A DNA stretch of 64,000 bases from Haloprofundus halophilus (GTDB lineage: Archaea > Halobacteriota > Halobacteria > Halobacteriales > Haloferacaceae), in assembly GCF_003439925.1 (NCBI RefSeq), contig NZ_QQRR01000001.1, positions 1,178,001 through 1,242,000 on the forward strand, read 5' to 3'. Below the pieces are notes generated by a model. The model saw nothing but the letters and a program-made list of their open reading frames with translations, was not told where the DNA came from and did not search any database. The position numbers and the translations under genes were made by a program. Below, one piece after another: positions 1-64,000 of this stretch (within the stretch, counting starts at the first letter, position 1; each line of letters begins with the position of its first letter).

Positions 1-2
1 TC

Positions 3-1209
<1,207 letters not shown>

Positions 1210-1595
1210 AGCGACGACCGGAAACTGCGGGACGGTGGCGCGACCGCAGCCCCACTGAGTGCGTGTAATGTCATATTTTTGCGTCAGAGTCCCGCGAGGC
1301 GGTTCGGTAATCCCCCGAACGATACAGCGATCACGAACATCTCGATACGTTATCGATATTCACAAAACTGTGGATGGTCCGCGTGCCTCGTCGGTGTGTC
1401 GCGGAACAGCAGTTGTCGTTCGGCCGACCTGGAGGCTAATATTGGTCGCTTGCGGACGACACGGAAGACAGAATGCCCCTCGTGAAAGTTTCAGAAGAAA
1501 ATCATGTATTTCGTGATACCCCTCTGTGGCGCCCAGAGGCTATGAGCCGCATAACAAGATAGCTGTTCGATATCGAACACTTGAGGGATTCACGG
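1210..1595. other. Intergenic region with duplicated upstream motif
   Basis: No convincing gene is present. The stretch is lower in GC than its surroundings. It contains CATAACAAGATA at 1550-1561; the same 12-mer lies at 17389-17400, in front of the intact glycosyltransferase at 17437. In both places it is preceded by a similar CTATG-containing stretch and followed 34-36 bases later by the start codon, so this looks like a copied upstream region. Confidence 0.5.
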
Positions 1596-1850
1596 ATGGG
1601 TGGAAAACACATAGAGGATAGTCATTCAGAGACGATGGCACCGTCTCTACGTCGTATATATGCGCCCAGAGGGGCAGTTAGAGAGGACGGAGAGAGTTAT
1701 CTTCACCGGATTCCGGCTCGCGCCGTACGGGACAGTTCGGACCCGACGACCGGCGTCGACCTCGACGCGAGTTTCGAGGCGCTCGGGGCGGGAAACGAGT
1801 TCGTCGTCGCGGCCGTCCACCGGTCGCTCCGGGAGGTCGAGACCGGATGA
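1596..1850 (+). pseudogene. Truncated copy of the N-terminal domain of the GT2 at 17437
   Basis: An 84-codon frame begins MGGKHIEDS, compared with MDGSYFEDG at 17437, and ends with a segment matching residues about 112-140 of that protein (VDLDASFEALG versus VDLEASFEALE). The nucleotide match is strongest at 1755-1812 versus 17770-17825. The middle of the domain and the whole glycosyltransferase domain are missing, and base composition shifts abruptly near 1740, so this looks like an internally deleted duplicate. The stop overlaps the next start by four bases (ATGA at 1847-1850), so it may still be translated and coupled to its neighbour. It could be a functional small protein; I think that less likely. 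Confidence 0.5.
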
Positions 1851-2446
1851 GCCGAAAAAACACGGGGGACGCGGAGGACGAGAGCGCTCGACGGTCGAAC
1901 GCGAGACGCCTCCGAGACCGGTTCACCGCCGTCTCGAGGTCGCTCTCGGCGACGAACGTCGTTCTCGCTGCGGCGCTCGTGTTTTCGGTCGGAACGGTCG
2001 CCTACAGCGTCAGCACGGACGCACAGCGCGAGCAGTACACCGAACTGTACGTTCTCGGCGACGCCGGAGACGGTCAGCCGACGGCCTCGACGTATCCCGA
2101 CGAACTCGTCGTCGACGAACCGACTCGGCTGCTGGCGGGAGTCGAAAACCACGAGGGCACGACGCAGCGGTACACGCTCGTCGTCCAGCTCCAGCGGGTC
2201 GACGCGGAGTCCGATTCGACCCCGGAACCCGCCGTGACCGAGACGCAGCGCGTCGGCCAGTTCGAGCGGAGCGTCGACTCGGGCGACCGGTGGCGGATTT
2301 CGCACCACGTCGTTCCCGAACGGCGAATCGGCGGCGAGAGAGCCAGACTCACGTACCTGCTCTACCGCGGTGACGTGCCGCAGCGGCCGACCGTCGAGAA
2401 CGCGTATCGGACGGCCCACATCTGGGTGAGTGTGTCCGATGAGTGA
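1847..2446 (+). CDS. Membrane-anchored protein with DUF1616-like C-terminal domain
   Basis: 199 residues. A charged N-terminus is followed by one membrane segment (about residues 38-58, VVLAAALVFSVGTVAYSV) and an exported beta-rich domain. The domain matches the C-terminal part of the full DUF1616 protein at 26699-27703: shared features are the TASxYP motif, a YTLVVQLQRVD / YTVVVLLQDVD strand, and the ending ENAYRTAHIWVSV / ANAYRSVHFWTTV. The multi-helix N-terminal membrane domain of DUF1616 proteins is absent. DUF1616 proteins accompany archaeal surface-glycan clusters but have no assigned activity. The start overlaps the preceding frame by ATGA, suggesting translational coupling. Confidence 0.8.
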   Translation: MSRKNTGDAEDESARRSNARRLRDRFTAVSRSLSATNVVLAAALVFSVGTVAYSVSTDAQREQYTELYVLGDAGDGQPTASTYPDELVVDEPTRLLAGVENHEGTTQRYTLVVQLQRVDAESDSTPEPAVTETQRVGQFERSVDSGDRWRISHHVVPERRIGGERARLTYLLYRGDVPQRPTVENAYRTAHIWVSVSDE

Positions 2447-2641
2447 TAAAACGCGTCCAGAGACTTCTCGATGTGCAGTCGACGCCTCGACGTCTCGAGT
2501 CACAGTGATGGGTTCGACTGGAAACGCGGTTGAACGCGGTCAGAGACGGAATATTCGGCTGGTGATGGTGTCGATAGCGGGAGGAATCGACGAACAGACA
2601 GAGAACGAACAGCAGCGCGACAGTACGCTACGGACCCACGA
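2447..2641. other. Spacer with a doubtful 68-codon frame
   Basis: A frame from ATG 2439 to TGA 2645 (starting MSDKTRPETS) overlaps the upstream gene by 8 bases and the downstream start by 4, as a coupled small gene would. Its third-position GC is ordinary for non-coding DNA here, its composition is featureless, and no domain is recognisable. I treat the stretch as spacer with a possible but unsupported small protein. Confidence 0.3.
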
Positions 2642-3553
2642 ATGAATCCGCACACTCACCCGACGAATATTCTCAGTTTCGACGTCGAGCACTGGTACTC
2701 CGCGACGCTCCTCGGTGGGAATGTTGGCGATTCGGTGGACAGGATACACGAATCGACGGATATCGTTCTCGATACCCTCCGGAGATACGACGCCGTGGCG
2801 ACGTTCTTCATCGTCGGTGAGGTTGCCGAGACGTATCCGGAGATCATTAGAAAGATAGCGGACGACGGACACGAGATCGCTTCGCACGGACAGACACACA
2901 CGCCGATTTTCGATCTCACTCCGGAGCAATTCGAATACGAACTTTCGGCATCCGCGGACGCATTAGAATGGGCCTCCGGCGACCGTCCGATCGGATTTCG
3001 TGCGCCGAACTTCTCGGTGACACGCGAGACCGAGTGGTCGATCGACGTGCTCGAGTCGAGCGACTACGTCTACGATTCGAGCGTCTTCCCGATGAAGACG
3101 CCGATGTACGGCGTCTCGAAAGGGTCACTGCGGCCATATCTCGTCAACTCGGAACGACCGTTCGAACCGACGACGGACACGACGACGGGGGAGAGTCGTC
3201 TCGTCGAGTACCCCATGGCGGTCACCGACACCCCATTTCGGTTGCCCGTCGCCGGGGGGTTCTACGCGCGACTGTTCCCGATAGAGCTTCTGGAGTGGGG
3301 AATTCGGCGGCTCAACAGACGCGGTATCCCGGCGACGCTCTACTTTCATCCCTGGGAGTTCAACCCTGCAGTGTCGACACCCGACCCTCCGTTCGCGAAC
3401 CGCTTCATCAGTTTTCACGGCATCGACCGCACCGCCGCGAAACTGGAGCGACTGCTCCAGACGTTCGAGTTCGACACACACGCATCTGACCTGACCGGCC
3501 GCGGCTGGCGCGAACTGGCCACTGGACTATCGACAGGTAACGAATCAATATGA
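2642..3553 (+). CDS. Polysaccharide deacetylase (NodB / DUF3473 type)
   Basis: 303 residues. This is a carbohydrate-esterase-4 family enzyme expected to remove N- or O-acetyl groups from a polysaccharide or its lipid-linked precursor. Visible NodB motifs are SFDVEHW (D14 and E16), FFIVGE, the metal-binding HEIASHGQTH (H82 and H86), RAPNFS (R120) and YFHPWEF (H236). The C-terminal HPWEFNP region is typical of the subfamily tied to bacterial exosortase/EPS loci. There is no signal peptide, so it is probably cytoplasmic. It is first gene of a four-gene operon in which each start overlaps the previous stop (ATGA at 3550). Confidence 0.9.
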   Translation: MNPHTHPTNILSFDVEHWYSATLLGGNVGDSVDRIHESTDIVLDTLRRYDAVATFFIVGEVAETYPEIIRKIADDGHEIASHGQTHTPIFDLTPEQFEYELSASADALEWASGDRPIGFRAPNFSVTRETEWSIDVLESSDYVYDSSVFPMKTPMYGVSKGSLRPYLVNSERPFEPTTDTTTGESRLVEYPMAVTDTPFRLPVAGGFYARLFPIELLEWGIRRLNRRGIPATLYFHPWEFNPAVSTPDPPFANRFISFHGIDRTAAKLERLLQTFEFDTHASDLTGRGWRELATGLSTGNESI

Positions 3554-4626
3554 GTGACATCAAAAAGACAAATACGACGACGGCCGAACTGACAATCGAA
3601 CGCTGCAGCAACTCGTACGAGTGGGACCGGTTCGTCGAGCGGGTCGACGGCCCACCGTACGCGCTGTGGGGGTGGGGGGACGCCGCCGAACTGTACGGGC
3701 ACGACCGGTGGTATCTCGCCGCTTCCAGAGACGACGACATCGTCGCCGCACTCCCGCTCGTCCACATGAAGAGTCGTCTGTTCGGGTCGAAACTCGTCTC
3801 TCCACCGTACGGTGAGCGAGGGTCGGTGCTGCTCGACGAATCCGACCTCACAGCCGATCGGGCCGCCACTCGCCTGTTCGAACGGACACGAGCGTTGGCG
3901 AACGCACTTGGCGTCGATTTCGTGAGCCTCCGCGGAAGTCGCGTCATGCAAGCGCCGGCTTACGAACACAAGAACCGTTTCGTGACGTATCGGGTGCCGC
4001 TCGAATCGACCGAAACCGTCTGGGGGAACATCAAAGACAGTCGCCAGCGACAGATAACGCAGGCAGAAGACGCGACGCTCACCTACCGAACCGGCGAGAC
4101 CCTCGACGACCTCAAAGCGTACTACGAGTTGTCCCTTCGGTCGATGCGTGGACACGGGACACCGCCGCACTCTTTCACGTTCCACAAGACGTTGTGGGAT
4201 ACCCTCGGTGAGGACAACGTCCACCTCGGAATGGTCGAGCGAGACGGCGAGTTGATAAACGCCATCTTGGACTTCTCGCTCGGGTCGACGGTTTACCAGT
4301 GGGGCGTCGTCAACGACTACGAGTATCGCGACCTGAACGGGGGGAGCCTCGCGCTCTGGAAGTCGCTCGAACGCGCCGCCGAGGCCGGCCACGAGACGTA
4401 CGAGTTCGGTCGGACTCGCGAGGGGTCGGGCGTCTACCTGTTCAAGAAGAGCTTCGGCGGACGGAAGACGTGGTACGACGATCTCCACTACTTCCCCAGC
4501 GGGTCGGGTGAACTCCCGCATCCCGAGGACGACTCGTACGACCAGGTCAAGAAGGTGTGGCGACGGCTTCCGATTCCGGTCACACAGTACGTTGGTCCGC
4601 AGATTCGGGGGAAGATCAGCCTATGA
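3550..4626 (+). CDS. FemAB-like / GNAT-fold acyltransferase
   Basis: 358 residues. It belongs to the family of lipid II glycyltransferase-like proteins with a double GNAT fold, which attach amino acids or acyl groups to amino sugars. Recognisable features are the N-terminal W-x-x-F pattern, the central segment with basic residues SRQRQITQAED, and the C-terminal YEFGRTREGSGVYLFKKSFGG typical of the second GNAT lobe. It overlaps the deacetylase by 4 bases; a deacetylase freeing an amine next to a transferase able to modify it is chemically sensible. The donor (aminoacyl-tRNA or acyl-CoA) is unknown. Two related proteins occur at 33412 and 35856. Confidence 0.8.
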   Translation: MSDIKKTNTTTAELTIERCSNSYEWDRFVERVDGPPYALWGWGDAAELYGHDRWYLAASRDDDIVAALPLVHMKSRLFGSKLVSPPYGERGSVLLDESDLTADRAATRLFERTRALANALGVDFVSLRGSRVMQAPAYEHKNRFVTYRVPLESTETVWGNIKDSRQRQITQAEDATLTYRTGETLDDLKAYYELSLRSMRGHGTPPHSFTFHKTLWDTLGEDNVHLGMVERDGELINAILDFSLGSTVYQWGVVNDYEYRDLNGGSLALWKSLERAAEAGHETYEFGRTREGSGVYLFKKSFGGRKTWYDDLHYFPSGSGELPHPEDDSYDQVKKVWRRLPIPVTQYVGPQIRGKISL

Positions 4627-5816
4627 GTCTGCACGTCGCCTACGTCGTCGGACAGAGCACCGGCGGGCTTCCACACTACACTGCCGAACTCGCAAACGCC
4701 GTGTCGAAACACGCCGAGGTAACCGTGTTGAAACCGGACAAGACGAGTGCCGACGACCTATTCGACGACGAAGTCGAGGTCATCGACGCTTTCAAACCCA
4801 TCAGCGTCTCGATGCCGCAACTGTACAGTTTCGAGGTCAATCCGTTCGACTTCGTCCGCGGGATTCGCTCCTACGACAACCTCAAACTCCTCGACGAACT
4901 CGACCCGGACGTCGTCCACGACACGTCCGACATGTTCCCGCAGGTGAAGCTCTACGCCGCCAAACACAACGTCGGCGAGCGCTGGCCGTTCGTCGTCACT
5001 CGACACGAGGTGGCACTCGATCGGTTCTCACTCTCGCGGCCACCGGTGTTCGTCGAAGAGGCGATGCTCGCCGCGCTTCCGGACGTCCACGAATCGCAGT
5101 ACATCGTCCACTCACACAAACAGAAAGCGGCTCTCTCCACCCACGGTATCGACGACGATATCATCGAAGTCATCCCCCACGGCGCGTACGAGGTGTTCGG
5201 CACGCACGAGGACGTCGACGTCGACGTCGACCCGAACAGCCTGCTGTTCTTCGGCCACATCGTCCCGCCAAAGGGCCTCGACACGCTCGCAGCAGCGATG
5301 CCGCTCATCATGCGCGAGATTCCCGACGTGAAACTGATGGTCGCCGGCGAAGGGAACCTCCCGCGAAAACTCAAACGGTTGCAGAAAAATCATCCCGAGA
5401 ACGTCGAGGTGCACAATTACTACTTGCCGAACGACGAGGTCAAGAACCTCTTCGGACGCGCCGAAATCGTCGTCGCGCCGTACCGCAGCCAGGGCGGCAC
5501 GAAAGGCCACAGCGGCGCGGTGTCGACGGCGTTCTCCTTCGGGAAACCCATCGTCGCGTCGACGGCTGGGGAGTTCCGCGAACAAGTCCAAGAGAGCGGT
5601 GCGGGGAGAGTTGCCCCGCCCGAGGACCCCGAGAAACTCGCAGCGGTGCTCATCGACGTTCTACAGAACGACGAGAAGCGAGCGACGATGCGGGAGAACA
5701 GCCTCAGGATGGCAGAGCGGCTCTCGTGGAGTAGCATTGCCGACCAACATCTCGACCTGTACGAACGACTCGCAGGGCGACAGCACGCAACCCACTCACC
5801 AACAGCAAGCAAATGA
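4623..5816 (+). CDS. Glycosyltransferase, family 4
   Basis: 397 residues, GT-B fold. The N-terminal domain begins MSLHVAYVVGQSTGGLPHYTAELA, the usual acceptor-side start of GT4 enzymes. The C-terminal domain has LLFFGHIVPPKGLDTL, a VAGEG loop, and a donor-binding part HSGAVSTAFSFGKPIVAS. The start at 4623 was chosen because it makes an ATGA overlap with the upstream stop and begins at the conserved first strand; a longer frame to 4557 exists but adds unconserved residues. It probably transfers an NDP-sugar to a lipid-linked glycan on the cytoplasmic face. Confidence 0.9.
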   Translation: MSLHVAYVVGQSTGGLPHYTAELANAVSKHAEVTVLKPDKTSADDLFDDEVEVIDAFKPISVSMPQLYSFEVNPFDFVRGIRSYDNLKLLDELDPDVVHDTSDMFPQVKLYAAKHNVGERWPFVVTRHEVALDRFSLSRPPVFVEEAMLAALPDVHESQYIVHSHKQKAALSTHGIDDDIIEVIPHGAYEVFGTHEDVDVDVDPNSLLFFGHIVPPKGLDTLAAAMPLIMREIPDVKLMVAGEGNLPRKLKRLQKNHPENVEVHNYYLPNDEVKNLFGRAEIVVAPYRSQGGTKGHSGAVSTAFSFGKPIVASTAGEFREQVQESGAGRVAPPEDPEKLAAVLIDVLQNDEKRATMRENSLRMAERLSWSSIADQHLDLYERLAGRQHATHSPTASK

Positions 5817-6679
5817 GAGAACAGAGTTCGGAGAATCTGGAGAAACCTCGGACGACTACTACCCGCCGACATCTGCTGAAGTCGAGCGCAGTAGCCACTG
5901 TTCCGTTCGCCGCCGGGTGCCTCACGACTGGACGCCGTGATCTGCTCGACGCCATCGCGGACAGCGTACACCAGGAGGAGCCGCCGACCGCCCCTGGAAA
6001 CAAACCGGTCGACACTTCCGAGATGACACTCGTCTTCGAAGATTGGTTCGAGAGCGGCTCGCTCGACCGTTCGAAGTGGCGAACGAAGTTCCCGTGGGAC
6101 GCTCGGACGCACAACTTCGACGCTTACGCCGCCGACGAGAACGTCTACGTTGACGACGGGAAACTCGTGCTCAGAGGCGAGAACAAGCCACAGGAAGGGA
6201 AGTCGTACACGACCGGGGTCGTCTCGGCGAAGTACATCTTCAGCCCCGGCTACTTCGAGGGCGTGATGAAGGTGCCGCCGCGGTTCCCCGGGTCGTGGCC
6301 GGCGTTCTGGCTCACCTCCGCGTCCTACTGGCCGCCAGAGGTGGACATCTTCGAGTTCTTCGGTGCCGACCCGGAAGTGTACATGACGTACCACTACGAT
6401 GGAGACGGAGAGGGAAGCGAACAGGTGCGAGGGACGTACGAGGGGCCCGACTACAGCGCAGACTACCACGAGTTCAGCGTCGACTGGGACCCGCCGCACC
6501 GCGTCATCTGGTACATCGACGGGGAAGAACGGTTCCGTTACACCGGCGACAACATCAAGTTCGAGAATATGTATCTGATTCTGAACTTCGGACTCGGGGC
6601 CGAGTTCTTGGGCTATCCGAGCGCGGAGAATCTCCCGGCGACCTACGAGATAGAGCGCGTTAGAGTCTGGGAACGGTAA
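5813..6679 (+). CDS. GH16 family glycoside hydrolase, Tat lipoprotein
   Basis: 288 residues. The N-terminus has a twin-arginine motif (TRRHLLK, R18-R19) and a lipobox AAGC (C36), so the protein should be Tat-exported and lipid-anchored outside. The GH16 jelly-roll covers about residues 72-287. The catalytic signature E-x-D-x-x-E is PEVDIFE (E176, D178, E181). GH16 enzymes cleave beta-1,3/1,4-glucans, agarose, carrageenan and related polymers, or transglycosylate. It closes the operon (ATGA at 5813) and so likely trims or terminates the polymer made by its neighbours. The substrate is not predictable. Confidence 0.9.
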   Translation: MREQSSENLEKPRTTTTRRHLLKSSAVATVPFAAGCLTTGRRDLLDAIADSVHQEEPPTAPGNKPVDTSEMTLVFEDWFESGSLDRSKWRTKFPWDARTHNFDAYAADENVYVDDGKLVLRGENKPQEGKSYTTGVVSAKYIFSPGYFEGVMKVPPRFPGSWPAFWLTSASYWPPEVDIFEFFGADPEVYMTYHYDGDGEGSEQVRGTYEGPDYSADYHEFSVDWDPPHRVIWYIDGEERFRYTGDNIKFENMYLILNFGLGAEFLGYPSAENLPATYEIERVRVWER

Positions 6680-6735
6680 CAAAAAATATCGCGGCGTGGT
6701 CCTCTGCTGTCGGTGCTCCGCTCGGGGATCAGGAC

Positions 6736-8547
6736 TCAGTTCGTGAAGTCGGTCTCCGCGCCGTCGAGCGTAGTGACGACGTCGCCACCGAACGTCGATA
6801 TATCGGTGATCTCGCCTTCGAGGAGCCAGTACGCGTCGGTTCCGCCGACGACCTTGCCGAAGATTTTGCCGCCGCTCACTTGGTCGTCCGGATTGACCGA
6901 GGAGCGGGGTACGTCGGCTTTCAGTAGTCTACCCGTAGACTCGACTATGTACTTGACGAGGCCGTTACTGTCGTCCGCACGCTGGACGCGGAGCAACTGA
7001 ACCGGTCGCTCGTTGACGAGCACGTCGGCGTCGCCGTCGAGCGAGAGTCCTTCGAGTTCGCCCTCGAAACCGAAGACTGCCTGGCCGTCGCTCACCGAAC
7101 CACTCGCCGAACCGTCCGAGACCGACGCCTCGCTGCTCGCACCGCTGTCAGCTTCGAGGCTTCCGCTGACGGATAGCTCGTAGTTGGCCGTTCCCGAAGA
7201 CCCGCTGGCGTCGATGGTGAGCGTGTTCGGTAACGACGAACCCGACTCCTCGTCTTCGTCTCCTTCGGTGTCACCTCTTCCGTCACTCTCCGTCTCCGGG
7301 AGCGTATCGGGGTCGACGTACTGGTTGTCGATGAACACCTGCAGGGGACCGCTGTAGTCGAACTCGGTTATCTGGCCGTCGTACCAGAAGCCAGGCAGGT
7401 CGTTGCTGCGCTCCGTGACCGTCCCGCTCGCGGAGGTTCGGTCGTCTGAAACCGTGTAATCCGCGGGGAAGTTCGTCTGAAGGTCTATGTTGCCGCCGCT
7501 CGCGGAGAACTCGAACGACGCTTCACCGCCGTCGTACTCCGAACGGAGCCAGAGATAGTGTTCTCTGGCTTCGGAATCGTCGCCGCTGGAATCCTCCTCG
7601 GAGCCGTCGGTGTTGTCAGAGTCGTCGCCGTTCGATCCGTCGTCCGAGCCGCCGTCGGAGCTGCCGTCGTTTCCGTACTCCCAGACGCGAGCCCAGTCGA
7701 CCACCATCTCCTCGTCCCAGTTGGCCGATTTGTCGGTCGTGCCGACGCGGTCGATGTGGATGGTGAACATCATGTAGAACGGTGCGCCGTTGTTACACGA
7801 TTCGACGATGGTGTCGGCGGTACGTTCGGCGACGAGTTGGCCGTCGACGTAGTGTCGAATAGCGTCCTCCTGCCACTCGCAGCCGTAGATGTGGAAGTTC
7901 TCGGTGAGGTCGTCGCCCACGTCGTAGCTCGCGCCGTCGTCCTCGTGAGGGCCGTTTGGCTGCGTGTCCGAGGAGTAGTGGATGTGGTGGTGCGACTGCG
8001 TGTAGTCGCTCGAGGAGCCGTCCGTCTGGAACAGCTCGACGAAATCGATCTCCGGCGGCCACGCCTCGCTGTTCGGCTTCGCCCAGAACGCCGGCAGGAA
8101 ACCGACACGCTTGGGGAACTTGATTTTCGCTTCCCAGTAACTACCGGGACCGAAGTACTGCTTGTCCTTCGTGTTGACCGCGCCCGCTTCGATTCCGTTG
8201 TCGGGTGATGCACCGATGCGCAACTGTCCGTCGGTGATGTTGACGTACTCTTCGGAGATGCTCTCCGGCGAGGCGTTCGTCTCCATACCCCAGCCGAATC
8301 CGACACCCCAGTTCGAGGTGTCGAGCGACCCGCTATCGAAGGTATCCTCGAACGCGAGCGTCCACTCGTCTTGGTTTTCGGGGCCTCCTTCGGTCACTGC
8401 TGCGACACTACTCGCTCCGGCACCGATTCCGCCGAGTGCGGCGGCACTCGCACCGGTGAGTTTCAAGTAGTCTCGTCGGTCCAAAAGTCCGCTGTCGTCC
8501 TCGTTTTCGCCACTGTGCGTCTCGCCTGACAGTTTGTCACGTGCCAT
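6736..8547 (-). CDS. GH16 glycoside hydrolase with three C-terminal repeat domains
   Basis: 603 residues with a Tat signal (DRRDYLKL, R24-R25) but no lipobox cysteine, so probably secreted. The GH16 domain spans about 62-292 with signature PEIDFVE (E166, D168, E171). A very acidic Ser/Asp/Gly linker (about 293-330) leads to three related beta-rich repeats (about 331-418, 440-525 and 535-600). The last has the pattern GKVVGGTDAYWLLEGEI, close to VFGGADAFRVAGDI in the protein at 44405. These repeats may bind the polysaccharide or the cell surface. The gene is convergent with the GH16 lipoprotein. The upstream AT-rich sequence contains a TATA-like TAATAATTC near 8573-8581, fitting a leaderless start. 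Confidence 0.9.
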   Translation of the reverse strand: MARDKLSGETHSGENEDDSGLLDRRDYLKLTGASAAALGGIGAGASSVAAVTEGGPENQDEWTLAFEDTFDSGSLDTSNWGVGFGWGMETNASPESISEEYVNITDGQLRIGASPDNGIEAGAVNTKDKQYFGPGSYWEAKIKFPKRVGFLPAFWAKPNSEAWPPEIDFVELFQTDGSSSDYTQSHHHIHYSSDTQPNGPHEDDGASYDVGDDLTENFHIYGCEWQEDAIRHYVDGQLVAERTADTIVESCNNGAPFYMMFTIHIDRVGTTDKSANWDEEMVVDWARVWEYGNDGSSDGGSDDGSNGDDSDNTDGSEEDSSGDDSEAREHYLWLRSEYDGGEASFEFSASGGNIDLQTNFPADYTVSDDRTSASGTVTERSNDLPGFWYDGQITEFDYSGPLQVFIDNQYVDPDTLPETESDGRGDTEGDEDEESGSSLPNTLTIDASGSSGTANYELSVSGSLEADSGASSEASVSDGSASGSVSDGQAVFGFEGELEGLSLDGDADVLVNERPVQLLRVQRADDSNGLVKYIVESTGRLLKADVPRSSVNPDDQVSGGKIFGKVVGGTDAYWLLEGEITDISTFGGDVVTTLDGAETDFTN

Positions 8548-9047
8548 GCGTACGACTTCGAGACAGTAGTTAGCACTAATAATTCTTTTCTTTATGAATG
8601 TGTTGAATATACGAGACTAGTTTCCTACACCTAGTATATCTAGATTGAAAAACAAACAAATGTTTGAGAATCTATTAGTAGAGGACAAATTGTTAAAAAA
8701 TGAGAACAGTTCACACTAAGCTGTTAGAAGATATGTCTGTAAATAGGTATTGATATCCGGAAATTGGGTTACTAGCATAGGATGGCACTATTAAAGCGGT
8801 ATATTCAACTGGCAGTATATTTACAGTACCAGATACCAGCGGAATACAATAGGTATTTGACAATAGGTGGTCGAGAACCAGGATAAGTGCCAAAATATAA
8901 TTTGTATTTATTTTACACTCACCGGTAAAGTCCAAGCTGGTATCCTGTGCGAACGAGCGGGCGAGCGCATCCCAATACCGACCGGCTCGGGTGTGACTTA
9001 CGTGGTAACAGAGTAACCACTAACCCCGTTCAGAAACTCTACCACGT
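8548..9047. other. AT-rich gene-free island
   Basis: About 500 bases between divergent genes. From roughly 8565 to 8945 the DNA is strikingly AT-rich compared with the surroundings. A 74-codon minus-strand frame (8711-8935) consists mainly of codons unlike real genes here, has no acidic bias, and is probably accidental. The region holds the promoter of the GH16 gene at its left end. It may also be recently acquired or a regulatory spacer. Confidence 0.6.
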
Positions 9048-9632
9048 ATGTGGCCCTGGGGACACCTCGCGTTCGGGTACGTCTGGTACTCGGTATGGAG
9101 TCGGACAACAACGCGCGAACCACCGACCGAGGTTTCGACTCTCGCAGTCGTGCTCGGGACGCAGTTCCCCGACCTCGTCGACAAACCGCTAGCGTGGGTG
9201 TTTGGCCTGCTCCCGAGTGGGCGTTCGCTCGCTCACTCGGTACTCACCATGGCACTCGTCGTAGGTGTGCTCTATTTCCTCGCCCGAAAGTACCGACGAA
9301 CCGACCTCGTCACCGCGTTCGGTATCGGCTACGCGTCGCATCTCGTCGGTGACTCTCTCTCCGCGCTTTTCGACGCCGAGTACGGAGAGTTGGCATTTTT
9401 ACTGTACCCGCTTATGTACACCGACTACGGAGAGGAGTACGGTTTCCTGTACCGTTTGGCGCAGTTGGACATCGGTGACTTCCTCGGCCCGCAGTTTCTC
9501 GTCGCCCTCGCCGTCGTCGTCCTCTGGATAATCGACGGAGCACCGGGACCGGGGGCGCTCAGTTCCCTCCTGAAACGCGCGTACGACAGACTCGCCGGAA
9601 CGAGCCAAAGCGAGTCAGAACACGGCGGTTGA
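9048..9632 (+). CDS. Membrane-bound metal-dependent hydrolase, YdjM/DUF457 type
   Basis: 194 residues, several membrane segments. It begins MWPWGHLAFGY and contains GTQFPDLVDKPL, SLAHSVLTMAL and ASHLVGDSLSA, the spaced H / PD-x-x-D / H / H-x-x-x-D pattern of the YdjM family of predicted metal-dependent membrane hydrolases. Such proteins are widespread in haloarchaea and their substrate is unknown, with phospholipid-phosphatase-like roles suggested by the fold. It runs convergent with the FkbM gene and overlaps it by 18 bases. It is not obviously part of the glycan operon. Confidence 0.8.
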   Translation: MWPWGHLAFGYVWYSVWSRTTTREPPTEVSTLAVVLGTQFPDLVDKPLAWVFGLLPSGRSLAHSVLTMALVVGVLYFLARKYRRTDLVTAFGIGYASHLVGDSLSALFDAEYGELAFLLYPLMYTDYGEEYGFLYRLAQLDIGDFLGPQFLVALAVVVLWIIDGAPGPGALSSLLKRAYDRLAGTSQSESEHGG

Positions 9633-10463
9633 CGCTGTTTCGGCGTCCGAGGTTCGCAGATCTGCATCCTTACGGTAGCCGACGATGGTCGGGTCCTTTC
9701 CGGGTCGGTCGACGCGGAGTGTGACCGTCGAGAACCCGAGATTCTGCAGTCGCGTTCGCAACTGCTCGGCGTTGTCGTGGGCTTCGACGTAGACGAATCG
9801 ACAACGGTCAGCCGAGAGGGATTCCGCCAGACCGTCGATGACAGCTGGACCCGTCCCCTGAACGTCGATTTTGACGACCGTCGGTGCAGGTATTTCGCCC
9901 CGTTCGACGAGTCGGTCGCCCGCTACCGTCTCGGTGGAAAACGAACCAATCGGGTCGCTGCTGGGGTAAATTGTGTCGAGCGAGCCGTGCTGTGCCCCCG
10001 CTTCGTCCGTGTCGTACAGGTAAAACGTCGCCGTCTCGATGCGGTCGGAGAGCGGCCGCTGCTGGATTGGAGTTTCGATGCCGTTCGCCGCGAGGTTGAC
10101 GCGCAATCGCTCGACGTTCGGCGGATACGGTTCGAAGGCGACGACAGTGCCGTCCGTCAGCAGGCTGTCGACGAGACAACAGTAGATACCGATGTTCGCG
10201 CCAACGTCGTAGAACACGTCGTCTTCCTCGATGTGCGCGAGCAGATGTCTGAGCACCGCTTCTTCGTCCCAGATGCGGTTTTCGATGTTGTTCCACTCCA
10301 TGAACGTCGCCGGGTAGAAAACGGCGCTCGCGTCGTCGACCGCAAGACGGTACGTCGGCGAGACTCGCAGATACGCGTTCACTGCGGACTGGTACGCCTT
10401 CACGCCGTATGTGTAGACGGGCGTCCCCCACAACAGGTCTGCGAGTGAACCCACGAGCGACAT
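9615..10463 (-). CDS. FkbM family SAM-dependent methyltransferase
   Basis: 282 residues. The SAM-binding motif I is FYDVGANIGIYCC, followed by VVAFEPYPPNVERL (motif II), and an acidic VVKIDVQGTGPAVI strand typical of FkbM enzymes, which methylate hydroxyl groups on sugars and secondary metabolites. The first 80 residues are helical and may lie against the membrane. In this context O-methylation of a glycan sugar is likely. A TATA-like CTGTTTAGT (minus strand, 10486-10494) lies the right distance upstream of the start for a short leader. The 3' end overlaps the convergent gene by 18 bases. Confidence 0.88.
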   Translation of the reverse strand: MSLVGSLADLLWGTPVYTYGVKAYQSAVNAYLRVSPTYRLAVDDASAVFYPATFMEWNNIENRIWDEEAVLRHLLAHIEEDDVFYDVGANIGIYCCLVDSLLTDGTVVAFEPYPPNVERLRVNLAANGIETPIQQRPLSDRIETATFYLYDTDEAGAQHGSLDTIYPSSDPIGSFSTETVAGDRLVERGEIPAPTVVKIDVQGTGPAVIDGLAESLSADRCRFVYVEAHDNAEQLRTRLQNLGFSTVTLRVDRPGKDPTIVGYRKDADLRTSDAETASTAVF

Positions 10464-10693
10464 AGCAATCGGGTCAACATCGACTGACTAAACAGTTCGT
10501 CACGTCTCCGCCAGAAACCGATGGGGGTGACAGATTCTCTCCCGGTTGTACGTCAACAGTCGCAGAGTAGCGCCTGCTATCGGTTACGGTCCATCGAACA
10601 CAATGTCGCGATACCGACTGTCCGGTCTGCGCGAACAGACCTTAATTACCTGTCACATTGTGGCTTCTTACAGCACATGGGGGATTCACCAAG

Positions 10694-11893
10694 ATGACGA
10701 CGACTACTGGACATTGGGATTCTGTTATCGTACCGGCGAACTTCTCGATAAACGCCGTTGCCTGTCTGCGGTCGCTTGCACCAAGAGACGTCCATACCAT
10801 CGTCGTCTCTGAGCACGACGATGTCCCGGCCTTCGCCTCGAAGTACTGTAACGAGAAAGTACTGATGCCGTCGCCGTACGACAACTTTCCGGCCTACAAA
10901 GAATCGCTTCTCGCACTGGCGACTCGACCGGACGTACGGACGGTCGTTCCCACGCGAGAGATGGATGCGTACATCCTCTCGAAGTACCGCGAGGAGTTCG
11001 CAGAACACGTCACCGTCGGGTGGCCGACGTTCGACTCACTTCGCACCGCTCAAGACGGCAAGGAGTTGGCGGAGGTCGCAGAGCGACTCGACATCCCGGT
11101 TCCGAAGACAGAGACGCTCGACGAAGTCACCGACTGGGACCGAAAACTCATCGCCAAACAACGGTACTCGTTGCTCGCGGAGGATTACGTCGACTTCCTC
11201 GAACCGGGGACGTGTGAAGGGAGGATGGACCCGATATACCTCGAATCCGGGTCCGAACCCGACACGGATGCGATAATCGACGAGATGCTCGGCCACGTCC
11301 CCATCACCCAGGAGATCGTCAAGGGCGTGGAGTACTCGTTTCGTGCGCTCTACGACCACGGCGAACCGGTCGCGACGAGTCTTCGACGGCAACTACGCGG
11401 GAAGACGTACGCGGGCGGTATGAGCGTGTTCCGCGAGATGACCCACGACCCCGAGGTGGAGGAACTCGGGGAGCGACTGCTGACACATCTCGACTGGCAC
11501 GGCTTGGCATCGGTGCAGTTCATCAAAGACCACGAGAGCGGCGAGTTTTACTTCCTCGAAATCAACCCCCGAATCTGGGCGTCGGTGCTGCTCGACGTGC
11601 GTGCCGGTGCCGACTATCCGTACAACTACTGGCTCATGACGCAGGGTCGGACGGACGAAATCGATCCGGGGTACGAAGAGGGTGTAGCCACACATCTCCT
11701 CGCTGGAGAACTTCAGTATCTCTGGAGCGTCGTGCGACACAATTACCCAAACGTCGACAAACCGTCGATTCGGACTGCTACCTGGGAAGTCGCGTCGTCG
11801 ATCTACGAACATCCCCACTTCGACTTCGTGAGTTTAGACGACCCGCGGCCGTTCGCACAGGGCATCCTCAACACACTGTCGCGGGGTCGATAA
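10694..11893 (+). CDS. ATP-grasp carboxylate-amine ligase
   Basis: 399 residues from the ATG at 10694; the frame is open further upstream, but the added residues are unconserved. It is an ATP-grasp protein of the predicted ligase group (COG3919-like). An N-terminal Rossmann-like domain with repeated strand-helix units (to about 120) is followed by the ATP-grasp domain, with KQRYSLLAEDY, GVEYSFRALYDHGEPV and the Mg/ATP-binding signature FYFLEINPRIWAS. Such enzymes form an amide between a carboxylate and an amine. Near aglM and FemAB-like genes it may join an amino acid to a uronic acid or similar sugar; that is inference. CTTAATTACC at 10641-10650 is a possible TATA box. Confidence 0.85.
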   Translation: MTTTTGHWDSVIVPANFSINAVACLRSLAPRDVHTIVVSEHDDVPAFASKYCNEKVLMPSPYDNFPAYKESLLALATRPDVRTVVPTREMDAYILSKYREEFAEHVTVGWPTFDSLRTAQDGKELAEVAERLDIPVPKTETLDEVTDWDRKLIAKQRYSLLAEDYVDFLEPGTCEGRMDPIYLESGSEPDTDAIIDEMLGHVPITQEIVKGVEYSFRALYDHGEPVATSLRRQLRGKTYAGGMSVFREMTHDPEVEELGERLLTHLDWHGLASVQFIKDHESGEFYFLEINPRIWASVLLDVRAGADYPYNYWLMTQGRTDEIDPGYEEGVATHLLAGELQYLWSVVRHNYPNVDKPSIRTATWEVASSIYEHPHFDFVSLDDPRPFAQGILNTLSRGR

Positions 11894-12020
11894 CTCGATG
11901 TCGGCGCACAGACGCGCCGTAACCGGAGTCGACGGACGATCGAGTAGCTTCGAGGTATCGAGACTGTATCGAATCCGAACACCCACAGCGTGGACGAGAA
12001 CGGTAACACGGAGCTAACAG

Positions 12021-13454
12021 ATGGATCTCGGTCGCTCATCGTTTAACATGGTCCTCTCGAAGGGCGGCGGCGCCCTCCTGATGTTCGCCGCCGTCACCTT
12101 CTTCGCGCGGAGTCTCGACTCCGCGCAGTTGGGGATCTTCTTCCTCTTTTTCGCCGTGCAAGGGCTCCTCTCGATTCCGGCCGACTTGGGCCTCCGCGGC
12201 GCACTGGAGAAACGTCTCAGCGAAGGACAGAACCCCGAGACGGTACTCGGGTCGGCGGTCGCGTTCAAACTAGTGTTGCTGGCGATAGTGTCGCTCGCGA
12301 TATTCGCGTTCCGACCCTGGTTGAACGATTACCTCGGTGCGGACCTCGCGAACCTTCTCATCGCCACCGTCGTGCTTCGAGAGCTGTCGTTGCTGTACAT
12401 TCACGCGGTTCGTGGCGAACTTCGAGTCGGTGAGACCGCCCCCATCGAGTTCGCTCGACGACTCACGTGGGTCGTCGTAGCGATACTGCTCATCACACAG
12501 GGTTTCGGCATCCGGGGTATCGTCTACGGCCTCATGCTCGGGTCCGTCGTCGCGTTCACGTGGGCGTACGCGAAGTGCACGACCAGTATCGGCAGACCCT
12601 CGATAGCGGAGACGAAGTCGCTTTTTGTCTTCTCGAAGTACGACACTATCAACTCCGTAGGTGCCGAAATCTATCAGTGGATGGACTCGGCGTTCATCGG
12701 GTTCTTCCTCGCTGCGCAGTTCGTCAGCGCGTACGAAATCGCCTGGCAGATAACTCTTCTCGTCATCATGGTGAGCAAATCTATCTCGCTGACGCTGTTC
12801 CCACAGATCAGTCAATGGAACGCCACAGCGTCCATCGACCGTATCGAAGAAACCGTGTCGACAGCCATTAGTTTCGCCGTCTTCGTCTCGATTCCGGCGA
12901 TTATCGGATCGATGCTCTACTCGACCGAGATTCTGCGCTACATCTTCGGTCCCGAGTACACCATCGCCTCGATGGTGCTCGTCATCCTCATGATAGAGAA
13001 ACTGTTCCAGTCGTTCAACGACATCGTCGGCGACTCCGTCCGCGCCATCGACCGTCCGGATCTCGCTGCGAGAGCGACGGTCGTCTCGGTCGGAATCAAC
13101 TTGATTCTCAACCCGGTGCTCATCGTCTCTATCGGATTCGTCGGTGCCGCCATCGCGACGACCGTCTCGTGGATGGTGAACACGGTGCTCCACACGAAGT
13201 ACCTCTCGCAGTACATCACTATCGACATCCCGTACAGACTCGTCGGCTGGTACGCCGTGATGTCGGTCGTTATGGGCGGGATTCTGCTCGGTGTGAAATC
13301 GGTGCTCCCCGTTACCGGCCTCGTACTCCTAATCGCACAGGTCGGACTCGGTACAACCATCTACCTCGTCGCATCGGTCGTCGTCCCGGACGTGCGAAGA
13401 CAGATCGTTCTCCCAGGGTTGCGGGTCATCGGTTCGCAGGTCTATTGGCGCTGA
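12021..13454 (+). CDS. Polysaccharide flippase, Wzx / MVF type
   Basis: 477 residues, about 12-14 membrane helices. The N-terminal segment MDLGRSSFNMVLSKGGGALLMF, with FFARSLDSAQLGIFFLFFAVQ after it, is typical of the oligosaccharide flippase family (MOP superfamily), with the usual early arginine and alternating hydrophobic helices to the end. It would move a lipid-linked oligosaccharide across the membrane. It lies 127 bases after the ATP-grasp gene on the same strand and may share its transcript. A second flippase is at 18850-20334. Confidence 0.88.
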   Translation: MDLGRSSFNMVLSKGGGALLMFAAVTFFARSLDSAQLGIFFLFFAVQGLLSIPADLGLRGALEKRLSEGQNPETVLGSAVAFKLVLLAIVSLAIFAFRPWLNDYLGADLANLLIATVVLRELSLLYIHAVRGELRVGETAPIEFARRLTWVVVAILLITQGFGIRGIVYGLMLGSVVAFTWAYAKCTTSIGRPSIAETKSLFVFSKYDTINSVGAEIYQWMDSAFIGFFLAAQFVSAYEIAWQITLLVIMVSKSISLTLFPQISQWNATASIDRIEETVSTAISFAVFVSIPAIIGSMLYSTEILRYIFGPEYTIASMVLVILMIEKLFQSFNDIVGDSVRAIDRPDLAARATVVSVGINLILNPVLIVSIGFVGAAIATTVSWMVNTVLHTKYLSQYITIDIPYRLVGWYAVMSVVMGGILLGVKSVLPVTGLVLLIAQVGLGTTIYLVASVVVPDVRRQIVLPGLRVIGSQVYWR

Positions 13455-13635
13455 CGTTCCTGGCGCTCGTCTCATCTCTGAGATATGATAGTCAACTGAA
13501 AATGACGTACCGGCGGAAATGAGAGAAATTATATGTGAATCAATCTGGTAAATATCTTGAATTTGGGCTGTCACGTTGTTTCGCCTTTGGTAGCTCGTTT
13601 ACCAGTCCGGAAACCGTCACAGCCGAACTCTACCC

Positions 13636-15984
13636 ATGTCACGAAACATTACACAAACCTCACAGAGGGAGATGCCCGTTGAGTGGAGTCCAAAAGCGAT
13701 AGTGACGCTCATCGCCGGACTGCTCGTCGTGTTCTGGGGGAGCACGCTCGTTTCCACGTCATCGGGGATACTGCTCGGTGTTCGGGTACTCGCCGCGAGC
13801 GCACTGTACCTCTTTCTCCCCGGCGCACTGTTGGTACGGCTTCTCAACCTCCGAATCGGGTCGTTCGGTCCGTTCACTATCCTCTCCGTTGGACTGAGTT
13901 TCACCCTCTTGGCCCTGGTTACCGTCCTCTCCAGCGTCGTGTTCCCGATTTTCGGTGTCGGCGCGCCTCTCGGGTTCGTCCCGCTCGCGCTCACACTCAC
14001 GCTGGTCATCGTGGGCCTCGCAGTTCTCGTCTCCTCGACGGAGACGACGCTCCCTCACCTCCACTACGAGTTGGACGTCTCACCGTGGGTTCTGGCGCTC
14101 GTCGCGTTTCTCCCGGGTGTCGCCGCAGTTGCCGCCATCGTGATGAACCAGTTCGGGTCCAACGTCGGTATGTACGTGTTCGTCGTCGCGACGGCGACCA
14201 TCGTGGGACTCGCTTTCCTTCAGCTCATCCCACAGCAGCTCTATCCGTTCACCATCTTCGCCGTCTCAGTGTCGATGCTCCTACACCGGAACTTGCTGAG
14301 CGAGCACGTCATCGGCGCCGACATACAGAGCATGTTCTACACTGCGACGGTCGTCGGCAACACGCAGATTTGGAGTCCGGCCATCGGTGGGTCGTCGCTC
14401 GCCGTTCCGATGGTGAGCGCCGTTCCTGCCGCAGTGACGGTTCTCACCGGTATCGAACTGACGACGACGTACAAAGTGGTCTACGTCCTCCTGTTCGCGC
14501 TCGCTCCAGTCGGACTGTTCTATCTCACGCGCGAGATTTTCGACACCGACATCGCACTATACGGCAGTCTCCTCTTCACATTCTACCACCTCTCGTTCTA
14601 CTTCACGCCCGACAAGCAGTTGGTCGCCGAACTGTTCGTAGTCGCGCTATTGCTCGTGTACTTCGGGACGTACTTCGAGACGCCCGGAAGCAAACTCGCG
14701 GGCGTACTGTTCACTGTCGGCCTCGTCTACAGTCACTACGGGGTGGCCTACGTGTTCGGTTTCGCGCTTCTGGCCGCAGTCGTCGGTCTGTTCGTGGTAC
14801 AACGTATCGTCGGAGACGTCGAGCATCGGCTCTCGCTTTCGTACCCCGTTCTACTGTTAGTCGGTGCGACAGCGTGGTACGCATACTCGTCGCCGGAACT
14901 CATCGCCACGCTCCAGTCGGTCCCCCTGAGTCTCGCCGACCAAGTGGTGACGCTCCTTCAGACGGGCCTCGTGGAGGGTTCGGGCGGGAGCTACGTCTCC
15001 GAGGGCTCCGGGACGCTCGACGACATGCATCTCGCACTCTACATTCTCCTCACGGTGTTCCTCGGCGTCGGATTAGCGTGGCAGGTACTCACTCAACTGT
15101 ACGAAATCCGCACCGGACAGTCACCCGCGTACGTCGAGTACACCGCGCTGGCGATACCGCTGTTCGTCTTCCTCGGGTCGTCGTACTTCTTCACGCTCAA
15201 TCTCTGGGCCGACAGAGCCTATCAGATGGTGCTAATCGTTCTCGCCCCGTTCATGCCCATCGGCTACCGAATGCTCGCAGAGAAGATGGGTGTGGTAATT
15301 CGTCGTATCACGCCACAGAGCGTCGTTCCAGAAGGAACGAGTTGGGCGGTGCTAGCTGTCCTCCTCGTCGTCCTCTTGGGGTTCAACTCCGGGTTCCTGT
15401 TCGCGGCTATCGGGACCTCCCACAGCGCGACGTTCAACGGCGACGCACACGACTACGTCTTCGAAAACGACGAGCGAGCGGGTGCGGAGTGGCTCATCGC
15501 CAATACGAACGTCTCCGAGACGGACGCGTACCAACCGAGGGATGGGAACAGCGCACGAGAGATACCGATCTTCACCGATACGGTGACTAGCCAGATGCTC
15601 AGGTCGGAACTTCCGGAGAGCTACTACAACACTGAGACGAGACAGTTCAAAAACGAGTGGAGTCCTCAGTTCGAAATCGAGAACATCGATAGAGGGTACG
15701 TGTACATCCGCGAACGGGGCGTCTCCGAGACGAACACCGACGTTCCGACGAGTAGGCTATCGAGCGACAACGAGACCGAGATCACGTCCACACACAACGT
15801 CGTTTACAACAACGGTGCGGCCACCGTCGTCAGCGTCAGACCTGCAGCCTTCGCCGACGGGACGGTAGCACAGAACGAAACCACCGCGAACGGAACGACT
15901 CAACAGCGTCTCGCACTAGCAAACGGCGACAGCGCAGAGGCACCGAAACAGACCGTACACGACGCGTCAGCGTGGGACCGATGA
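13636..15984 (+). CDS. Large multi-membrane protein, DUF2206-like
   Basis: 782 residues. About 14-16 hydrophobic segments occupy residues 15-600, followed by an exported soluble domain of about 180 residues containing Asn-x-Ser/Thr sequons near its end. The layout resembles DUF2206-type proteins and GT-C glycosyltransferases or polymerases of archaeal EPS clusters. The WWDYG motif of oligosaccharyltransferase AglB is absent, so it is not AglB. Polymerase (Wzy-like) or dolichyl-phosphate-sugar-dependent transferase are the main possibilities. The stop overlaps the following GT2 start (ATGA at 15981). The AT-rich stretch near 13525-13565 probably carries the promoter. Confidence 0.75.
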   Translation: MSRNITQTSQREMPVEWSPKAIVTLIAGLLVVFWGSTLVSTSSGILLGVRVLAASALYLFLPGALLVRLLNLRIGSFGPFTILSVGLSFTLLALVTVLSSVVFPIFGVGAPLGFVPLALTLTLVIVGLAVLVSSTETTLPHLHYELDVSPWVLALVAFLPGVAAVAAIVMNQFGSNVGMYVFVVATATIVGLAFLQLIPQQLYPFTIFAVSVSMLLHRNLLSEHVIGADIQSMFYTATVVGNTQIWSPAIGGSSLAVPMVSAVPAAVTVLTGIELTTTYKVVYVLLFALAPVGLFYLTREIFDTDIALYGSLLFTFYHLSFYFTPDKQLVAELFVVALLLVYFGTYFETPGSKLAGVLFTVGLVYSHYGVAYVFGFALLAAVVGLFVVQRIVGDVEHRLSLSYPVLLLVGATAWYAYSSPELIATLQSVPLSLADQVVTLLQTGLVEGSGGSYVSEGSGTLDDMHLALYILLTVFLGVGLAWQVLTQLYEIRTGQSPAYVEYTALAIPLFVFLGSSYFFTLNLWADRAYQMVLIVLAPFMPIGYRMLAEKMGVVIRRITPQSVVPEGTSWAVLAVLLVVLLGFNSGFLFAAIGTSHSATFNGDAHDYVFENDERAGAEWLIANTNVSETDAYQPRDGNSAREIPIFTDTVTSQMLRSELPESYYNTETRQFKNEWSPQFEIENIDRGYVYIRERGVSETNTDVPTSRLSSDNETEITSTHNVVYNNGAATVVSVRPAAFADGTVAQNETTANGTTQQRLALANGDSAEAPKQTVHDASAWDR

Positions 15985-17003
15985 GGGGAACGAACGACAC
16001 ACCGGAAGTGGAGAGCAACGGGGCCGACACACCGCTCGTCTCCTACATCATCGCGACGTACAACCGCGTCGACGACCTCGTCGAGGCCGTCGAATCCGCG
16101 CTCGACCAGCAGTACCGGCCGATAGAAGTGATCGTCGTCAGCAACTCGACCGACCGGATCCGCGAGGACGAACTGTTCGGCGACGGTGGTCGGTTCGACC
16201 GAGACGAAGTGCAGTACTACCACTTCGCCGAACGGATGGGTGCGCCCGGTGCGAAGAACGCCGCCATCGAGCGAGCGTCTGGCGACATCGTCGTACAGAT
16301 GGACGACGATGCGGTCTTGGCCGACGACACCGCGACGGACGAAGTCATCAGGCTGTTCGAGACGTACGACAACGCCGGAATCTTGGCGTTTCAATCGTTG
16401 GACTACTACACCGGCGAGATAAAGATCGACGAGACGCCCGACCCGCCCGAGTTCCACATCGAGCCAGACGAACAGTTCTGGACGACGAGTTTCATCGGGA
16501 TGGGGACGGCGTTCCGACGAGAGGTGTTCGAACAGGCAGGGCTGTACCCCGACAACTTCGTCTACGGCTTCGAGGAGATGGACCTCTCGATACGCGCCCT
16601 CGACGCGGGGTACGACATCCTCTACACGCCCTCAGTCGCCGTGTACCACAAGAAGACACCCGAGGGGCGACTCTCCGACAAGGAGACCAAAGAGCGCCTG
16701 GTCGAGAACAGAATCAACATCGCCGTTCGGAACCTCCCGTGGCGATACGTGCTGTTTACTAGTGTGATCTACTCGGTCTACGTCGTCCTACTCACGAGAA
16801 GTTTCTCTTCGCTCACGAACGTCTTTCGCCGCCTGTACAAGAAACGTGACCGCCTGTATGCTGAGCGGGACGTCGTCGACTCCGAGACGATAAAGCGCAT
16901 CAAATCGAGTCAGACGATGCTGTTCCTCTGGTGGTACGGCCCGCATCCGAAGCGCATCCTCGGACGGGACGGGAATCTCAGTCGTCTGAAGTGGGAAGTG
17001 TGA
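15981..17003 (+). CDS. Glycosyltransferase, family 2
   Basis: 340 residues from the ATG at 15981, chosen because it overlaps the previous stop by ATGA; a GTG at 15972 is in frame. The GT-A fold starts LVSYIIATYNRVDDLVEAV. Donor and metal binding is seen in VQMDDDAVL (DDD), and the acceptor-side FVYGFEEMDLSIRALDAG matches the rhamnosyl/galactosyl-transferase-like ED motif. A C-terminal hydrophobic segment (about 248-268) and basic tail suggest peripheral membrane attachment. It probably adds a sugar to the same glycan as its coupled membrane partner. Confidence 0.9.
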   Translation: MRGTNDTPEVESNGADTPLVSYIIATYNRVDDLVEAVESALDQQYRPIEVIVVSNSTDRIREDELFGDGGRFDRDEVQYYHFAERMGAPGAKNAAIERASGDIVVQMDDDAVLADDTATDEVIRLFETYDNAGILAFQSLDYYTGEIKIDETPDPPEFHIEPDEQFWTTSFIGMGTAFRREVFEQAGLYPDNFVYGFEEMDLSIRALDAGYDILYTPSVAVYHKKTPEGRLSDKETKERLVENRINIAVRNLPWRYVLFTSVIYSVYVVLLTRSFSSLTNVFRRLYKKRDRLYAERDVVDSETIKRIKSSQTMLFLWWYGPHPKRILGRDGNLSRLKWEV

Positions 17004-17436
17004 ACCGGCGCGCTTCGGAGTCCTCCCCGAGGCCGTCGAGTCGAAACGGAGAGTCGTAATACGTCGCGAAGACGACCGGACGCCCGAAAAACGCCACCGA
17101 CGAGCGGTAACGTCCTATTGCGCGACCGAGTAACCGCAACGAACCGAGGTGGCTTGGCTACAGAAACATGCACCGAATCCCATATACGACAGGAGAAGCC
17201 GTGAAATCGAGAGAGAGCAGTGTCGAGAACGTCGCCCAGCCAATCGCAGAGCGTCGGAAGTGTCGCTGGAATACCAGTTACCGAATGTGATGTAACAAAA
17301 CCAAAAACAGACCGAAGGATACGAACGTTTCTGTAAAAATAGGGGATTTCCGTGCCAATCTCCAAAGTCCCCGGACTCCTATGTACTCCATAACAAGATA
17401 CGCGCTTGTCATCATCTCCATAGAGGGTCATACCTA
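17004..17436. other. Intergenic upstream region of the GT2 at 17437
   Basis: No supported gene. The stretch from about 17160 is lower in GC than the flanking genes. CATAACAAGATA at 17389-17400 repeats at 1550-1561 before the truncated copy of the downstream gene, so it may be a conserved regulatory or transcribed leader element. Minus-strand frames here have no recognisable features. Confidence 0.5.
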
Positions 17437-18759
17437 ATGGATGGGAGTTATTTCGAAGACGGCTACTCGGGTCTGGGGTCGGTATCGGGAGGGGAAAAGT
17501 ACGCGCTCGGAGTGGTGCTCGACGGGGAGGACGACCACCATCTGCTCCGTCTACTCGGTCGTACCGCACAGCTCGGACATCCGCTACTCGCGGTTCGGCG
17601 GGACGGGACCGTGCTGTACGCCGTCGGGGTCGGCGACGAACCCATGGAGGTACACCAGGAAGTCGACTACGTAGGGGGCGGCGGAGAGACGGCACGTGAG
17701 GTGCTCGTCGAACTCGCGCGGACGTACGGCCTCCGCGGACTCGTCGTTCACGAGGACCCGAGCGCACCGGTCGACCTCGAGGCCAGTTTCGAGGCGCTCG
17801 AAGCCGAAGATACGTTCGTAGTCGAATCACTGTCGCGGCTGACCGAAGCGGCGGAGTCGGACCACGCGCCGGTCGTCGTCGGACTGCCCGCCTACAACGA
17901 AGAGAAGGCCGTCGGTTCCGTCGTCGAGAAGGTGCGTAACTACGCCGACGTGGTCGTCGTCGTCGACGACGGGAGCACGGACCGAACCGCAGAGCGGGCG
18001 TCCGAGGCCGGTGCCGTGGTCGTCAGGCACTCGGAGAACCGCGGCTACGGCGCGGCGCTGCAGACGCTCTTCACCGAGGGAAAACAGCGCAACGCGTCGA
18101 GTCTCGTCGTCATCGACGCGGACGGACAACACGACGCGAGCGACGTGCAGCGGCTCCTACGGCGACAGCGGGAGTGTGAGGCGGACATCGTCATCGGGAG
18201 TCGGTACACCGGTAGCGTGACGAGCGAGATTCCGCTCTACCGGCGCTTCGGTCTCTGGGTCATCAACGTCCTCACGAACCTCGGACTCGGAACGCTCCGC
18301 AAGGAAAACCGCATCGGAGACACGCAGAGCGGTTTTCGCGCGTACGGACCGAGAGCCATCGAGTCGCTGGCCGAAGACGAGACGCTCGGGTCGAACATGC
18401 AGGCCAGCACCGACATCCTGTTTCACGCTCGAAAACGGGGGTACGAGATCGACGAGATCGGGATTCGAATCCGGTACGACCTCGAAGACACCTACACCCA
18501 GAACCCACTTTCGCACGGCTACTCCGTGGTGAAAGGTGTCCTCCGGCTCATCGAGCAGGACCGACCGCTGACGACGCTCGGCGTTCCCGGGTTCGTCAGC
18601 GCGTTCGTCGGACTCACCCTCGGTTACTGGTCGGTGTTCGAGTACGGACAGACCGGCGAGTTCCCGCTGGTGCTCGTCGGGGTGTCGGGTCTCCTGTTGC
18701 TCGTCGGGTTCTTTGCGAGCGTCGTCGCCATCGTCCACCAGTCACTTCGAGACGTTTAA
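17437..18759 (+). CDS. GT2 dolichyl-phosphate-sugar synthase-like, with extra N-terminal domain
   Basis: 440 residues. The first 145 form an unrecognised alpha/beta domain with repeated strands (YALGVVLDG, GLRGLVVHED). It is followed by a GT-A domain beginning VVVGLPAYNEEKAVGS, with VVDDGSTD and DADGQHD metal-binding motifs and the QSGFRAYG signature of dolichol-phosphate glycosyltransferases. Two C-terminal membrane helices (about 375-395 and 405-430) anchor it. It probably makes a dolichyl-phosphate-linked sugar. A broken copy of its N-terminal domain lies at 1596-1850. The start is the ATG at 17437; the truncated copy also starts there. Confidence 0.85.
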   Translation: MDGSYFEDGYSGLGSVSGGEKYALGVVLDGEDDHHLLRLLGRTAQLGHPLLAVRRDGTVLYAVGVGDEPMEVHQEVDYVGGGGETAREVLVELARTYGLRGLVVHEDPSAPVDLEASFEALEAEDTFVVESLSRLTEAAESDHAPVVVGLPAYNEEKAVGSVVEKVRNYADVVVVVDDGSTDRTAERASEAGAVVVRHSENRGYGAALQTLFTEGKQRNASSLVVIDADGQHDASDVQRLLRRQRECEADIVIGSRYTGSVTSEIPLYRRFGLWVINVLTNLGLGTLRKENRIGDTQSGFRAYGPRAIESLAEDETLGSNMQASTDILFHARKRGYEIDEIGIRIRYDLEDTYTQNPLSHGYSVVKGVLRLIEQDRPLTTLGVPGFVSAFVGLTLGYWSVFEYGQTGEFPLVLVGVSGLLLLVGFFASVVAIVHQSLRDV

Positions 18760-18849
18760 CCGAGCTAACACAGCGAAGTCCGGACCGGACGGCACGCGCC
18801 GACAGTCGTCGACGCCGGACGTTCCGGCTCTCCACGCGCTCGCGGGTCG

Positions 18850-20334
18850 TCATCCCACCGGCAGAATCGTCGAGAGTCGCTGTCGCAGTTCGTTGACCTC
18901 CGAGCGGTCGATAGCGCCGAACAACACCGCTGCGACCAGGAAGACGGCAAAGCCCACCGGCGGGACGACGATCAACTCGACGACGTCGCCCTCCAAGACG
19001 AGCGGGAGTCCGTAGACGGGGACGGCGGCGACGGCGCTGGTGGCGACGATTCGTCCGAACCGGAGGTCGGAGATGGGGTCGAAGCCGATGCGGCGCGCAG
19101 AGAGGATGTGGAACAGGAGCATCGACCCGTAGCCGATGCTCGTAGAGACCGCCGCGCCGACCGTCCCGTATCTCGGGATAAGCAGCAGGTTGAGCACGAG
19201 GTTGAGCGTCGCGGACGCACCCGTCGCCAGAATCAGCAGTCGGAGTTCGCCCTTCCCCTGTCCGACGGCGAAAATCGGACGGGCGACGGCGAATCCGAGC
19301 GTACCGGGGAGCAACAACACAAGCGGAGCGACGGCAGCGAGATACTCGGTTCCGAAGTACAGCGAGACGAACTGCTCGGCGAGCGCACCGATGCCGAGAC
19401 ACATGATGGTCGTGATGAGGACGACGTAGCGCGTCGCCCGGCTGGTGACGTCGGTCACGGTGTCGATCTTGTTCTCGGACCACCACTCCGACGTCGACTG
19501 GAGCAGCACCGTCTGCATCGCCGTCGGGACGAACCAGAGGAACTCGGCGACGATGAGCGCGGCGTTGTAGTAGCCGGTCTGTTGGGCCCCCGACAGCGTC
19601 CGGAGGAGTATCAGGTCGACGTGGTACAGCGAACTCGTCAGGAGGATGAGGACGACGCTGAACGAGTTGTACGACAGCAGTTCCCGTCGGGGGAAATCCG
19701 AGGGGACGCGGCGGGTTATCGACCCGAGCGAGACGTATCTCGAGACGAACCAGAACACCGCGATAGCGACGACCCCGCGGGCGACGATGCGACCGACGAG
19801 AACGCCGACGACGCCCCATCCGATGGCCGCCAGCGGTACGCCGACCAGCGCGAACACGACCCACCGAGCCATCTTGGTCGGCTCGGAGATATGCTCGTAG
19901 CCGAGACCCATCAGCGTCCCGCGGCCGATCGCCCAGAGCTGCCGGATGACGACCAGCGCCGCGAGCATGTAGAAGTAGATCTCGAACTCGGGGCTGAAGA
20001 AGCGCTGGACGAGACCGAGTTGGAGGACGACGAGAATGATGACGACGGCGGCGAACGCCAGGGCGAGCCCCACCTGCATGTAGTACGCGAAGACGTTCGA
20101 GTTCCAGTCGGCGTCGGGACGTTGCTCGGCGATGTACTTGCGTATCCCGTCGAAGATGCCGGCGTTGATGACGATCATCGTGACGCTGAGCACGGACATC
20201 ACGAACGCGTAGTCGCCGTACTCGGCGCTCGTCAGCACCCGAACGAGGATCGGCGTAATCGAGATCGAGAGAACGAGTACGCCCACGTCGGAGCTAAATA
20301 TCGATAGAAATCCACGGACGACGTTCCGTCCCAT
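18850..20334 (-). CDS. Polysaccharide flippase, Wzx / MATE-like
   Basis: 494 residues with about 12-14 membrane helices. The N-terminus GRNVVRGFLSIFSSDVGVL and the early segment VLTSAEYGDYAFVMSVLSV are characteristic of oligosaccharide flippases of the MOP superfamily. Charged residues in membrane segments (R about 125-135, RIVARG) fit substrate handling. It is the second flippase of the island, so two different lipid-linked glycans, or one duplicated function, may be exported. It is transcribed opposite to the GT2 at 17437, with a good TATA-like box 27-35 bases upstream of the start. Confidence 0.88.
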   Translation of the reverse strand: MGRNVVRGFLSIFSSDVGVLVLSISITPILVRVLTSAEYGDYAFVMSVLSVTMIVINAGIFDGIRKYIAEQRPDADWNSNVFAYYMQVGLALAFAAVVIILVVLQLGLVQRFFSPEFEIYFYMLAALVVIRQLWAIGRGTLMGLGYEHISEPTKMARWVVFALVGVPLAAIGWGVVGVLVGRIVARGVVAIAVFWFVSRYVSLGSITRRVPSDFPRRELLSYNSFSVVLILLTSSLYHVDLILLRTLSGAQQTGYYNAALIVAEFLWFVPTAMQTVLLQSTSEWWSENKIDTVTDVTSRATRYVVLITTIMCLGIGALAEQFVSLYFGTEYLAAVAPLVLLLPGTLGFAVARPIFAVGQGKGELRLLILATGASATLNLVLNLLLIPRYGTVGAAVSTSIGYGSMLLFHILSARRIGFDPISDLRFGRIVATSAVAAVPVYGLPLVLEGDVVELIVVPPVGFAVFLVAAVLFGAIDRSEVNELRQRLSTILPVG

Positions 20335-20361
20335 CTAAGGTACTGTCAGAAGCGCTGGGCA

Positions 20362-20369
20362 TAAGTATA
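20362..20369 (-). promoter_or_regulatory. TATA box for the flippase at 18850-20334
   Basis: On the minus strand this reads TATACTTA within CTATACTTAT, about 28-35 bases upstream of the ATG at 20334. The spacing fits archaeal TATA-to-start distance for a leaderless or very short leader transcript. Confidence 0.5.
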
Positions 20370-20523
20370 GCGTCGGATACACGTTCGCTAACCAGTGTGA
20401 CCGACTCTCATCCCTGTACCGACACGCGGACGAGTAGCGAACGGCGGAGGAGACGCAGCTCGAACGGTTGACACGGGAGGCGAGACGGAGCGACCGGCCG
20501 GAAGTGAGGAGACGACGTACGGT

Positions 20524-21471
20524 TCAGGTGTCGGTTCCGGCGCGTCGTTTGGCCGCTTTGATGAACCGGTACGCGCGCCGTCCGCCCAGCGTCGGGAGCA
20601 GAAACTTCACGAAGCGCGGTTCGAACGGGTACTGTTTCACGGCGGAGACCAGAAGCGGACGCGCTCGGTCGAACTCGCCGTGCATGACGAGCAGGCGGCC
20701 GACTCGGTAGGCGGCCCACGCGCGGAACTTCCGACCGAACAGGCGGCCGTACTCGCGGGCGAGCGGGTCGAACTTCTCGACGAACAGCCGCCGGGAGACC
20801 AACGCGTCGTCGACATCGTCGGTGATCCGACCGGGCGAGTCCGTCTGATAGCGGATGAGCGGTTCGCGGATGCCGGCGACCGAGCAGTGTCTCGACAGGC
20901 GGACGTACCACTCTAAATCCTGCCAACTGGGGAACCGCTCGTCCGGCGTACCGACCTCCTCGACGAGCGCCCGTCGAACCATCACCTTCGAGAACGTCCC
21001 GATGACGTTCCGACACAGCAGCGTCTTCGTGAGGCTGCCGTGGGCGACGGGCGTCACCGACTCCAGTTTCTCGCCGTCGCTGTCTATCACCTGCGTCCCG
21101 GTGTAGACGAGTCCGACCTCGGGGTGAGCGTCGAGCACCGCGACCTGTTTTTCGAGTTTGGTCGGCAACCACTCGTCGTCGTCGTCGAGAAACGCGACGT
21201 ACTCGCCCTCCGCGGCCCGTATCCCCGTCGCGCGGGCGGCGGACCCGCCGCGGTTTCGCTCGTGGCGGATGACGCGGACGCGGTGGCGGCCGTCCGGGTT
21301 CAGCTCGTCGAGAACCGGCGCGGCCGGCCTCGGAGAGCAGTCGTCGACGACGAGGAGTTCGACGGCGTCGTACGTCTGGTCGAACACCGACTGGACCGCG
21401 GACCGGAGATACGCCGGCCGGTCGTAGGTCGGAACGACGACGCTGACCAACGGACGGGATACCGCAGACAT
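20524..21471 (-). CDS. Glycosyltransferase, family 2
   Basis: 315 residues from the ATG at 21471; an in-frame GTG lies three codons further upstream. The GT-A fold begins LVSVVVPTYDRPAYLRSAV. VVDDCSPRP and FLDDDDEWLP provide the donor and metal-binding acidic residues. RRALVEEVGTPDERFPSWQDLEWYVRL is the acceptor-side motif with catalytic-type acidic residues. There are no membrane helices, so it is cytoplasmic or peripheral. It is divergently transcribed from the membrane GT2 at 21592 with a 120-base shared promoter region. Confidence 0.9.
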   Translation of the reverse strand: MSAVSRPLVSVVVPTYDRPAYLRSAVQSVFDQTYDAVELLVVDDCSPRPAAPVLDELNPDGRHRVRVIRHERNRGGSAARATGIRAAEGEYVAFLDDDDEWLPTKLEKQVAVLDAHPEVGLVYTGTQVIDSDGEKLESVTPVAHGSLTKTLLCRNVIGTFSKVMVRRALVEEVGTPDERFPSWQDLEWYVRLSRHCSVAGIREPLIRYQTDSPGRITDDVDDALVSRRLFVEKFDPLAREYGRLFGRKFRAWAAYRVGRLLVMHGEFDRARPLLVSAVKQYPFEPRFVKFLLPTLGGRRAYRFIKAAKRRAGTDT

Positions 21472-21560
21472 ACCCACCACTGCGACTGCCAGTTAGTTGA
21501 ACATTGCCTCCGTGAAACGTCGTATCACCGCAGGGGAACATCGTGTCAACTGACTTTAAT

Positions 21561-21568
21561 TTTTTATG
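21561..21568 (+). promoter_or_regulatory. TATA box for the membrane GT2 at 21592
   Basis: TTTTTATG inside CTTTAATTTTTTATG is centred about 27 bases before the ATG at 21592. It supports that start over a frame that opens far upstream at 21040. Confidence 0.55.
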
Positions 21569-21591
21569 AGAAGACAGCGATATCTCTGTAT

Positions 21592-22773
21592 ATGGCAGTT
21601 GTAGAGAGCGCACTCGTCGCAGTGCTTCTCGTCAGTGTGTTCCTGGTGGTGTACGCCTACGCGCTGTATCCGCTCGGGCTGTGGGCGGTCGCTTCGGTCG
21701 TCCCGGCGACGACTCCGCGGTGGGGGCGAGACGAGCTTCCGGAGGTCGCGCTCATCGTCGCCGCGTACAACGAGGAGGCCGTCATCGCCGACAAACTGGA
21801 GAACTGTCTCGAACTCGAGTACCCGGAGTCGAAACTCGACGTCGTCGTCTTCTCCGACGCCTCCTCGGACCGAACCGACGACATCGTCAGGTCGTACGCC
21901 GACCGCGGGATTCGCCTCGAACGAATCGAGGGCCGCGTCGGGAAGACGGCCTGTCAGAACGAGGTCGCCGAACTGGTCGACGCCGAGGTGCTCGTCTTCT
22001 CGGACGCGAACTCGATGTACGAACCCGACGCGGTCCGCGAACTCGTCTCGTCGATGGGGCCGGACGTCGGCTGCGTCGTCGGCGAACTCCGACTCTCCCG
22101 CGAGGACGACGACGTGGAGGGCGAGTCCATCTGGTGGCAGTACACCCGCTTCATCAAACAGCACGAGTCCCGAGTCGGGTCGGTCGTCAAGGGCAACGGC
22201 GCCATCTACGCCGTCCGCTCGGAGGCGTACGTTCCGCTGCCCGCCGACGCCATCAGCGACTTCGCCGAACCGCTCTCGATTCGCAGCGACGGCTGGCGCG
22301 TCGTCTACCAACCCGCCGCAGTCGCCCGAGAGCACACCGCAAAGAGCGTCGACGCGGAGCTCAACCGGAAAGTCCGTATCACGACGCGCTCGTGGCACAC
22401 GCTCGCGCAGTACCTCCACCTGCTGAACCCGCTTCGGTACGGCAAATTCTCGGTGAAGTTCGCGAGCGACACGGTGCTGTGGTGGAGCACGCCGATGCTC
22501 TCCGCCGTCGCGTTCATTTCGCTGGGAACGCTCGCCGCGCTGACCAAGTCGCTTCTGTACGTCGTCCCGTTTCTGGCCGGCGTCGGCTTCCTGCTGTTCG
22601 GCCTCGTCGGTTATCTCCTCGAAGACGGGCGACGGAAGGTGCCGACCGTGTTCCACGTGCCGCACTACTTTCTGGTCGGCAACTACAGCCTCGTCGTCGG
22701 CGCGTGGAACTTCGTCAACAGCCGAAACGTCGTGACGTGGGAGACGGCCAACGAGTCGTCGACCAAAGAGTAA
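21592..22773 (+). CDS. Membrane glycosyltransferase, family 2 (processive-like)
   Basis: 393 residues. An N-terminal membrane helix (about 6-32) is followed by a GT-A domain: VALIVAAYNEEAVIADKL, SDASSDRTDD, FSDANSMYEPDA, and GNGAIYAVRSEAYVPL. Two or three C-terminal membrane helices (about 295-350) follow. The layout resembles cellulose/hyaluronan-synthase-like GT2 enzymes, although the usual QxxRW motif is replaced by a NRKVRITTRSWHT stretch. It may elongate a polymer or transfer to a lipid carrier. The start was chosen from the conserved N-terminal helix and the TATA box 27 bases upstream. Confidence 0.88.
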   Translation: MAVVESALVAVLLVSVFLVVYAYALYPLGLWAVASVVPATTPRWGRDELPEVALIVAAYNEEAVIADKLENCLELEYPESKLDVVVFSDASSDRTDDIVRSYADRGIRLERIEGRVGKTACQNEVAELVDAEVLVFSDANSMYEPDAVRELVSSMGPDVGCVVGELRLSREDDDVEGESIWWQYTRFIKQHESRVGSVVKGNGAIYAVRSEAYVPLPADAISDFAEPLSIRSDGWRVVYQPAAVAREHTAKSVDAELNRKVRITTRSWHTLAQYLHLLNPLRYGKFSVKFASDTVLWWSTPMLSAVAFISLGTLAALTKSLLYVVPFLAGVGFLLFGLVGYLLEDGRRKVPTVFHVPHYFLVGNYSLVVGAWNFVNSRNVVTWETANESSTKE

Positions 22774-22836
22774 ACTCGCGGGGTCGCCCGTGAGCTCCCG
22801 GCTCTGAACGCCTACCGACGCCGTCGAGCGGAGCCG

Positions 22837-24027
22837 TCAGTCGACAGCGACGCGCCGCCCCGCGATGTCGGTGACGAGGTCGTCGTACGCCGAGAGGAGT
22901 TCGTCCCACGAGTACTGCCGCCCGAGTGCTCGGGCGTTCGCGCTCAGTCGCGCTGCGAGCTCCGGAGACGACGACAGCTCTCGAATCGCCGCCTCGAACT
23001 CGCTCACGTCGCGGACGAGCGCCGTCTCGCCGTCGACGATGTCGATACCCTGCGCGCCGACGGGCGTCGTCACGATGGGCAGGCCCGCGGCGAGGTAGTC
23101 CATCATCTTGAGCTTCGTCCCCGACCCCATCGTGAGCGGACAGAGCGCGATGTCGGCCATCGCGAGCGCCCCCGGCAGGTCGTCGACGAACCCCGGCGTG
23201 TAGACGTTCTCGCGCGTCGTCTTCGGCGGGTCGCGGCCGACGATGACGAACTCCACGTCCGACAGCGCGGGAGCGTACTCGTCGACGATGCGGCGGGCGG
23301 CCTCCTCGTTCGGTTCGTAGTCGCACGCGCCGACGAACAGGCAGACCGTTCTGTCGTCTCCGACGCCGAGTCGCCGACGGACCGCCTCCGGGTCGCCGCC
23401 GGCGGCGATGTCGTCGTAGTTCGTCCCGTTCGTGACGACTTCGCATCTGACGCCGTCGGGAACGTCGAACGCCTCCCGGTCGGCGGCCGACTGGAAGACG
23501 ACGGCGTCGGCGTCGTCGATACCCGCCTGTTCGTGCGCCCGGAGATTGTCGACCGCGCGCCGTCGAATCGGTCCGGGAATCGACCGCGAACGCAACTGCT
23601 GGTCGAGCAGGTCGAACATGGCGTTGTGCTTGTTCAACAGCAGCGCCGCGTCGTAGTGGTCGGCGAGCAGTCGCGCCGCGCCGAGCACCTGCGGCGACTC
23701 GCTGCAGACGACGTCGAAGTCCACCGGACGGCGACGGACCGTCCGAACGGTCAGCCGCGTCTGCAGCCGCTCTATCGGCGTGTCGGAACCGAGCCCCAAC
23801 AGCGCGTTCCAGAGGTAGATGCGCGTCGCCTTGTAGTCGAGAAACGGGTTGTCGAGGTCGAGCGCGTAGACGCCGGGCGGGAACTCCGCGCCGTCGGCGT
23901 CGGGGTACGCGAGCCACACGCGACCGGTGTCAGCCAGCGCCTTCGTCGTCTCCCAGATGCGGACTTCCTCGCCGTTCGACGGCGGGTAGACCGGTCCCCG
24001 GTGTAACTGTAAGATATCTAATCCCAT
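22837..24027 (-). CDS. Glycosyltransferase, family 4
   Basis: 396 residues, GT-B fold. It starts MGLDILQLHRGPVYPPSNGEEVRIWE, a start typical of GT4 enzymes that bind large acceptors. The C-terminal half has TVCLFVGACDYEPNEEAARRI, then the donor-site segment ALCPLTMGSGTKLKMMDYLAAGLPIV, resembling the TIGR03087 (exosortase-locus) type of glycosyltransferase. The gene precedes another GT4 on the same strand, and the two are separated by 81 bases. Cytoplasmic, probably acting on the lipid-linked intermediate. Confidence 0.88.
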   Translation of the reverse strand: MGLDILQLHRGPVYPPSNGEEVRIWETTKALADTGRVWLAYPDADGAEFPPGVYALDLDNPFLDYKATRIYLWNALLGLGSDTPIERLQTRLTVRTVRRRPVDFDVVCSESPQVLGAARLLADHYDAALLLNKHNAMFDLLDQQLRSRSIPGPIRRRAVDNLRAHEQAGIDDADAVVFQSAADREAFDVPDGVRCEVVTNGTNYDDIAAGGDPEAVRRRLGVGDDRTVCLFVGACDYEPNEEAARRIVDEYAPALSDVEFVIVGRDPPKTTRENVYTPGFVDDLPGALAMADIALCPLTMGSGTKLKMMDYLAAGLPIVTTPVGAQGIDIVDGETALVRDVSEFEAAIRELSSSPELAARLSANARALGRQYSWDELLSAYDDLVTDIAGRRVAVD

Positions 24028-24108
24028 TTTGGGACAAGTCAGCAGTCACGTAGATAGCGTTTGTGCCGACTGCGACCGCCCGCCGACCGAAGCGTCGGAC
24101 CCAGCGGT

Positions 24109-25212
24109 TCAGTCGCACCGAGCGAGAATCGCTTCGAGCGCCCGCTGCATCTGCGGACCGAGCGTCTCGGGGGCGTTGCGTTCCGCGACCCGTGCGGCCG
24201 CGGCCGTCCCGAGTCGGTGGCGTCGGTCGGCGTCCGAGAGCAGGTCGTCGAGCGTCGACGCGAGCGCCGTCGAGTCGTCGGCGTCGACGAGAACCCCCGT
24301 CTCGCCGTCGGCTATCTGCTCGTCGATACCGTAGCCGCGACTGGCGACGACGGGCAGGCCCGCCGCCTGCGCCTCGATGACGACGTTCGGGTACGCGTCT
24401 ATCTCGGAAACGTAGGCGAAGAGGTCCGAAGAGGCGTACAGCCCCGCGACGTCGCTCACGAATCCGAGCGTGTGGATTCGCGCGTCCAGCGGGTCGTCGT
24501 CGACGCGTTCGTCGATGTACTGCTCGACCGCGTCGTAGTACAGACCGTCGCCGGCGACGACGAAACTGACGTCGTCTCGGCGGTCGCCGAGTTCGACCAT
24601 CGCGTCGACGAGGCGGCAGACGCCGAGATACTTCCCGTGGTACTGGAGGTTCGTCACGGTCAGAACGGTCATGGTCCCGGTGGCGTCGGACGTCCCGTCG
24701 GCGACGGCGGTTCGGCGGTACTGCGAGGGCGTCACCGGGCCGGCAACGACGCGAATCCGTTCCCGGGGACACGACGTCCGCCGAGCGAGCGTCTCCGCCA
24801 GCGACTCGGAGACGGCCACGAAGCCGTCCGCGTAGCGAAACGTCGCGCGGGTGAGCGCCGAGAGGCCGAGGTACCCGAGCCACCGAGCCCACTGGTTCGC
24901 CCGACGGTACTCTGCGCGCTTCTCGTCGTGCTGTCTGAACAGGTCGCCGTTGGCTCTGACGACGAGCGGCACGCCGTACAGCAGGCTGAGAACCACCGCG
25001 ACGATGCCCAGCATTCCCGAGCCGTTGTAGACGACGAGCGCGTCGGTGTCGCCGCCGCGGAGCGCCGCACGCCCGCGCCGGAACTGCGAGACCGCTCGCT
25101 CGAACGCGCTCGCGTCGGAGTCCAACGAGACGACGACGCTCTCGGCGTCCATCGCCGACAGCGGCGCTTCGAGTTCGAACGGCCGGAGGTCGGTGAAGCC
25201 GACGATACGCAT
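24109..25212 (-). CDS. Glycosyltransferase, family 4
   Basis: 367 residues from the ATG at 25212; a much longer frame runs upstream but the added part lacks conservation. GT-B fold: first strand MRIVGFTDLRPFE, ADGFVAVSESLAETLARR at the domain junction, TVLTVTNLQYHGKYLGV starting the second Rossmann domain, and donor-binding AYVSEIDAYPNVVIEAQAAGLPVVAS with the E-x7-E spacing of GT4. It is the upstream gene of a minus-strand pair with the GT4 at 22837. Confidence 0.88.
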   Translation of the reverse strand: MRIVGFTDLRPFELEAPLSAMDAESVVVSLDSDASAFERAVSQFRRGRAALRGGDTDALVVYNGSGMLGIVAVVLSLLYGVPLVVRANGDLFRQHDEKRAEYRRANQWARWLGYLGLSALTRATFRYADGFVAVSESLAETLARRTSCPRERIRVVAGPVTPSQYRRTAVADGTSDATGTMTVLTVTNLQYHGKYLGVCRLVDAMVELGDRRDDVSFVVAGDGLYYDAVEQYIDERVDDDPLDARIHTLGFVSDVAGLYASSDLFAYVSEIDAYPNVVIEAQAAGLPVVASRGYGIDEQIADGETGVLVDADDSTALASTLDDLLSDADRRHRLGTAAAARVAERNAPETLGPQMQRALEAILARCD

Positions 25213-25563
25213 CAGATGCGCGCCACCTCGGGGTCGCTCTCGGTCGAACCGCCTCGTCGCATCGACGCGCGCGGTCGTTTTGTCGCTCCTGCTTCGCCCA
25301 TTCACGTCATCACTCAGGAGCAGCGCCCATAACTGTTCGCCGGGTGACGACACCGGGACGGGGCGAGTCGCCCGAGACGGACCGGTAGCCGTCGAAAGGG
25401 GTCGTCGATCTCGCCTATCACTGGAGAAGATACTACCTACGTCGACACAGTATCTCCATCCAAATACAATATGGGAGAAATAATACATACTATAATAGCG
25501 GTGCTCTCCGAACGTGAGCGTACCGTAGCGGAAGCGCGGTGACTGTGGAGAGAGCGAACATCT
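25213..25563. other. Divergent intergenic region with AT-rich core
   Basis: No gene is supported in these 351 bases. The part from 25460 to 25500 is AT-rich and contains TACTATAATA (25488-25497), a good TATA candidate for the plus-strand gene at 25564 with a leader of about 40 bases. The left half probably contains the promoter of the minus-strand GT4. Confidence 0.4.
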
Positions 25564-26379
25564 ATGACCGAGAAACAACGCACCGACGTCGTCGATCGAT
25601 CGGAGCAGAACCGACGCAACAGTTCCTCGACCAGCGTCGCCCGGCGCGTGGCTCCGTCGGGATTCGACCGACCGACGCGCGAGCGGGCGCGCTCCACGCG
25701 ATGGGTCGTCGCGGCGGGTGTCAGTGCCGCACTGGGCGCGCTCTTCGTGGCGGGCGGCTGGTTTACGCAACGGTGGCTGTTCGTCGCGCTGGGTGCCGTC
25801 GCACTGTACGTCGCGGCGCTCGCGTACTATCTCGCGCCGGACACGTCGGTCTCGGAGGCGGTCGCAGAACGACTCTACTGGAGCTACGTCGACGGGCGTG
25901 ACGCCCTCGACGCGTCGGCCGCCCACGTGTACCTCCCCTCGGTGTCGACGACCGACGGGGAGCGCGACGTTCGGCTGACGCTCGTCGACGACGCGGCGGA
26001 CTCGTCGGTGAGACCGTCGCGAGAGACGTCGTCGGAACCGCGACATCGGCCGGTCGGTGTGGGACTGCTCGAGTCATACCTCGACGAGACGAACGAGGCG
26101 CTCGCCGCGAACCCGCGTCGCCTCGCCGACCAACTAGCCGAGGCGGTCGTCGACGGGTTCCGTCTCGCCGACACCGCCGAAATCGTCGACAGCGCCGACG
26201 AACGAGTCACGTTCAGACTGACCGGCTGCGCGCTCACGCCGCTGACGCGGTTCGACCATCCGACTGTCTCGCTTCTCGGCACCGGGATGGCAGTGGGGCT
26301 CGGCCGCCCGGTCCGAGTCACCGCCGAACGAGACCGAGACGACGACAGTTGCCGGGTTGACTGTTTCGTCGAGTCGTAG
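25564..26379 (+). CDS. Haloarchaeal membrane protein of unknown function
   Basis: 271 residues. A basic, Ser/Arg-rich N-terminus is followed by two membrane helices (about 46-66 and 70-92) and a cytoplasmic or exported acidic domain of about 170 residues. That domain contains a HVYLPSVSTTDGERDVRLTLVDD strand set and ends with DDDSCRVDCFVES. I do not recognise the family. It faces the DUF1616 gene pair and sits within the glycosylation island, so a role in surface-glycan assembly is possible but unsupported. Confidence 0.7.
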   Translation: MTEKQRTDVVDRSEQNRRNSSSTSVARRVAPSGFDRPTRERARSTRWVVAAGVSAALGALFVAGGWFTQRWLFVALGAVALYVAALAYYLAPDTSVSEAVAERLYWSYVDGRDALDASAAHVYLPSVSTTDGERDVRLTLVDDAADSSVRPSRETSSEPRHRPVGVGLLESYLDETNEALAANPRRLADQLAEAVVDGFRLADTAEIVDSADERVTFRLTGCALTPLTRFDHPTVSLLGTGMAVGLGRPVRVTAERDRDDDSCRVDCFVES

Positions 26380-26432
26380 CTCGGTTCGTCCTCGACCGGC
26401 AGCGCTCACGACCGACGAGTAGCCCGAACGAA

Positions 26433-26699
26433 TCAGAATCCTATGTAGAGGTCGTACAGCCTGAGCGGCACGTACAGTCCGAACAGCGCCAGTTGGACGA
26501 CGAGCGCGTGTCGCGCGCGGACGACCCACGGCGGGCGGTGGTGGGACGGAGACGCGAGTTCGAGTGCGACGGCGAATCCGGAGAGGGCGATAGCGAAGAC
26601 GAATCCGGGTGTGAGCGCGTCGACGACCGCGAGCCAGAGCGTTCCGAACGTCGTCCAGACGGCGGTGACGAGAACGAGGCGGTGCGGACCAGTCGACAT
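26433..26699 (-). CDS. Small membrane protein coupled to DUF1616 gene
   Basis: 88 residues with three hydrophobic segments (about 8-28, 30-48 and 62-85) and very few charges elsewhere. Its start codon shares one base with the stop of the DUF1616 gene upstream (TGATG at 26697-26701), so the two are translationally coupled. No family recognised. Its genetic linkage suggests that it is a partner of the DUF1616 membrane protein. Confidence 0.7.
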   Translation of the reverse strand: MSTGPHRLVLVTAVWTTFGTLWLAVVDALTPGFVFAIALSGFAVALELASPSHHRPPWVVRARHALVVQLALFGLYVPLRLYDLYIGF

Positions 26700-27703
26700 C
26701 AGGTCGGCCCTCCCGAACTCGGGGTCGGCGGAGCGACCGAGGCATTGGCCTGGTCGCTCGCTCCGACCGTCGTCCAGAAGTGCACCGACCGGTAGGCGTT
26801 CGCCCTCGTCGGCTCGGCCGGCGGCGACTCCTCGTAGAGCAGCAGCTGTACCCGCTGGTCGGCCCCGACGCGCTCCGGTCGGAACTCGAACTGGCGAACG
26901 GCGGTCTCGCCGGACGCGACGCGCGTCCCGAACCGAGCGAGTTCCGAACTCTCGCTGACCGTTCCGGTGTCGCCGTCGACGTCCTGAAGCAGCACGACGA
27001 CGGTGTAGTCGACGGCTCTCCCCTCCTCGTTCTCTATCTCGACGTAGAGGTCGCTGGCCTCGCCGGCGGCGACGTCCGTCGGGTAGTCGCTCGCGGTCAG
27101 CTCTCCGGCGTCGTCTTCGGTAAGCACCGAGAATCCGGTGAACGTCTCGCCCCGTTCGGGGGTGACGACCGCGTACCCGATGCCCCCGAAGGCGACCAAC
27201 ACGCAGACCACCAGTAGCGCGGTGACGACGCGTTCGAGGCCGCTCGACGCGGAGAGAAACGACGTTCCGCGCGGGAGGGTGACACTAAACCGACGGTCGG
27301 GCGGGGTCGACCATCGGCGCTTCGCCGCGACCAGGAGACCGACGGCGTTCACCGCGCCGACGGCGGCGATGGCGGGTCCGGCGAACAGGCCGATCGGCGA
27401 ACTGGCGAGGACCACGCCGAGGAGCGCGGCGACGACGAGACTCGTCCCGACGGAGAGGACGAGTCGATGACCGAGCGTGAGCCGTCGGACGTCACCCCCC
27501 AACCGCGCGGTGGCCTCGGCCCGCGGAAACAGCGCCGAGACGACGGCGTACCCCGGGATGAAGGCGACGTAGACACCGCCCAGGAAGGCGATACCCGGCG
27601 ACGGAACACCGAGCGTCGACGCCAGTACGACGTAGCCGACCAGAAAGCCCGCACAGACGGCGAGGTCGAGAAACTGGGCGGCGAGCGATTCGCGAACAGA
27701 CAC
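26699..27703 (-). CDS. DUF1616 domain membrane protein
   Basis: 334 residues. Four membrane helices in the first 135 residues (starting FLDLAVCAGFLVGYVVLAS) and a fifth near 170-190 precede an exported beta-rich domain (about 195-320) with TASDYPTDVAAGE, YTVVVLLQDVD and ANAYRSVHFWTT. This is the DUF1616 architecture, common beside archaeal glycosylation genes, function unknown. The orphan protein at 1847-2446 carries only the C-terminal part of it. It is followed by a coupled small membrane gene. Confidence 0.85.
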   Translation of the reverse strand: MSVRESLAAQFLDLAVCAGFLVGYVVLASTLGVPSPGIAFLGGVYVAFIPGYAVVSALFPRAEATARLGGDVRRLTLGHRLVLSVGTSLVVAALLGVVLASSPIGLFAGPAIAAVGAVNAVGLLVAAKRRWSTPPDRRFSVTLPRGTSFLSASSGLERVVTALLVVCVLVAFGGIGYAVVTPERGETFTGFSVLTEDDAGELTASDYPTDVAAGEASDLYVEIENEEGRAVDYTVVVLLQDVDGDTGTVSESSELARFGTRVASGETAVRQFEFRPERVGADQRVQLLLYEESPPAEPTRANAYRSVHFWTTVGASDQANASVAPPTPSSGGPT

Positions 27704-28117
27704 AGTTCGGATAACTGTAATCTAGCACATAAATCTATTCTCATGAATGGAAACTGACTGTTGTGGCGACCGTCTCGTCTCCGATATCGATTCGAGTTCG
27801 CGGCGGCACTCCGTGGTCGGTCCTCGCGCGTCCGTCGACGGGGCCGCGGCGTCCGGCGAACGGGAATAGAAAATCTAGTTGTAAATACGTGTTTACCCGA
27901 AAAATCAGAAGATTTACCTTCGACTGTACAAACTGCGGTTATGCGTGGGGAGCAGAGTCTACACGAGGATATGTGAAGCTATGAAATTTGATAGTTCCGG
28001 GAGATGGTTTACGCTGAGTCGGCGTCGCGGACGTCCCACGCGACCTGTCCGCCGAGCGACCGAGGCAACGGCACGGGCAACGTAATTCGAAGAACTCCGT
28101 ACAAAAATCCAATATCT
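27704..28117. other. Divergent intergenic region
   Basis: No supported gene in about 410 bases. AT-rich patches occur at 27710-27745, the DUF1616 promoter, and at 27870-27930 and 28085-28115, which probably include the promoter of the lyase-like gene. Short frames here lack haloarchaeal codon bias. Confidence 0.4.
27727..27736 (-). promoter_or_regulatory. TATA box for the DUF1616 gene
   Basis: On the minus strand this reads AGATTTATGT, 24-33 bases upstream of the ATG at 27703, matching the usual archaeal TATA spacing for a leaderless mRNA. Confidence 0.5.
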
Positions 28118-29248
28118 ATGACGAAAAACCACGGCTACAACACACCGAAGAAAGGTACCGCCGACTGGAACGTACCACTAAACGAGAACTTCAAAAAGAT
28201 TGATAAAGACATCGAGGTTCGGGACGTCGAGTCGAAGCTCGACACGTACGAACCGGCGGCAGGGGCGAAGTTCCTGGCGACGGACACGGGGAACCGATAC
28301 ATCGGCGACGGCGAGCAGTGGAACCTCGCACCGCTGCCGCGGCGCGGGGCGGTCGGCGACCTGACCGCGCAGAACCGGTTCCGCATTCCGGCACGAGAGC
28401 AGGACCCCGAAAACGCGGAGGCCGGCGAACTCTGGCTTCGGACCGACGAGAACGCGCTCAAAGTCCAGATGGCCAACGGCGTGCAGACGCTCGCCAGCGG
28501 CGAGAGCTCCGGCGATGACGGTCGCGGCGACACCGGCGGAACGACCAACGCCGACGTCACTATCGACTTCGCCGACGACTCGTACCTCGACAAGTTCGAC
28601 GCCCGAAAGTCGGAGCAGAACTCCATCGTCAACGGCGAGAAGGCGCGAAGCGACACGGCGCTTCAGGTGCAACTCGAAGAGGGAAGCCACTACGGCACCG
28701 ACATGCAGTACTACTTCAGCGACAACGGCATGTCGGAGCCCGAGGAGCTCTGGACCCGCTACTACCTCCGCCTGGACCCCGGTTTCGACGTCACCTCCGA
28801 CGGCGGGAAACTCCCCGGCCCGGCGGGAACCTACGACAGCGGCGGATGGGGCGGTAAGCCCGCCGACGGGACGAACGGCTGGTCCGCGCGGATGGCGTTC
28901 ATGCCGGCCGACGGCGGCGCCGAACTCTCGTACTACTGCTACCACGCAGATATGAACAACTGGGGCGAGTGGTGGAGCTGGGACGGTACCATCGAGACCG
29001 GCCAGTACTACCAGATCGACAGCTACGTCAAGCTCAACACGCCCGGCGAGAACGACGGTATCCTCCGCGGCTGGATCGACGGCGAGCAGGCGATGGAGAA
29101 GACGGACATCCGGTTCCGCGACACCGAGGACCTGAAGGTGGAGTCGCTGTGGTTCAACATCTACCACGGCGGCAGCGACACCTCGCCCAGCGACAACTCG
29201 TTCTACTTCGACAAGCTCCAGATGTCGACGAGCGGGCCGCTGGACTGA
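28118..29248 (+). CDS. Polysaccharide-lyase-like protein with tail-fibre-like N-terminus
   Basis: 376 residues from the ATG at 28118. The N-terminal 80 residues (MTKNHGYNTPKKGTADWNVP, then NENFKKIDKD and FLATDTGNRYIGDGEQW) resemble the particle-attachment regions seen in phage tail and haloarchaeal beta-helix proteins. The C-terminal domain (about 150-376) has WTRYYLRLDPGFD, GGKLPGPAG, ARMAFMPADG and FNIYHGGSD with a closing FYFDKLQM strand. This looks like a concanavalin-type jelly roll of the PL14 / heparinase-I-like group. No signal peptide, Tat motif or lipobox is visible, so the export route is unclear. The longer frame from 28004 is unconserved. Confidence 0.7.
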   Translation: MTKNHGYNTPKKGTADWNVPLNENFKKIDKDIEVRDVESKLDTYEPAAGAKFLATDTGNRYIGDGEQWNLAPLPRRGAVGDLTAQNRFRIPAREQDPENAEAGELWLRTDENALKVQMANGVQTLASGESSGDDGRGDTGGTTNADVTIDFADDSYLDKFDARKSEQNSIVNGEKARSDTALQVQLEEGSHYGTDMQYYFSDNGMSEPEELWTRYYLRLDPGFDVTSDGGKLPGPAGTYDSGGWGGKPADGTNGWSARMAFMPADGGAELSYYCYHADMNNWGEWWSWDGTIETGQYYQIDSYVKLNTPGENDGILRGWIDGEQAMEKTDIRFRDTEDLKVESLWFNIYHGGSDTSPSDNSFYFDKLQMSTSGPLD

Positions 29249-29278
29249 CGCGAACGAGTCACCCGAACCGAAGCGCCG

Positions 29279-30256
29279 TCACGGGCGACGGCGCGGCGAC
29301 TCCCCGCGGCTATTTTTCGATTCCGACGGCGCCCAGACGATGGCGTCGGAGAGAGAGAGGGTGTCGTAGAGATGTCGGTAGAACCGGAGATTCCACGGCG
29401 TGTGGTCCGCCCTCGGCGTCGGGCCGAGTCTGAGCGCCGGGTACAGCGGTAACACGTCGACGAAGCGACGTTCGTCGATACCGAGGCCGGCGCAGTACGT
29501 CGAGACGCAACGTCCGACCGCGCGCGAGAACGGACAGTCGCGGAAGAACGCGCGGTTCGTCGCCTCGGCGTAGCTCTCGAACGCGTACAGCGCCGTCTCG
29601 ACGACGAGTTTCAGGAAGTCGACGAGCGGGACGCCGTCGGTGCGGAAATACTCGAAGTCGATGACCGACCGGACTCCGAGGTCCGCGTCGAGGAGGATGT
29701 TCGTCCCGTCGTAGTCGCCGTGGGTCGGGCCGAGAAAGAACTGCTCGCAGTCGGCGAATCGGTCGACGTACGCGCCGGCGCTCGGCAGCGTCGACGTCGA
29801 GAGGCGCCGTCGTTTCTCGTCGCTGTCGTACGTTCGGACGTCGGCGGTCGCTTCGGCGAACGTGACCAGCCACTCGGTGGCGTTCGAGAGGAACCGCTCC
29901 GCGCATCGGTCGAACCGCCGGAAGGCGTAGTGGGCCGGTCGACCGCCGAGGAACTCTTTGAAGATGACCGGCGTCCCGTCGACGCTCTCGACGGCCAGCG
30001 GCGTCTCGACGGTCGCTCGGAGCCGGTCGGACGACTCGACGAGTTCGCGGAGTCGGGTGAGTCGCTCCCACTCGCCCAGGACCTCGGCGTCGTCCCACCT
30101 GGCGAACCGACAGACGGTCACCGGGTCCTCGTGTTCGTAGACGAACAGCGTGATGTAGCCGGTCGGTCCGCGCGTCCCGCTGTACAGACTGTACGTCAGC
30201 GCCGACCGGTCGGCGTCGAATCGGTCGGCGACTCGGTCGAGCAGTTCGTCGATCAT
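29279..30256 (-). CDS. Aminoglycoside-phosphotransferase-fold kinase
   Basis: 325 residues. The protein-kinase-like APH fold is indicated by the catalytic loop GPTHGDYDGTNILLD (H-G-D-x-D-x-x-N) and the metal-binding VIDFEYF, a DFE variant of the usual DFD. The N-terminal lobe has SGTRGPTGYITLFVY and a KEFLGG strand. It probably phosphorylates a small molecule such as a sugar or a lipid headgroup; a resistance role is unlikely in this context. Its start overlaps the stop of the upstream methyltransferase gene by four bases (30253-30256), so they form an operon. Confidence 0.78.
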   Translation of the reverse strand: MIDELLDRVADRFDADRSALTYSLYSGTRGPTGYITLFVYEHEDPVTVCRFARWDDAEVLGEWERLTRLRELVESSDRLRATVETPLAVESVDGTPVIFKEFLGGRPAHYAFRRFDRCAERFLSNATEWLVTFAEATADVRTYDSDEKRRRLSTSTLPSAGAYVDRFADCEQFFLGPTHGDYDGTNILLDADLGVRSVIDFEYFRTDGVPLVDFLKLVVETALYAFESYAEATNRAFFRDCPFSRAVGRCVSTYCAGLGIDERRFVDVLPLYPALRLGPTPRADHTPWNLRFYRHLYDTLSLSDAIVWAPSESKNSRGESPRRRP

Positions 30257-31296
30257 GAGGCGTCGGCGCCGATCTTGTACGCCGGTGTGAGTGCACCCAG
30301 CAGACGCGCGGTTCCCGGCGGGAACGGGACGCGCGAGAGCGACTGCGGGGAGACCGAACTGTGCAGACACGTGCCGAGCGACACCAGTTTCCGTCTGAGA
30401 AACGCCGCGAGCAGTCGCTCGTCGGAGAAGACGAACGCCGGCGAACGCCGATTCGGCACGGCGTACGAGACCGTCACGTTCCGAAAGCCCGCTCGTTCGA
30501 GCAGGCGAACGTAGCCGCGTTCGGAGTGGAGACGAACCGACGGCGAGCGACGGCGGCCGCCCGCATCGAGGACGGCTCCCTCGACGGCCGCCGGGACGAC
30601 GGCGGCGAGGCGGTGAACCGGGTCCAGTCGGTTCCACTCGCTCACCAGGAGGCGGCCGTCCGGGCGAAGCCACTGGCGGGTCTGTCGGAGAAACGACCGC
30701 TGTGCGCGGACGGGGTCGTCCGACGACTCGTCGGCCCCGACGTGTTTCAGCACCCCGTTCACCACCACGACGTCGAACTGATCGTCGCCGAGCGGGAGCG
30801 CCGTCGCGTCGCCGTGGACGAGCGTGAGGTTCTCCGTCTCCGCGGATTCCTGCATCGCCGCGGAGAACCGCAACCCGTCGAGGTCGGTGTCGACGGCGAC
30901 GACGTGGTCGGCGCGGCGGGCGAGCGAGCGGGTGAGCGCCCCGCATCGACTGCCGAGTTCGAGCACCGTCTTCCCCGCCAACGGTTCGATACGGACCCAG
31001 TCGGCCTGGTCGGGGTTGAGCCACGACTCGTACTCGAAGTCGGGGCGGATGCGCCGGAGCTCCGACTCGAACTTCTCCGCCCGCTTGAACGGCGTCATGT
31101 CGCCGACACGCAGCGCATCGACGAGCGCGTCGATCTCCTCGGCGGCACCGGCGTCGTCGTCGACGTCGAGCAGTCGAACGATGCCGTCGTCGTCCACTCG
31201 CCAGTCGCTGTGACACTGGCCGTTCCGCGACTGCTGTCGACGGCGGAGACGGGACCCGCAGTCCCCGCAGACGAACTCCAACTCCGGTGGCCACAT
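30253..31296 (-). CDS. SAM-dependent methyltransferase with N-terminal zinc-ribbon
   Basis: 347 residues. An N-terminal putative metal-binding segment FVCGDCGS has a third cysteine in GQCHSDW. The class I methyltransferase core follows: VLELGSRCGALTRSLA (motif I), VVAVDTDLDGL, VHGDATALPLGDDQFDVVVV and WLRPDGRLLVSEW. The C-terminal 100 residues are basic and may contact the membrane. It is first in a two-gene operon with the APH-like kinase. Methylation of a lipid-linked sugar or phosphate is possible. Confidence 0.85.
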   Translation of the reverse strand: MWPPELEFVCGDCGSRLRRRQQSRNGQCHSDWRVDDDGIVRLLDVDDDAGAAEEIDALVDALRVGDMTPFKRAEKFESELRRIRPDFEYESWLNPDQADWVRIEPLAGKTVLELGSRCGALTRSLARRADHVVAVDTDLDGLRFSAAMQESAETENLTLVHGDATALPLGDDQFDVVVVNGVLKHVGADESSDDPVRAQRSFLRQTRQWLRPDGRLLVSEWNRLDPVHRLAAVVPAAVEGAVLDAGGRRRSPSVRLHSERGYVRLLERAGFRNVTVSYAVPNRRSPAFVFSDERLLAAFLRRKLVSLGTCLHSSVSPQSLSRVPFPPGTARLLGALTPAYKIGADAS

Positions 31297-31322
31297 CGAT
31301 ACCCCACTGTAGTTCCGACTAC

Positions 31323-31332
31323 ATATTATATG
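31323..31332 (-). promoter_or_regulatory. TATA box for the methyltransferase-kinase operon
   Basis: The sequence ATATTATATG on the plus strand (CATATAATAT on the minus strand) lies 27-36 bases upstream of the ATG at 31296. Confidence 0.5.
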
Positions 31333-31550
31333 TTGTTCACTGTACTATTATATGCTCGTACGTCGTAGACGGTGTGTTTCTCGACCGAGTTACTGTCAGA
31401 GTTTGGATATCACAGCACACTTACGCGTCTGGCACGCGAGTATGTCGTGCACCATGACCGCGGAAGCAGTTTTCCGAGTGCGTCGACAACCTCCCTCAGC
31501 GATGTCCGGAACTCGTTCGAGTGTACCCGTCGCAGATGGGGCGTTGGCGA

Positions 31551-33074
31551 ATGGCTGAGGACGACAGACCGACCGGCCGCTCGTCGGACGCCGCGTCGCT
31601 GCCGCGCCGCGACCTTCTGACGGCGGTGGTCGGCGTGGCCGGCGTGTCCGGTCTTGCGGGCTGTCTCGGCCTGTTCGACTCCGACGGCTCTCGGGGAGAC
31701 GGACGGACGCCGGACGGCGGCGAGGTCGGGGGGACGCCTCCGTCGATCGTCGTCTGGGAGGACCGCGAGGGTATCGTCCGCGCGGAGACCGAGAACGGCC
31801 CCATCGAATCGGGGCGACGACCCGCGGCGGTCATCCAAGCCGCACTCGACGCGTCCGCCCAGCAAGCCGGTATACAGAACGTCGAGGTCGTCGGCAACTA
31901 CACGGTCTCGCGGCCGGTCCACCTCCAAGAGCGGACCGTGTTGAACCTCAGAAACGCTCGTCTCACCGCCGGCGGAAACCACGCGGTGATCTCGGTGAAC
32001 AGCATCTCCCAGGCGGCGGTCGTCGGGGGTCTCCTCGACGGGGACAATCAGTCCGACGGCGAACAGTATCTCGGGGTGCTCGCGCTCAACAACGCCGACC
32101 AGGTCGTCGTCGACGGCACCGAGGTGCAGAACGGCGGGTACTACGGGGTCAACCTCTACGAGTGCAACGACTGCGTGCTCAACGGCATCCGAGCGCACGA
32201 CAACTTCCGGCACGGCATCCATCCGGGAGCCGATACGGAGGGTCGGGGGTACTTCAACTGGCTCACCCACTGTATCACCGACAACAACGGCGTCGACGGG
32301 GTCAACGACAGGGGGACGACCGTACCGGGCGAGTCGCTCGACAACGCGTTCTACAACTGTCTGAGTCGGAACAACGGACGGAGCGGCTTCATCCTCGACG
32401 GCGGCGTCGGAGCCGACGAGGTGGCCGCGCGGTTCGACGTCGTCGGCTGTCGGGCTTACCGAAACGGGAGCCACGGTATCCAACTGACGAACTGCCGCGT
32501 CTCGGCGGTCAACGTCGTCACGCGGTCGAACGGTCAGTCCGGTCTCCTGCTCAACGGCGGGGTTCAAGCGTCGATTCTGAATCCGCGGTCGGACGACCAC
32601 AGCGGCCCCAACGCCGGTGGAATCACGATTCGTAGCAGCGATTCGGCCGCACCGAGACACGTGGTCGTCTACGGCGGAGCGTCGACGAACAACAGTCACA
32701 ACGTCCGCATCGCGTCGGGGTCGAACACCGGTCCGATAACGCTCCGGGACATCGACCTCCGAGGGGCCGAGAGGCGACCGCTCTGGCTCGGCGAGGACGC
32801 GCCGCCCGAACTGACCGTCTCGAACGCGTCAGGCTACCGCACCACGAACCGGGGGGACCAGACGGAGAGCGGAGACGGGTCGACGTCGACGTTCCGGTGG
32901 GAGCACGGCCTCGCCGAACAACCGCGGTCGGTCAGCGTGACGCCCGCCACACCCGCCGCCGCGGGGCCGTTCAGCGTCACGCACGACGGGGACGCCATCG
33001 AAGTCACGTATCGAACGGCGCCCGAGCAGGGCGACGACAACCTCCGCTGGTGGTGGAGCGCGAACGCCTACTGA
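31551..33074 (+). CDS. Right-handed beta-helix Tat lipoprotein
   Basis: 507 residues from the ATG at 31551. The Tat signal is PRRDLL (R19-R20) with lipobox LAGC (C38). After a short linker, residues about 70-400 form a parallel beta-helix with repeated N-N / G-I-x-L turns (IQNVEVVGNYTVSRP, VVDGTEVQNGGYYGVNLYE, GVDGVNDRGTTVPG), the fold of pectate lyases and NosD-type carbohydrate-binding proteins. The last 80 residues form a separate Trp-rich domain ending RWWWSANAY. It probably cleaves or epimerises the surface polysaccharide or binds it. Divergent from the methyltransferase operon. Confidence 0.85.
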   Translation: MAEDDRPTGRSSDAASLPRRDLLTAVVGVAGVSGLAGCLGLFDSDGSRGDGRTPDGGEVGGTPPSIVVWEDREGIVRAETENGPIESGRRPAAVIQAALDASAQQAGIQNVEVVGNYTVSRPVHLQERTVLNLRNARLTAGGNHAVISVNSISQAAVVGGLLDGDNQSDGEQYLGVLALNNADQVVVDGTEVQNGGYYGVNLYECNDCVLNGIRAHDNFRHGIHPGADTEGRGYFNWLTHCITDNNGVDGVNDRGTTVPGESLDNAFYNCLSRNNGRSGFILDGGVGADEVAARFDVVGCRAYRNGSHGIQLTNCRVSAVNVVTRSNGQSGLLLNGGVQASILNPRSDDHSGPNAGGITIRSSDSAAPRHVVVYGGASTNNSHNVRIASGSNTGPITLRDIDLRGAERRPLWLGEDAPPELTVSNASGYRTTNRGDQTESGDGSTSTFRWEHGLAEQPRSVSVTPATPAAAGPFSVTHDGDAIEVTYRTAPEQGDDNLRWWWSANAY

Positions 33075-33083
33075 CGGGTCTCG

Positions 33084-33090
33084 TTTTATG
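33084..33090 (+). promoter_or_regulatory. TATA box for the small membrane gene at 33116
   Basis: TTTTATG (33084-33090) lies 26-32 bases before the ATG at 33116 and supports that start over the ATG at 33095, which would be too close. Confidence 0.45.
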
Positions 33091-33115
33091 GCGTATGCGC
33101 CCGTCGACAGACACG

Positions 33116-33337
33116 ATGACAGTCAGAGAGAGCCTCAGTCGACGACCGACCGAAGCGGTCGCGCTCGCCGTGTTCGCCGCGGGCGTCGCCGCCTTCGTCA
33201 TCCTCCACACCGTGGTACTCGTGACGAGCCGCGGCGGCGACCTCCTCGCACAGGTCCGTCTGGTGTGGTTCGCGTTCGTCGTCGCCGCCGCCGTCGCCGC
33301 CGCGTATCTGGTCGCCGAATCGACCGGTCGACTGTAG
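33116..33337 (+). CDS. Small two-helix membrane protein
   Basis: 73 residues with a basic N-terminus (TVRESLSRRPTE) and two membrane helices (about 15-37 and 50-70) separated by a short loop containing SRGGD. No family is recognised, but small two-helix proteins like this are common in haloarchaea. The start at 33116 is favoured by the TATA box; 33095 would add seven residues. It lies 41 bases after the beta-helix gene and 74 bases before the FemAB-like gene. Confidence 0.6.
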   Translation: MTVRESLSRRPTEAVALAVFAAGVAAFVILHTVVLVTSRGGDLLAQVRLVWFAFVVAAAVAAAYLVAESTGRL

Positions 33338-33379
33338 CGGGATATCGGATAGATGGACAGTTCGTTGACAGAAACGATG

Positions 33380-33386
33380 TTTAATA
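33380..33386 (+). promoter_or_regulatory. TATA box for the FemAB-like gene at 33412
   Basis: TTTAATA lies 26-32 bases before the ATG at 33412, which fits a leaderless transcript. Confidence 0.6.
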
Positions 33387-33411
33387 CCGTCGGCATTCGC
33401 ACAGAGTTCCT

Positions 33412-34422
33412 ATGACCATTGCCGTGTCCAGAGCGACGGGCACAGACCGCGAGTCGTGGAACTCGTACGTCGAGCGAGCGCCGCACGCGACGCCGTTTCA
33501 CCGATTGGAAGCGCTCGAAGTGCTGCGCGACGTGAGCGACACGACGCTGCATCTGCTCGTCGGGCGGGAAGGCGAGGAGGTGTTCGGGATATGCCCGCTG
33601 TTCGAGGGGAGCGTCGGACCGTTCTCGTCGGTTCGCTGTCCGCCGACCGAACACGACGTGCCGTATCTGGGCCCGGTGTGGCTCGACGTCAACCACCTCT
33701 CACAGCGGAAGCAGGAGATGTGGAACCACCAGTTCGTCGAGGCGGTCTGCGAGTGGATCGACGAGGAGATCGACCCCGACCACCTCGACATCCGAACCGT
33801 CGACCGCTACCCCGACGTGCGTCCGTTCATCTGGGCCGACCTCGACGTGCGCCCGGCGTACACGTACGTTCTCGACCTCGAACCGGGGCCCGAGGAGATC
33901 AAGCGTCGCTTCAGCCGAAGCACGAGGCGGTACGTCCGCGACGTCGACGACCACGACATCGCCGAGCGGGGCTACGAGGGCATCGAGTACGCCGTCGACC
34001 AGTACCACGAGCGCTACGAGAACGCCGGTGTCTCCGTCGAACTCTGCAAGGCGCTGTACGACGCACTCCCCGACGGCTGCGTCAGACCGTACGTGCTCTC
34101 CGTCGACGACCGGTTCGTCGGTGCGAGGCTCACCGTCGAACTCGACGACACGATATACGCGTGGGTCAGCGCGGCCAACGTCGAAGAGGCCGAGGTGCCG
34201 GTCAACGAACTCGTCGAGTGGTACGCCATCCGCGACGCCGCCGAACGAGGGCTCTCGCGGTACGACTTCGTCGGGGGGATGGTCCCGAGCCTCTGTCGGT
34301 ACAAGTCGCAGTTCGCGCCGGTGCCCAGGGCGCTGTACCTCGTGCAGCGGCAGCGGCCGTGGATGCGCGGGGCGTCGATGCTGTACAACCGACTCCCGGA
34401 GCGCGTCCGGTCTCTCGTGTAA
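33412..34422 (+). CDS. FemAB-like / GNAT-fold acyltransferase
   Basis: 336 residues. The first GNAT lobe (about 10-150) includes SYVERAPHATPFHRLEALEVL, and the second (about 160-320) includes SRSTRRYVRDVDDHDI, VGARLTVELDDTIYAWV and the C-terminal YDFVGGMVPSLCRYKSQFAPVP. This matches the C-terminal lobe of lipid-II-glycyltransferase-like proteins. Probable acyl or aminoacyl transferase acting on a sugar amine. It is related in architecture to the genes at 3550 and 35856, but clearly diverged. Confidence 0.78.
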   Translation: MTIAVSRATGTDRESWNSYVERAPHATPFHRLEALEVLRDVSDTTLHLLVGREGEEVFGICPLFEGSVGPFSSVRCPPTEHDVPYLGPVWLDVNHLSQRKQEMWNHQFVEAVCEWIDEEIDPDHLDIRTVDRYPDVRPFIWADLDVRPAYTYVLDLEPGPEEIKRRFSRSTRRYVRDVDDHDIAERGYEGIEYAVDQYHERYENAGVSVELCKALYDALPDGCVRPYVLSVDDRFVGARLTVELDDTIYAWVSAANVEEAEVPVNELVEWYAIRDAAERGLSRYDFVGGMVPSLCRYKSQFAPVPRALYLVQRQRPWMRGASMLYNRLPERVRSLV

Positions 34423-34479
34423 ACTTCCCCACCCTACTCCCTCGACGCCGACGCGCCGCGGAGACGGAGGCCGAGGCGC

Positions 34480-35559
34480 TCAGAGCGACTCGTAGATACC
34501 GATGGCCCAGTGGTCGGGGCCGAACAACCGCCCGCCGAAGCCGATGTTGCCGTCGACGGCGCAGCGCCACCCGTCGCCGACCGGCCAGGGGTCGAGGTGG
34601 TGCATCCGCCCGGAGTTCCACCCCAACCGCTTCTCCGTCCCCTCCAGAATCGGCGAACTGTGGAGTTCGCGGTCCCGGTACGTCGAGGGCGTCAGTTCGT
34701 CGACGACGTACCCCCGGAGCCGGTGACCGTAGCAGGCCGCACAGTCCTGGAAGAACGCGACGACGTCGCCGTCGCGGACGAGCGGTCGCCCGCCGGGACG
34801 GGCCGCGGTCGGCCGGCCTTCGACGACCGGGTTGCCGGCGTGGGGCGTCCAGTCGTCGGCTTCGAGTTCGTCGCTGTAGAACGCCAGGAGGTCGGCACGG
34901 TCGTCGTCGCTGCCGGCGAGCGCCCACCACCGGTCCTCGTGTCTGAAGACGACGAAGTCGCACAGAAAGCGGTCGGGCGCGACGAGTTCGGCCACCGGCG
35001 ACCAGCCACCCGGGAGCGAGTCGGTGCGGTAGAGAATCGGGCTCGCGGGCGTCTCGCGGTTCCAGCGCTCGGGGAGCATGTAGTAGTGGTCGTCCCACCG
35101 GAACACGTACGGGAAGGCGAGGTGGTCGTCGGTTTCGAGGACGACCCGGTCGTACGACCAGCGTCTGCCGTCGTCGCTCTCGGCGTGGGCGATGGCGGCG
35201 GTCGGCGTCCGGTCGCGGTTGAACACCTCGAAGAACAGGTGCCAGCGGCCGTCGGGGGTGACGAACAAAAACGGGTCGGCGACGAAGTCGGCGTCGCCGA
35301 AGTCGGTGACGTCCGCCGCGGTGACGACGGGGTTGACGACGCCGCGGCCGGGGACCAGCGAGAACGGGCCCGGCGACGGCGTCGGCGTCGCCCGCGGTTC
35401 GCCGTACGCGTCCCACGGCGACTCGCCGACCGGACTCGTCTCGGACGCCGCGTGAGCGCCGTTCGTGAGCAGTTTCGAACGATGGAGACGCTCGCCGGCC
35501 AGCCACGCCGCGTCCCTGATAGATTTCGAGTCGCCGGGTCTGAACCGGGGACGGGTCAT
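34480..35559 (-). CDS. GINT1-like sugar transferase, beta-propeller (GH43-like)
   Basis: 359 residues from the ATG at 35559. The sequence has repeated Trp/Asp-rich strands of a five-bladed propeller: FVADPFLFVTPDGRWHLFFE, FPYVFRWDDHYYMLPE, and GWNSGRMHHLDPWPVGDGWR. These are the features of the domain in plant glucosamine inositolphosphorylceramide transferase 1 and bacterial capsule-locus homologs. In this position it probably transfers or modifies a sugar on a glycan rather than hydrolysing it. The longer frame to 35751 is unconserved. Convergent with the FemAB-like gene at 33412. Confidence 0.75.
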   Translation of the reverse strand: MTRPRFRPGDSKSIRDAAWLAGERLHRSKLLTNGAHAASETSPVGESPWDAYGEPRATPTPSPGPFSLVPGRGVVNPVVTAADVTDFGDADFVADPFLFVTPDGRWHLFFEVFNRDRTPTAAIAHAESDDGRRWSYDRVVLETDDHLAFPYVFRWDDHYYMLPERWNRETPASPILYRTDSLPGGWSPVAELVAPDRFLCDFVVFRHEDRWWALAGSDDDRADLLAFYSDELEADDWTPHAGNPVVEGRPTAARPGGRPLVRDGDVVAFFQDCAACYGHRLRGYVVDELTPSTYRDRELHSSPILEGTEKRLGWNSGRMHHLDPWPVGDGWRCAVDGNIGFGGRLFGPDHWAIGIYESL

Positions 35560-35855
35560 CGGACGGTCACTCCCGCGCCCGAGTGACCGGGCGAGTTCGG
35601 AGGCGCGCACCGCTGGCTGGGAACCCTCCACCGGCCGATCGTACTCGGGGACGTCGCCACCTGCGATTCGACGCGAGCCATACCGTGTCAACGTTGATGA
35701 CAACCAAAAAACATGGGCTGCCCGCGGAGAACGGCGGGTCACCCGCGGCAACGTATATGGGCGCGTGTCCTGTGAACTGTCGTATGAGTGTCGTCATCCG
35801 ACTAGCCGCCTCGCAGACGCGACGCGAGGCGACGCGACGTGGGCGTAGGTGAGCG

Positions 35856-36890
35856 ATGGACGTCGAGATACACCACACGATAGAGAGCGTTCCCCGCGAG
35901 GAGTGGGACCGCGTCGTCGAGGAGTCGCCGCACGGGAGCGTCTTCCACCGGTACCACTGGTTGGCCGCCGTCGAGCGCGGGTGCGAGAGAACGGGGCGGT
36001 ACGTCGTCGTGTCCGACGGCGACGCGCCCACGGGCGTCCTCGCGGCCGCCGTCGACGACGTGCCGTTGACGCCGTTCGAGCGCCTCTGCTCGCCGGAGCC
36101 GGGGTTCGGCGGTCCGGTCGTCGCCGACGACGAGGAGGAGACGCTCGACGCGCTGCTCGACGCCGCCGAGCGCATCTGCGAGGACGGCGTCGTCGCGCAC
36201 GTGTTCCGAACGCTCGACGAGGAGACGGTCCGGTACCAACGTCGACTCCGAGAGCGCGGCTACAGCCAGACCGTCGCGAGCTGTCGGTTCGTCGTCGACG
36301 TAACCGACGGCTGGGACGCGGTGTACGGACGGATGAGCAGTTCGCGTCGGCGCGCGATACGCTCGGGACACAAAAACGACGTCCACGTCAGAGACGAGGT
36401 CCCCGACCGGAGCGACCTGCGCGCGTTCCACCGTGGGTACAGACGCGTCATGGACCGCGTCGACGGCGACGCGTACCCGCGGTCGTTCTTCGAGCAGTTG
36501 GGGGCGATGGACGACCGGGTGAGACAGTTCTCGTTGGAGGTCGGCGGCGAGCCTGCGGGAAGCATCCTCGTGCTCGTCGACGACGAGCAGTCGACGGTCC
36601 AGTACTTCTTCTCGGCGGTCGAGCGCGAACACTTCGAGTACAACGCGTCGGAGCTGCTGCACGAACACGCGATACGGTGGAGCATCGACAACGACTACCG
36701 ACAGTACGACTTCGGCGAGACGAGTCCCGACTTCCGGGACGGGCTGTTCCGATTCAAGGAGCGCTTCGGTGGGCGCGCGGTCCCGACGCTGTCGTGGGAA
36801 CGCGGCTGTGCGCCGGTTCGCTGGAACGCCTTTCGGCTCGGTCGACACCTGTATCAGACGGCGAACCGGCTTCGAGAGGAGCGGACGTAG
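35856..36890 (+). CDS. FemAB-like / GNAT-fold acyltransferase
   Basis: 344 residues. Domain layout as in the other two copies: an N-terminal lobe with EEWDRVVEESPHGSVFHRYHW, a central basic segment SSSRRRAIRSGHKND, and the C-terminal lobe with GEPAGSILVLVDD, WSIDNDYRQYDFGETSPDF and FKERFGGRAVPTL. Likely adds an amino acid or acyl group to an amino sugar. Its 3' end overlaps the end of the convergent membrane-protein gene by 137 bases, much more than any other convergent pair in the window. Confidence 0.8.
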   Translation: MDVEIHHTIESVPREEWDRVVEESPHGSVFHRYHWLAAVERGCERTGRYVVVSDGDAPTGVLAAAVDDVPLTPFERLCSPEPGFGGPVVADDEEETLDALLDAAERICEDGVVAHVFRTLDEETVRYQRRLRERGYSQTVASCRFVVDVTDGWDAVYGRMSSSRRRAIRSGHKNDVHVRDEVPDRSDLRAFHRGYRRVMDRVDGDAYPRSFFEQLGAMDDRVRQFSLEVGGEPAGSILVLVDDEQSTVQYFFSAVEREHFEYNASELLHEHAIRWSIDNDYRQYDFGETSPDFRDGLFRFKERFGGRAVPTLSWERGCAPVRWNAFRLGRHLYQTANRLREERT

Positions 36891-38796
36891 GCGGGTCTGT
36901 CGGGGGAGCGGACGGAGGCGGACCTGTCGGGGGCGCGGATGCGGGAGCGAGCGACGAGGCGGCGGACGCTCCCTCCTCGGTCCGGTTTTTCGCCACCAGA
37001 TACGACTCGAAGCCGCCGTTGTCGTAGACGCGGTCGACCGTCGAGCGGTTCTCGAGTCGTTGGAAATCCGCCGGGGTGTAGCGCCAGAACCCCCGGTAAC
37101 CGGGGTAGAACGTCGGGTTCTGTTGCCGGCCGAGTTCGGTGACGAGCAGGTACCGGTACTCCGGCGGACCGTCGGGAGGCGGCGCGCCGTAGGCGAAGTG
37201 CATCGGCGGGTTCGTCCCCTCCGAACGGATGTTCTCGGGGTCGTCGACCTCGTATTCGAGCATCTCCTGAAACCGCGACTGGGTCGTTCCGTACTCGTCG
37301 ATGAGCAGCGACTCGTTTCGGTGGTCGAGCACCCACTCCATCCCCTCGACTTCGCTCTGGGTTATCTGCCCGTTGGCACCGTTGGACAGCGGCGACGCGT
37401 ACAGCGAGAACACCGAGAGGAAGACGATGGCGGCGAAGCCGACCGAGAGCGCGCCGAGAAGCGTCGACCGCTGCCACGAACCGCTCGCTCGCGCCCACAG
37501 CGCCGACGCTCCGAACCCGACGAGTATCGGCGCGGTGAACCGAGCGTACCGAGAGATCCGGGTGAACCCGACCGTGAGGTCGACGAAGAACGCGAGCACC
37601 GAGAGGCCGGTGAACGCGGTGAACACCGCGAGGAAGAACAGCGAGACGTCGCTCAGTTCGGTGTCGCCGCGGAGCAGTCGCACCAGCAGGTAGCAGGCGA
37701 ACACCGCCCCGAAACTGACCAGCAGCCCGAAGACGCCGTAGGTGTACAAGCCGGTCTGGAGCAGGTCGACGAGGCGGGGCGTCGTCCGAGCGGCGGTGCC
37801 GCTCAGGTTTCCGAACTCGGAGGACTGGACCGCCTCGAGCCCGAGTAGGCGCGCGAAGACGAGGTACGTGCTCCCCGCGATGGACTCGTACGTGTAGTAC
37901 CACGCGAAGAAGAGCACGCCAGCGACGGTCCCGACCGCCAGCACCGGAACCGGCCGACCGCTCCGTCGAGCGGTGGCGCGCCCGTAGAGTTCCGGCGCTT
38001 TGGCGAGCGCGAACAGACCGAGGAGAAACAGCGTCGTGAGCGGGTGAAAGAAGACGACGCCGACGACCGAGAGCACGAGCAGCGACGCGTACCGCGTCCG
38101 TCGCTCCCACGCGCTCGTCCGGAACAGCAGCGCCAACACGAACGGAACGAAGGTGAACGCGAAGACGCTCGGCGAGAACATCACGTTCTCGAAGCCGAAC
38201 AGCGGGAGGTACGCCACCGGGAGAACGAACAGCACGTCGCGTCGCCGCTCGGTGACGGTGTCGAGCAGGAAGTAGAGGCCGCCGAGGTAGAACAGCGAGA
38301 AGAACGGCGGCAGCAGGTTCACGAGTTCGGCGGTGTCGAGCCCGGTGGCGTGCGAGAAGACGCCCGTGAGCGCGTTCAACCCCGGGTAGTAGTTCTCCGG
38401 GTCGAGTCGCCCGGTCTGTGCGAGACTGTCGACCATCCCGACGAACGACAGCATGTCACCTTTGCCGACGGCGAACAGTCGGTACCGGAGGTACGGCAGC
38501 GACAGCAACAGTCCGTTCGCGCCGAGGAGAAGCGCCACCCCGTATCGCCACCCGGGGCCGGTCGCCTCGTCGGCGTCCGCGTCGCCGCCGACGGCGACGG
38601 CGCGCAACACCAGCAGCTGTCCGACCACGAACGCACCGCAGATGGCGAGCCAGAACCAGACGGGGTACGCACCGTAGAGATGTATCTCGTACGCCGTCGC
38701 CGGCGGACCGACGGCGATGTACGCCCCGCAGAGTGCGAGCGAGGCTACACCGACGAGAGCGAGAAGTTTCGTCCGAAGCCGTCTCCGGTCGTCCAT
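36754..38796 (-). CDS. Large multi-membrane protein with low-complexity C-terminal tail
   Basis: 680 residues. About 12-14 membrane helices (residues 12-480) are followed by an exported domain of about 100 residues containing WVLDHRNESLLIDEYGTTQSR and ending GGFESYLVAKN. The overall layout resembles the protein at 13636 and DUF2206-type or GT-C transferases; the WWDYG motif of AglB is absent. The last 75 residues are a Pro/Ala/Ser-rich tail (TGPPPSAPPTDPPTSAP) read across the end of the convergent FemAB-like gene, so the natural stop may have been lost. Direct repeats around 36896-36950 underlie part of the tail. Possible polymerase or sugar transferase. Confidence 0.75.
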   Translation of the reverse strand: MDDRRRLRTKLLALVGVASLALCGAYIAVGPPATAYEIHLYGAYPVWFWLAICGAFVVGQLLVLRAVAVGGDADADEATGPGWRYGVALLLGANGLLLSLPYLRYRLFAVGKGDMLSFVGMVDSLAQTGRLDPENYYPGLNALTGVFSHATGLDTAELVNLLPPFFSLFYLGGLYFLLDTVTERRRDVLFVLPVAYLPLFGFENVMFSPSVFAFTFVPFVLALLFRTSAWERRTRYASLLVLSVVGVVFFHPLTTLFLLGLFALAKAPELYGRATARRSGRPVPVLAVGTVAGVLFFAWYYTYESIAGSTYLVFARLLGLEAVQSSEFGNLSGTAARTTPRLVDLLQTGLYTYGVFGLLVSFGAVFACYLLVRLLRGDTELSDVSLFFLAVFTAFTGLSVLAFFVDLTVGFTRISRYARFTAPILVGFGASALWARASGSWQRSTLLGALSVGFAAIVFLSVFSLYASPLSNGANGQITQSEVEGMEWVLDHRNESLLIDEYGTTQSRFQEMLEYEVDDPENIRSEGTNPPMHFAYGAPPPDGPPEYRYLLVTELGRQQNPTFYPGYRGFWRYTPADFQRLENRSTVDRVYDNGGFESYLVAKNRTEEGASAASSLAPASAPPTGPPPSAPPTDPPTSAPLEAGSPSDTGVDRAERRSSEPAHSRVPTTASGPRAHRSAP

Positions 38797-38953
38797 GTAC
38801 TGAGACTGCGTGCAACGCCGCGTGGCTTGTATGTTGTGTAGCGTTCACGGAGACGACAGGTCGGTATGCTCCGTTCGAACACGGTAATCACAGATTATCA
38901 GTCAGTCGAACAGCAAGGCGAGGCGGCCGGGGGCGTCGAGGGGCGAGTTCGCG

Positions 38954-39721
38954 TCACTCGACCGATATCTGTTCGACGTCGTCGCTCTCCGCGCCGGTTT
39001 CGACGTCGAGTTCGCCGCGGAGCAACTGTGTCGCTCTCTCGCGGTCCTCCGGGTAGCCGACGTCGACGCGCCAGCCTTTCAGGCGGAGCACGTCGATAGT
39101 GCGCCCGCTCTGGATGAGGAGGTTGATGGCGTCGCTGATCTCGTACTCGCCGCGTTCGGACGGTTGGACGAGGTGGCAGGCGTGGAAGATAGCCGGCGTG
39201 AACGTGTAGAAGCCGGTCATCACGAGGTTCGACTGCGGGTCCTCCGGTTTCTCGACGACGTCGGTTATCTCGCCGTACGGGTTCGTCCGACAGACGCCGT
39301 AGCGACTCGCCTCCTCCCACGGCACCTCCTCGACCAGAAACGCCGCGTCGGCGCGCTCCTCCTGCTGTCGCTTGACGACGTCCGAGAGGTTCGCCTGGAA
39401 GATGTTGTCGCCGAGCATCAGGATGAAGTCGTCGTCGATGTGCTCTTCGACCGTCAACAGCGCGTGCGCGAGTCCGTTCTGCTCGCGCTGGTGAGCGTAC
39501 GTGATGGGGATACCCTCGAAGCTATCGCCGTAGTGGCTGATGATCGCCTCCTTTCTGTAGCCGACGACGACGATGAACTCGTCTGCGCCGAGTTCGGCGA
39601 GCTGCTCGAAACAGTGCGTCAGGATAGGTTTGTCGTCGACCTCGACCATCCCCTTCGGCTTGTCGTCGGTCAGCGGCCGGAGTCGAGTCCCCTTCCCCGC
39701 CGCGAGTACTACTGCCTTCAT
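38954..39721 (-). CDS. aglF: Sugar nucleotidyltransferase, AglF-like (UTP/dTTP-glucose-1-phosphate)
   Basis: 255 residues. The N-terminal signature [24 protein letters not shown] is cut here to its hallmark G-x-G-T-R-L-R-P-L-T and the downstream [10 protein letters not shown] (metal and nucleotide binding) and [18 protein letters not shown] follow. The length matches haloarchaeal AglF, the glucose-1-phosphate uridylyltransferase of N-glycosylation, better than RmlA, though dTTP specificity cannot be excluded. Adjacent and divergent to aglM, which would use UDP-glucose. The short C-terminal acidic tail lacks the beta-helix seen in bifunctional GlmU-type enzymes. Confidence 0.8.
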
Positions 39722-39745
39722 ACCGAGACTATGCGACGCCGAACG

Positions 39746-39755
39746 GTATTACTAT
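39746..39755 (-). promoter_or_regulatory. TATA box for the aglF-like gene
   Basis: On the minus strand this reads TATAGTAATA, 25-34 bases upstream of the ATG at 39721. Confidence 0.5.
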
Positions 39756-39849
39756 ACGGTCGCTACGGCTCGCAGAAACTAGCTCTGGTTGATACAATCT
39801 CTCACAGAACATCAACAAGTGATGACAGTTCGCTGGACGAACATCTGTT

Positions 39850-39856
39850 TTTATAT
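39850..39856 (+). promoter_or_regulatory. TATA box for aglM
   Basis: TTTATAT lies 25-31 bases before the ATG at 39881. It supports this start rather than the upstream frame opening at 39164, which overlaps aglF. Confidence 0.6.
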
Positions 39857-39880
39857 CCGCGTCCCCGGCAGTTTCCCACG

Positions 39881-41173
39881 ATGCAGGTCACCGTCATCGG
39901 CAGCGGCTACGTGGGGACGACGCTGGCGGCGTGTCTCGCCGAACTCGGACACGACGTGACGAACGTCGACATCGACGAGGAGGTCGTCGCGGCCATCGAG
40001 GGCGGCGTCGCCCCGATTCACGAACAGGGGCTGGACGAACTCGTCGCCGAGCACGGCGGCGAAACGCTCCGAGCAACGACGGATTACGCGGCCGCCGCGC
40101 GGGCCAAGGTCGTCTTTATCGCGCTTCCGACGCCGACGGACGCCGAGGGACGAATCGACACCTCGATAATCACGGCGGGCGCGGAGCGACTCGGCGAAGC
40201 CTTGGCGGAGAGCGAGGAGCCGCCGTTGGTCGTCGTCAAGAGCACCGTCGTCCCGGGGACGACCGAGAACGAACTGATTCCGGCGCTCGAACGCGGGTCG
40301 GGGCTGACCGCCGGCGAGGGGTTCGACGTGGCGGTCAACCCGGAGTTCCTCCGCGAGGGGACGGCCGTCGACGACTTCCTCCACCCCGACAAGGTCGTGT
40401 TCGGCGCGTCGAGCGCGCGCGCGTACGAAACACTCGACGAGTTGTACGACCCGCTGTTCGCACAGACCGACACCGCGGTGGTCCGGACCGGCGTCCGGGA
40501 GGCCGAGATGATAAAGTACGCCAACAACGCCTTCCTCGCCTCGAAGATCAGCCTCATCAACGAACTGGGGAACATCTGCAAGGAGTTCGGCGTCGACGCC
40601 TACGAAGTCTCCGACGCCATCGGCCTCGACGACCGAATCGGGCCGCAGTTCCTCCGCAGCGGCGTCGGGTGGGGCGGGTCGTGTTTCCCGAAGGACGTCG
40701 CCGCGCTCATCGCCGCCGCCCGGGACGTCGGCTACGACCCGGAACTGCTCGACGCGGTCGTCGGCGTGAACGACCGCCAGCCCGAGCGGTTGCTCTCGCT
40801 TCTCGACGACCACGTCGACGTCGCCGGCGAGCGGGTCGCCGTGCTCGGCCTCGCGTTCAAATCCGGCACCGACGACGTTCGTAGTTCGCGGGCCATCCCG
40901 ACCATCCGGGGACTGCTCGACCGCGGCGCGACCGTCGTCGGCTACGACCCCGTCGCAACGGAGAACATGCGGGCGGAGTTCCCCGACATCGAATACGCCG
41001 ACAGCGCGGCCGAGGCGCTTGCGGGTGCGACCGCCGCCGTCGTCGTCACCGATTGGGACGAGTTCGCGGCGCTCGACGAGGAGTTCGACGCGATGGAGCG
41101 GCCGGTCGTCGTCGACGGCCGCCGCGTCGTCGAGCGGCGAGACGGTATCGAGTACGAGGGGCTCACCTGGTAG
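39881..41173 (+). CDS. aglM: UDP-glucose 6-dehydrogenase (AglM-like)
   Basis: 430 residues. The enzyme oxidises UDP-glucose to UDP-glucuronate using NAD. It has the Rossmann motif [14 protein letters not shown], the [11 protein letters not shown] segment, the [21 protein letters not shown] helix and the catalytic cysteine in [10 protein letters not shown] (C268). A C-terminal UDP-binding domain has [18 protein letters not shown]. The start at 39881 was chosen from the TATA box and from the Rossmann motif beginning at residue 3. With the divergent aglF-like gene it forms a UDP-GlcA supply module, implying that the island makes a glycan containing uronic acid. Confidence 0.92.
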
Positions 41174-41242
41174 TCGGGCGCAGAAAAACGGGACCGCGAG
41201 GAAGCACACGAACCGAGGGTCGACGGGGCGCGGCGGGCGTCG

Positions 41243-42205
41243 TTACGCGCCGTAGCCGTCCGCGCCGTAGCGACCTTCGCCGTAGAACGTCTCGACGTCG
41301 TCGCCTTCGACGACGGCGTAGCCGACCGTCTCCGGCTTGTGCCACTGTTCGTCGTCGACGCTTCCCTCCTCTTCGACTCGAATCTCGACGCTCGTGCGCG
41401 TGAGGTTGCGGTAGCGGAGCGTGCACGGGTTGTTGCCGTTGAACGTCTCCACGTCGGCGACGAAGACGGGGTTGTCGTACGACTCGTCGAACTCGACGGT
41501 CTGCCAGCGGTGGTCGACGTCGGCCGCGTGGCCGGCCTCGAACGGCGCGCCGCTGATCGTTCCGGTGCCGGGTTCGATGGCGACGTAGCCGACGACTTCG
41601 TCGTGGTGCCAGCCGTCGGCTCCTTCCTCCTCCTGGAGACGCGTCGCAAACCGGCGTTTCGAGACGTTGCAGTTCCGCGAGACGACCGCCTGCCACCCGT
41701 CCGTGGACTGCGGCTGCGTGAGGACGACCGGTCGCTTGGCGAACGGTTCGTCGAACGAGACGCCGGTCCACTTCGTCGCGGCGCTGACGGTGCCCGCTTC
41801 GACGTGGAGGCCCTCGACTACGGGCGCTCCCGCCTCGACGACGAGGCTGCCGACGACTTCCTCGACGTGCGGACCGTCGAGGTAGTTCCACTCCTGAACG
41901 CGGTAGTCGAACGACTCACCGTCGACCTCCTGAAGCCGCGAGGTCGCCGGTTGGTAGCCGTTCGCCGAGACCGGGAGCGCGACCACGACGGGGCTGGAGT
42001 ACGAGGAGTCGAACGCCTGCGTGTCCCACTGGTGCGTCGCAGTGAGACGGTGGGCTTCGATGTTCGGTGCGGAGGCTGCACTCGCGCGCTGCGCGGCGGC
42101 TTGGGTGCCGGCGACGCCGAGGACGAGCGAGGCTTTGAGGACGCCACGTCGGGTGTAGCGGGACTTTGAGCGGGCGGCTTCGGTCGAGGTGTCGGACTTT
42201 CTCAT
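41243..42205 (-). CDS. Tat-exported protein with three H-type-lectin-like repeats
   Basis: 320 residues. The Tat signal is YTRRGVLKA (R19-R20), cleaved near ASA (about 43). The rest is three repeats of about 85 residues. Each has a Trp-x-x-FDxSY/PF strand, a P-V-V/F-V block, an R-L-Q-E or R-x-R-x-E strand, and an H-x-x-E-V-V-G-Y-V/A-V/A-x-E-x-G ending (repeats roughly 50-127, 128-210 and 215-302). The pattern recalls H-type lectin domains that bind GalNAc/amino sugars. Probably a secreted glycan-binding protein. Upstream TATA-like TTATATAAC near 42246-42254. Confidence 0.75.
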   Translation of the reverse strand: MRKSDTSTEAARSKSRYTRRGVLKASLVLGVAGTQAAAQRASAASAPNIEAHRLTATHQWDTQAFDSSYSSPVVVALPVSANGYQPATSRLQEVDGESFDYRVQEWNYLDGPHVEEVVGSLVVEAGAPVVEGLHVEAGTVSAATKWTGVSFDEPFAKRPVVLTQPQSTDGWQAVVSRNCNVSKRRFATRLQEEEGADGWHHDEVVGYVAIEPGTGTISGAPFEAGHAADVDHRWQTVEFDESYDNPVFVADVETFNGNNPCTLRYRNLTRTSVEIRVEEEGSVDDEQWHKPETVGYAVVEGDDVETFYGEGRYGADGYGA

Positions 42206-42823
42206 TTCGAGTTCCCTCTGTTCAGTAGTACAGTCAGATGACCGGTTATATAACTTTCTAATTAATTAAGTGTGAGTGGACTTACGCTAGTCGGGGAACT
42301 ACTGACAGGGACTAATATCACCTCTAACGCTCGTTAAATCGGTTTTCAGACACCCCGTGTATGATATGAAATCTGGTAATTCTCACAGATTAGGTGTGAT
42401 AGAGAAGTAATATATCAGAATCAGCACCCAAATTGCCGCCCGGGACGACCCGTGTCCGGAGGCGTCGAAAACGGTTGTCCGGAGAAGACTCTCCAATCTG
42501 GACGAACGTAGCGGCCAACTACTGACAGTAGGCGTCGAAAACGAGCAGCGACGGCGTCAGACTCGGTCAGGTTCGGACGCGAAACAGTCCAGTAGCGCTC
42601 CACTAGCGACGATAGTACAGCACCTAGGCACGGGAACGAATCCGCTACCCGGTTCGGAAGACGGAGCGTCAGCGGCGAAGAACGTCACTGCGTAGGTGTG
42701 GGCGTTTCGTGTGTCAGACGATTCGTCGAAATAGAAACGAGTCGGCCGAGAAACACCTACTCTCGGATAGCCAGAATATACTAAACCCGGATAGTTCCGT
42801 CTGTCCCGTCGGTGCGAAAGTGC
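42206..42823. other. Divergent intergenic region with short direct repeats
   Basis: No supported gene in about 620 bases. The stretch from 42240 to 42420 is AT-rich and contains promoters at both ends: TTATATAAC near 42246 for the lectin-like gene and ATATACTAAAC near 42777 for the repeat protein. A 14-base direct repeat AGGCGTCGAAAACG occurs at 42460-42473 and 42530-42543, and AACTACTGACAG occurs twice (about 42297 and 42518). These may be regulatory or remnants of rearrangement. Confidence 0.5.
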
Positions 42824-44143
42824 ATGACACGAGAGAATCAGACCCGAAGACGGTTTCTCGCGGGGAGCGCGGCGACACTCGGTTCGCTGTCACTACTGGC
42901 GGGCGGTGCGGGTGCGCAGGCGTCGACGCGCACTATCGCCGTCGTCAACGCGACCGGTGGCGGGCCGGCGAAGTACCGATTCAGCGTCGACGGCGACGTC
43001 GAGAAGGCGACGGACACCGGCGGGGCGCCGAACCAGTTCGCCTCGCTCGACGACGACGACACACTGAGCGATGCCACCGCGGAGGGGCGCGTCTACGGTG
43101 GCGCGGACGCGTACCAGTTCGCCGGAACGGTCACGAGCCTGGTCGTCGAGGGCGGCGCGGACGTCTACGTCGACGGCGAAGCGGTCGACCCCGACGAGTT
43201 TCCCGCGCCGGGCGTTCTCGCTATCACCGGCGACGGCGAGTACGCGTTCGCCGTCGACGGGAACGTCGAGAAGACGACGCTGACCGGCGACGCGGACGTC
43301 CCGCCCGCGTCGCTCAACGACGCCGACAGCGTGGAGGGAGGGTCCGTCGACGGGTCGGTGTTCGGCGGCACCGACGCCTACGTCGTCGACGGCGACATCG
43401 CCGAGTTCGACCTCGACGGCGGACTGACGGGGTATCTCGACGGGGACGTGTACACTGGTCCCGCGGACGGGCGCGGCGACGCCGAGAGCGCCGAAGACGG
43501 CGGCGGCGACGCCGCCGGTGACGACGGCGACGCCGACGAGGGGGGCGAGGCCCCGTCGACACCCGAACTCGTCTTTCCGGACTGCACCAGCGTCCGGGTC
43601 ACGGGCGCGTTCGAGTCGGCGTCGCTGGAGGTGCTCGTCGAGGACGACGACCCCGAGACGACGCCGATGGAGCAGGTGTACGAGTACGACAACGCCGACG
43701 GGGCGACGGAGGCCACAGTCGCGGTTCCCGACGGGGAGTTCGGCCCCTATCAGGTCGTCGAGGCCGCCTCGGTCACCTACGGCGACGGCGAGGAGACACG
43801 TGCGGTCAATCCCGAGGCCGACGCCTGCCGCGAGGAGACGTTCCCCGCGGTTCGGGACGTCGAGTTCCTCGACTGCACCAGTGTCCGGGTCGCGGGCGCG
43901 TTCGAGGAGCTCTCCATCGAGGTGCTCGTCCAGGACGACGTGCCGCCGACCACGCCGATGGAACAGGTGTACACGGTCGAAGGCGACGGCTCCGAGGAGA
44001 CGACGGCGAGCGTCCCCGACGACGAGTTCGGCCCCTACCAAGTCGCCGAGCGAGCGACGGTCGTCTACCCGGACGGCGAGCGGCTCGACGTGACGAATCC
44101 GAGCGCAGATAGATGCCGTGACGAGACGTTCTCGGGGGCGTGA
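42824..44143 (+). CDS. Tat-exported tandem-repeat protein (surface repeat family, copy 1)
   Basis: 439 residues from the ATG at 42824. The Tat signal is QTRRRFLAG. Two N-terminal repeats (about 35-125 and 126-215) carry F-x-V-D-G-D-V-E-K and V-x-G-x-V-x-G-G-x-D-A-Y patterns. An acidic Ala/Asp/Gly linker follows. Two C-terminal modules (about 250-345 and 346-438) each have F-x-D-C-T-S-V-R-V-x-G-A-F and a second cysteine in A-D-A/R-C-R-E/D-E-T-F, probably one disulfide per module. The N-terminal repeat also occurs in the GH16 enzyme at 6736. Function unknown, likely at the cell surface with polysaccharide. Confidence 0.75.
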   Translation: MTRENQTRRRFLAGSAATLGSLSLLAGGAGAQASTRTIAVVNATGGGPAKYRFSVDGDVEKATDTGGAPNQFASLDDDDTLSDATAEGRVYGGADAYQFAGTVTSLVVEGGADVYVDGEAVDPDEFPAPGVLAITGDGEYAFAVDGNVEKTTLTGDADVPPASLNDADSVEGGSVDGSVFGGTDAYVVDGDIAEFDLDGGLTGYLDGDVYTGPADGRGDAESAEDGGGDAAGDDGDADEGGEAPSTPELVFPDCTSVRVTGAFESASLEVLVEDDDPETTPMEQVYEYDNADGATEATVAVPDGEFGPYQVVEAASVTYGDGEETRAVNPEADACREETFPAVRDVEFLDCTSVRVAGAFEELSIEVLVQDDVPPTTPMEQVYTVEGDGSEETTASVPDDEFGPYQVAERATVVYPDGERLDVTNPSADRCRDETFSGA

Positions 44144-44404
44144 AAGTCACTGCAACGCGACGTAACCGCCGATTGTCCGACCGAAGCCGTCGGTTGAGCC
44201 CGTCTGTCGGTGCCGGCGACGGGGCGTGTCCGGCGATAATCGCGCTGTTACTGCTCTCTTCGGACGGCCAACGACGGGTTGTCGACCGGCCGGATTCGGT
44301 AACGTTCACGGTGTTCTGATAGTCAGATAAATACACAAGTATACCTGCCTGAAAAAAGCTTAAGATGCAACTCAATGAGGCCTTAGCCGGAAGCGGAGAA
44401 ATCA

Positions 44405-45430
44405 ATGAAGGAAACACATACAAGCCGCCGTACGTTCCTCGCTGGCAGTCTCGCGACCCTCGGCGCAACCACGGCAACCATGACCGTTCGAGCACAGCAA
44501 TCTGAGTGGAAGCACGTCGTCGTCTCGGGCACCCCGGGTGCCGGGCCGGTCCGGTACGAACTGGAGGCGACCGACACGCTCGAAAAGACCACCGAGACGG
44601 GCGGAGCGCCCGTCGACGGCGCGTCGGTCAACGCGAACGACGTGCTCGAAGGGAGCTTCGCCAGCGGCGTCGTCGTCGGCGGCGTCGACGCCTACCGTTA
44701 CCGGGGCGACCTGACGCTGCTGTCGGTCGACGGCGACGCGACCGTCTACCTGGACGGAACGCAGACGGACCCCGACAGCGTCGGTGAGAACTACGACTAC
44801 CTCGCCATCGTCGGCGACGGCTCGAAGGCCGACTACAGTTTCGAAGTCGACGGCGACGTCGCCAAGACGAACATGACCGGCGGCGCACCGACCCGCTACG
44901 CCTCCGTACAGAGCGGCGACGGCGTCGACACCGGGTCGGTCAGCGGGTCGGTGTTCGGCGGTGCCGACGCCTTCCGGGTCGCCGGCGACATCACCGGGTT
45001 CGACCTCTCGGGCGGCGCGGCGTATCTCAACGGACAGGAGTACACCGGACCGAGCGGCGGAGACGGTTCCGGCGGAGGCGAAGGCGACAGCCGCGGGCAG
45101 ACGAGCGACGGCTCGGAACCGGGCGTGGAGTTCGTCGACTGCACCACGGTCGAAGTGACTGGCAGTTTCGACCAGGTGTCGCTGTCGGTGCTCGCCTCCG
45201 ACGGCGGGTGCGGCCCCGGACCGCGCTTCAGCGAACAGGAGTACGTCTTCGGTCTGAACGCCGACGAGGTCGTCGAGGGAACGACCACCATCTCGCTCCC
45301 GAGCGGCTACTTCGCGGCGTACCAGGTCGTCGAGTCCGCTACGGCGGAGGGAACCAGTTCGATGTCCGTGTCGAACCCGGACGCCGACGCCTGCCGCGCC
45401 GAGATGGAGTCGCAGTTCGAGGACTGCTAG
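44405..45430 (+). CDS. Tat-exported tandem-repeat protein (surface repeat family, copy 2)
   Basis: 341 residues. Tat signal TSRRTFLAG. Same architecture as the gene 260 bases upstream but with one C-terminal cysteine module: two beta repeats (about 35-125 and 126-215, e.g. SVFGGADAFRVAGDI), an acidic Gly/Ser linker, then FVDCTTVEVTGSFDQVSLSVL with further cysteines GGCGPG and ADACRAEM. The pair arose by tandem duplication. TATA-like GCTTAAGA near 44358-44365 suggests its own promoter. Confidence 0.75.
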   Translation: MKETHTSRRTFLAGSLATLGATTATMTVRAQQSEWKHVVVSGTPGAGPVRYELEATDTLEKTTETGGAPVDGASVNANDVLEGSFASGVVVGGVDAYRYRGDLTLLSVDGDATVYLDGTQTDPDSVGENYDYLAIVGDGSKADYSFEVDGDVAKTNMTGGAPTRYASVQSGDGVDTGSVSGSVFGGADAFRVAGDITGFDLSGGAAYLNGQEYTGPSGGDGSGGGEGDSRGQTSDGSEPGVEFVDCTTVEVTGSFDQVSLSVLASDGGCGPGPRFSEQEYVFGLNADEVVEGTTTISLPSGYFAAYQVVESATAEGTSSMSVSNPDADACRAEMESQFEDC

Positions 45431-45452
45431 TCGGTCGAACCGGTCCAACCGG

Positions 45453-46187
45453 TCAATCGCTCGCGGTCGTCTCCAAGTCGGTCCGGGCGCGCCGTAAGAT
45501 GCCCTCCCAGACGTCGAACAGCGCGCTGTCGAGTTCGTAGGCGCGGTTTATCTTCCCGACCCACTCGTCGTCGGCGAACAGCAGCGCTTGGAACCGACGA
45601 ACGTCCGGCGAGAGCGACTCCCGCCGACCGGTGTAGTAGGCGACGCTCTCCTCGCGCGTCCGAGCGAGCAACTCGGGCGGCACCTCGATACCCGACTCGC
45701 GGGCGACGGAGGCGAACCACTCGAGGTGGAGTATCGCGTCCGCGAGGACGAACCGCTCGACGAACCCCGAGACGTGCGAGAGCGCGGGTCTGCCCTCCAC
45801 CAACACGTCGCCGGGCGTGCTGTACTGCGGAACGGTGACGTGCGGGAGGGCGCTCGCGTACGTGCGCGATATCCGCGTGAGTCGGTGCTCCGCGAGCGCG
45901 TTCGGTCCCGCTAACGCGAGTTCGTACCACAGCGGCAGCCACTCGCAGAACGGGTCGCAGAACGCGGCGTCGGCCAGCAGCGTCGCCGCGATGGAACGGG
46001 CGACGCTCGGCTCGACGTCGGTTCGGTTCGCCCGCATCGCGTCGACACCCGCCGCCGCCTCCTCGTGGAACCGACCGCAGTCGAACGCCATGCCCTCCGC
46101 GACGCGGGCGACGTAGTCGGCACCGATTCGGTACCAGTCGGCGAAGTCCTCGGCCGTTCGCAGCGTCGCGAGTCGGAAGACGGTCAC
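45453..46187 (-). CDS. Uncharacterised helical protein
   Basis: 244 residues from a GTG at 46187; a longer frame continues to 46631 but crosses a tandem repeat and is unconserved. The protein is mostly helical and Ala/Glu/Arg-rich, with CDPFCEWLPLWYELAL and WEGILRRAR. No motif, signal peptide or membrane helix is recognised. It is convergent with the surface repeat gene by a 22-base gap. I cannot assign a function. The GTG start is the most upstream good candidate before the repeat, but an internal start is possible. Confidence 0.6.
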   Translation of the reverse strand: MTVFRLATLRTAEDFADWYRIGADYVARVAEGMAFDCGRFHEEAAAGVDAMRANRTDVEPSVARSIAATLLADAAFCDPFCEWLPLWYELALAGPNALAEHRLTRISRTYASALPHVTVPQYSTPGDVLVEGRPALSHVSGFVERFVLADAILHLEWFASVARESGIEVPPELLARTREESVAYYTGRRESLSPDVRRFQALLFADDEWVGKINRAYELDSALFDVWEGILRRARTDLETTASD

Positions 46188-46190
46188 ACC

Positions 46191-46273
46191 GCGAGTAGGG
46201 ACCGCCGCGACATGAACGGACGCATTCGGCGAGTAGGGGCCGCCGCGACGTGAACGGACGCATTCGGCGAGTA
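46191..46273. repeat. 38-bp tandem repeat, about 2.2 copies
   Basis: GCGAGTAGGG begins at 46191 and 46229, and a third partial copy (GCGAGTA) begins at 46267. The two full units differ at a few positions (ACCGCCGCGACAT versus GCCGCCGCGACGT). They sit between two divergent genes, immediately upstream of the GTG at 46187. Confidence 0.85.
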
Positions 46274-46344
46274 TCGACGAGCGCGACTGTCCGGACGGTC
46301 GACCGGTGCGCGAAACTATAGCCGACGCCGTGGCACGAACCCCG

Positions 46345-47133
46345 ATGACGGATTCACGAACGAACGCGCTCCGGGAGACGGTCGACGCCGGCGGCGTCGC
46401 GCTCGGCGTGCTCGACGGTCTGTACAGCCCCGACGTGGTCGAACTCTGCGGCGACCTCGGCGTCGACTTCGTCTGGCACGACCTCGAACACGCCGGCCCG
46501 AGTCCGTGGGACGCGACGACGCTCTCGAACCTCCTCCGCGCCGCGGACGCGACGGACACCGAACTGCTCGTTCGCATCCCGGTCACCGAACCGGCGCTGA
46601 TGCGCAAGGTGCTGGACGCCGGGGTTCGCAACGTGTTCCTCTCGCGGGTCCGGTCGGCGGCGGAACTCCGCGAAGCGGTCCGCGCCGCGCGCTTCGAGTA
46701 CGACGGCGAACCCGGCCAACGCGGACTGGCCGCACCGCGAGCGAGCCGCTGGGGTCTCGCCGACGACTACCCGACGACCGAGGACCAGGAGACCTTCGTC
46801 GGCGTCACCGTCGAGAACCAGCGAGCGGTCGACGAGATCGAGGAGATCCTGTCGGTGCCGGAACTCGGCTTCGTCTTCGTCGGCCCGTACGACCTCTCGG
46901 TCGACACCGGCCACCCCGGCGAGGTCGACCACGAGGAAGTACAGGCGCGCGTGGAGACGATTCGAGACGCGACGCTCGACAGCGACGTGGCGCTCGGCGG
47001 CCTCGGCTTCGGGATGGACGACGTGAACGAGAAAGCCGAACAGGGTTACCAGATTCTCAACGTCGGCAGCACGATGGCCGGCGTCTCGGAGATGGTGTCG
47101 TCCCGACTCGACGCCTTCGAGGGCGAGCGGTAG
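46345..47133 (+). CDS. HpcH/HpaI family aldolase
   Basis: 262 residues from the ATG at 46345. TIM-barrel class II aldolase of the 2-keto-3-deoxy-sugar / hydroxy-oxo-dicarboxylate group: VDFVWHDLEHAGPSPWD, a VRIPVTEPALMRKVLDAGV strand-helix, the metal-binding VTVENQRAVDEIEEI and FVFVGPYDLSVDTG. It cleaves an aldol such as 4-hydroxy-2-oxo-acid to pyruvate plus an aldehyde; the exact substrate is not predictable. No obvious operon partner. Confidence 0.9.
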   Translation: MTDSRTNALRETVDAGGVALGVLDGLYSPDVVELCGDLGVDFVWHDLEHAGPSPWDATTLSNLLRAADATDTELLVRIPVTEPALMRKVLDAGVRNVFLSRVRSAAELREAVRAARFEYDGEPGQRGLAAPRASRWGLADDYPTTEDQETFVGVTVENQRAVDEIEEILSVPELGFVFVGPYDLSVDTGHPGEVDHEEVQARVETIRDATLDSDVALGGLGFGMDDVNEKAEQGYQILNVGSTMAGVSEMVSSRLDAFEGER

Positions 47134-47150
47134 CCTCGGTTCGGCCGCGC

Positions 47151-47732
47151 TTACCCCTCGTCGGCCAACTGGTCGGCGAGTCCCCACTGCTCGGCGCGCG
47201 CCTCGGCTTCCGCCCGCGCTTGCTGTCGAATCGCGTCGAGTTTCGCCTCGTCTTCGAGGAACGCCTCCACCGCGCTCGAACCGCTCTCGCTCCGCCGCAG
47301 CCACTCGTCGGGCGCGGCGTCGCGGGTCCGCGCAGCGAGGTCGGGTGCGTCCGCCAGCGTCTCCGCGGGCGACCCCGGCGGCACCCGTAACTCGTCGGTC
47401 TCGTGGGCCTCCGCGAGCGCCGACGCCGGGAGTTCGAAAGCGTCGACGCGAAACGGACCGGGGACCGCGAGTTCGACGAGCGCGTCGGTGCCGCCGCGGT
47501 CCGTCTCGGCGCTGTACGCCAACGCGGGGACGCCGGCCTCGAGCGTGAGGACGCCGCGCGTCTCGCCGCCGAGCAGCAACGCGTCTTGGGGTTCCAGAAC
47601 GAGGTAGCCGGTCAGTTCGCGCGCCAGCGCCGCCGACAGCGCCTCGCCCGCGTCGGTGACGACCCGGGACCGAACGAGGTCGCCGCGGGGGATGGAGAAC
47701 CGGTCGTCCGAGCGGTCGCCCGGCGCGGTCAT
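47151..47732 (-). CDS. Haloarchaeal protein coupled to MinD-like ATPase
   Basis: 193 residues, acidic, with a beta-rich first half (VLEPQDALLLGGETRGVLTLE) and a long C-terminal alanine/glutamate helix (EDEAKLDAIRQQARAEAEARAEQ). No family is recognised with certainty. Its start overlaps the stop of the MinD-like gene upstream by four bases (47729-47732), so it is likely to be its partner. The C-terminal helix could mediate interaction. Confidence 0.7.
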   Translation of the reverse strand: MTAPGDRSDDRFSIPRGDLVRSRVVTDAGEALSAALARELTGYLVLEPQDALLLGGETRGVLTLEAGVPALAYSAETDRGGTDALVELAVPGPFRVDAFELPASALAEAHETDELRVPPGSPAETLADAPDLAARTRDAAPDEWLRRSESGSSAVEAFLEDEAKLDAIRQQARAEAEARAEQWGLADQLADEG

Positions 47733-48502
47733 GGCGTGTCGGGGACGACGGCGCTGCGGAAGCGGTCCGCCACGTCGCCTTCGTCGCCCGCGCGGACGTC
47801 GATTCGGTCGGCGGCGGCGCGGTAGGCGGCCGCCGAGGTCGATTCCGGCGCGTGTGCTAAGAGGGGTTCACCGGCGCGTCTGGCCGCGCGGACCGCGTCG
47901 CTGTCGGGGACCGTCGCGAGCGTCTGCCCGCCGAAGTACTCGCCCGCGCGGTCGACGATACGGTCGATTCCGGCGTCGTCGCGAACCTTGTTGAACAGCA
48001 CGCCCGCGGTCTCGGTTCCGTACGAGCGGGCGTACTCCTGTACCTTCAGGCCGTCCGAGAGTGCCGGCACCGTCGGTTGGAGGACGACGACGATGCGGTC
48101 GGCGAGGACGATGGGGAGAACCGCGCTCTTCGAGCCGAGCGCCGCGGGCGAGTCCAGAAGCAGCACGTCGGTGTCGGCGGCGAGGTCCGCGACCACGTCC
48201 CGGAGGCGCGCGGGGTCGGCCGCCTCGAACGCCGCGAGGCTCGTCCCGCAGGGGACGACCGACATCCCGAACCGCTCGTACGTCGCCTCCGAGACGTCGG
48301 TCCCGGTCTCCTCGACCAGCAGGTCGTGCAGCGTCACCTCCACGTCGTCGAGACCGGCGTGAAACAGCAGGTTCGCCATCCCCGTGTCGGCGTCGACGAC
48401 GGTGACGTCGTGTTCGGCGGCGAGCGCCATCCCCAAAGCGAGCGTACTCGTCGTCTTGCCGGTGCCGCCCTTCCCGCTGGCGACGGCGAACGCCTCGACC
48501 AT
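47729..48502 (-). CDS. MinD/ParA-family ATPase
   Basis: 257 residues. The deviant Walker A motif is SGKGGTGKTTS (two lysines, K11 and K16), with VVDADTGMANLLFHAGL and LLLDSPAALGSKSAVLP for the Walker B region and switch segments. No C-terminal amphipathic membrane-targeting sequence is obvious. MinD-like proteins in haloarchaea act in positioning of surface structures and shape rather than FtsZ, but the specific role here is unknown. Leads a two-gene operon. Confidence 0.88.
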   Translation of the reverse strand: MVEAFAVASGKGGTGKTTSTLALGMALAAEHDVTVVDADTGMANLLFHAGLDDVEVTLHDLLVEETGTDVSEATYERFGMSVVPCGTSLAAFEAADPARLRDVVADLAADTDVLLLDSPAALGSKSAVLPIVLADRIVVVLQPTVPALSDGLKVQEYARSYGTETAGVLFNKVRDDAGIDRIVDRAGEYFGGQTLATVPDSDAVRAARRAGEPLLAHAPESTSAAAYRAAADRIDVRAGDEGDVADRFRSAVVPDTP

Positions 48503-48524
48503 GCGTTTCGTTACCCCTCTCTCC

Positions 48525-48533
48525 TAATTTAAA
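48525..48533 (-). promoter_or_regulatory. TATA box for the MinD-like operon
   Basis: Plus-strand AATTTAAAA (TTTTAAATT on the minus strand) lies 23-31 bases upstream of the ATG at 48502, as for a leaderless transcript. Confidence 0.6.
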
Positions 48534-48622
48534 ATCTCCGTCTCTCGCCGAGACGTCGACGACACCGGTCGGACGCTTCGGGCCGAACGAGAGCACCGGC
48601 ACCGTCACCCGCCCGAACGCCT

Positions 48623-48841
48623 ATGTCCGCGTTCGACGAACTCACGCGCATGCTCGAAGAGCGAACGGACGGTGCGAGTCGCGGTCGGACCGTCGCCGTC
48701 CTCGGAGCGATGGTGTTCGTCGGAGTGGCCGTCTTCTGGTTGTGGCGCGAACACGCGCCGCTATCACGTCGCGTGCGGCGGAGAGGAGACGCGTCGGAGT
48801 CACACCGCGGCCGAAAACCGAGGCTCGCGCCGCCGTTCTAA
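48623..48841 (+). CDS. Small single-helix membrane protein
   Basis: 72 residues: a charged N-terminus (FDELTRMLEERTDGASRGR), one membrane helix (about 23-42, VAVLGAMVFVGVAVFWLW), and a very basic C-terminal tail. Small proteins of this shape are common in haloarchaea, function unknown. It lies between the divergent MinD-like gene and the NuoF-like gene. Coding potential is moderate. Confidence 0.55.
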   Translation: MSAFDELTRMLEERTDGASRGRTVAVLGAMVFVGVAVFWLWREHAPLSRRVRRRGDASESHRGRKPRLAPPF

Positions 48842-48914
48842 CTGTTGGCGACGAGTCGAACAGTCATCCAGTTCGGAGTAACCCTTTCGTGACACGGCGT
48901 CGCACGTACACGGG

Positions 48915-50474
48915 ATGACAGACCACACGGAACCGAACGCCGTCGTCCGCATCTGCGCCGGGAGCGCCGGAGACGACGCGAGAGCGACGGCGGAGGCCGC
49001 ACGGGCGGCCGCTGACGGCGTGCGCGTGGTCGACACCGGCCCGACCGGTGTCGGCGGCGACGCGCCGCTCGTACTGGCGACACGGAGGGGTGAGACGACG
49101 TTCTATCGCGGCTGCGGACCCGAGCGGGCGACACGCGTCGTCGAGGCGCTCGAAGGAGGCGAGGTCGAACCCGGCGACGCCACGGTCGAACACGACGCCG
49201 AGCGCCGGACGCTGCCGGTTCCCGAGGACGGCCCGCTCTCGGTCGGCCGGCGGCGCGTTCTCGCGCGCTGCGGGTGGGTCGACCCCGTCGACGCCGCCGC
49301 GGTCGACGAGTGGGCGACCGACGTGGCCGGCGACGCCGACGCGAACGACGCCGACAACGCGAACGACGTGATAGAACTGGTCCGGAGCGTCGGCCTCCTG
49401 GGCCGGGGACGCGGCGACGCGACGCCCGACGGCCCGATAGCGACCGAGTGGGACGCCGCCCGCGAGACGGACGGCGACCCGGTGCTCGTCGTCAACGCCA
49501 ACGAGAGCGACCGACGGAACGAGACGGATAGAACGCTCGTCGAGGGCGACCCCGTCGCCGTGCTCGACGGCGCGCTCGCCGTCGCCGACCTCGTCGGCGT
49601 CGAAACGGAGGATATCGTCGTCTACCTCAACGAAGCCGACGCGCTGGCGGGCGACCGGATGCGCGCGGCCGTCGACTCGCTGGTCGACGCGCGCGACCTC
49701 GACGAGGAGCCGCAGGTCGTCACGGGGCCGGACAGGTACATCGCCGGCGAGCCGACGATGGCGCTCGAAGCGCTGGAGGGCAACGACCGGCTGGAGGCGC
49801 GGCTCCGCCCGCCGTCGCCCGCGCGACACGGCCTGTACGGGCGGCCGACGCTGGTTCACACGCCGCGGACGCTCGCGCAGGTCCGCGAACTGCTGCTCCG
49901 CCCCGACAACTTCGACGCCGGCGACGCCGACCCCGGAACCCGTCTCGTGACCGTCACCGGGGACGTGGACGCGCCCGCGACGGTCGAACTGTCGACCGGC
50001 GGCTCGCTCTCTTCCGTTCGGGACGCCGTCGAGTTCGCGGGCCCGCTGAAGATGGCCTGCGTCGGCGGACAGTTCGGCGGTTTCACGCGTACGCTGGAGC
50101 ACACCCCGAGCGTCCCCGCGCTCGCGGGTGCGGAACTGGGGACGGAGGGCGTCGTCGAACTGTTCGACGACTCCCGCTGCGCGGTGGCGACGGCGGGCGG
50201 ACGCTCGCGGTTCGCCCGCGACGAGAACTGCGGCCGCTGCGTCCCCTGCCGCGAAGGGTCGAAACAGCTACTGAACAAACTGCGCGGCGTCTACGACGGC
50301 GAGTTCGACGACGACGGCCTGCGAGAGCTGACGCGGGTGATGCGGACGACGAGCACCTGCGCGTTCGGGTCGTCGGCCGCGCGCGCGGTCACGACGGCGA
50401 TGGACCAGTTCGAGACCGAGTTCCGTGCACACGCCGACGGGCGCTGCCCGAGCGGCGCGTGCGAGGAGGCCTGA
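48915..50474 (+). CDS. NuoF/HoxF-like electron-transfer subunit with degenerate NADH site
   Basis: 519 residues. Related to the 51-kDa flavoprotein of complex I and NAD-dependent formate dehydrogenases. The C-terminal half is recognisable: an SLBB-like segment (VGGQFGGFTRTLEH) and the 4Fe-4S cysteine cluster CGRCVPCREGSK plus a later cysteine (TSTCAFG). The NADH-binding glycine loop (normally GRGGAGFPTG) is eroded to GRGRGDATPDGP, and the FMN region (normally N-x-D-E-G-D-P-G-x-F) reads NANESDRRNE. It may relay electrons without binding NADH in the usual way. It ends one base before the fdhA start and is co-transcribed with it. Confidence 0.8.
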   Translation: MTDHTEPNAVVRICAGSAGDDARATAEAARAAADGVRVVDTGPTGVGGDAPLVLATRRGETTFYRGCGPERATRVVEALEGGEVEPGDATVEHDAERRTLPVPEDGPLSVGRRRVLARCGWVDPVDAAAVDEWATDVAGDADANDADNANDVIELVRSVGLLGRGRGDATPDGPIATEWDAARETDGDPVLVVNANESDRRNETDRTLVEGDPVAVLDGALAVADLVGVETEDIVVYLNEADALAGDRMRAAVDSLVDARDLDEEPQVVTGPDRYIAGEPTMALEALEGNDRLEARLRPPSPARHGLYGRPTLVHTPRTLAQVRELLLRPDNFDAGDADPGTRLVTVTGDVDAPATVELSTGGSLSSVRDAVEFAGPLKMACVGGQFGGFTRTLEHTPSVPALAGAELGTEGVVELFDDSRCAVATAGGRSRFARDENCGRCVPCREGSKQLLNKLRGVYDGEFDDDGLRELTRVMRTTSTCAFGSSAARAVTTAMDQFETEFRAHADGRCPSGACEEA

Positions 50475-50475
50475 G

Positions 50476-53400
50476 ATGAGTACCGACGAACACGAAGACA
50501 TGAGCGACCACCCGAGCAGACCGGGGCCGGAGGAGTCCGCCCCCGCCGAATCGCTACCGGGCGTCCCGCGAATCGACGACCCGCGACCCGGCACGCCGCT
50601 GACCGAGGACTTCGTCACCGGCACCGCCAACGACCCGGAGGTGGGGTCGGCGGGGCCGGAGATGAGCACCGTCACCGTCGACGGCGAACCCATCGCGTTG
50701 CCGCCGGGGTCGACGCTGCTCGACGCCGTCGAGGCGCTCGACACCGAGGGCTACGTCCCGGCGCTCTGCAGCTACGACCGCGACACCGAGCAGGGCGACA
50801 ACGTCGGCCCGCGCTCGGAGTGCCGGACGTGCGTGGTCGAGACCGACGAACACGGTCTCGTCCCCTCGTGCAGCTTCCCCGCCGAGGACGGCCTGACGGT
50901 CCGGACCGACGCCGCCGACGCGAAGGAGGCGCGCGACGTGAACCTCGACCTCGTGCTGTCGAACCACAATCTCCGGTGTACGACCTGCGGGCAGAACGGT
51001 CGGTGCGAACTGCAGGACGTCTCCATCGACAACGGGGTTCAGGAGCCGCGCTACGGCGTCTTCGACGACCGAGACGAGTACGAGCCGCTCGACGACACGT
51101 CGTCGGTCATCCAGATAGACCGCAACAAGTGTATCCTCTGTAACCGCTGCGTCGAGGCCTGCAACGACGTGCAGGTCGAGGGCGTGCTCCGAATCGAGGG
51201 GCAGGGACCGGACACCCGAATCGGCTTCCAGAGCGACGCGGAGACGATGGCCGACTCCACCTGCGTCTCCTGCGGCCACTGCGCGACGGTCTGTCCGACC
51301 GGCTCCCTGGTCGAGAAGGGACTCGCGGACACGACGACGCTCCCGTTCCCGGGGTTCAACCAGAAGAACTCCATCGGGAAAGTCATCGAACACGAGATGG
51401 CGGAGACGGCGGACACCTCGCCGTCGCCGAACCGCCGCGTCCCCGGCGAGTTCGAAGGACTCGACGACGGAGCGGACGCGGAACTGGCCGAGAAGTCCGG
51501 CGTGGCGCGCTTCATGGCGAAGGCGAAGCGGAGCGCGCAGTCGGCGGCGAGCCGCGTCGCCGAAGATTCGCTGGTGCGAGCAGAGCACGTCGCCGAGGGA
51601 GCGGCGGCGAACACCCTCGAAGTCGGCCAACTGTTCGACGTCGCCAAGGTCGTCAGCACCGGCCGGATGCAGCGCGTCACGAAGGCCGAGACGACCTGTC
51701 AGTACTGCGCCGTCGGCTGCCGCTTCGAACTGTACGGCAAGGACGGCGAGGTGCTCGGCGTCCGGCCGGCCGACACCGACGCCACCCCGGCGAACGACTT
51801 CTCGACCTGCGTGAAGGGGAAGTTCGGCTACGAGTTCGTCGACAGCCCGAATCGCTTGAAGACGCCGCTCGTCAAGGAGGACGGCGAGTTCCGCGAGGCG
51901 TCGTGGGACGAGGCGCTCGAGTTGGTCGTCGACCGACTCTCCGAGATACAGGCCGAACACGGCGACGACGCCGTCGCCGTCACCTCCTCCTCGAAGGCGA
52001 CCAACGAGGAGAACTTCCTCAACCAGAAGTTCGCCCGACAGGTGCTCGGCACGCCGCACGTCGACAACTGCGCGCGGCTCTGTCACTCCTCGACGGTGTC
52101 GGGACTGAAACAGACCGTCGGCTACGGGGCGATGACCAACAGGATAAACGAGGACGTCGGGAAGACCGACTGCTACCTCGTCACGGGGTCGAACACCACC
52201 GAGAGCCACCCCGTGCTGGCGACGCGCATCAAACAGAACGTCCGCGACGGTGCGGAGCTCATCGTCTTCGACCCGCGGAAGATCGGCCTCGCCGAGCACG
52301 CCAGCCAGTACACCCGGACGCAACCCGGCCAGGACATCGCGTGGCTCAACGGGATGGTCCGCCACATCATCGCGGAGGACCTCCACGACCGCGAGTTCAT
52401 CGAGGAGCGCACGACCGGCTTCGAGGAACTGAAGGCGAAGGTCGAGCCGTTCACCCCCGAGAAAGTCGAGGAGCTCGCGGGCGTCGCCCCCGAGGATTTG
52501 AAGCGCGCCGCCGAGACCGTCGCCAACGCCGACACCTGCATCTTCGGCTGGGCGATGGGGATGACCCAGCACGCCCACGGGACGCGGAACGTGCTCGCCA
52601 TCACGAACCTCGCGCTCGTCACCGGCAACCTCGGCAAGCCGCGCGCCGGCCTCTCGCCGTTCCGCGGGCAGAACAACGTCCAGGGCGGCGGCGGCGACAT
52701 GGGGCCCGCACCCCACAACCTGCCGGGTTACCAGGACCTCACCGACGACGACGTGCTCGACAAGTTCGAGGACGCCTGGGGCGTCCGCCCGCCGTCGCAG
52801 ATCGGCCTCTACCTGCCCGAGCAGTACGAGGCCATCCACGACGGGAACATCCGCGGGATGTTCGTGATGGGCGAGAACCCCGTGCTGTCGGAGCCGGACA
52901 TCCGCGAGGCCGAGGAGGCCGTCGAGGAACTCGACTTCCTCGTCGTGCAGGACATCTTCCTCACCGAGACGGCCGAGCACGCCGACGTGGTGCTGCCGGC
53001 GGCCTCCGCCGCCGAGAAGTACGGCACGTTCACCAACACCGAGCGCCGAATCCAGATGGTCCGCCCGGTCGTCGAACCGCCGGGCGAGGCGCGGACCGAC
53101 ATGGAGATCCTCTCGGAGCTCGCCGGTCGCTTCGGCTACGAGTGGGAGTACGACGGCCCGGCGGACGTGATGGACGAGATCGCGTCGCTCGTTCCCATCT
53201 ACGGCGGCGTCAGCTACGACCGCCTCGAATCGAAGCCCGACGGCCTCCAGTGGCCTTGCGAGGACGCAGAGGACCCCGGTACGCCGTACCTCTACGAGGA
53301 GGAGTTCAACTTCGACGACGGCCTCGCACGGTTCGTCCCGGCCGACTACGCCGGCCCCGTCGAGATGCCCGACGAGGAGTTCCCGCTGATGCTCACCACG

Positions 53401-53820
53401 GGGCGGGTGCTCTACCACTGGCACACGGGGACGATGACCCGGCGCGTCGAGGCGCTGATGCACCACGTCCCCGAGAGCTTCGTCACCATCCACCCGAAGA
53501 TGGCCGAAGACCTCGGCGTCTCCGACGGCGAGTACGTCCGCGTCGCCTCGCGCCGCGGCGACATCGTCGTGAAGGCGAACGTCGAGGAGACCTCCGACCC
53601 CGGCGTCGTCTTCATCCCGATGCACTTCGCGCAGGGGGCGGTCAACGAACTCACGCAGGCCGAACTCGACTCGACGTCGTTCATCCCCGAGTACAAGGTG
53701 ACGAGCGTCCGCATCGCGCCGCTCGGCACCGACCCCGACGAGGAGCCGCTGACCCACGAGCGCCCCGACTTCGGGGCGGACGCCGACGAGGACCCCGAAC
53801 GGGCCGGCGCGGACGATTAA
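50476..53820 (+). CDS. fdhA: Formate dehydrogenase alpha subunit (molybdopterin oxidoreductase)
   Basis: 1114 residues. N-terminal 2Fe-2S ferredoxin part ([16 protein letters not shown]), then three iron-sulfur segments ([24 protein letters not shown] and [12 protein letters not shown]). A linker of about 110 residues follows, then the Mo-bis-MGD domain starting [13 protein letters not shown] with its fourth cysteine in STCVKGKF. The Mo ligand is cysteine (C536) in NCARLCHSS, as in cysteine-type formate dehydrogenases. A C-terminal MGD-binding domain ends near residue 1085. There is no Tat signal, so it is cytoplasmic. The partner is the NuoF-like protein upstream. The ATG at 50476 follows that stop by one base; fdhD is not in this window. 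Related arsenate or other reductase activity cannot be excluded. Confidence 0.88.
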
Positions 53821-55433
53821 CTCGGCAACCCGAGCGCCGCGAGGTCGACGTGCTCGGCGACGAGGGCGGCGGCGCGGTCGTACGGCGACCGCGATTCGCC
53901 GTCCGTCGCCGGCGGTCGCTGCGTTCCGGCCGACGCGAACACCGAATCCACGAACGCGCTTCTCGCGCGTTCGTTCTCGAAGAGACCGTGGAGATACGTC
54001 CCGAGCACCCGTCCCGATGCCGCGCCCAGCGCCGCGGACGCCTCGCCGTCGCGCGAGAAGGGCGTCTCGACCGCCTGCGCGTCGGCGGCGGAGTCGACGG
54101 CGCGCGTCTCGCCGGCGTGGATCTCGTAGCCCGAAACCTCGCCGTCGGCCTCCGAAAGCGGACCCGTACCGGTAACCGAGAGCGTCGACCGCTCGACGCG
54201 CTTGTCGGTCGCGAACGCGGTTTCGACCGGGAGCAGCCCGAACCCTGCGAGTTCGTCGGGCGTCCCGTCGCCCGCGCCCTCGACGCCCGCGTTCGTGATT
54301 CGTTCGCCGAGCAGCTGGTAGCCGCCGCAGAGACCGACGACGGGGCCGTCGAACGCGGCGAGCGCCTCGTCGAAACCGGCCGCGCGGAGCGAGCGCAGGT
54401 CGTCGACGGTGTTCTTCGTTCCGGGCAGGACGACGGCGTCGGCGTCTCCGAGGTCGGTAGATGGCGGGACGTAGGCGACGCGGACGCCGGGCTCGGCCGC
54501 GAGCGGTTCGAGGTCGGTGAAGTTCGAGATTCGTGGCAGACGCGGGACGGCGACCGTCACGGTCGCCCCCTCCGGGAGTCCGTCGTCGTCGCCGACTGTC
54601 GTCCGCTCGCCCGCGGCGGGCAGCGAGACGCTGTCCTCCTCCGGGAGACCGGGGTCGTCGTAGGGGAGGACGCCGAGGACCGGGACCCCGGTGCGCGACT
54701 CGAAGGCGTCGAGACCCGGGTCGAGCAGCGAGGCGTCGCCGCGGAACTTCGTGATAACCGTGCCGACGACACGCTCGCGGAGGTCGTCGGGCAGGAGTTC
54801 GAGCGTCCCGACGAGGCTGGCGAAGACGCCGCCGCGTTCGATGTCGGCGACCAGAAGGATGTCGGCGCTCCGCGGCTTCGCCGCTCCGCCCCGGTTCGTC
54901 TCCGACGAGTCGCCCGCGAACCGAGCCGTCTCGACGTTCGCCAAGTCGCGGTGGTGGAGGTTGATCTCGGCGATGGAGCCGGCGCCCTCGGCGACGACCA
55001 CCTCGTGGTCGGCGGCGAGGCGAGCGTGGGCCGCTTCGGCGGCGTCGCGGGCGCGCTCCCAGTGCTCCTCGTAGTAGCTTCCGGCCGCGAAGTGGCCGAC
55101 CGCGACGCCGTCGACGACGAGTTGGGACTCGCCGTCACCGCGGGGTTTCAAGAGGACGGGGTTGTGGTCCGTGGTCGGCGGAACGCGAGCGGCGCGCGCC
55201 TGCACGTACTGCGAGACGCCGACCTCGCCGAAGGCGTCGCGCCCGCGGGCGGCGTCCTCCCCGTCGACGACGGCGGGCGACCGGGGGACCGCACGCGCGT
55301 TGTTGCTCATGTTCTGCGCCTTGTAAGGTGCGACGGAGACGCCGCGGTCGGCGAGGTGACGGCAGAGCCCGGCGGCGACAGTGCTTTTCCCGACGTGGGA
55401 GGCGGTTCCGGCGACGAGGAGCGTTCGGGCCAT
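53817..55433 (-). CDS. cbiP: Cobyric acid synthase (CbiP/CobQ)
   Basis: 538 residues from the ATG at 55433; upstream residues in the open frame are Pro/Arg-rich and unconserved. An N-terminal P-loop-like ATPase domain ([15 protein letters not shown], with [11 protein letters not shown]) is followed by a glutamine-amidotransferase-like domain with the nucleophilic cysteine in [12 protein letters not shown] and a histidine in TYLHGLFEN. It amidates adenosylcobyrinate a,c-diamide side chains. Its 3' end overlaps fdhA by four bases in convergent orientation. Confidence 0.92.
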
Positions 55434-55563
55434 CGTTCGACGTCTCGGGCGAGGCGGCGGCGGCCCAAGAACGTATCCCCCTCGTCGGAGGGGATACTGT
55501 GTCTTCCGTGCCACTAACTACTTAGGTGACAGCGTTAACGTGCTCACCTTCTCAGAAGTACCA

Positions 55564-56265
55564 ATGAGTTCAGATGCGGTGGACCTGGCGGCCTGGGCCG
55601 GGGACGGGGTGCCGGACGACGACTCGCGAGACACGCTCTTCGCGACGCTCGCCCACGAACTTCGGCGGGAGACGGTGTCTGCCCTCCTCGACGAGCGGGC
55701 GCCGCTGCAGGTAGCGGAGCTGGCGACTCGCGTGACCGAGGCGACGGCCGGGCGAGCCGAGGCGGACGACCGCACGCGCGTGTACGTCGCGCTCGTCCAC
55801 AACCACCTGCCGACGCTCGAAGCAGCGGGGTTCGTCGTCTGCGACACCGACGCCGACTCGTCGACGGTGGAAGCGAGCGGGGAACTCGTCGCGTACCGCC
55901 GCGCGGTCGAGGCGGTGCTCTCGGCGGCCAGCGACCGGTCGCCCGACGACGCCTCCGGCGAACTGACGGCGCTCTCCGACCGCCGGCGGCGGGCCGTTCT
56001 CGCCGCGCTCGACGGCTCGCCGTCGCTCTCGTTGGCGGAACTCGCGTCGCGCGTCGTCGACCGTGAATCCGAGACAGACGCCGATGCGGACTCCATCGAG
56101 CGTCTCGAAGCCGAGGTTCGGACGGCGCTGCACCACGTCCACCTCCCGAAACTGGTCGGTGTCGACTTCGCTCGCTACGACCCCGAGACCCGGACGGTCG
56201 AGCGGGGCGACAGCGAGTTCGTCGACCGCCTCAGCGACGCCGCGTTCCCGTCGGTCGAGTGGTGA
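55564..56265 (+). CDS. Tandem winged-helix-like protein (DUF7344 type)
   Basis: 233 residues from the ATG at 55564. Two similar helical modules (about 20-100 and 135-225). Each has a R-R-x-x-V-L/S-A-L-D/L-D-E/G start (LRRETVSALLDERAPLQVAELATRV; RRRAVLAALDGSPSLSLAELASRV) and an L-V/H-H-N/V-H-L-P-x-L segment, like the haloarchaeal double winged-helix regulators of the DUF7344 group. Probably DNA-binding, target unknown. The stop codon lies inside a 20-base tandem repeat. Confidence 0.75.
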   Translation: MSSDAVDLAAWAGDGVPDDDSRDTLFATLAHELRRETVSALLDERAPLQVAELATRVTEATAGRAEADDRTRVYVALVHNHLPTLEAAGFVVCDTDADSSTVEASGELVAYRRAVEAVLSAASDRSPDDASGELTALSDRRRRAVLAALDGSPSLSLAELASRVVDRESETDADADSIERLEAEVRTALHHVHLPKLVGVDFARYDPETRTVERGDSEFVDRLSDAAFPSVEW

Positions 56266-56330
56266 TTTTGGCCACCGAGTAGTGATGCTGTCCGTCGAGT
56301 GGTGATGCTGTCCGTCGAGTGGTGAACGGT
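56251..56330. repeat. 20-bp tandem repeat, four copies, overlapping a stop codon
   Basis: Four units of exactly 20 bases begin at 56251, 56271, 56291 and 56311 (T-C-G/C-G-T-C-G-A-G-T-G-G-T-G-A-x core, the second more diverged). The first unit contains the last codons and stop (GTCGAGTGGTGA) of the winged-helix gene, and later units repeat the same codons and in-frame TGA. Confidence 0.9.
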
Positions 56331-56403
56331 CGCTACCGGCCGACACCGGCTCGGTGACAACGGCATCTCGCCGGCCGGGGGAGATTTCGGTAGGTGCGGT
56401 ACG

Positions 56404-57096
56404 TTAGTACTCGGTCCCCCGCCGCGCCCGCTGCCCGGCGTCGATGGGGTGTTTCTCCTTGCCGACGCGCGTCACGAGGTCCGCGGCGTCGTAGACGTAC
56501 TCGGGTTCGGTGTGGCTCCCCGTCAGCACCAGTTCGAGGTTCTCGGGTTTCGCGTCGACGAGGTCGAGCACGTCCGCCTCGTCGAGGAGTCCCTGGTCGA
56601 CGGCGTACAGCACCTCGTCGAGGACGAGCAGGTGAACGCCGTCCTCGGGGGGGCCGTCGAGCGGGAGCGGCGAGTCGAGGTCGGCGTCGTTCGCGGCGGC
56701 GACGAGTTCCTGCGCGCGTTCGAGTCCGCCCCGCGCCTTCGCGCGGTGGTCGTCGTCGTCGCTGCCGTCTCTGAGGCCGTGCCAGCCGTAGTGGCCGGTG
56801 TTCTCGTAGCTGAAGCCGGGCATCGCCGCGACAGCGTTGTACTCGCCGCGGACGGCGTCGACGCTGTCCGCGCCGCCCTTCATGAACTGGAGCATGTGGA
56901 CGCGGAAGCCGTGACCCGCGGCGCGGAAGCCCATCCCCATCGCCGCCGTCGTCTTCCCCTTCCCGTCGCCCCACCACACCTGCACGAGGCCGAACTCCTC
57001 GGGGGCGCTCGGTTCGATGTCGCGGGCTTCGGGTGTCACGCCGCGGCCGGGGGTGTTCTTTCGCAGTTCGTCTTTCGAGGTGGTGTCGTCTGTCAT
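56404..57096 (-). CDS. cobA: Cob(I)yrinic acid a,c-diamide adenosyltransferase (CobA/BtuR)
   Basis: 230 residues. P-loop WWGDGKGKTTAAMG with the CobA-type GxGKGKTT, then GFRVHMLQFMKGG and LVLDEVLYAVDQGLL. It transfers the adenosyl group to cobalt during adenosylcobalamin synthesis. The N-terminal 35 residues are a charged extension. It lies 10 bases after the glycosidase gene on the same strand and may be co-transcribed, although the functions do not obviously connect. Confidence 0.92.
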   Translation of the reverse strand: MTDDTTSKDELRKNTPGRGVTPEARDIEPSAPEEFGLVQVWWGDGKGKTTAAMGMGFRAAGHGFRVHMLQFMKGGADSVDAVRGEYNAVAAMPGFSYENTGHYGWHGLRDGSDDDDHRAKARGGLERAQELVAAANDADLDSPLPLDGPPEDGVHLLVLDEVLYAVDQGLLDEADVLDLVDAKPENLELVLTGSHTEPEYVYDAADLVTRVGKEKHPIDAGQRARRGTEY

Positions 57097-57106
57097 CGAT
57101 AATCGG

Positions 57107-58381
57107 TCATCGGTCGCCGGTCAGTTCGAGATAGAGCGCCGCGCTCCACGAGAAGCGGTCGCTTCCGCGCCCCGCGCCCGTCTCGGGGTTGAAGTACTCG
57201 CGGAACCCCTCGCGCTCGACGAGGCGGCGGCTGTCTCGGTCGATTCGGTCGGCGAAGTCGGTCGCGCCGTAGCGACGCAGGCCGTCGGCGACGAGCCAGT
57301 TCGTGTTTATCCAGACCGGGCCGCGCCAGTAGCGGTCGGGGTCGAACGCCTCGCCGACGTAGGAGGGGACGGCGAACTCGTGGGCGAAAAAGTCGTCGCG
57401 GAGCGTCCGACGGAGCCGTTCGAACTGCTCGTTCGTCGGAATCTCGCCGAACAGCGCGGCGAGTCCCGCGACGGAGTTCGCTTCGAGCTTCCGGTCGCCG
57501 ACGCGGTCGTAGGAGATGAACGTCTCCGACCCCTCGTCCCAGAGTCGGTCCCGAATCGCCTCGCGGGACCGGTCGGCCTGCTCGCGCCACGTCGTCGCCG
57601 CCGTGTCGTCGCCGCGGGCGGCCGACAGCGCCGCGAGGTCGTCGCAGGCGCGGACGAAGATGGCGTTCGTCAGCGCGTCTTCGACGAGGAACGGACACGA
57701 CTCGCGGAGGGAGCGTTCGTCCCAGTCGGCGGCGCGGGCCGAGCGCACGAGCGAGACGTAGCGGTCGTAGTCCCAGTCGCTCGGTCGCTGGTCGGCTAAC
57801 TCGTCGGACTTGCGGTCCTCGCGCTCGTACTCGACTTCGCCGGGGTCGAACGCCGCCAGCGGTTCGGTCCACGCGGGCGAGTCGTCCATCCCCGTCTCCC
57901 ACGGGTGGCGGACGTAAACCACCTTTCGGTCGAACGACCGCTCGCGGACCCACCACTCCAGGTGGCGTTCCAGCGCCGGATAGACGGAGTCGAGAAAGTC
58001 GTCGTCGCCGGTCGCCTCGTAGACGCGCCGGGCCGCGGGGACGACCATCGGCGGTTGGGTGATGCCGCTGGTGGCGACCCCGTCGACGTCGACGCCCCAC
58101 TCTTCTGGCCCGGGGAAGTAGCCCTCGGCGTCGGTGTGGAAGACGATGTGCGGGAGCAGGCCGTTCTCCCACGTCGCCGCGCAGAGCGACTTTAGCTCCT
58201 CTTTCGCCGCCTCCGGTTCGACGCCCGCGAGGCCGAGCGCGATGAAGGCGGAGTCCCAGTTCCACTGGAAGGGGTAGAGCGTCGCCGACGGGATGGTGTA
58301 GCCCTCGGCGCGGTTCGACCGGAGCACGTCGAGTGCCTCGGTTCGGCGCGTTGCCGTGTCGGTCGTGCGGTCGTCTCTCAT
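57107..58381 (-). CDS. MGH1-like (GH63/GH37-related) glycoside hydrolase
   Basis: 424 residues from the ATG at 58381; an in-frame ATG 21 codons upstream (58444) is less likely because conservation begins at RRTEALDVLRSNRAEGY. The (alpha/alpha)6 barrel is indicated by FQWNWDSAFIALGLA, GLLPHIVFH, ATSGITQPPMVVPA, DCPFLVEDALTNAIFVR-type segments and PVWINTNWLVADGLRRYG near the end. The family includes alpha-glucosidase/trehalase/mannosylglycerate hydrolase-like enzymes, and the substrate here is unknown. No signal, so cytoplasmic. Perhaps degrades a compatible solute or storage glycan. Confidence 0.85.
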   Translation of the reverse strand: MRDDRTTDTATRRTEALDVLRSNRAEGYTIPSATLYPFQWNWDSAFIALGLAGVEPEAAKEELKSLCAATWENGLLPHIVFHTDAEGYFPGPEEWGVDVDGVATSGITQPPMVVPAARRVYEATGDDDFLDSVYPALERHLEWWVRERSFDRKVVYVRHPWETGMDDSPAWTEPLAAFDPGEVEYEREDRKSDELADQRPSDWDYDRYVSLVRSARAADWDERSLRESCPFLVEDALTNAIFVRACDDLAALSAARGDDTAATTWREQADRSREAIRDRLWDEGSETFISYDRVGDRKLEANSVAGLAALFGEIPTNEQFERLRRTLRDDFFAHEFAVPSYVGEAFDPDRYWRGPVWINTNWLVADGLRRYGATDFADRIDRDSRRLVEREGFREYFNPETGAGRGSDRFSWSAALYLELTGDR

Positions 58382-58483
58382 GAGTGCGTAGTGCACACCG
58401 TCCCGCGAGTAGCTATCGGTTCCGACGACCACGTTCGACCTCATCAGGGGAAAGTCAAGTACCCATTTGACAGTACAGAAGAG

Positions 58484-58489
58484 GTTTAT
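58484..58489 (+). promoter_or_regulatory. TATA box for the Tat lipoprotein at 58512
   Basis: TTTATC within GAGGTTTATCACC lies 23-28 bases before the ATG at 58512, fitting a leaderless mRNA and supporting that start over the upstream in-frame GTG/TTG. Confidence 0.45.
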
Positions 58490-58511
58490 CACCTCCCCAA
58501 GACGGTCGGGC

Positions 58512-60068
58512 ATGGACCTCCACCGACGCCGCCTACTCGGACTCTCCGCCGCCGGATTAGCTGGGTTAGCCGGCTGTGCGACGTTCGCCGCCGAATCCGC
58601 CGACCCTGCTGACCCCGCCGACCGAGCGACCTCGACGCCGCAGGACGGAGACGAAACGCCGACCGACGACGAGGAACGACCCGCGTACGCCGAAGGTATC
58701 CCGGATCTCGACTGGACGGACATCGTCGACCTCGAAACCGCGCCGCTGACGCTCGCACTCTCGTCGACGAGTTACAGCACCCACGACGAAGCACAGGTCT
58801 TCCTCTGGTTCGAGGAGACGGCGACCGAGGAACATCCCGCGAAGATTCGCGCGCGACTCGTGAACCAGAACGACTTCCCCAACACCTTCAGACTGCCAGA
58901 GACGCCACCGTTCGGGCAGGTGAATCGGTTCAGCGACGAACCACGAAAGCCGGGCGAAGAGTACGCCGGCCACGAGGGCAGGAATCGAGTCGAACTCGTC
59001 CTCGCTCCGACCGAGAACCACGAACTCGTGGAGACCGCCACGAAGTACGAACTCGCCGACGACGGTACGTGGCGACTCGCGTCGGACTCGCCCAGAATCG
59101 AGTTTCCGAAGACGGTTCAACTCGAACCCGGCGAGTACGTCAACGGCGAGTACGTCCTCGTTGGGCGACCGCAGGGCGTCGAGTACGGCCGCCCGACCGG
59201 CACGTACAAGTTCCGGTCGCTCGACGACGGCTTCGAGATTACCGCGTGGGAGACCGACTCGCCGGGCCCAAACGAAGAATCCCGCTTCGCCGGAACGGAC
59301 CTCCCGCCGCTCTCCGAGGAGTCGGAAGTCGCGTGGTACCACGATGCAGACGAGTCGACTCCCTCGTACGTACTGCCCGAACGCGAAGAGACCGACCTGC
59401 CCACAGCGGTTCGGTTTACGTTCGTCAACCACGACCGCGAGTCGACATCTTGCGGGCACTGGAACCTGTACAAGCTGGTCGATGACGAGTGGTTTCACAT
59501 TGGACCACGAGCACACTTCACAATCTGTCACAGTCTTCGGGCCGGCGGCACGGTCACGTGGACGCTCCAGGCGTTCCACGGAGAATCAATTCCGCCCCAC
59601 GAGAGCCGAAGTCTGAGTATCGGCCACATCGGCGGCGGGACGTACGCTGCGGTCGCGGGCTACGGTCACGCGACGCCAGAGAGCGGTGCACTACTCGAAA
59701 TCGATGCGCCGAACGTGGAGATTACGCCGACCGACGACGTGGAACGCGAACGCGACGGTGAGACGATGACACTGACTGCCCCCGAGTACGGCGCGGCCCA
59801 CGAACACACGGTGGACGCGACGCTCACCGTCACCGAGACGGAGAAGGAACCCGACCGGACGCTCGTCGCCGAGCAAGTGATGCAGGAGCCGTATGGCCCA
59901 CTTCGCAATGTCGTCGCGGAGTTCGAGCGCGGAGACAACGTCGAACGCGTCGTGATGCGGACCGACGGTTACGGGGTCAAGGACATCCTCGGGCCCGAGG
60001 AATCGCGTCAGCGTATCCGAGTCCGCGGAACGACGTACGAACTAGTGGCGGAGCGAGACGAGGAGTAA
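58512..60068 (+). CDS. Tat lipoprotein of unknown function
   Basis: 518 residues. Tat signal HRRRLLGLS with lipobox LAGC (C22), followed by an acidic, low-complexity linker (about 25-60). The rest is a series of beta-sandwich-like segments with repeated strands (LTLALSSTSYSTHDEAQVF, TAVRFTFVNHDRESTSCGHWNLYKL, WTLQAFHG). Cysteines occur in STSCGHW and FTICHSL and may pair. No enzyme motif is recognised. It sits between the glycosidase and cbiA, without obvious link to either. Confidence 0.75.
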   Translation: MDLHRRRLLGLSAAGLAGLAGCATFAAESADPADPADRATSTPQDGDETPTDDEERPAYAEGIPDLDWTDIVDLETAPLTLALSSTSYSTHDEAQVFLWFEETATEEHPAKIRARLVNQNDFPNTFRLPETPPFGQVNRFSDEPRKPGEEYAGHEGRNRVELVLAPTENHELVETATKYELADDGTWRLASDSPRIEFPKTVQLEPGEYVNGEYVLVGRPQGVEYGRPTGTYKFRSLDDGFEITAWETDSPGPNEESRFAGTDLPPLSEESEVAWYHDADESTPSYVLPEREETDLPTAVRFTFVNHDRESTSCGHWNLYKLVDDEWFHIGPRAHFTICHSLRAGGTVTWTLQAFHGESIPPHESRSLSIGHIGGGTYAAVAGYGHATPESGALLEIDAPNVEITPTDDVERERDGETMTLTAPEYGAAHEHTVDATLTVTETEKEPDRTLVAEQVMQEPYGPLRNVVAEFERGDNVERVVMRTDGYGVKDILGPEESRQRIRVRGTTYELVAERDEE

Positions 60069-60089
60069 AAACGGCAGAGACGGCGTCAA

Positions 60090-61451
60090 TCACCGGACGC
60101 TTCGCCGCTGCCGAGTCGCCGCCACCTCGTCGACGAACCGGTCGAACGCCCCGCTCTCGGGGTGGACGTGCGCGTAGGTGCCGAGCGTTCGATACTCCGT
60201 CAGGCCGTCGTGGTCGCCGTCGATTCCCTTCCCGCGAACCACGTCGAACGCGTACCGGGCGTCGGTCGCCGGGTCGGCCTCCGAGTAGTGGAACTCGTGA
60301 GCGCGGAGCGTCCGCCCCTCGGGGCAGGTGAGCGCCTCTTCCTTCCCTCGGAGTTCGACGTGGTCGAGCGCCTGATACCGGTCGCGCATCGTCACGTCGG
60401 CGGGCAGAATACCGGCCATCTCGTGCGTCTCGCCGTCGACGGTCGTCAGCGACTCCGAGAGGGCCATCAGCCCGCCGCACTCGCCGAGCACCGGCAGTCC
60501 GTCGGCGGCCCGGTCGGCGAGCGTCGACAGCGCGGGGCCCGCCGAGAGGTCAGCGGCGTGCAGTTCCGGATAGCCGCCGGGGAGGTAGACGCCGTCGCAG
60601 TCGGGGAGGTCGTCGCCCGCGGCTGGTGCAAACGTCACGACCTCGGCGCGCTCGCGGAGTCGCTCGCGCGTCGCCGCGTAGACGAACCGGAAGGCGTCGT
60701 CGCGGGCGACGGCGATTGTGGGGCGGTTGTCGGCGTGAGCGGCGTCGTCGGCGCGAGTGGACGCGTCGTCCTCGGCCTCGACTGACGCGAACCACTCCGG
60801 TTCTCGCGCCGCGTCGACGAGCGCCTCGACGCGGATACCCTCGGCCGCCGCGTCGAGCGCCTCGGCCGACAGCGGCGACTCGTCGCCCATCTCCAGCCCG
60901 AGGTGACGTTCGGGGATTTCGAGGCCCTCGCGCGGCGGAATCCGGCCGAAGTAGGTGAGGTCGTCCGGGAGCGCCTCGCGGATGCCCGCCTCGTGTCGTC
61001 CTTCGTGCGCGCGCGAGGCGAGGACGCCCGCGACGTCGGTATCGAACCCGGCGCGCGCGGCGTACTCGCGGAAGCCGAGCGCCGTCGCGGCGACGCTCTC
61101 CATGCCGGCGCTGGCGTCGACGACGAGGACGACCGGCAGGTCCAGCGTCTCGGCGACGCGGGCGGTGCTGGTGTCGCCGTCGTAGAGGCCCATCATCCCC
61201 TCGACGACGCAGATGTCTCCACTGCCGCGGGCGTAGTTGCGGCGCATCCCAGACTCGCCTTCGAGCCACGGGTCGAGCGTCCGCGAGGCGCGCCACGTCG
61301 CCGCCTCGTGGTGACTCGGGTCGATGAAGTCCGGCCCGGCCTTCGCCGGTTGGACGACCCGTCCGGTCCGCTGCAGCGCCCGACAGACGGCGAGTGTCGC
61401 GACGGTCTTTCCGACGCCGGAAGCGACTCCGGCGATGACGACTCCGTTCAT
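60090..61451 (-). CDS. cbiA: Cobyrinate a,c-diamide synthase (CbiA/CobB)
   Basis: 453 residues. N-terminal P-loop VIAGVASGVGKTVAT, AKAGPDFIDPSHH, and EGMMGLYDG characteristic of CbiA. A C-terminal type 1 glutamine-amidotransferase-like domain has the nucleophilic cysteine in VLGECGGLMAL and YLPGGYPELHA. It amidates the a and c carboxylates of cobyrinate, with glutamine as donor. Possible TATA-like GTTTTACT near 61476-61483 upstream. Confidence 0.93.
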   Translation of the reverse strand: MNGVVIAGVASGVGKTVATLAVCRALQRTGRVVQPAKAGPDFIDPSHHEAATWRASRTLDPWLEGESGMRRNYARGSGDICVVEGMMGLYDGDTSTARVAETLDLPVVLVVDASAGMESVAATALGFREYAARAGFDTDVAGVLASRAHEGRHEAGIREALPDDLTYFGRIPPREGLEIPERHLGLEMGDESPLSAEALDAAAEGIRVEALVDAAREPEWFASVEAEDDASTRADDAAHADNRPTIAVARDDAFRFVYAATRERLRERAEVVTFAPAAGDDLPDCDGVYLPGGYPELHAADLSAGPALSTLADRAADGLPVLGECGGLMALSESLTTVDGETHEMAGILPADVTMRDRYQALDHVELRGKEEALTCPEGRTLRAHEFHYSEADPATDARYAFDVVRGKGIDGDHDGLTEYRTLGTYAHVHPESGAFDRFVDEVAATRQRRSVR

Positions 61452-61879
61452 ATTCTACTCTAGTGGTTTTACTGCAACTGTATTTGAGTTGTTCGGTGGA
61501 GTACCGTTCAGGGGAGTCTGTTCGGTGGAGTACTGCTCGCGTGAGGGTTCTTCGGAGGGGCGGTTTAGGGAAGAGTCGACGGCGACTGTCGGGCGCACCG
61601 AGATGCCTCACCCTCCCCAGCCGACTCCTTCGCTCGCGCTCCGCGCTCGCTCAGTCGCCCCTCGCGCATTTCTCGGGCGGACGGAACCGCCCTCCGGCGC
61701 GCGCCCGAGCGCCGGTTTGTCGGCGCGACCACTCGCGTGGGGGGAGCCGGACGCGTCTGTGTACCCGACGAGGTCGGGGGAGGTCCGAGGCGGGCGTGGC
61801 GGTGCGGGCTCTCGATGTGCTCGGAAGCTGTGTCCGACTCGGTGAACGTACTCTCGAACTCGGTTCAGTCCCGAATGTT
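61452..61879. other. Gene-free region with direct repeat
   Basis: 428 bases between the divergent cbiA and dehydrogenase genes. A 14-base direct repeat GTTCGGTGGAGTAC occurs at 61491-61504 and 61520-61533. The remaining stretch has a high GC content but no frame with convincing coding character. Confidence 0.5.
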
Positions 61880-62668
61880 ATGTCGGTTCCCCGTGAACTC
61901 GGTGTCGTGCAATTGAACGGACAGACGGCACTCGTCACCGGCGCGGCATCGGGAATCGGCAGAGCCACCGCTTCGAGACTCGCGGAGGCGGGCGCGCACG
62001 TCGTCGTCACCGACGTCGACAGCCGCGGCGGCGAGGAGACGGTCGACCGAATCGAGAGCGACGGCGGGAGTGCGGCGTTTCACGAACTCGACGTGCGCGA
62101 CCGCGAAGCGTTCGTCTCCGTGGTCGAAGCCGTCGACGAGGAGTCCGGTCTCGACGTGCTCGTCAACAACGCCGGCGTCGGTCACGTCCCGAAACCGGTC
62201 GAAGACCTCACCGAAGCCGAGCGCGAGTTCGTCTTCGACGTGAACGTCACCGGCGTCTGGAACGGTTGTGCCGCCGCCTTGCCGACGATGAAGGCCCGCG
62301 AGTCGGGCGCTATCGTCAACGTCGCGTCGCTCGCGGGCGTCATCGGGTCGCCGCACCTCGGCGCGTACTCGCTGTCGAAAGGCGCGGTCGTCAACTTCAC
62401 TCGCACCGTCGCCGTCGAGGCAGGTCCCCACGGCGTCCGCGCGAACGCCGTCTGTCCGGGATTCGTCGAAGGCGGCCTCGGCGAGCAGTATTTCGACTCC
62501 TTCGACGACCCCGAAGCGGCGCGCGAACGCTCCCGGCGGGGCTACGCGCTCCGCCGCCTCGGCGAACTCGACGAAGTCGCCGACGCCATCGCCTTCCTCG
62601 CCAGCGACCAAGCCTCCTTCGTCACCGGCGAGTCGCTGATGGTCGACGGCGGCTTCTCGATTCAGTGA
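61880..62668 (+). CDS. Short-chain dehydrogenase/reductase (SDR)
   Basis: 262 residues from the ATG at 61880; a longer open frame back to 61463 is not conserved. NAD(P)-binding TGAASGIG, DVDSRGG, NNAG, and catalytic S-Y-K (VASLAGVIGS and AYSLSKGA) are all present, ending with the family's D-G-G-F-S motif. DVDS after strand 2 suggests NAD preference. The substrate is unknown; 3-oxoacyl-ACP reductase-like or sugar/alcohol dehydrogenases share these features. Confidence 0.9.
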   Translation: MSVPRELGVVQLNGQTALVTGAASGIGRATASRLAEAGAHVVVTDVDSRGGEETVDRIESDGGSAAFHELDVRDREAFVSVVEAVDEESGLDVLVNNAGVGHVPKPVEDLTEAEREFVFDVNVTGVWNGCAAALPTMKARESGAIVNVASLAGVIGSPHLGAYSLSKGAVVNFTRTVAVEAGPHGVRANAVCPGFVEGGLGEQYFDSFDDPEAARERSRRGYALRRLGELDEVADAIAFLASDQASFVTGESLMVDGGFSIQ

Positions 62669-62714
62669 CCGCGTCACTCGACGGCCGCCTCCGGTTCGAG
62701 AGCTCCAGACTCGC

Positions 62715-62885
62715 TCACGCCTCCGTCGCGTCGTCCTCCAGCGACTTCCAGAAGAACGTCGCGGCGACGACGGCCGAGAAGCCCCACACGAGCGTCTGCG
62801 CGGGTTTTCCCTCGATGACGAACAGTCCCGCGACGACGAGCGCGAGGAAGAACCAGACGACGTGGAGGAGACGCGTGACGTTCAT
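62715..62885 (-). CDS. Small two-helix membrane protein
   Basis: 56 residues from the ATG at 62885, an internal start that begins at conserved-looking MNVTRLLHVVWFF. Two membrane helices (about 5-22 and 28-46) and an acidic C-terminal tail (EDDATEA). No family recognised; similar small membrane proteins are frequent in haloarchaea. It is downstream of and on the opposite strand from the SDR gene. Confidence 0.6.
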   Translation of the reverse strand: MNVTRLLHVVWFFLALVVAGLFVIEGKPAQTLVWGFSAVVAATFFWKSLEDDATEA

Positions 62886-62966
62886 GGCGGTAGTCCGTGC
62901 TGAGTCGCCGCCGGTCAAATCCGTTTCGCTGAGCGGTGACGACTCGGTGGACGTCCCGACCCGCGC

Positions 62967-63704
62967 TCACTCGATTTTCGAGACGCTCGCCCGTTCGTCG
63001 GTGACGACGCCGTAGGGTGCGTCGTCGACGCTCGTCGGCATCTCCTCGTCGGCGTAGCGCGACTGCAGCGACGCGACGACGGCGTCGCGCACGCAGGCCC
63101 GCGTCGCCGCGCCGACGTCGGTCGAACTGCCCGAGAACCGCGACGGGTCGCCCGACAGGTCGCAACCGACGACGACGGCGTCGCTGGTCGTACCCGGGAC
63201 ACCCGCCACCGCGAGCAGCGTCGCCGCCTTCGCCTCCGCGACGACCGTCAGGAGGTTGGTCAGCGCACCGGGTTCGAGCGCGCGCCTCGTCCCGACGAGG
63301 AGGTTCACCGTGCCGGGACGGGGCGGCGAGTCGGCGTCTGCGTCTCGGCCTGTCGTCGCATGAGTCGTCGCGGGAGTCGTCGCTTCCACCGGCAACGCCG
63401 CCGGATTCGACACGCCCGCAGTCGCCACGACGTCGACCGAACCGAGTCGGGCTCGCCGCGCGTGGCGCATCTCGACGCCCGTGAGAAGCGTCGGTCCGGG
63501 GTCGTCGAAGCCGACCGCATCGCGTCGCTCGCGGGCGAACGCCGCGAGGTCGGTCCGCGAGAAACCGTCGGGGACGGTGACGTTGTACGCGGCGGTGGCG
63601 CGCGACTCGCCGCCGTCGAAGCCCGACGAGAGCCAGCGCGCGTTCGGACGCGAGAAGCGGAGCACGCCGTCTCTGACCGTCGCCTCGAAACGGGGGTCAG
63701 ACAT
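62967..63704 (-). CDS. cbiZ: Adenosylcobinamide amidohydrolase (CbiZ)
   Basis: 245 residues. It hydrolyses adenosylcobinamide to adenosylcobyrate in archaeal cobinamide salvage. Recognisable CbiZ segments are AYNVTVPDGF, LLTGVEMRHARR, VVATAGVSNPAAL, GTVNLLVGTRRALEPGALTNL and ATLLAVAGVPGTTSDAVVVG. It overlaps the cobD gene upstream by eight bases, so the pair is an operon. Cytoplasmic. Confidence 0.92.
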   Translation of the reverse strand: MSDPRFEATVRDGVLRFSRPNARWLSSGFDGGESRATAAYNVTVPDGFSRTDLAAFARERRDAVGFDDPGPTLLTGVEMRHARRARLGSVDVVATAGVSNPAALPVEATTPATTHATTGRDADADSPPRPGTVNLLVGTRRALEPGALTNLLTVVAEAKAATLLAVAGVPGTTSDAVVVGCDLSGDPSRFSGSSTDVGAATRACVRDAVVASLQSRYADEEMPTSVDDAPYGVVTDERASVSKIE

Positions 63705-64000
63705 CCGCCAGCGCGTCGAGCAGTCGGTCGTTCTCGCGTTCGCGCTTGACCGCGACGCGGACGTGCGAGTCGAGGCCGCGGAACGTCGTCGCGTCGCGGA
63801 CGGCGATGCCCTCTGCGCGCGCGGCGTCGACGACGTCCGACACCTCGCGCCGCCCGACGTCGAAGAGGAGATACGGCGCGTCGGAGGGGTAGACGTCGAA
63901 CTGCCGAGAGAGCGCCGCGCGCATCCGTTCGCGCTCGCGCTCGACCCGTTCTCTCGTCTGCTCGACGAACTCGGTCTGTTCGAGGCAGTGCGCGCCGACT
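63697..64000 (-). CDS. cobD: CobD-like aminotransferase-fold decarboxylase, C-terminal part
   Basis: The C-terminal 100 residues of a PLP-dependent class I/II aminotransferase-fold protein, cut by the window end. Visible are FDVYPSDAPYLLFDVGRREV and the C-terminal RDATTFRGLDSHVRVAVKRERENDRLL, the domain that orders the active site and binds the substrate phosphate (RVAVK). CobD makes (R)-1-aminopropan-2-ol phosphate from threonine phosphate in cobalamin synthesis. A histidinol-phosphate aminotransferase is the main alternative; adjacency to cbiZ favours CobD. Confidence 0.8.
   Translation of the reverse strand, partial: VGAHCLEQTEFVEQTRERVERERERMRAALSRQFDVYPSDAPYLLFDVGRREVSDVVDAARAEGIAVRDATTFRGLDSHVRVAVKRERENDRLLDALADV

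Follow-up and report, generated by a model that had tools for sequence, protein, structure and literature searches.

Does the beta-rich repeat shared by a GH16 protein and two other proteins of this locus form a domain family of its own, and what might it do for the proteins that carry it? The preliminary description of the window (the whole stretch of 64,000 nt analyzed here) treated the repeat as unnamed and as a good candidate for a new carbohydrate- or surface-binding domain. The first host gene (6736..8547, minus strand) is an open reading frame for a 603-aa protein comprising a Tat-type signal (RRDYLKL), a GH16 catalytic domain, an acidic linker, and three C-terminal repeat copies. It matched PF00722 at 7.8e-17, scoring 61.7 bits against a cutoff of 22, and its catalytic ExDxxE motif is intact (EIDFVE, aa 166-171). 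The nearest solved relatives of the catalytic half are the endo-beta-1,3-glucanase 2vy0 (phmmer, 2.9e-12) and then 4dfs, also a GH16 structure. Protein B (open reading frame 42812..44143, plus strand; probable start ATG at 42824) consists of a Tat-type signal, two repeat copies, an acidic linker, and a second, Cys-containing module present twice. Protein C (open reading frame 44405..45430, plus strand) has a Tat-type signal, two repeat copies, a linker, and one copy of the second module. Neither B nor C has a recognizable catalytic domain.

Profile matching located the unit, of about 80 to 92 residues, three times in the GH16 protein and twice each in B and C, as had been proposed. On the minus strand lie copy G1 (aa 328-415; 7303..7566; 82 bits), a divergent FWYDG subtype; G2 (aa 440-518; 6994..7230; 75 bits, and 2.9e-06 with a profile of B and C only); and the C-terminal G3 (aa 520-602; 6742..6990; 87 bits, and 2.3e-10 with the profile of B and C only). 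On the plus strand are B1 (42926..43198), B2 (43208..43462), C1 (aa 31-126; 44504..44779), and C2 (44783..45052). The repeats do occupy the block first assigned to them in the GH16 gene (6736-7520), although their real extent is slightly longer, 6742-7566. The count of seven is also right, but the copies, whose pairwise identity is 18 to 55%, are not all independent. B and C are paralogues (55% identity between B2 and C2, 42% between B1 and C1), so seven copies do not amount to seven independent events; in addition, G1 is divergent and the EKTTxTGGA segment is mostly missing from the copies of the GH16 protein. A six-frame profile scan found no eighth copy in the window.

To guard against self-confirmation, profiles were built leaving out each protein set in turn. 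The profile of B and C recovered the GH16 protein at 1.4e-18, and the profile of the GH16 copies recovered B at 3e-16 and C at 9e-18; overall, the excluded sets were recovered at E values of about 1e-16 to 1e-42. The top score in a control of about 900 shuffled proteins was 12.7 bits. Profile searches of other genomes then found the repeat well beyond the source island. It is present in 11 copies across five proteins of the source genome, in 38 of 60 relatives, and in 49 of a phylum-wide sample of 296 genomes, all 49 from the window's own order. A three-copy query of 72,556 plasmid records gave 32 matches, each from a halophilic archaeon, and a single-protein query of genome contigs gave one Halalkalicoccus locus. 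No relatives of the domain were found in a phage collection or in three viral-contig scans. The observation of seven copies in one glycan island holds as regards the glycan context here, but the domain is spread through the order Halobacteriales and is not special to the island. Two further hosts were noted in the source genome: an 808-aa Tat-type protein with three copies, 17.6 kb from a flippase (L103, G000:C5 28815-29738), and a 409-aa protein with a single copy near its N terminus (L104, G000:C1 1326545-1326757).

The description of the repeat as unnamed was borne out within Pfam-A, NCBIfam, and the PDB, the libraries to which the statement applies. No Pfam-A or NCBIfam match above the curated cutoff fell in the repeat regions, and 29 single copies compared with Pfam gave scattered chance-level matches only (best E value, 0.024). 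One family member had a weak match to Laminin_G_3 (E value, 0.029), and no Pfam CBM family matched the repeat in sequence. When the repeat profile was compared with all PDB sequences, nothing was significant and nothing fell below an E value of 0.015, the value of the weak top match, 6er2, which is named a BNR/Asp-box repeat protein and which we take to be a sialidase CBM40. We did not find the repeat described in the literature, in a search that covered few subscription journals. We conclude that the repeat is a genuine, widespread, and divergent haloarchaeal domain that is missing from the libraries tested.

AlphaFold2 modeling of copy C1 from an alignment with seven other copies gave a high-confidence all-beta structure of nine strands (pLDDT 94, pTM 0.85), in agreement with the beta-rich character first ascribed to the repeat. 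In the model of full-length protein C (pLDDT 75), two repeat domains are followed by a low-confidence linker (219-236) and a further beta domain. The repeat is thus predicted to fold as a separate all-beta domain of about 85 residues. Comparison of the C1 model with 350,542 PDB chains by Foldseek gave no match at an E value of 0.001 or lower; full-length protein C as the query gave no fold match, and a viral structure library gave nothing significant (best E value, 0.12). The best fold similarity by probability was to the DUF4425 structure 3u6g (probability 0.89, TMq 0.50, E value 0.21, identity 10%), and CBM2, CBM22, cohesin, and pilin structures were present in the list, all insignificant. 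The predicted strand arrangement is possibly one with no clear solved relative. A ConA-like or CBM40 identity, prompted by 6er2, was dropped, the fold search having given no significant match to such sandwiches.

We surveyed 73 host frames from many genera, of which three were truncated or odd. A Tat-like twin-arginine (RR) start was found in 59 of these frames, and in 58 no more than 25 aa followed the last copy. The number of copies per host ranged from one to seven, with a median spacing of 6 aa between copies. Among the Pfam partners were beta-helix/pectate-lyase-like folds (15, plus 2 Pect-lyase matches), GH16 (4), GH26, polysaccharide deacetylase, and glucose/sorbosone dehydrogenase; the domain was accordingly contiguous with carbohydrate-active enzymes in the GH16, GH26, deacetylase, and beta-helix hosts. 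Other partners included PKD and PPC and, among those that are not glycan enzymes, subtilase, thioredoxin, and VWA. Individual variants included a Haladaptatus fusion to a DsbA-like thioredoxin (L046 3125-4216, plus strand) and a Halococcus dombrowskii sugar dehydrogenase with the domain at its N terminus (L047 4845-6506, plus strand).

The gene content of the window supports its description as a glycan island. Pfam and synteny identified a polysaccharide deacetylase, a GNAT/FemAB-like protein, and a GT4 glycosyltransferase at 2642..5816 (plus strand), a trio whose order is also kept in Halobaculum marinum. They are followed by a second GH16 protein, which has no repeats (5813..6679, plus strand; PF00722, 6.8e-19). 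Pfam matches at 9615..17003 indicated an FkbM methyltransferase, an ATP-grasp protein, a Wzx-like flippase, a DUF2206 membrane protein, and a GT2 glycosyltransferase, exopolysaccharide genes that by synteny also surround the GH16-plus-repeat gene of Halobaculum marinum. A PL14-like polysaccharide lyase (28004-29248, plus strand; 2.3e-20) lies in the middle of the island. The second GH16 gene is arranged tail to tail with the repeat-bearing one, and at the syntenic locus of Halobaculum marinum the short GH16 protein carries one FWYDG-type copy (L042 10016-11149). On pHME505, flippase-like, glycosyltransferase, and nucleotide-sugar genes of Haloferax mediterranei surround the gene for a four-copy beta-helix protein, WP_004060911, in a polysaccharide locus that is presumably the known exopolysaccharide cluster of this species.

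Flippase statistics extended the glycan context across genomes. Among the matches listed, 33 of 68 host genes from 23 genomes had a PF13440 flippase no more than 20 kb away, compared with 3.6 expected from uniform placement. When the four congeneric relatives were omitted, this was true of 25 of 49 host genes in 19 genomes, again among the matches listed, and of only 2 of 142 genes for SBP_bac_5, a secreted family that served as the control across these 19 genomes (Fisher P value, 1e-15). Since PF13440 marks other glycan loci too, the enrichment indicates an association with surface-polysaccharide synthesis in general, and about half of the hosts have no flippase within 20 kb.

Two features of the region around B and C were also noted. 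The second module, about 97 to 106 aa long with the pattern F-x-DCT-V-V-G-F and an invariant pair of Cys residues, was located at 43556-43852 and 43850-44137 in B and at 45113-45427 in C, all on the plus strand, and two congeners have B homologues with three copies of it. The module hardly extends beyond the genus, being found in all five genus genomes and in one other genus of the family, with a weak match in one more genome. Adjoining B and C, on the minus strand at 41243-42205, is a gene for a Tat-type secreted protein whose three internal repeats gave a weak match to the H-type lectin domain (E value, 0.0085, below the cutoff); this protein had no match among PDB sequences.

A table of 216 nonredundant copies was used to look for residues that might contact a ligand. 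The conserved positions are alternating hydrophobics and turn glycines or aspartates and resemble core and turn positions. The conserved aromatics Y18, F20, Y/F58, and F60 alternate in a core-like manner, exposure being judged here from alternation rather than from coordinates, and position 59, between conserved aromatics, is R in 37% and W in 11% of copies. No conserved exposed sugar-stacking residue was evident in this table, nor an exposed aromatic platform of the kind that CBMs usually, though not always, possess. The copies are strongly acidic, with net charges of -6 to -17, and to judge from their sequences would be awkward partners for an acidic polymer unless cations bridge the two, which counts against glycan binding.

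The repeat resembles several known systems without coinciding with any of them. Like the CBMs of CAZy, its closest work-alikes, it is a small all-beta module that forms tandem arrays at the C termini of secreted enzymes of the GH16 and lyase-like types; unlike them, it has no sequence match to a Pfam CBM, no significant match to a solved CBM fold, and no evident conserved exposed aromatic platform. The bacterial pre-peptidase C-terminal (PPC) domain, PF04151, is likewise a small beta add-on of secreted enzymes, and some repeat hosts carry it as well, but it gave no profile match, and the PPC structure 5sv5 was a poor fold match (E value, 0.62; TMq, 0.39). DUF4425 (BVU_3708 of Bacteroides vulgatus), the top fold similarity, is larger, comes from Bacteroidota, and has no demonstrated sequence relationship to the repeat. 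The catalytic half recalls ExoK-type GH16 enzymes in its setting within an exopolysaccharide locus and in weak matches to ExoK and EglC glycanase models (8.3e-10 and 2.7e-14), whose scores are nevertheless far under the curated cutoffs (38.5 versus 350 and 52.9 versus 700) and whose coverage does not include the repeats.

Direct support exists for the family, its predicted separate domain, the export signals, the C-terminal placement, the partner enzymes, and the association with polysaccharide synthesis, and an accessory retention role for the repeat is likely. We infer that glycan binding is how the repeat retains its protein and that the cell's own polymer serves as the substrate; glycan binding itself is about an even bet. 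Haloarchaea would attach the repeat, usually C-terminally and in one to seven tandem copies, to Tat-exported proteins, and after export the folded protein would be held on the cell's acidic exopolysaccharide or glycosylated surface through several weak sites acting jointly. An attached catalytic domain, here GH16, could then trim or remodel the polymer made by the adjoining locus, and the noncatalytic proteins B and C may cross-link or decorate the same polymer. Since its gene belongs to a polysaccharide-synthesis locus, the GH16 protein more probably tailors the polymer of its own cell than serves in feeding. By analogy, glycoside hydrolases of bacterial exopolysaccharide loci process the polymer of the cell that makes them, as reported for Pel (PMC9894940), and one haloarchaeon that carries putative genes for GH16 and PL1 enzymes failed to grow on the substrates usual for these families (PMC9726719). 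The odds are about even that the repeat is such a haloarchaeal retention module, one that would keep secreted enzymes and other proteins attached to the polysaccharide or surface of their own cell by putative binding.

The acidic copies and the lack of an evident conserved exposed aromatic mean that roles with a protein partner or with no ligand also have to be weighed. The partners that are not glycan enzymes and the hosts, about half, with no flippase within 20 kb likewise count against the retention reading. The repeats might bind the S-layer, a surface protein, or each other, assembling matrix or surface proteins with no glycan contact. B and C, with repeats but no enzyme, would suit this arrangement, as would the thioredoxin, VWA, subtilase, and PKD partners, the 216 copies with no evident sugar-stacking residue, and the insignificant similarities to cohesins and pilins; the polysaccharide-active partner folds and the flippase-rich loci, however, fit a glycan target more naturally, and we regard this alternative as rather doubtful. 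It is unlikely that the acidic tandem domains serve only to extend, solubilize, or stabilize exported enzymes in saturated salt. Conserved positions dominated by core and turn residues, strong acidity, and a copy number varying from one to seven are what such a spacer would show, but a generic stabilizer would be expected across secreted proteins, whereas the hosts cluster near polysaccharide loci (the 25 of 49 versus 2 of 142 given above, among the matches listed), and B and C contain no enzyme in need of stabilization. That the repeat diverged from an established carbohydrate-binding fold, for example the CBM40/LamG-like (ConA-like) sandwich, is very improbable: the 6er2 and Laminin_G_3 matches point toward it, but domains of this type were not near the top of the fold search, which DUF4425 led with a TMq of about 0.5, and a ConA-like domain is roughly twice as large as the repeat.

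The retention reading has a bolder form, which we put forward only tentatively, in which the repeats would be new, Halobacteriales-specific exopolysaccharide-binding beta domains with an unsolved strand arrangement, serving as a common retention code that brings enzymes and matrix proteins together on the acidic polymer of the cell in saturated salt. Haloferax mediterranei is genetically tractable, and a polysaccharide locus of this species encodes the four-copy protein noted above. If binding is true, the repeat would be a salt-tolerant affinity module. Many secreted proteins of haloarchaea that are at present called hypothetical become approachable through the repeat, which also singles out candidates for the enzymes and matrix proteins of archaeal exopolysaccharide, a polymer whose biosynthesis and remodeling are poorly known.
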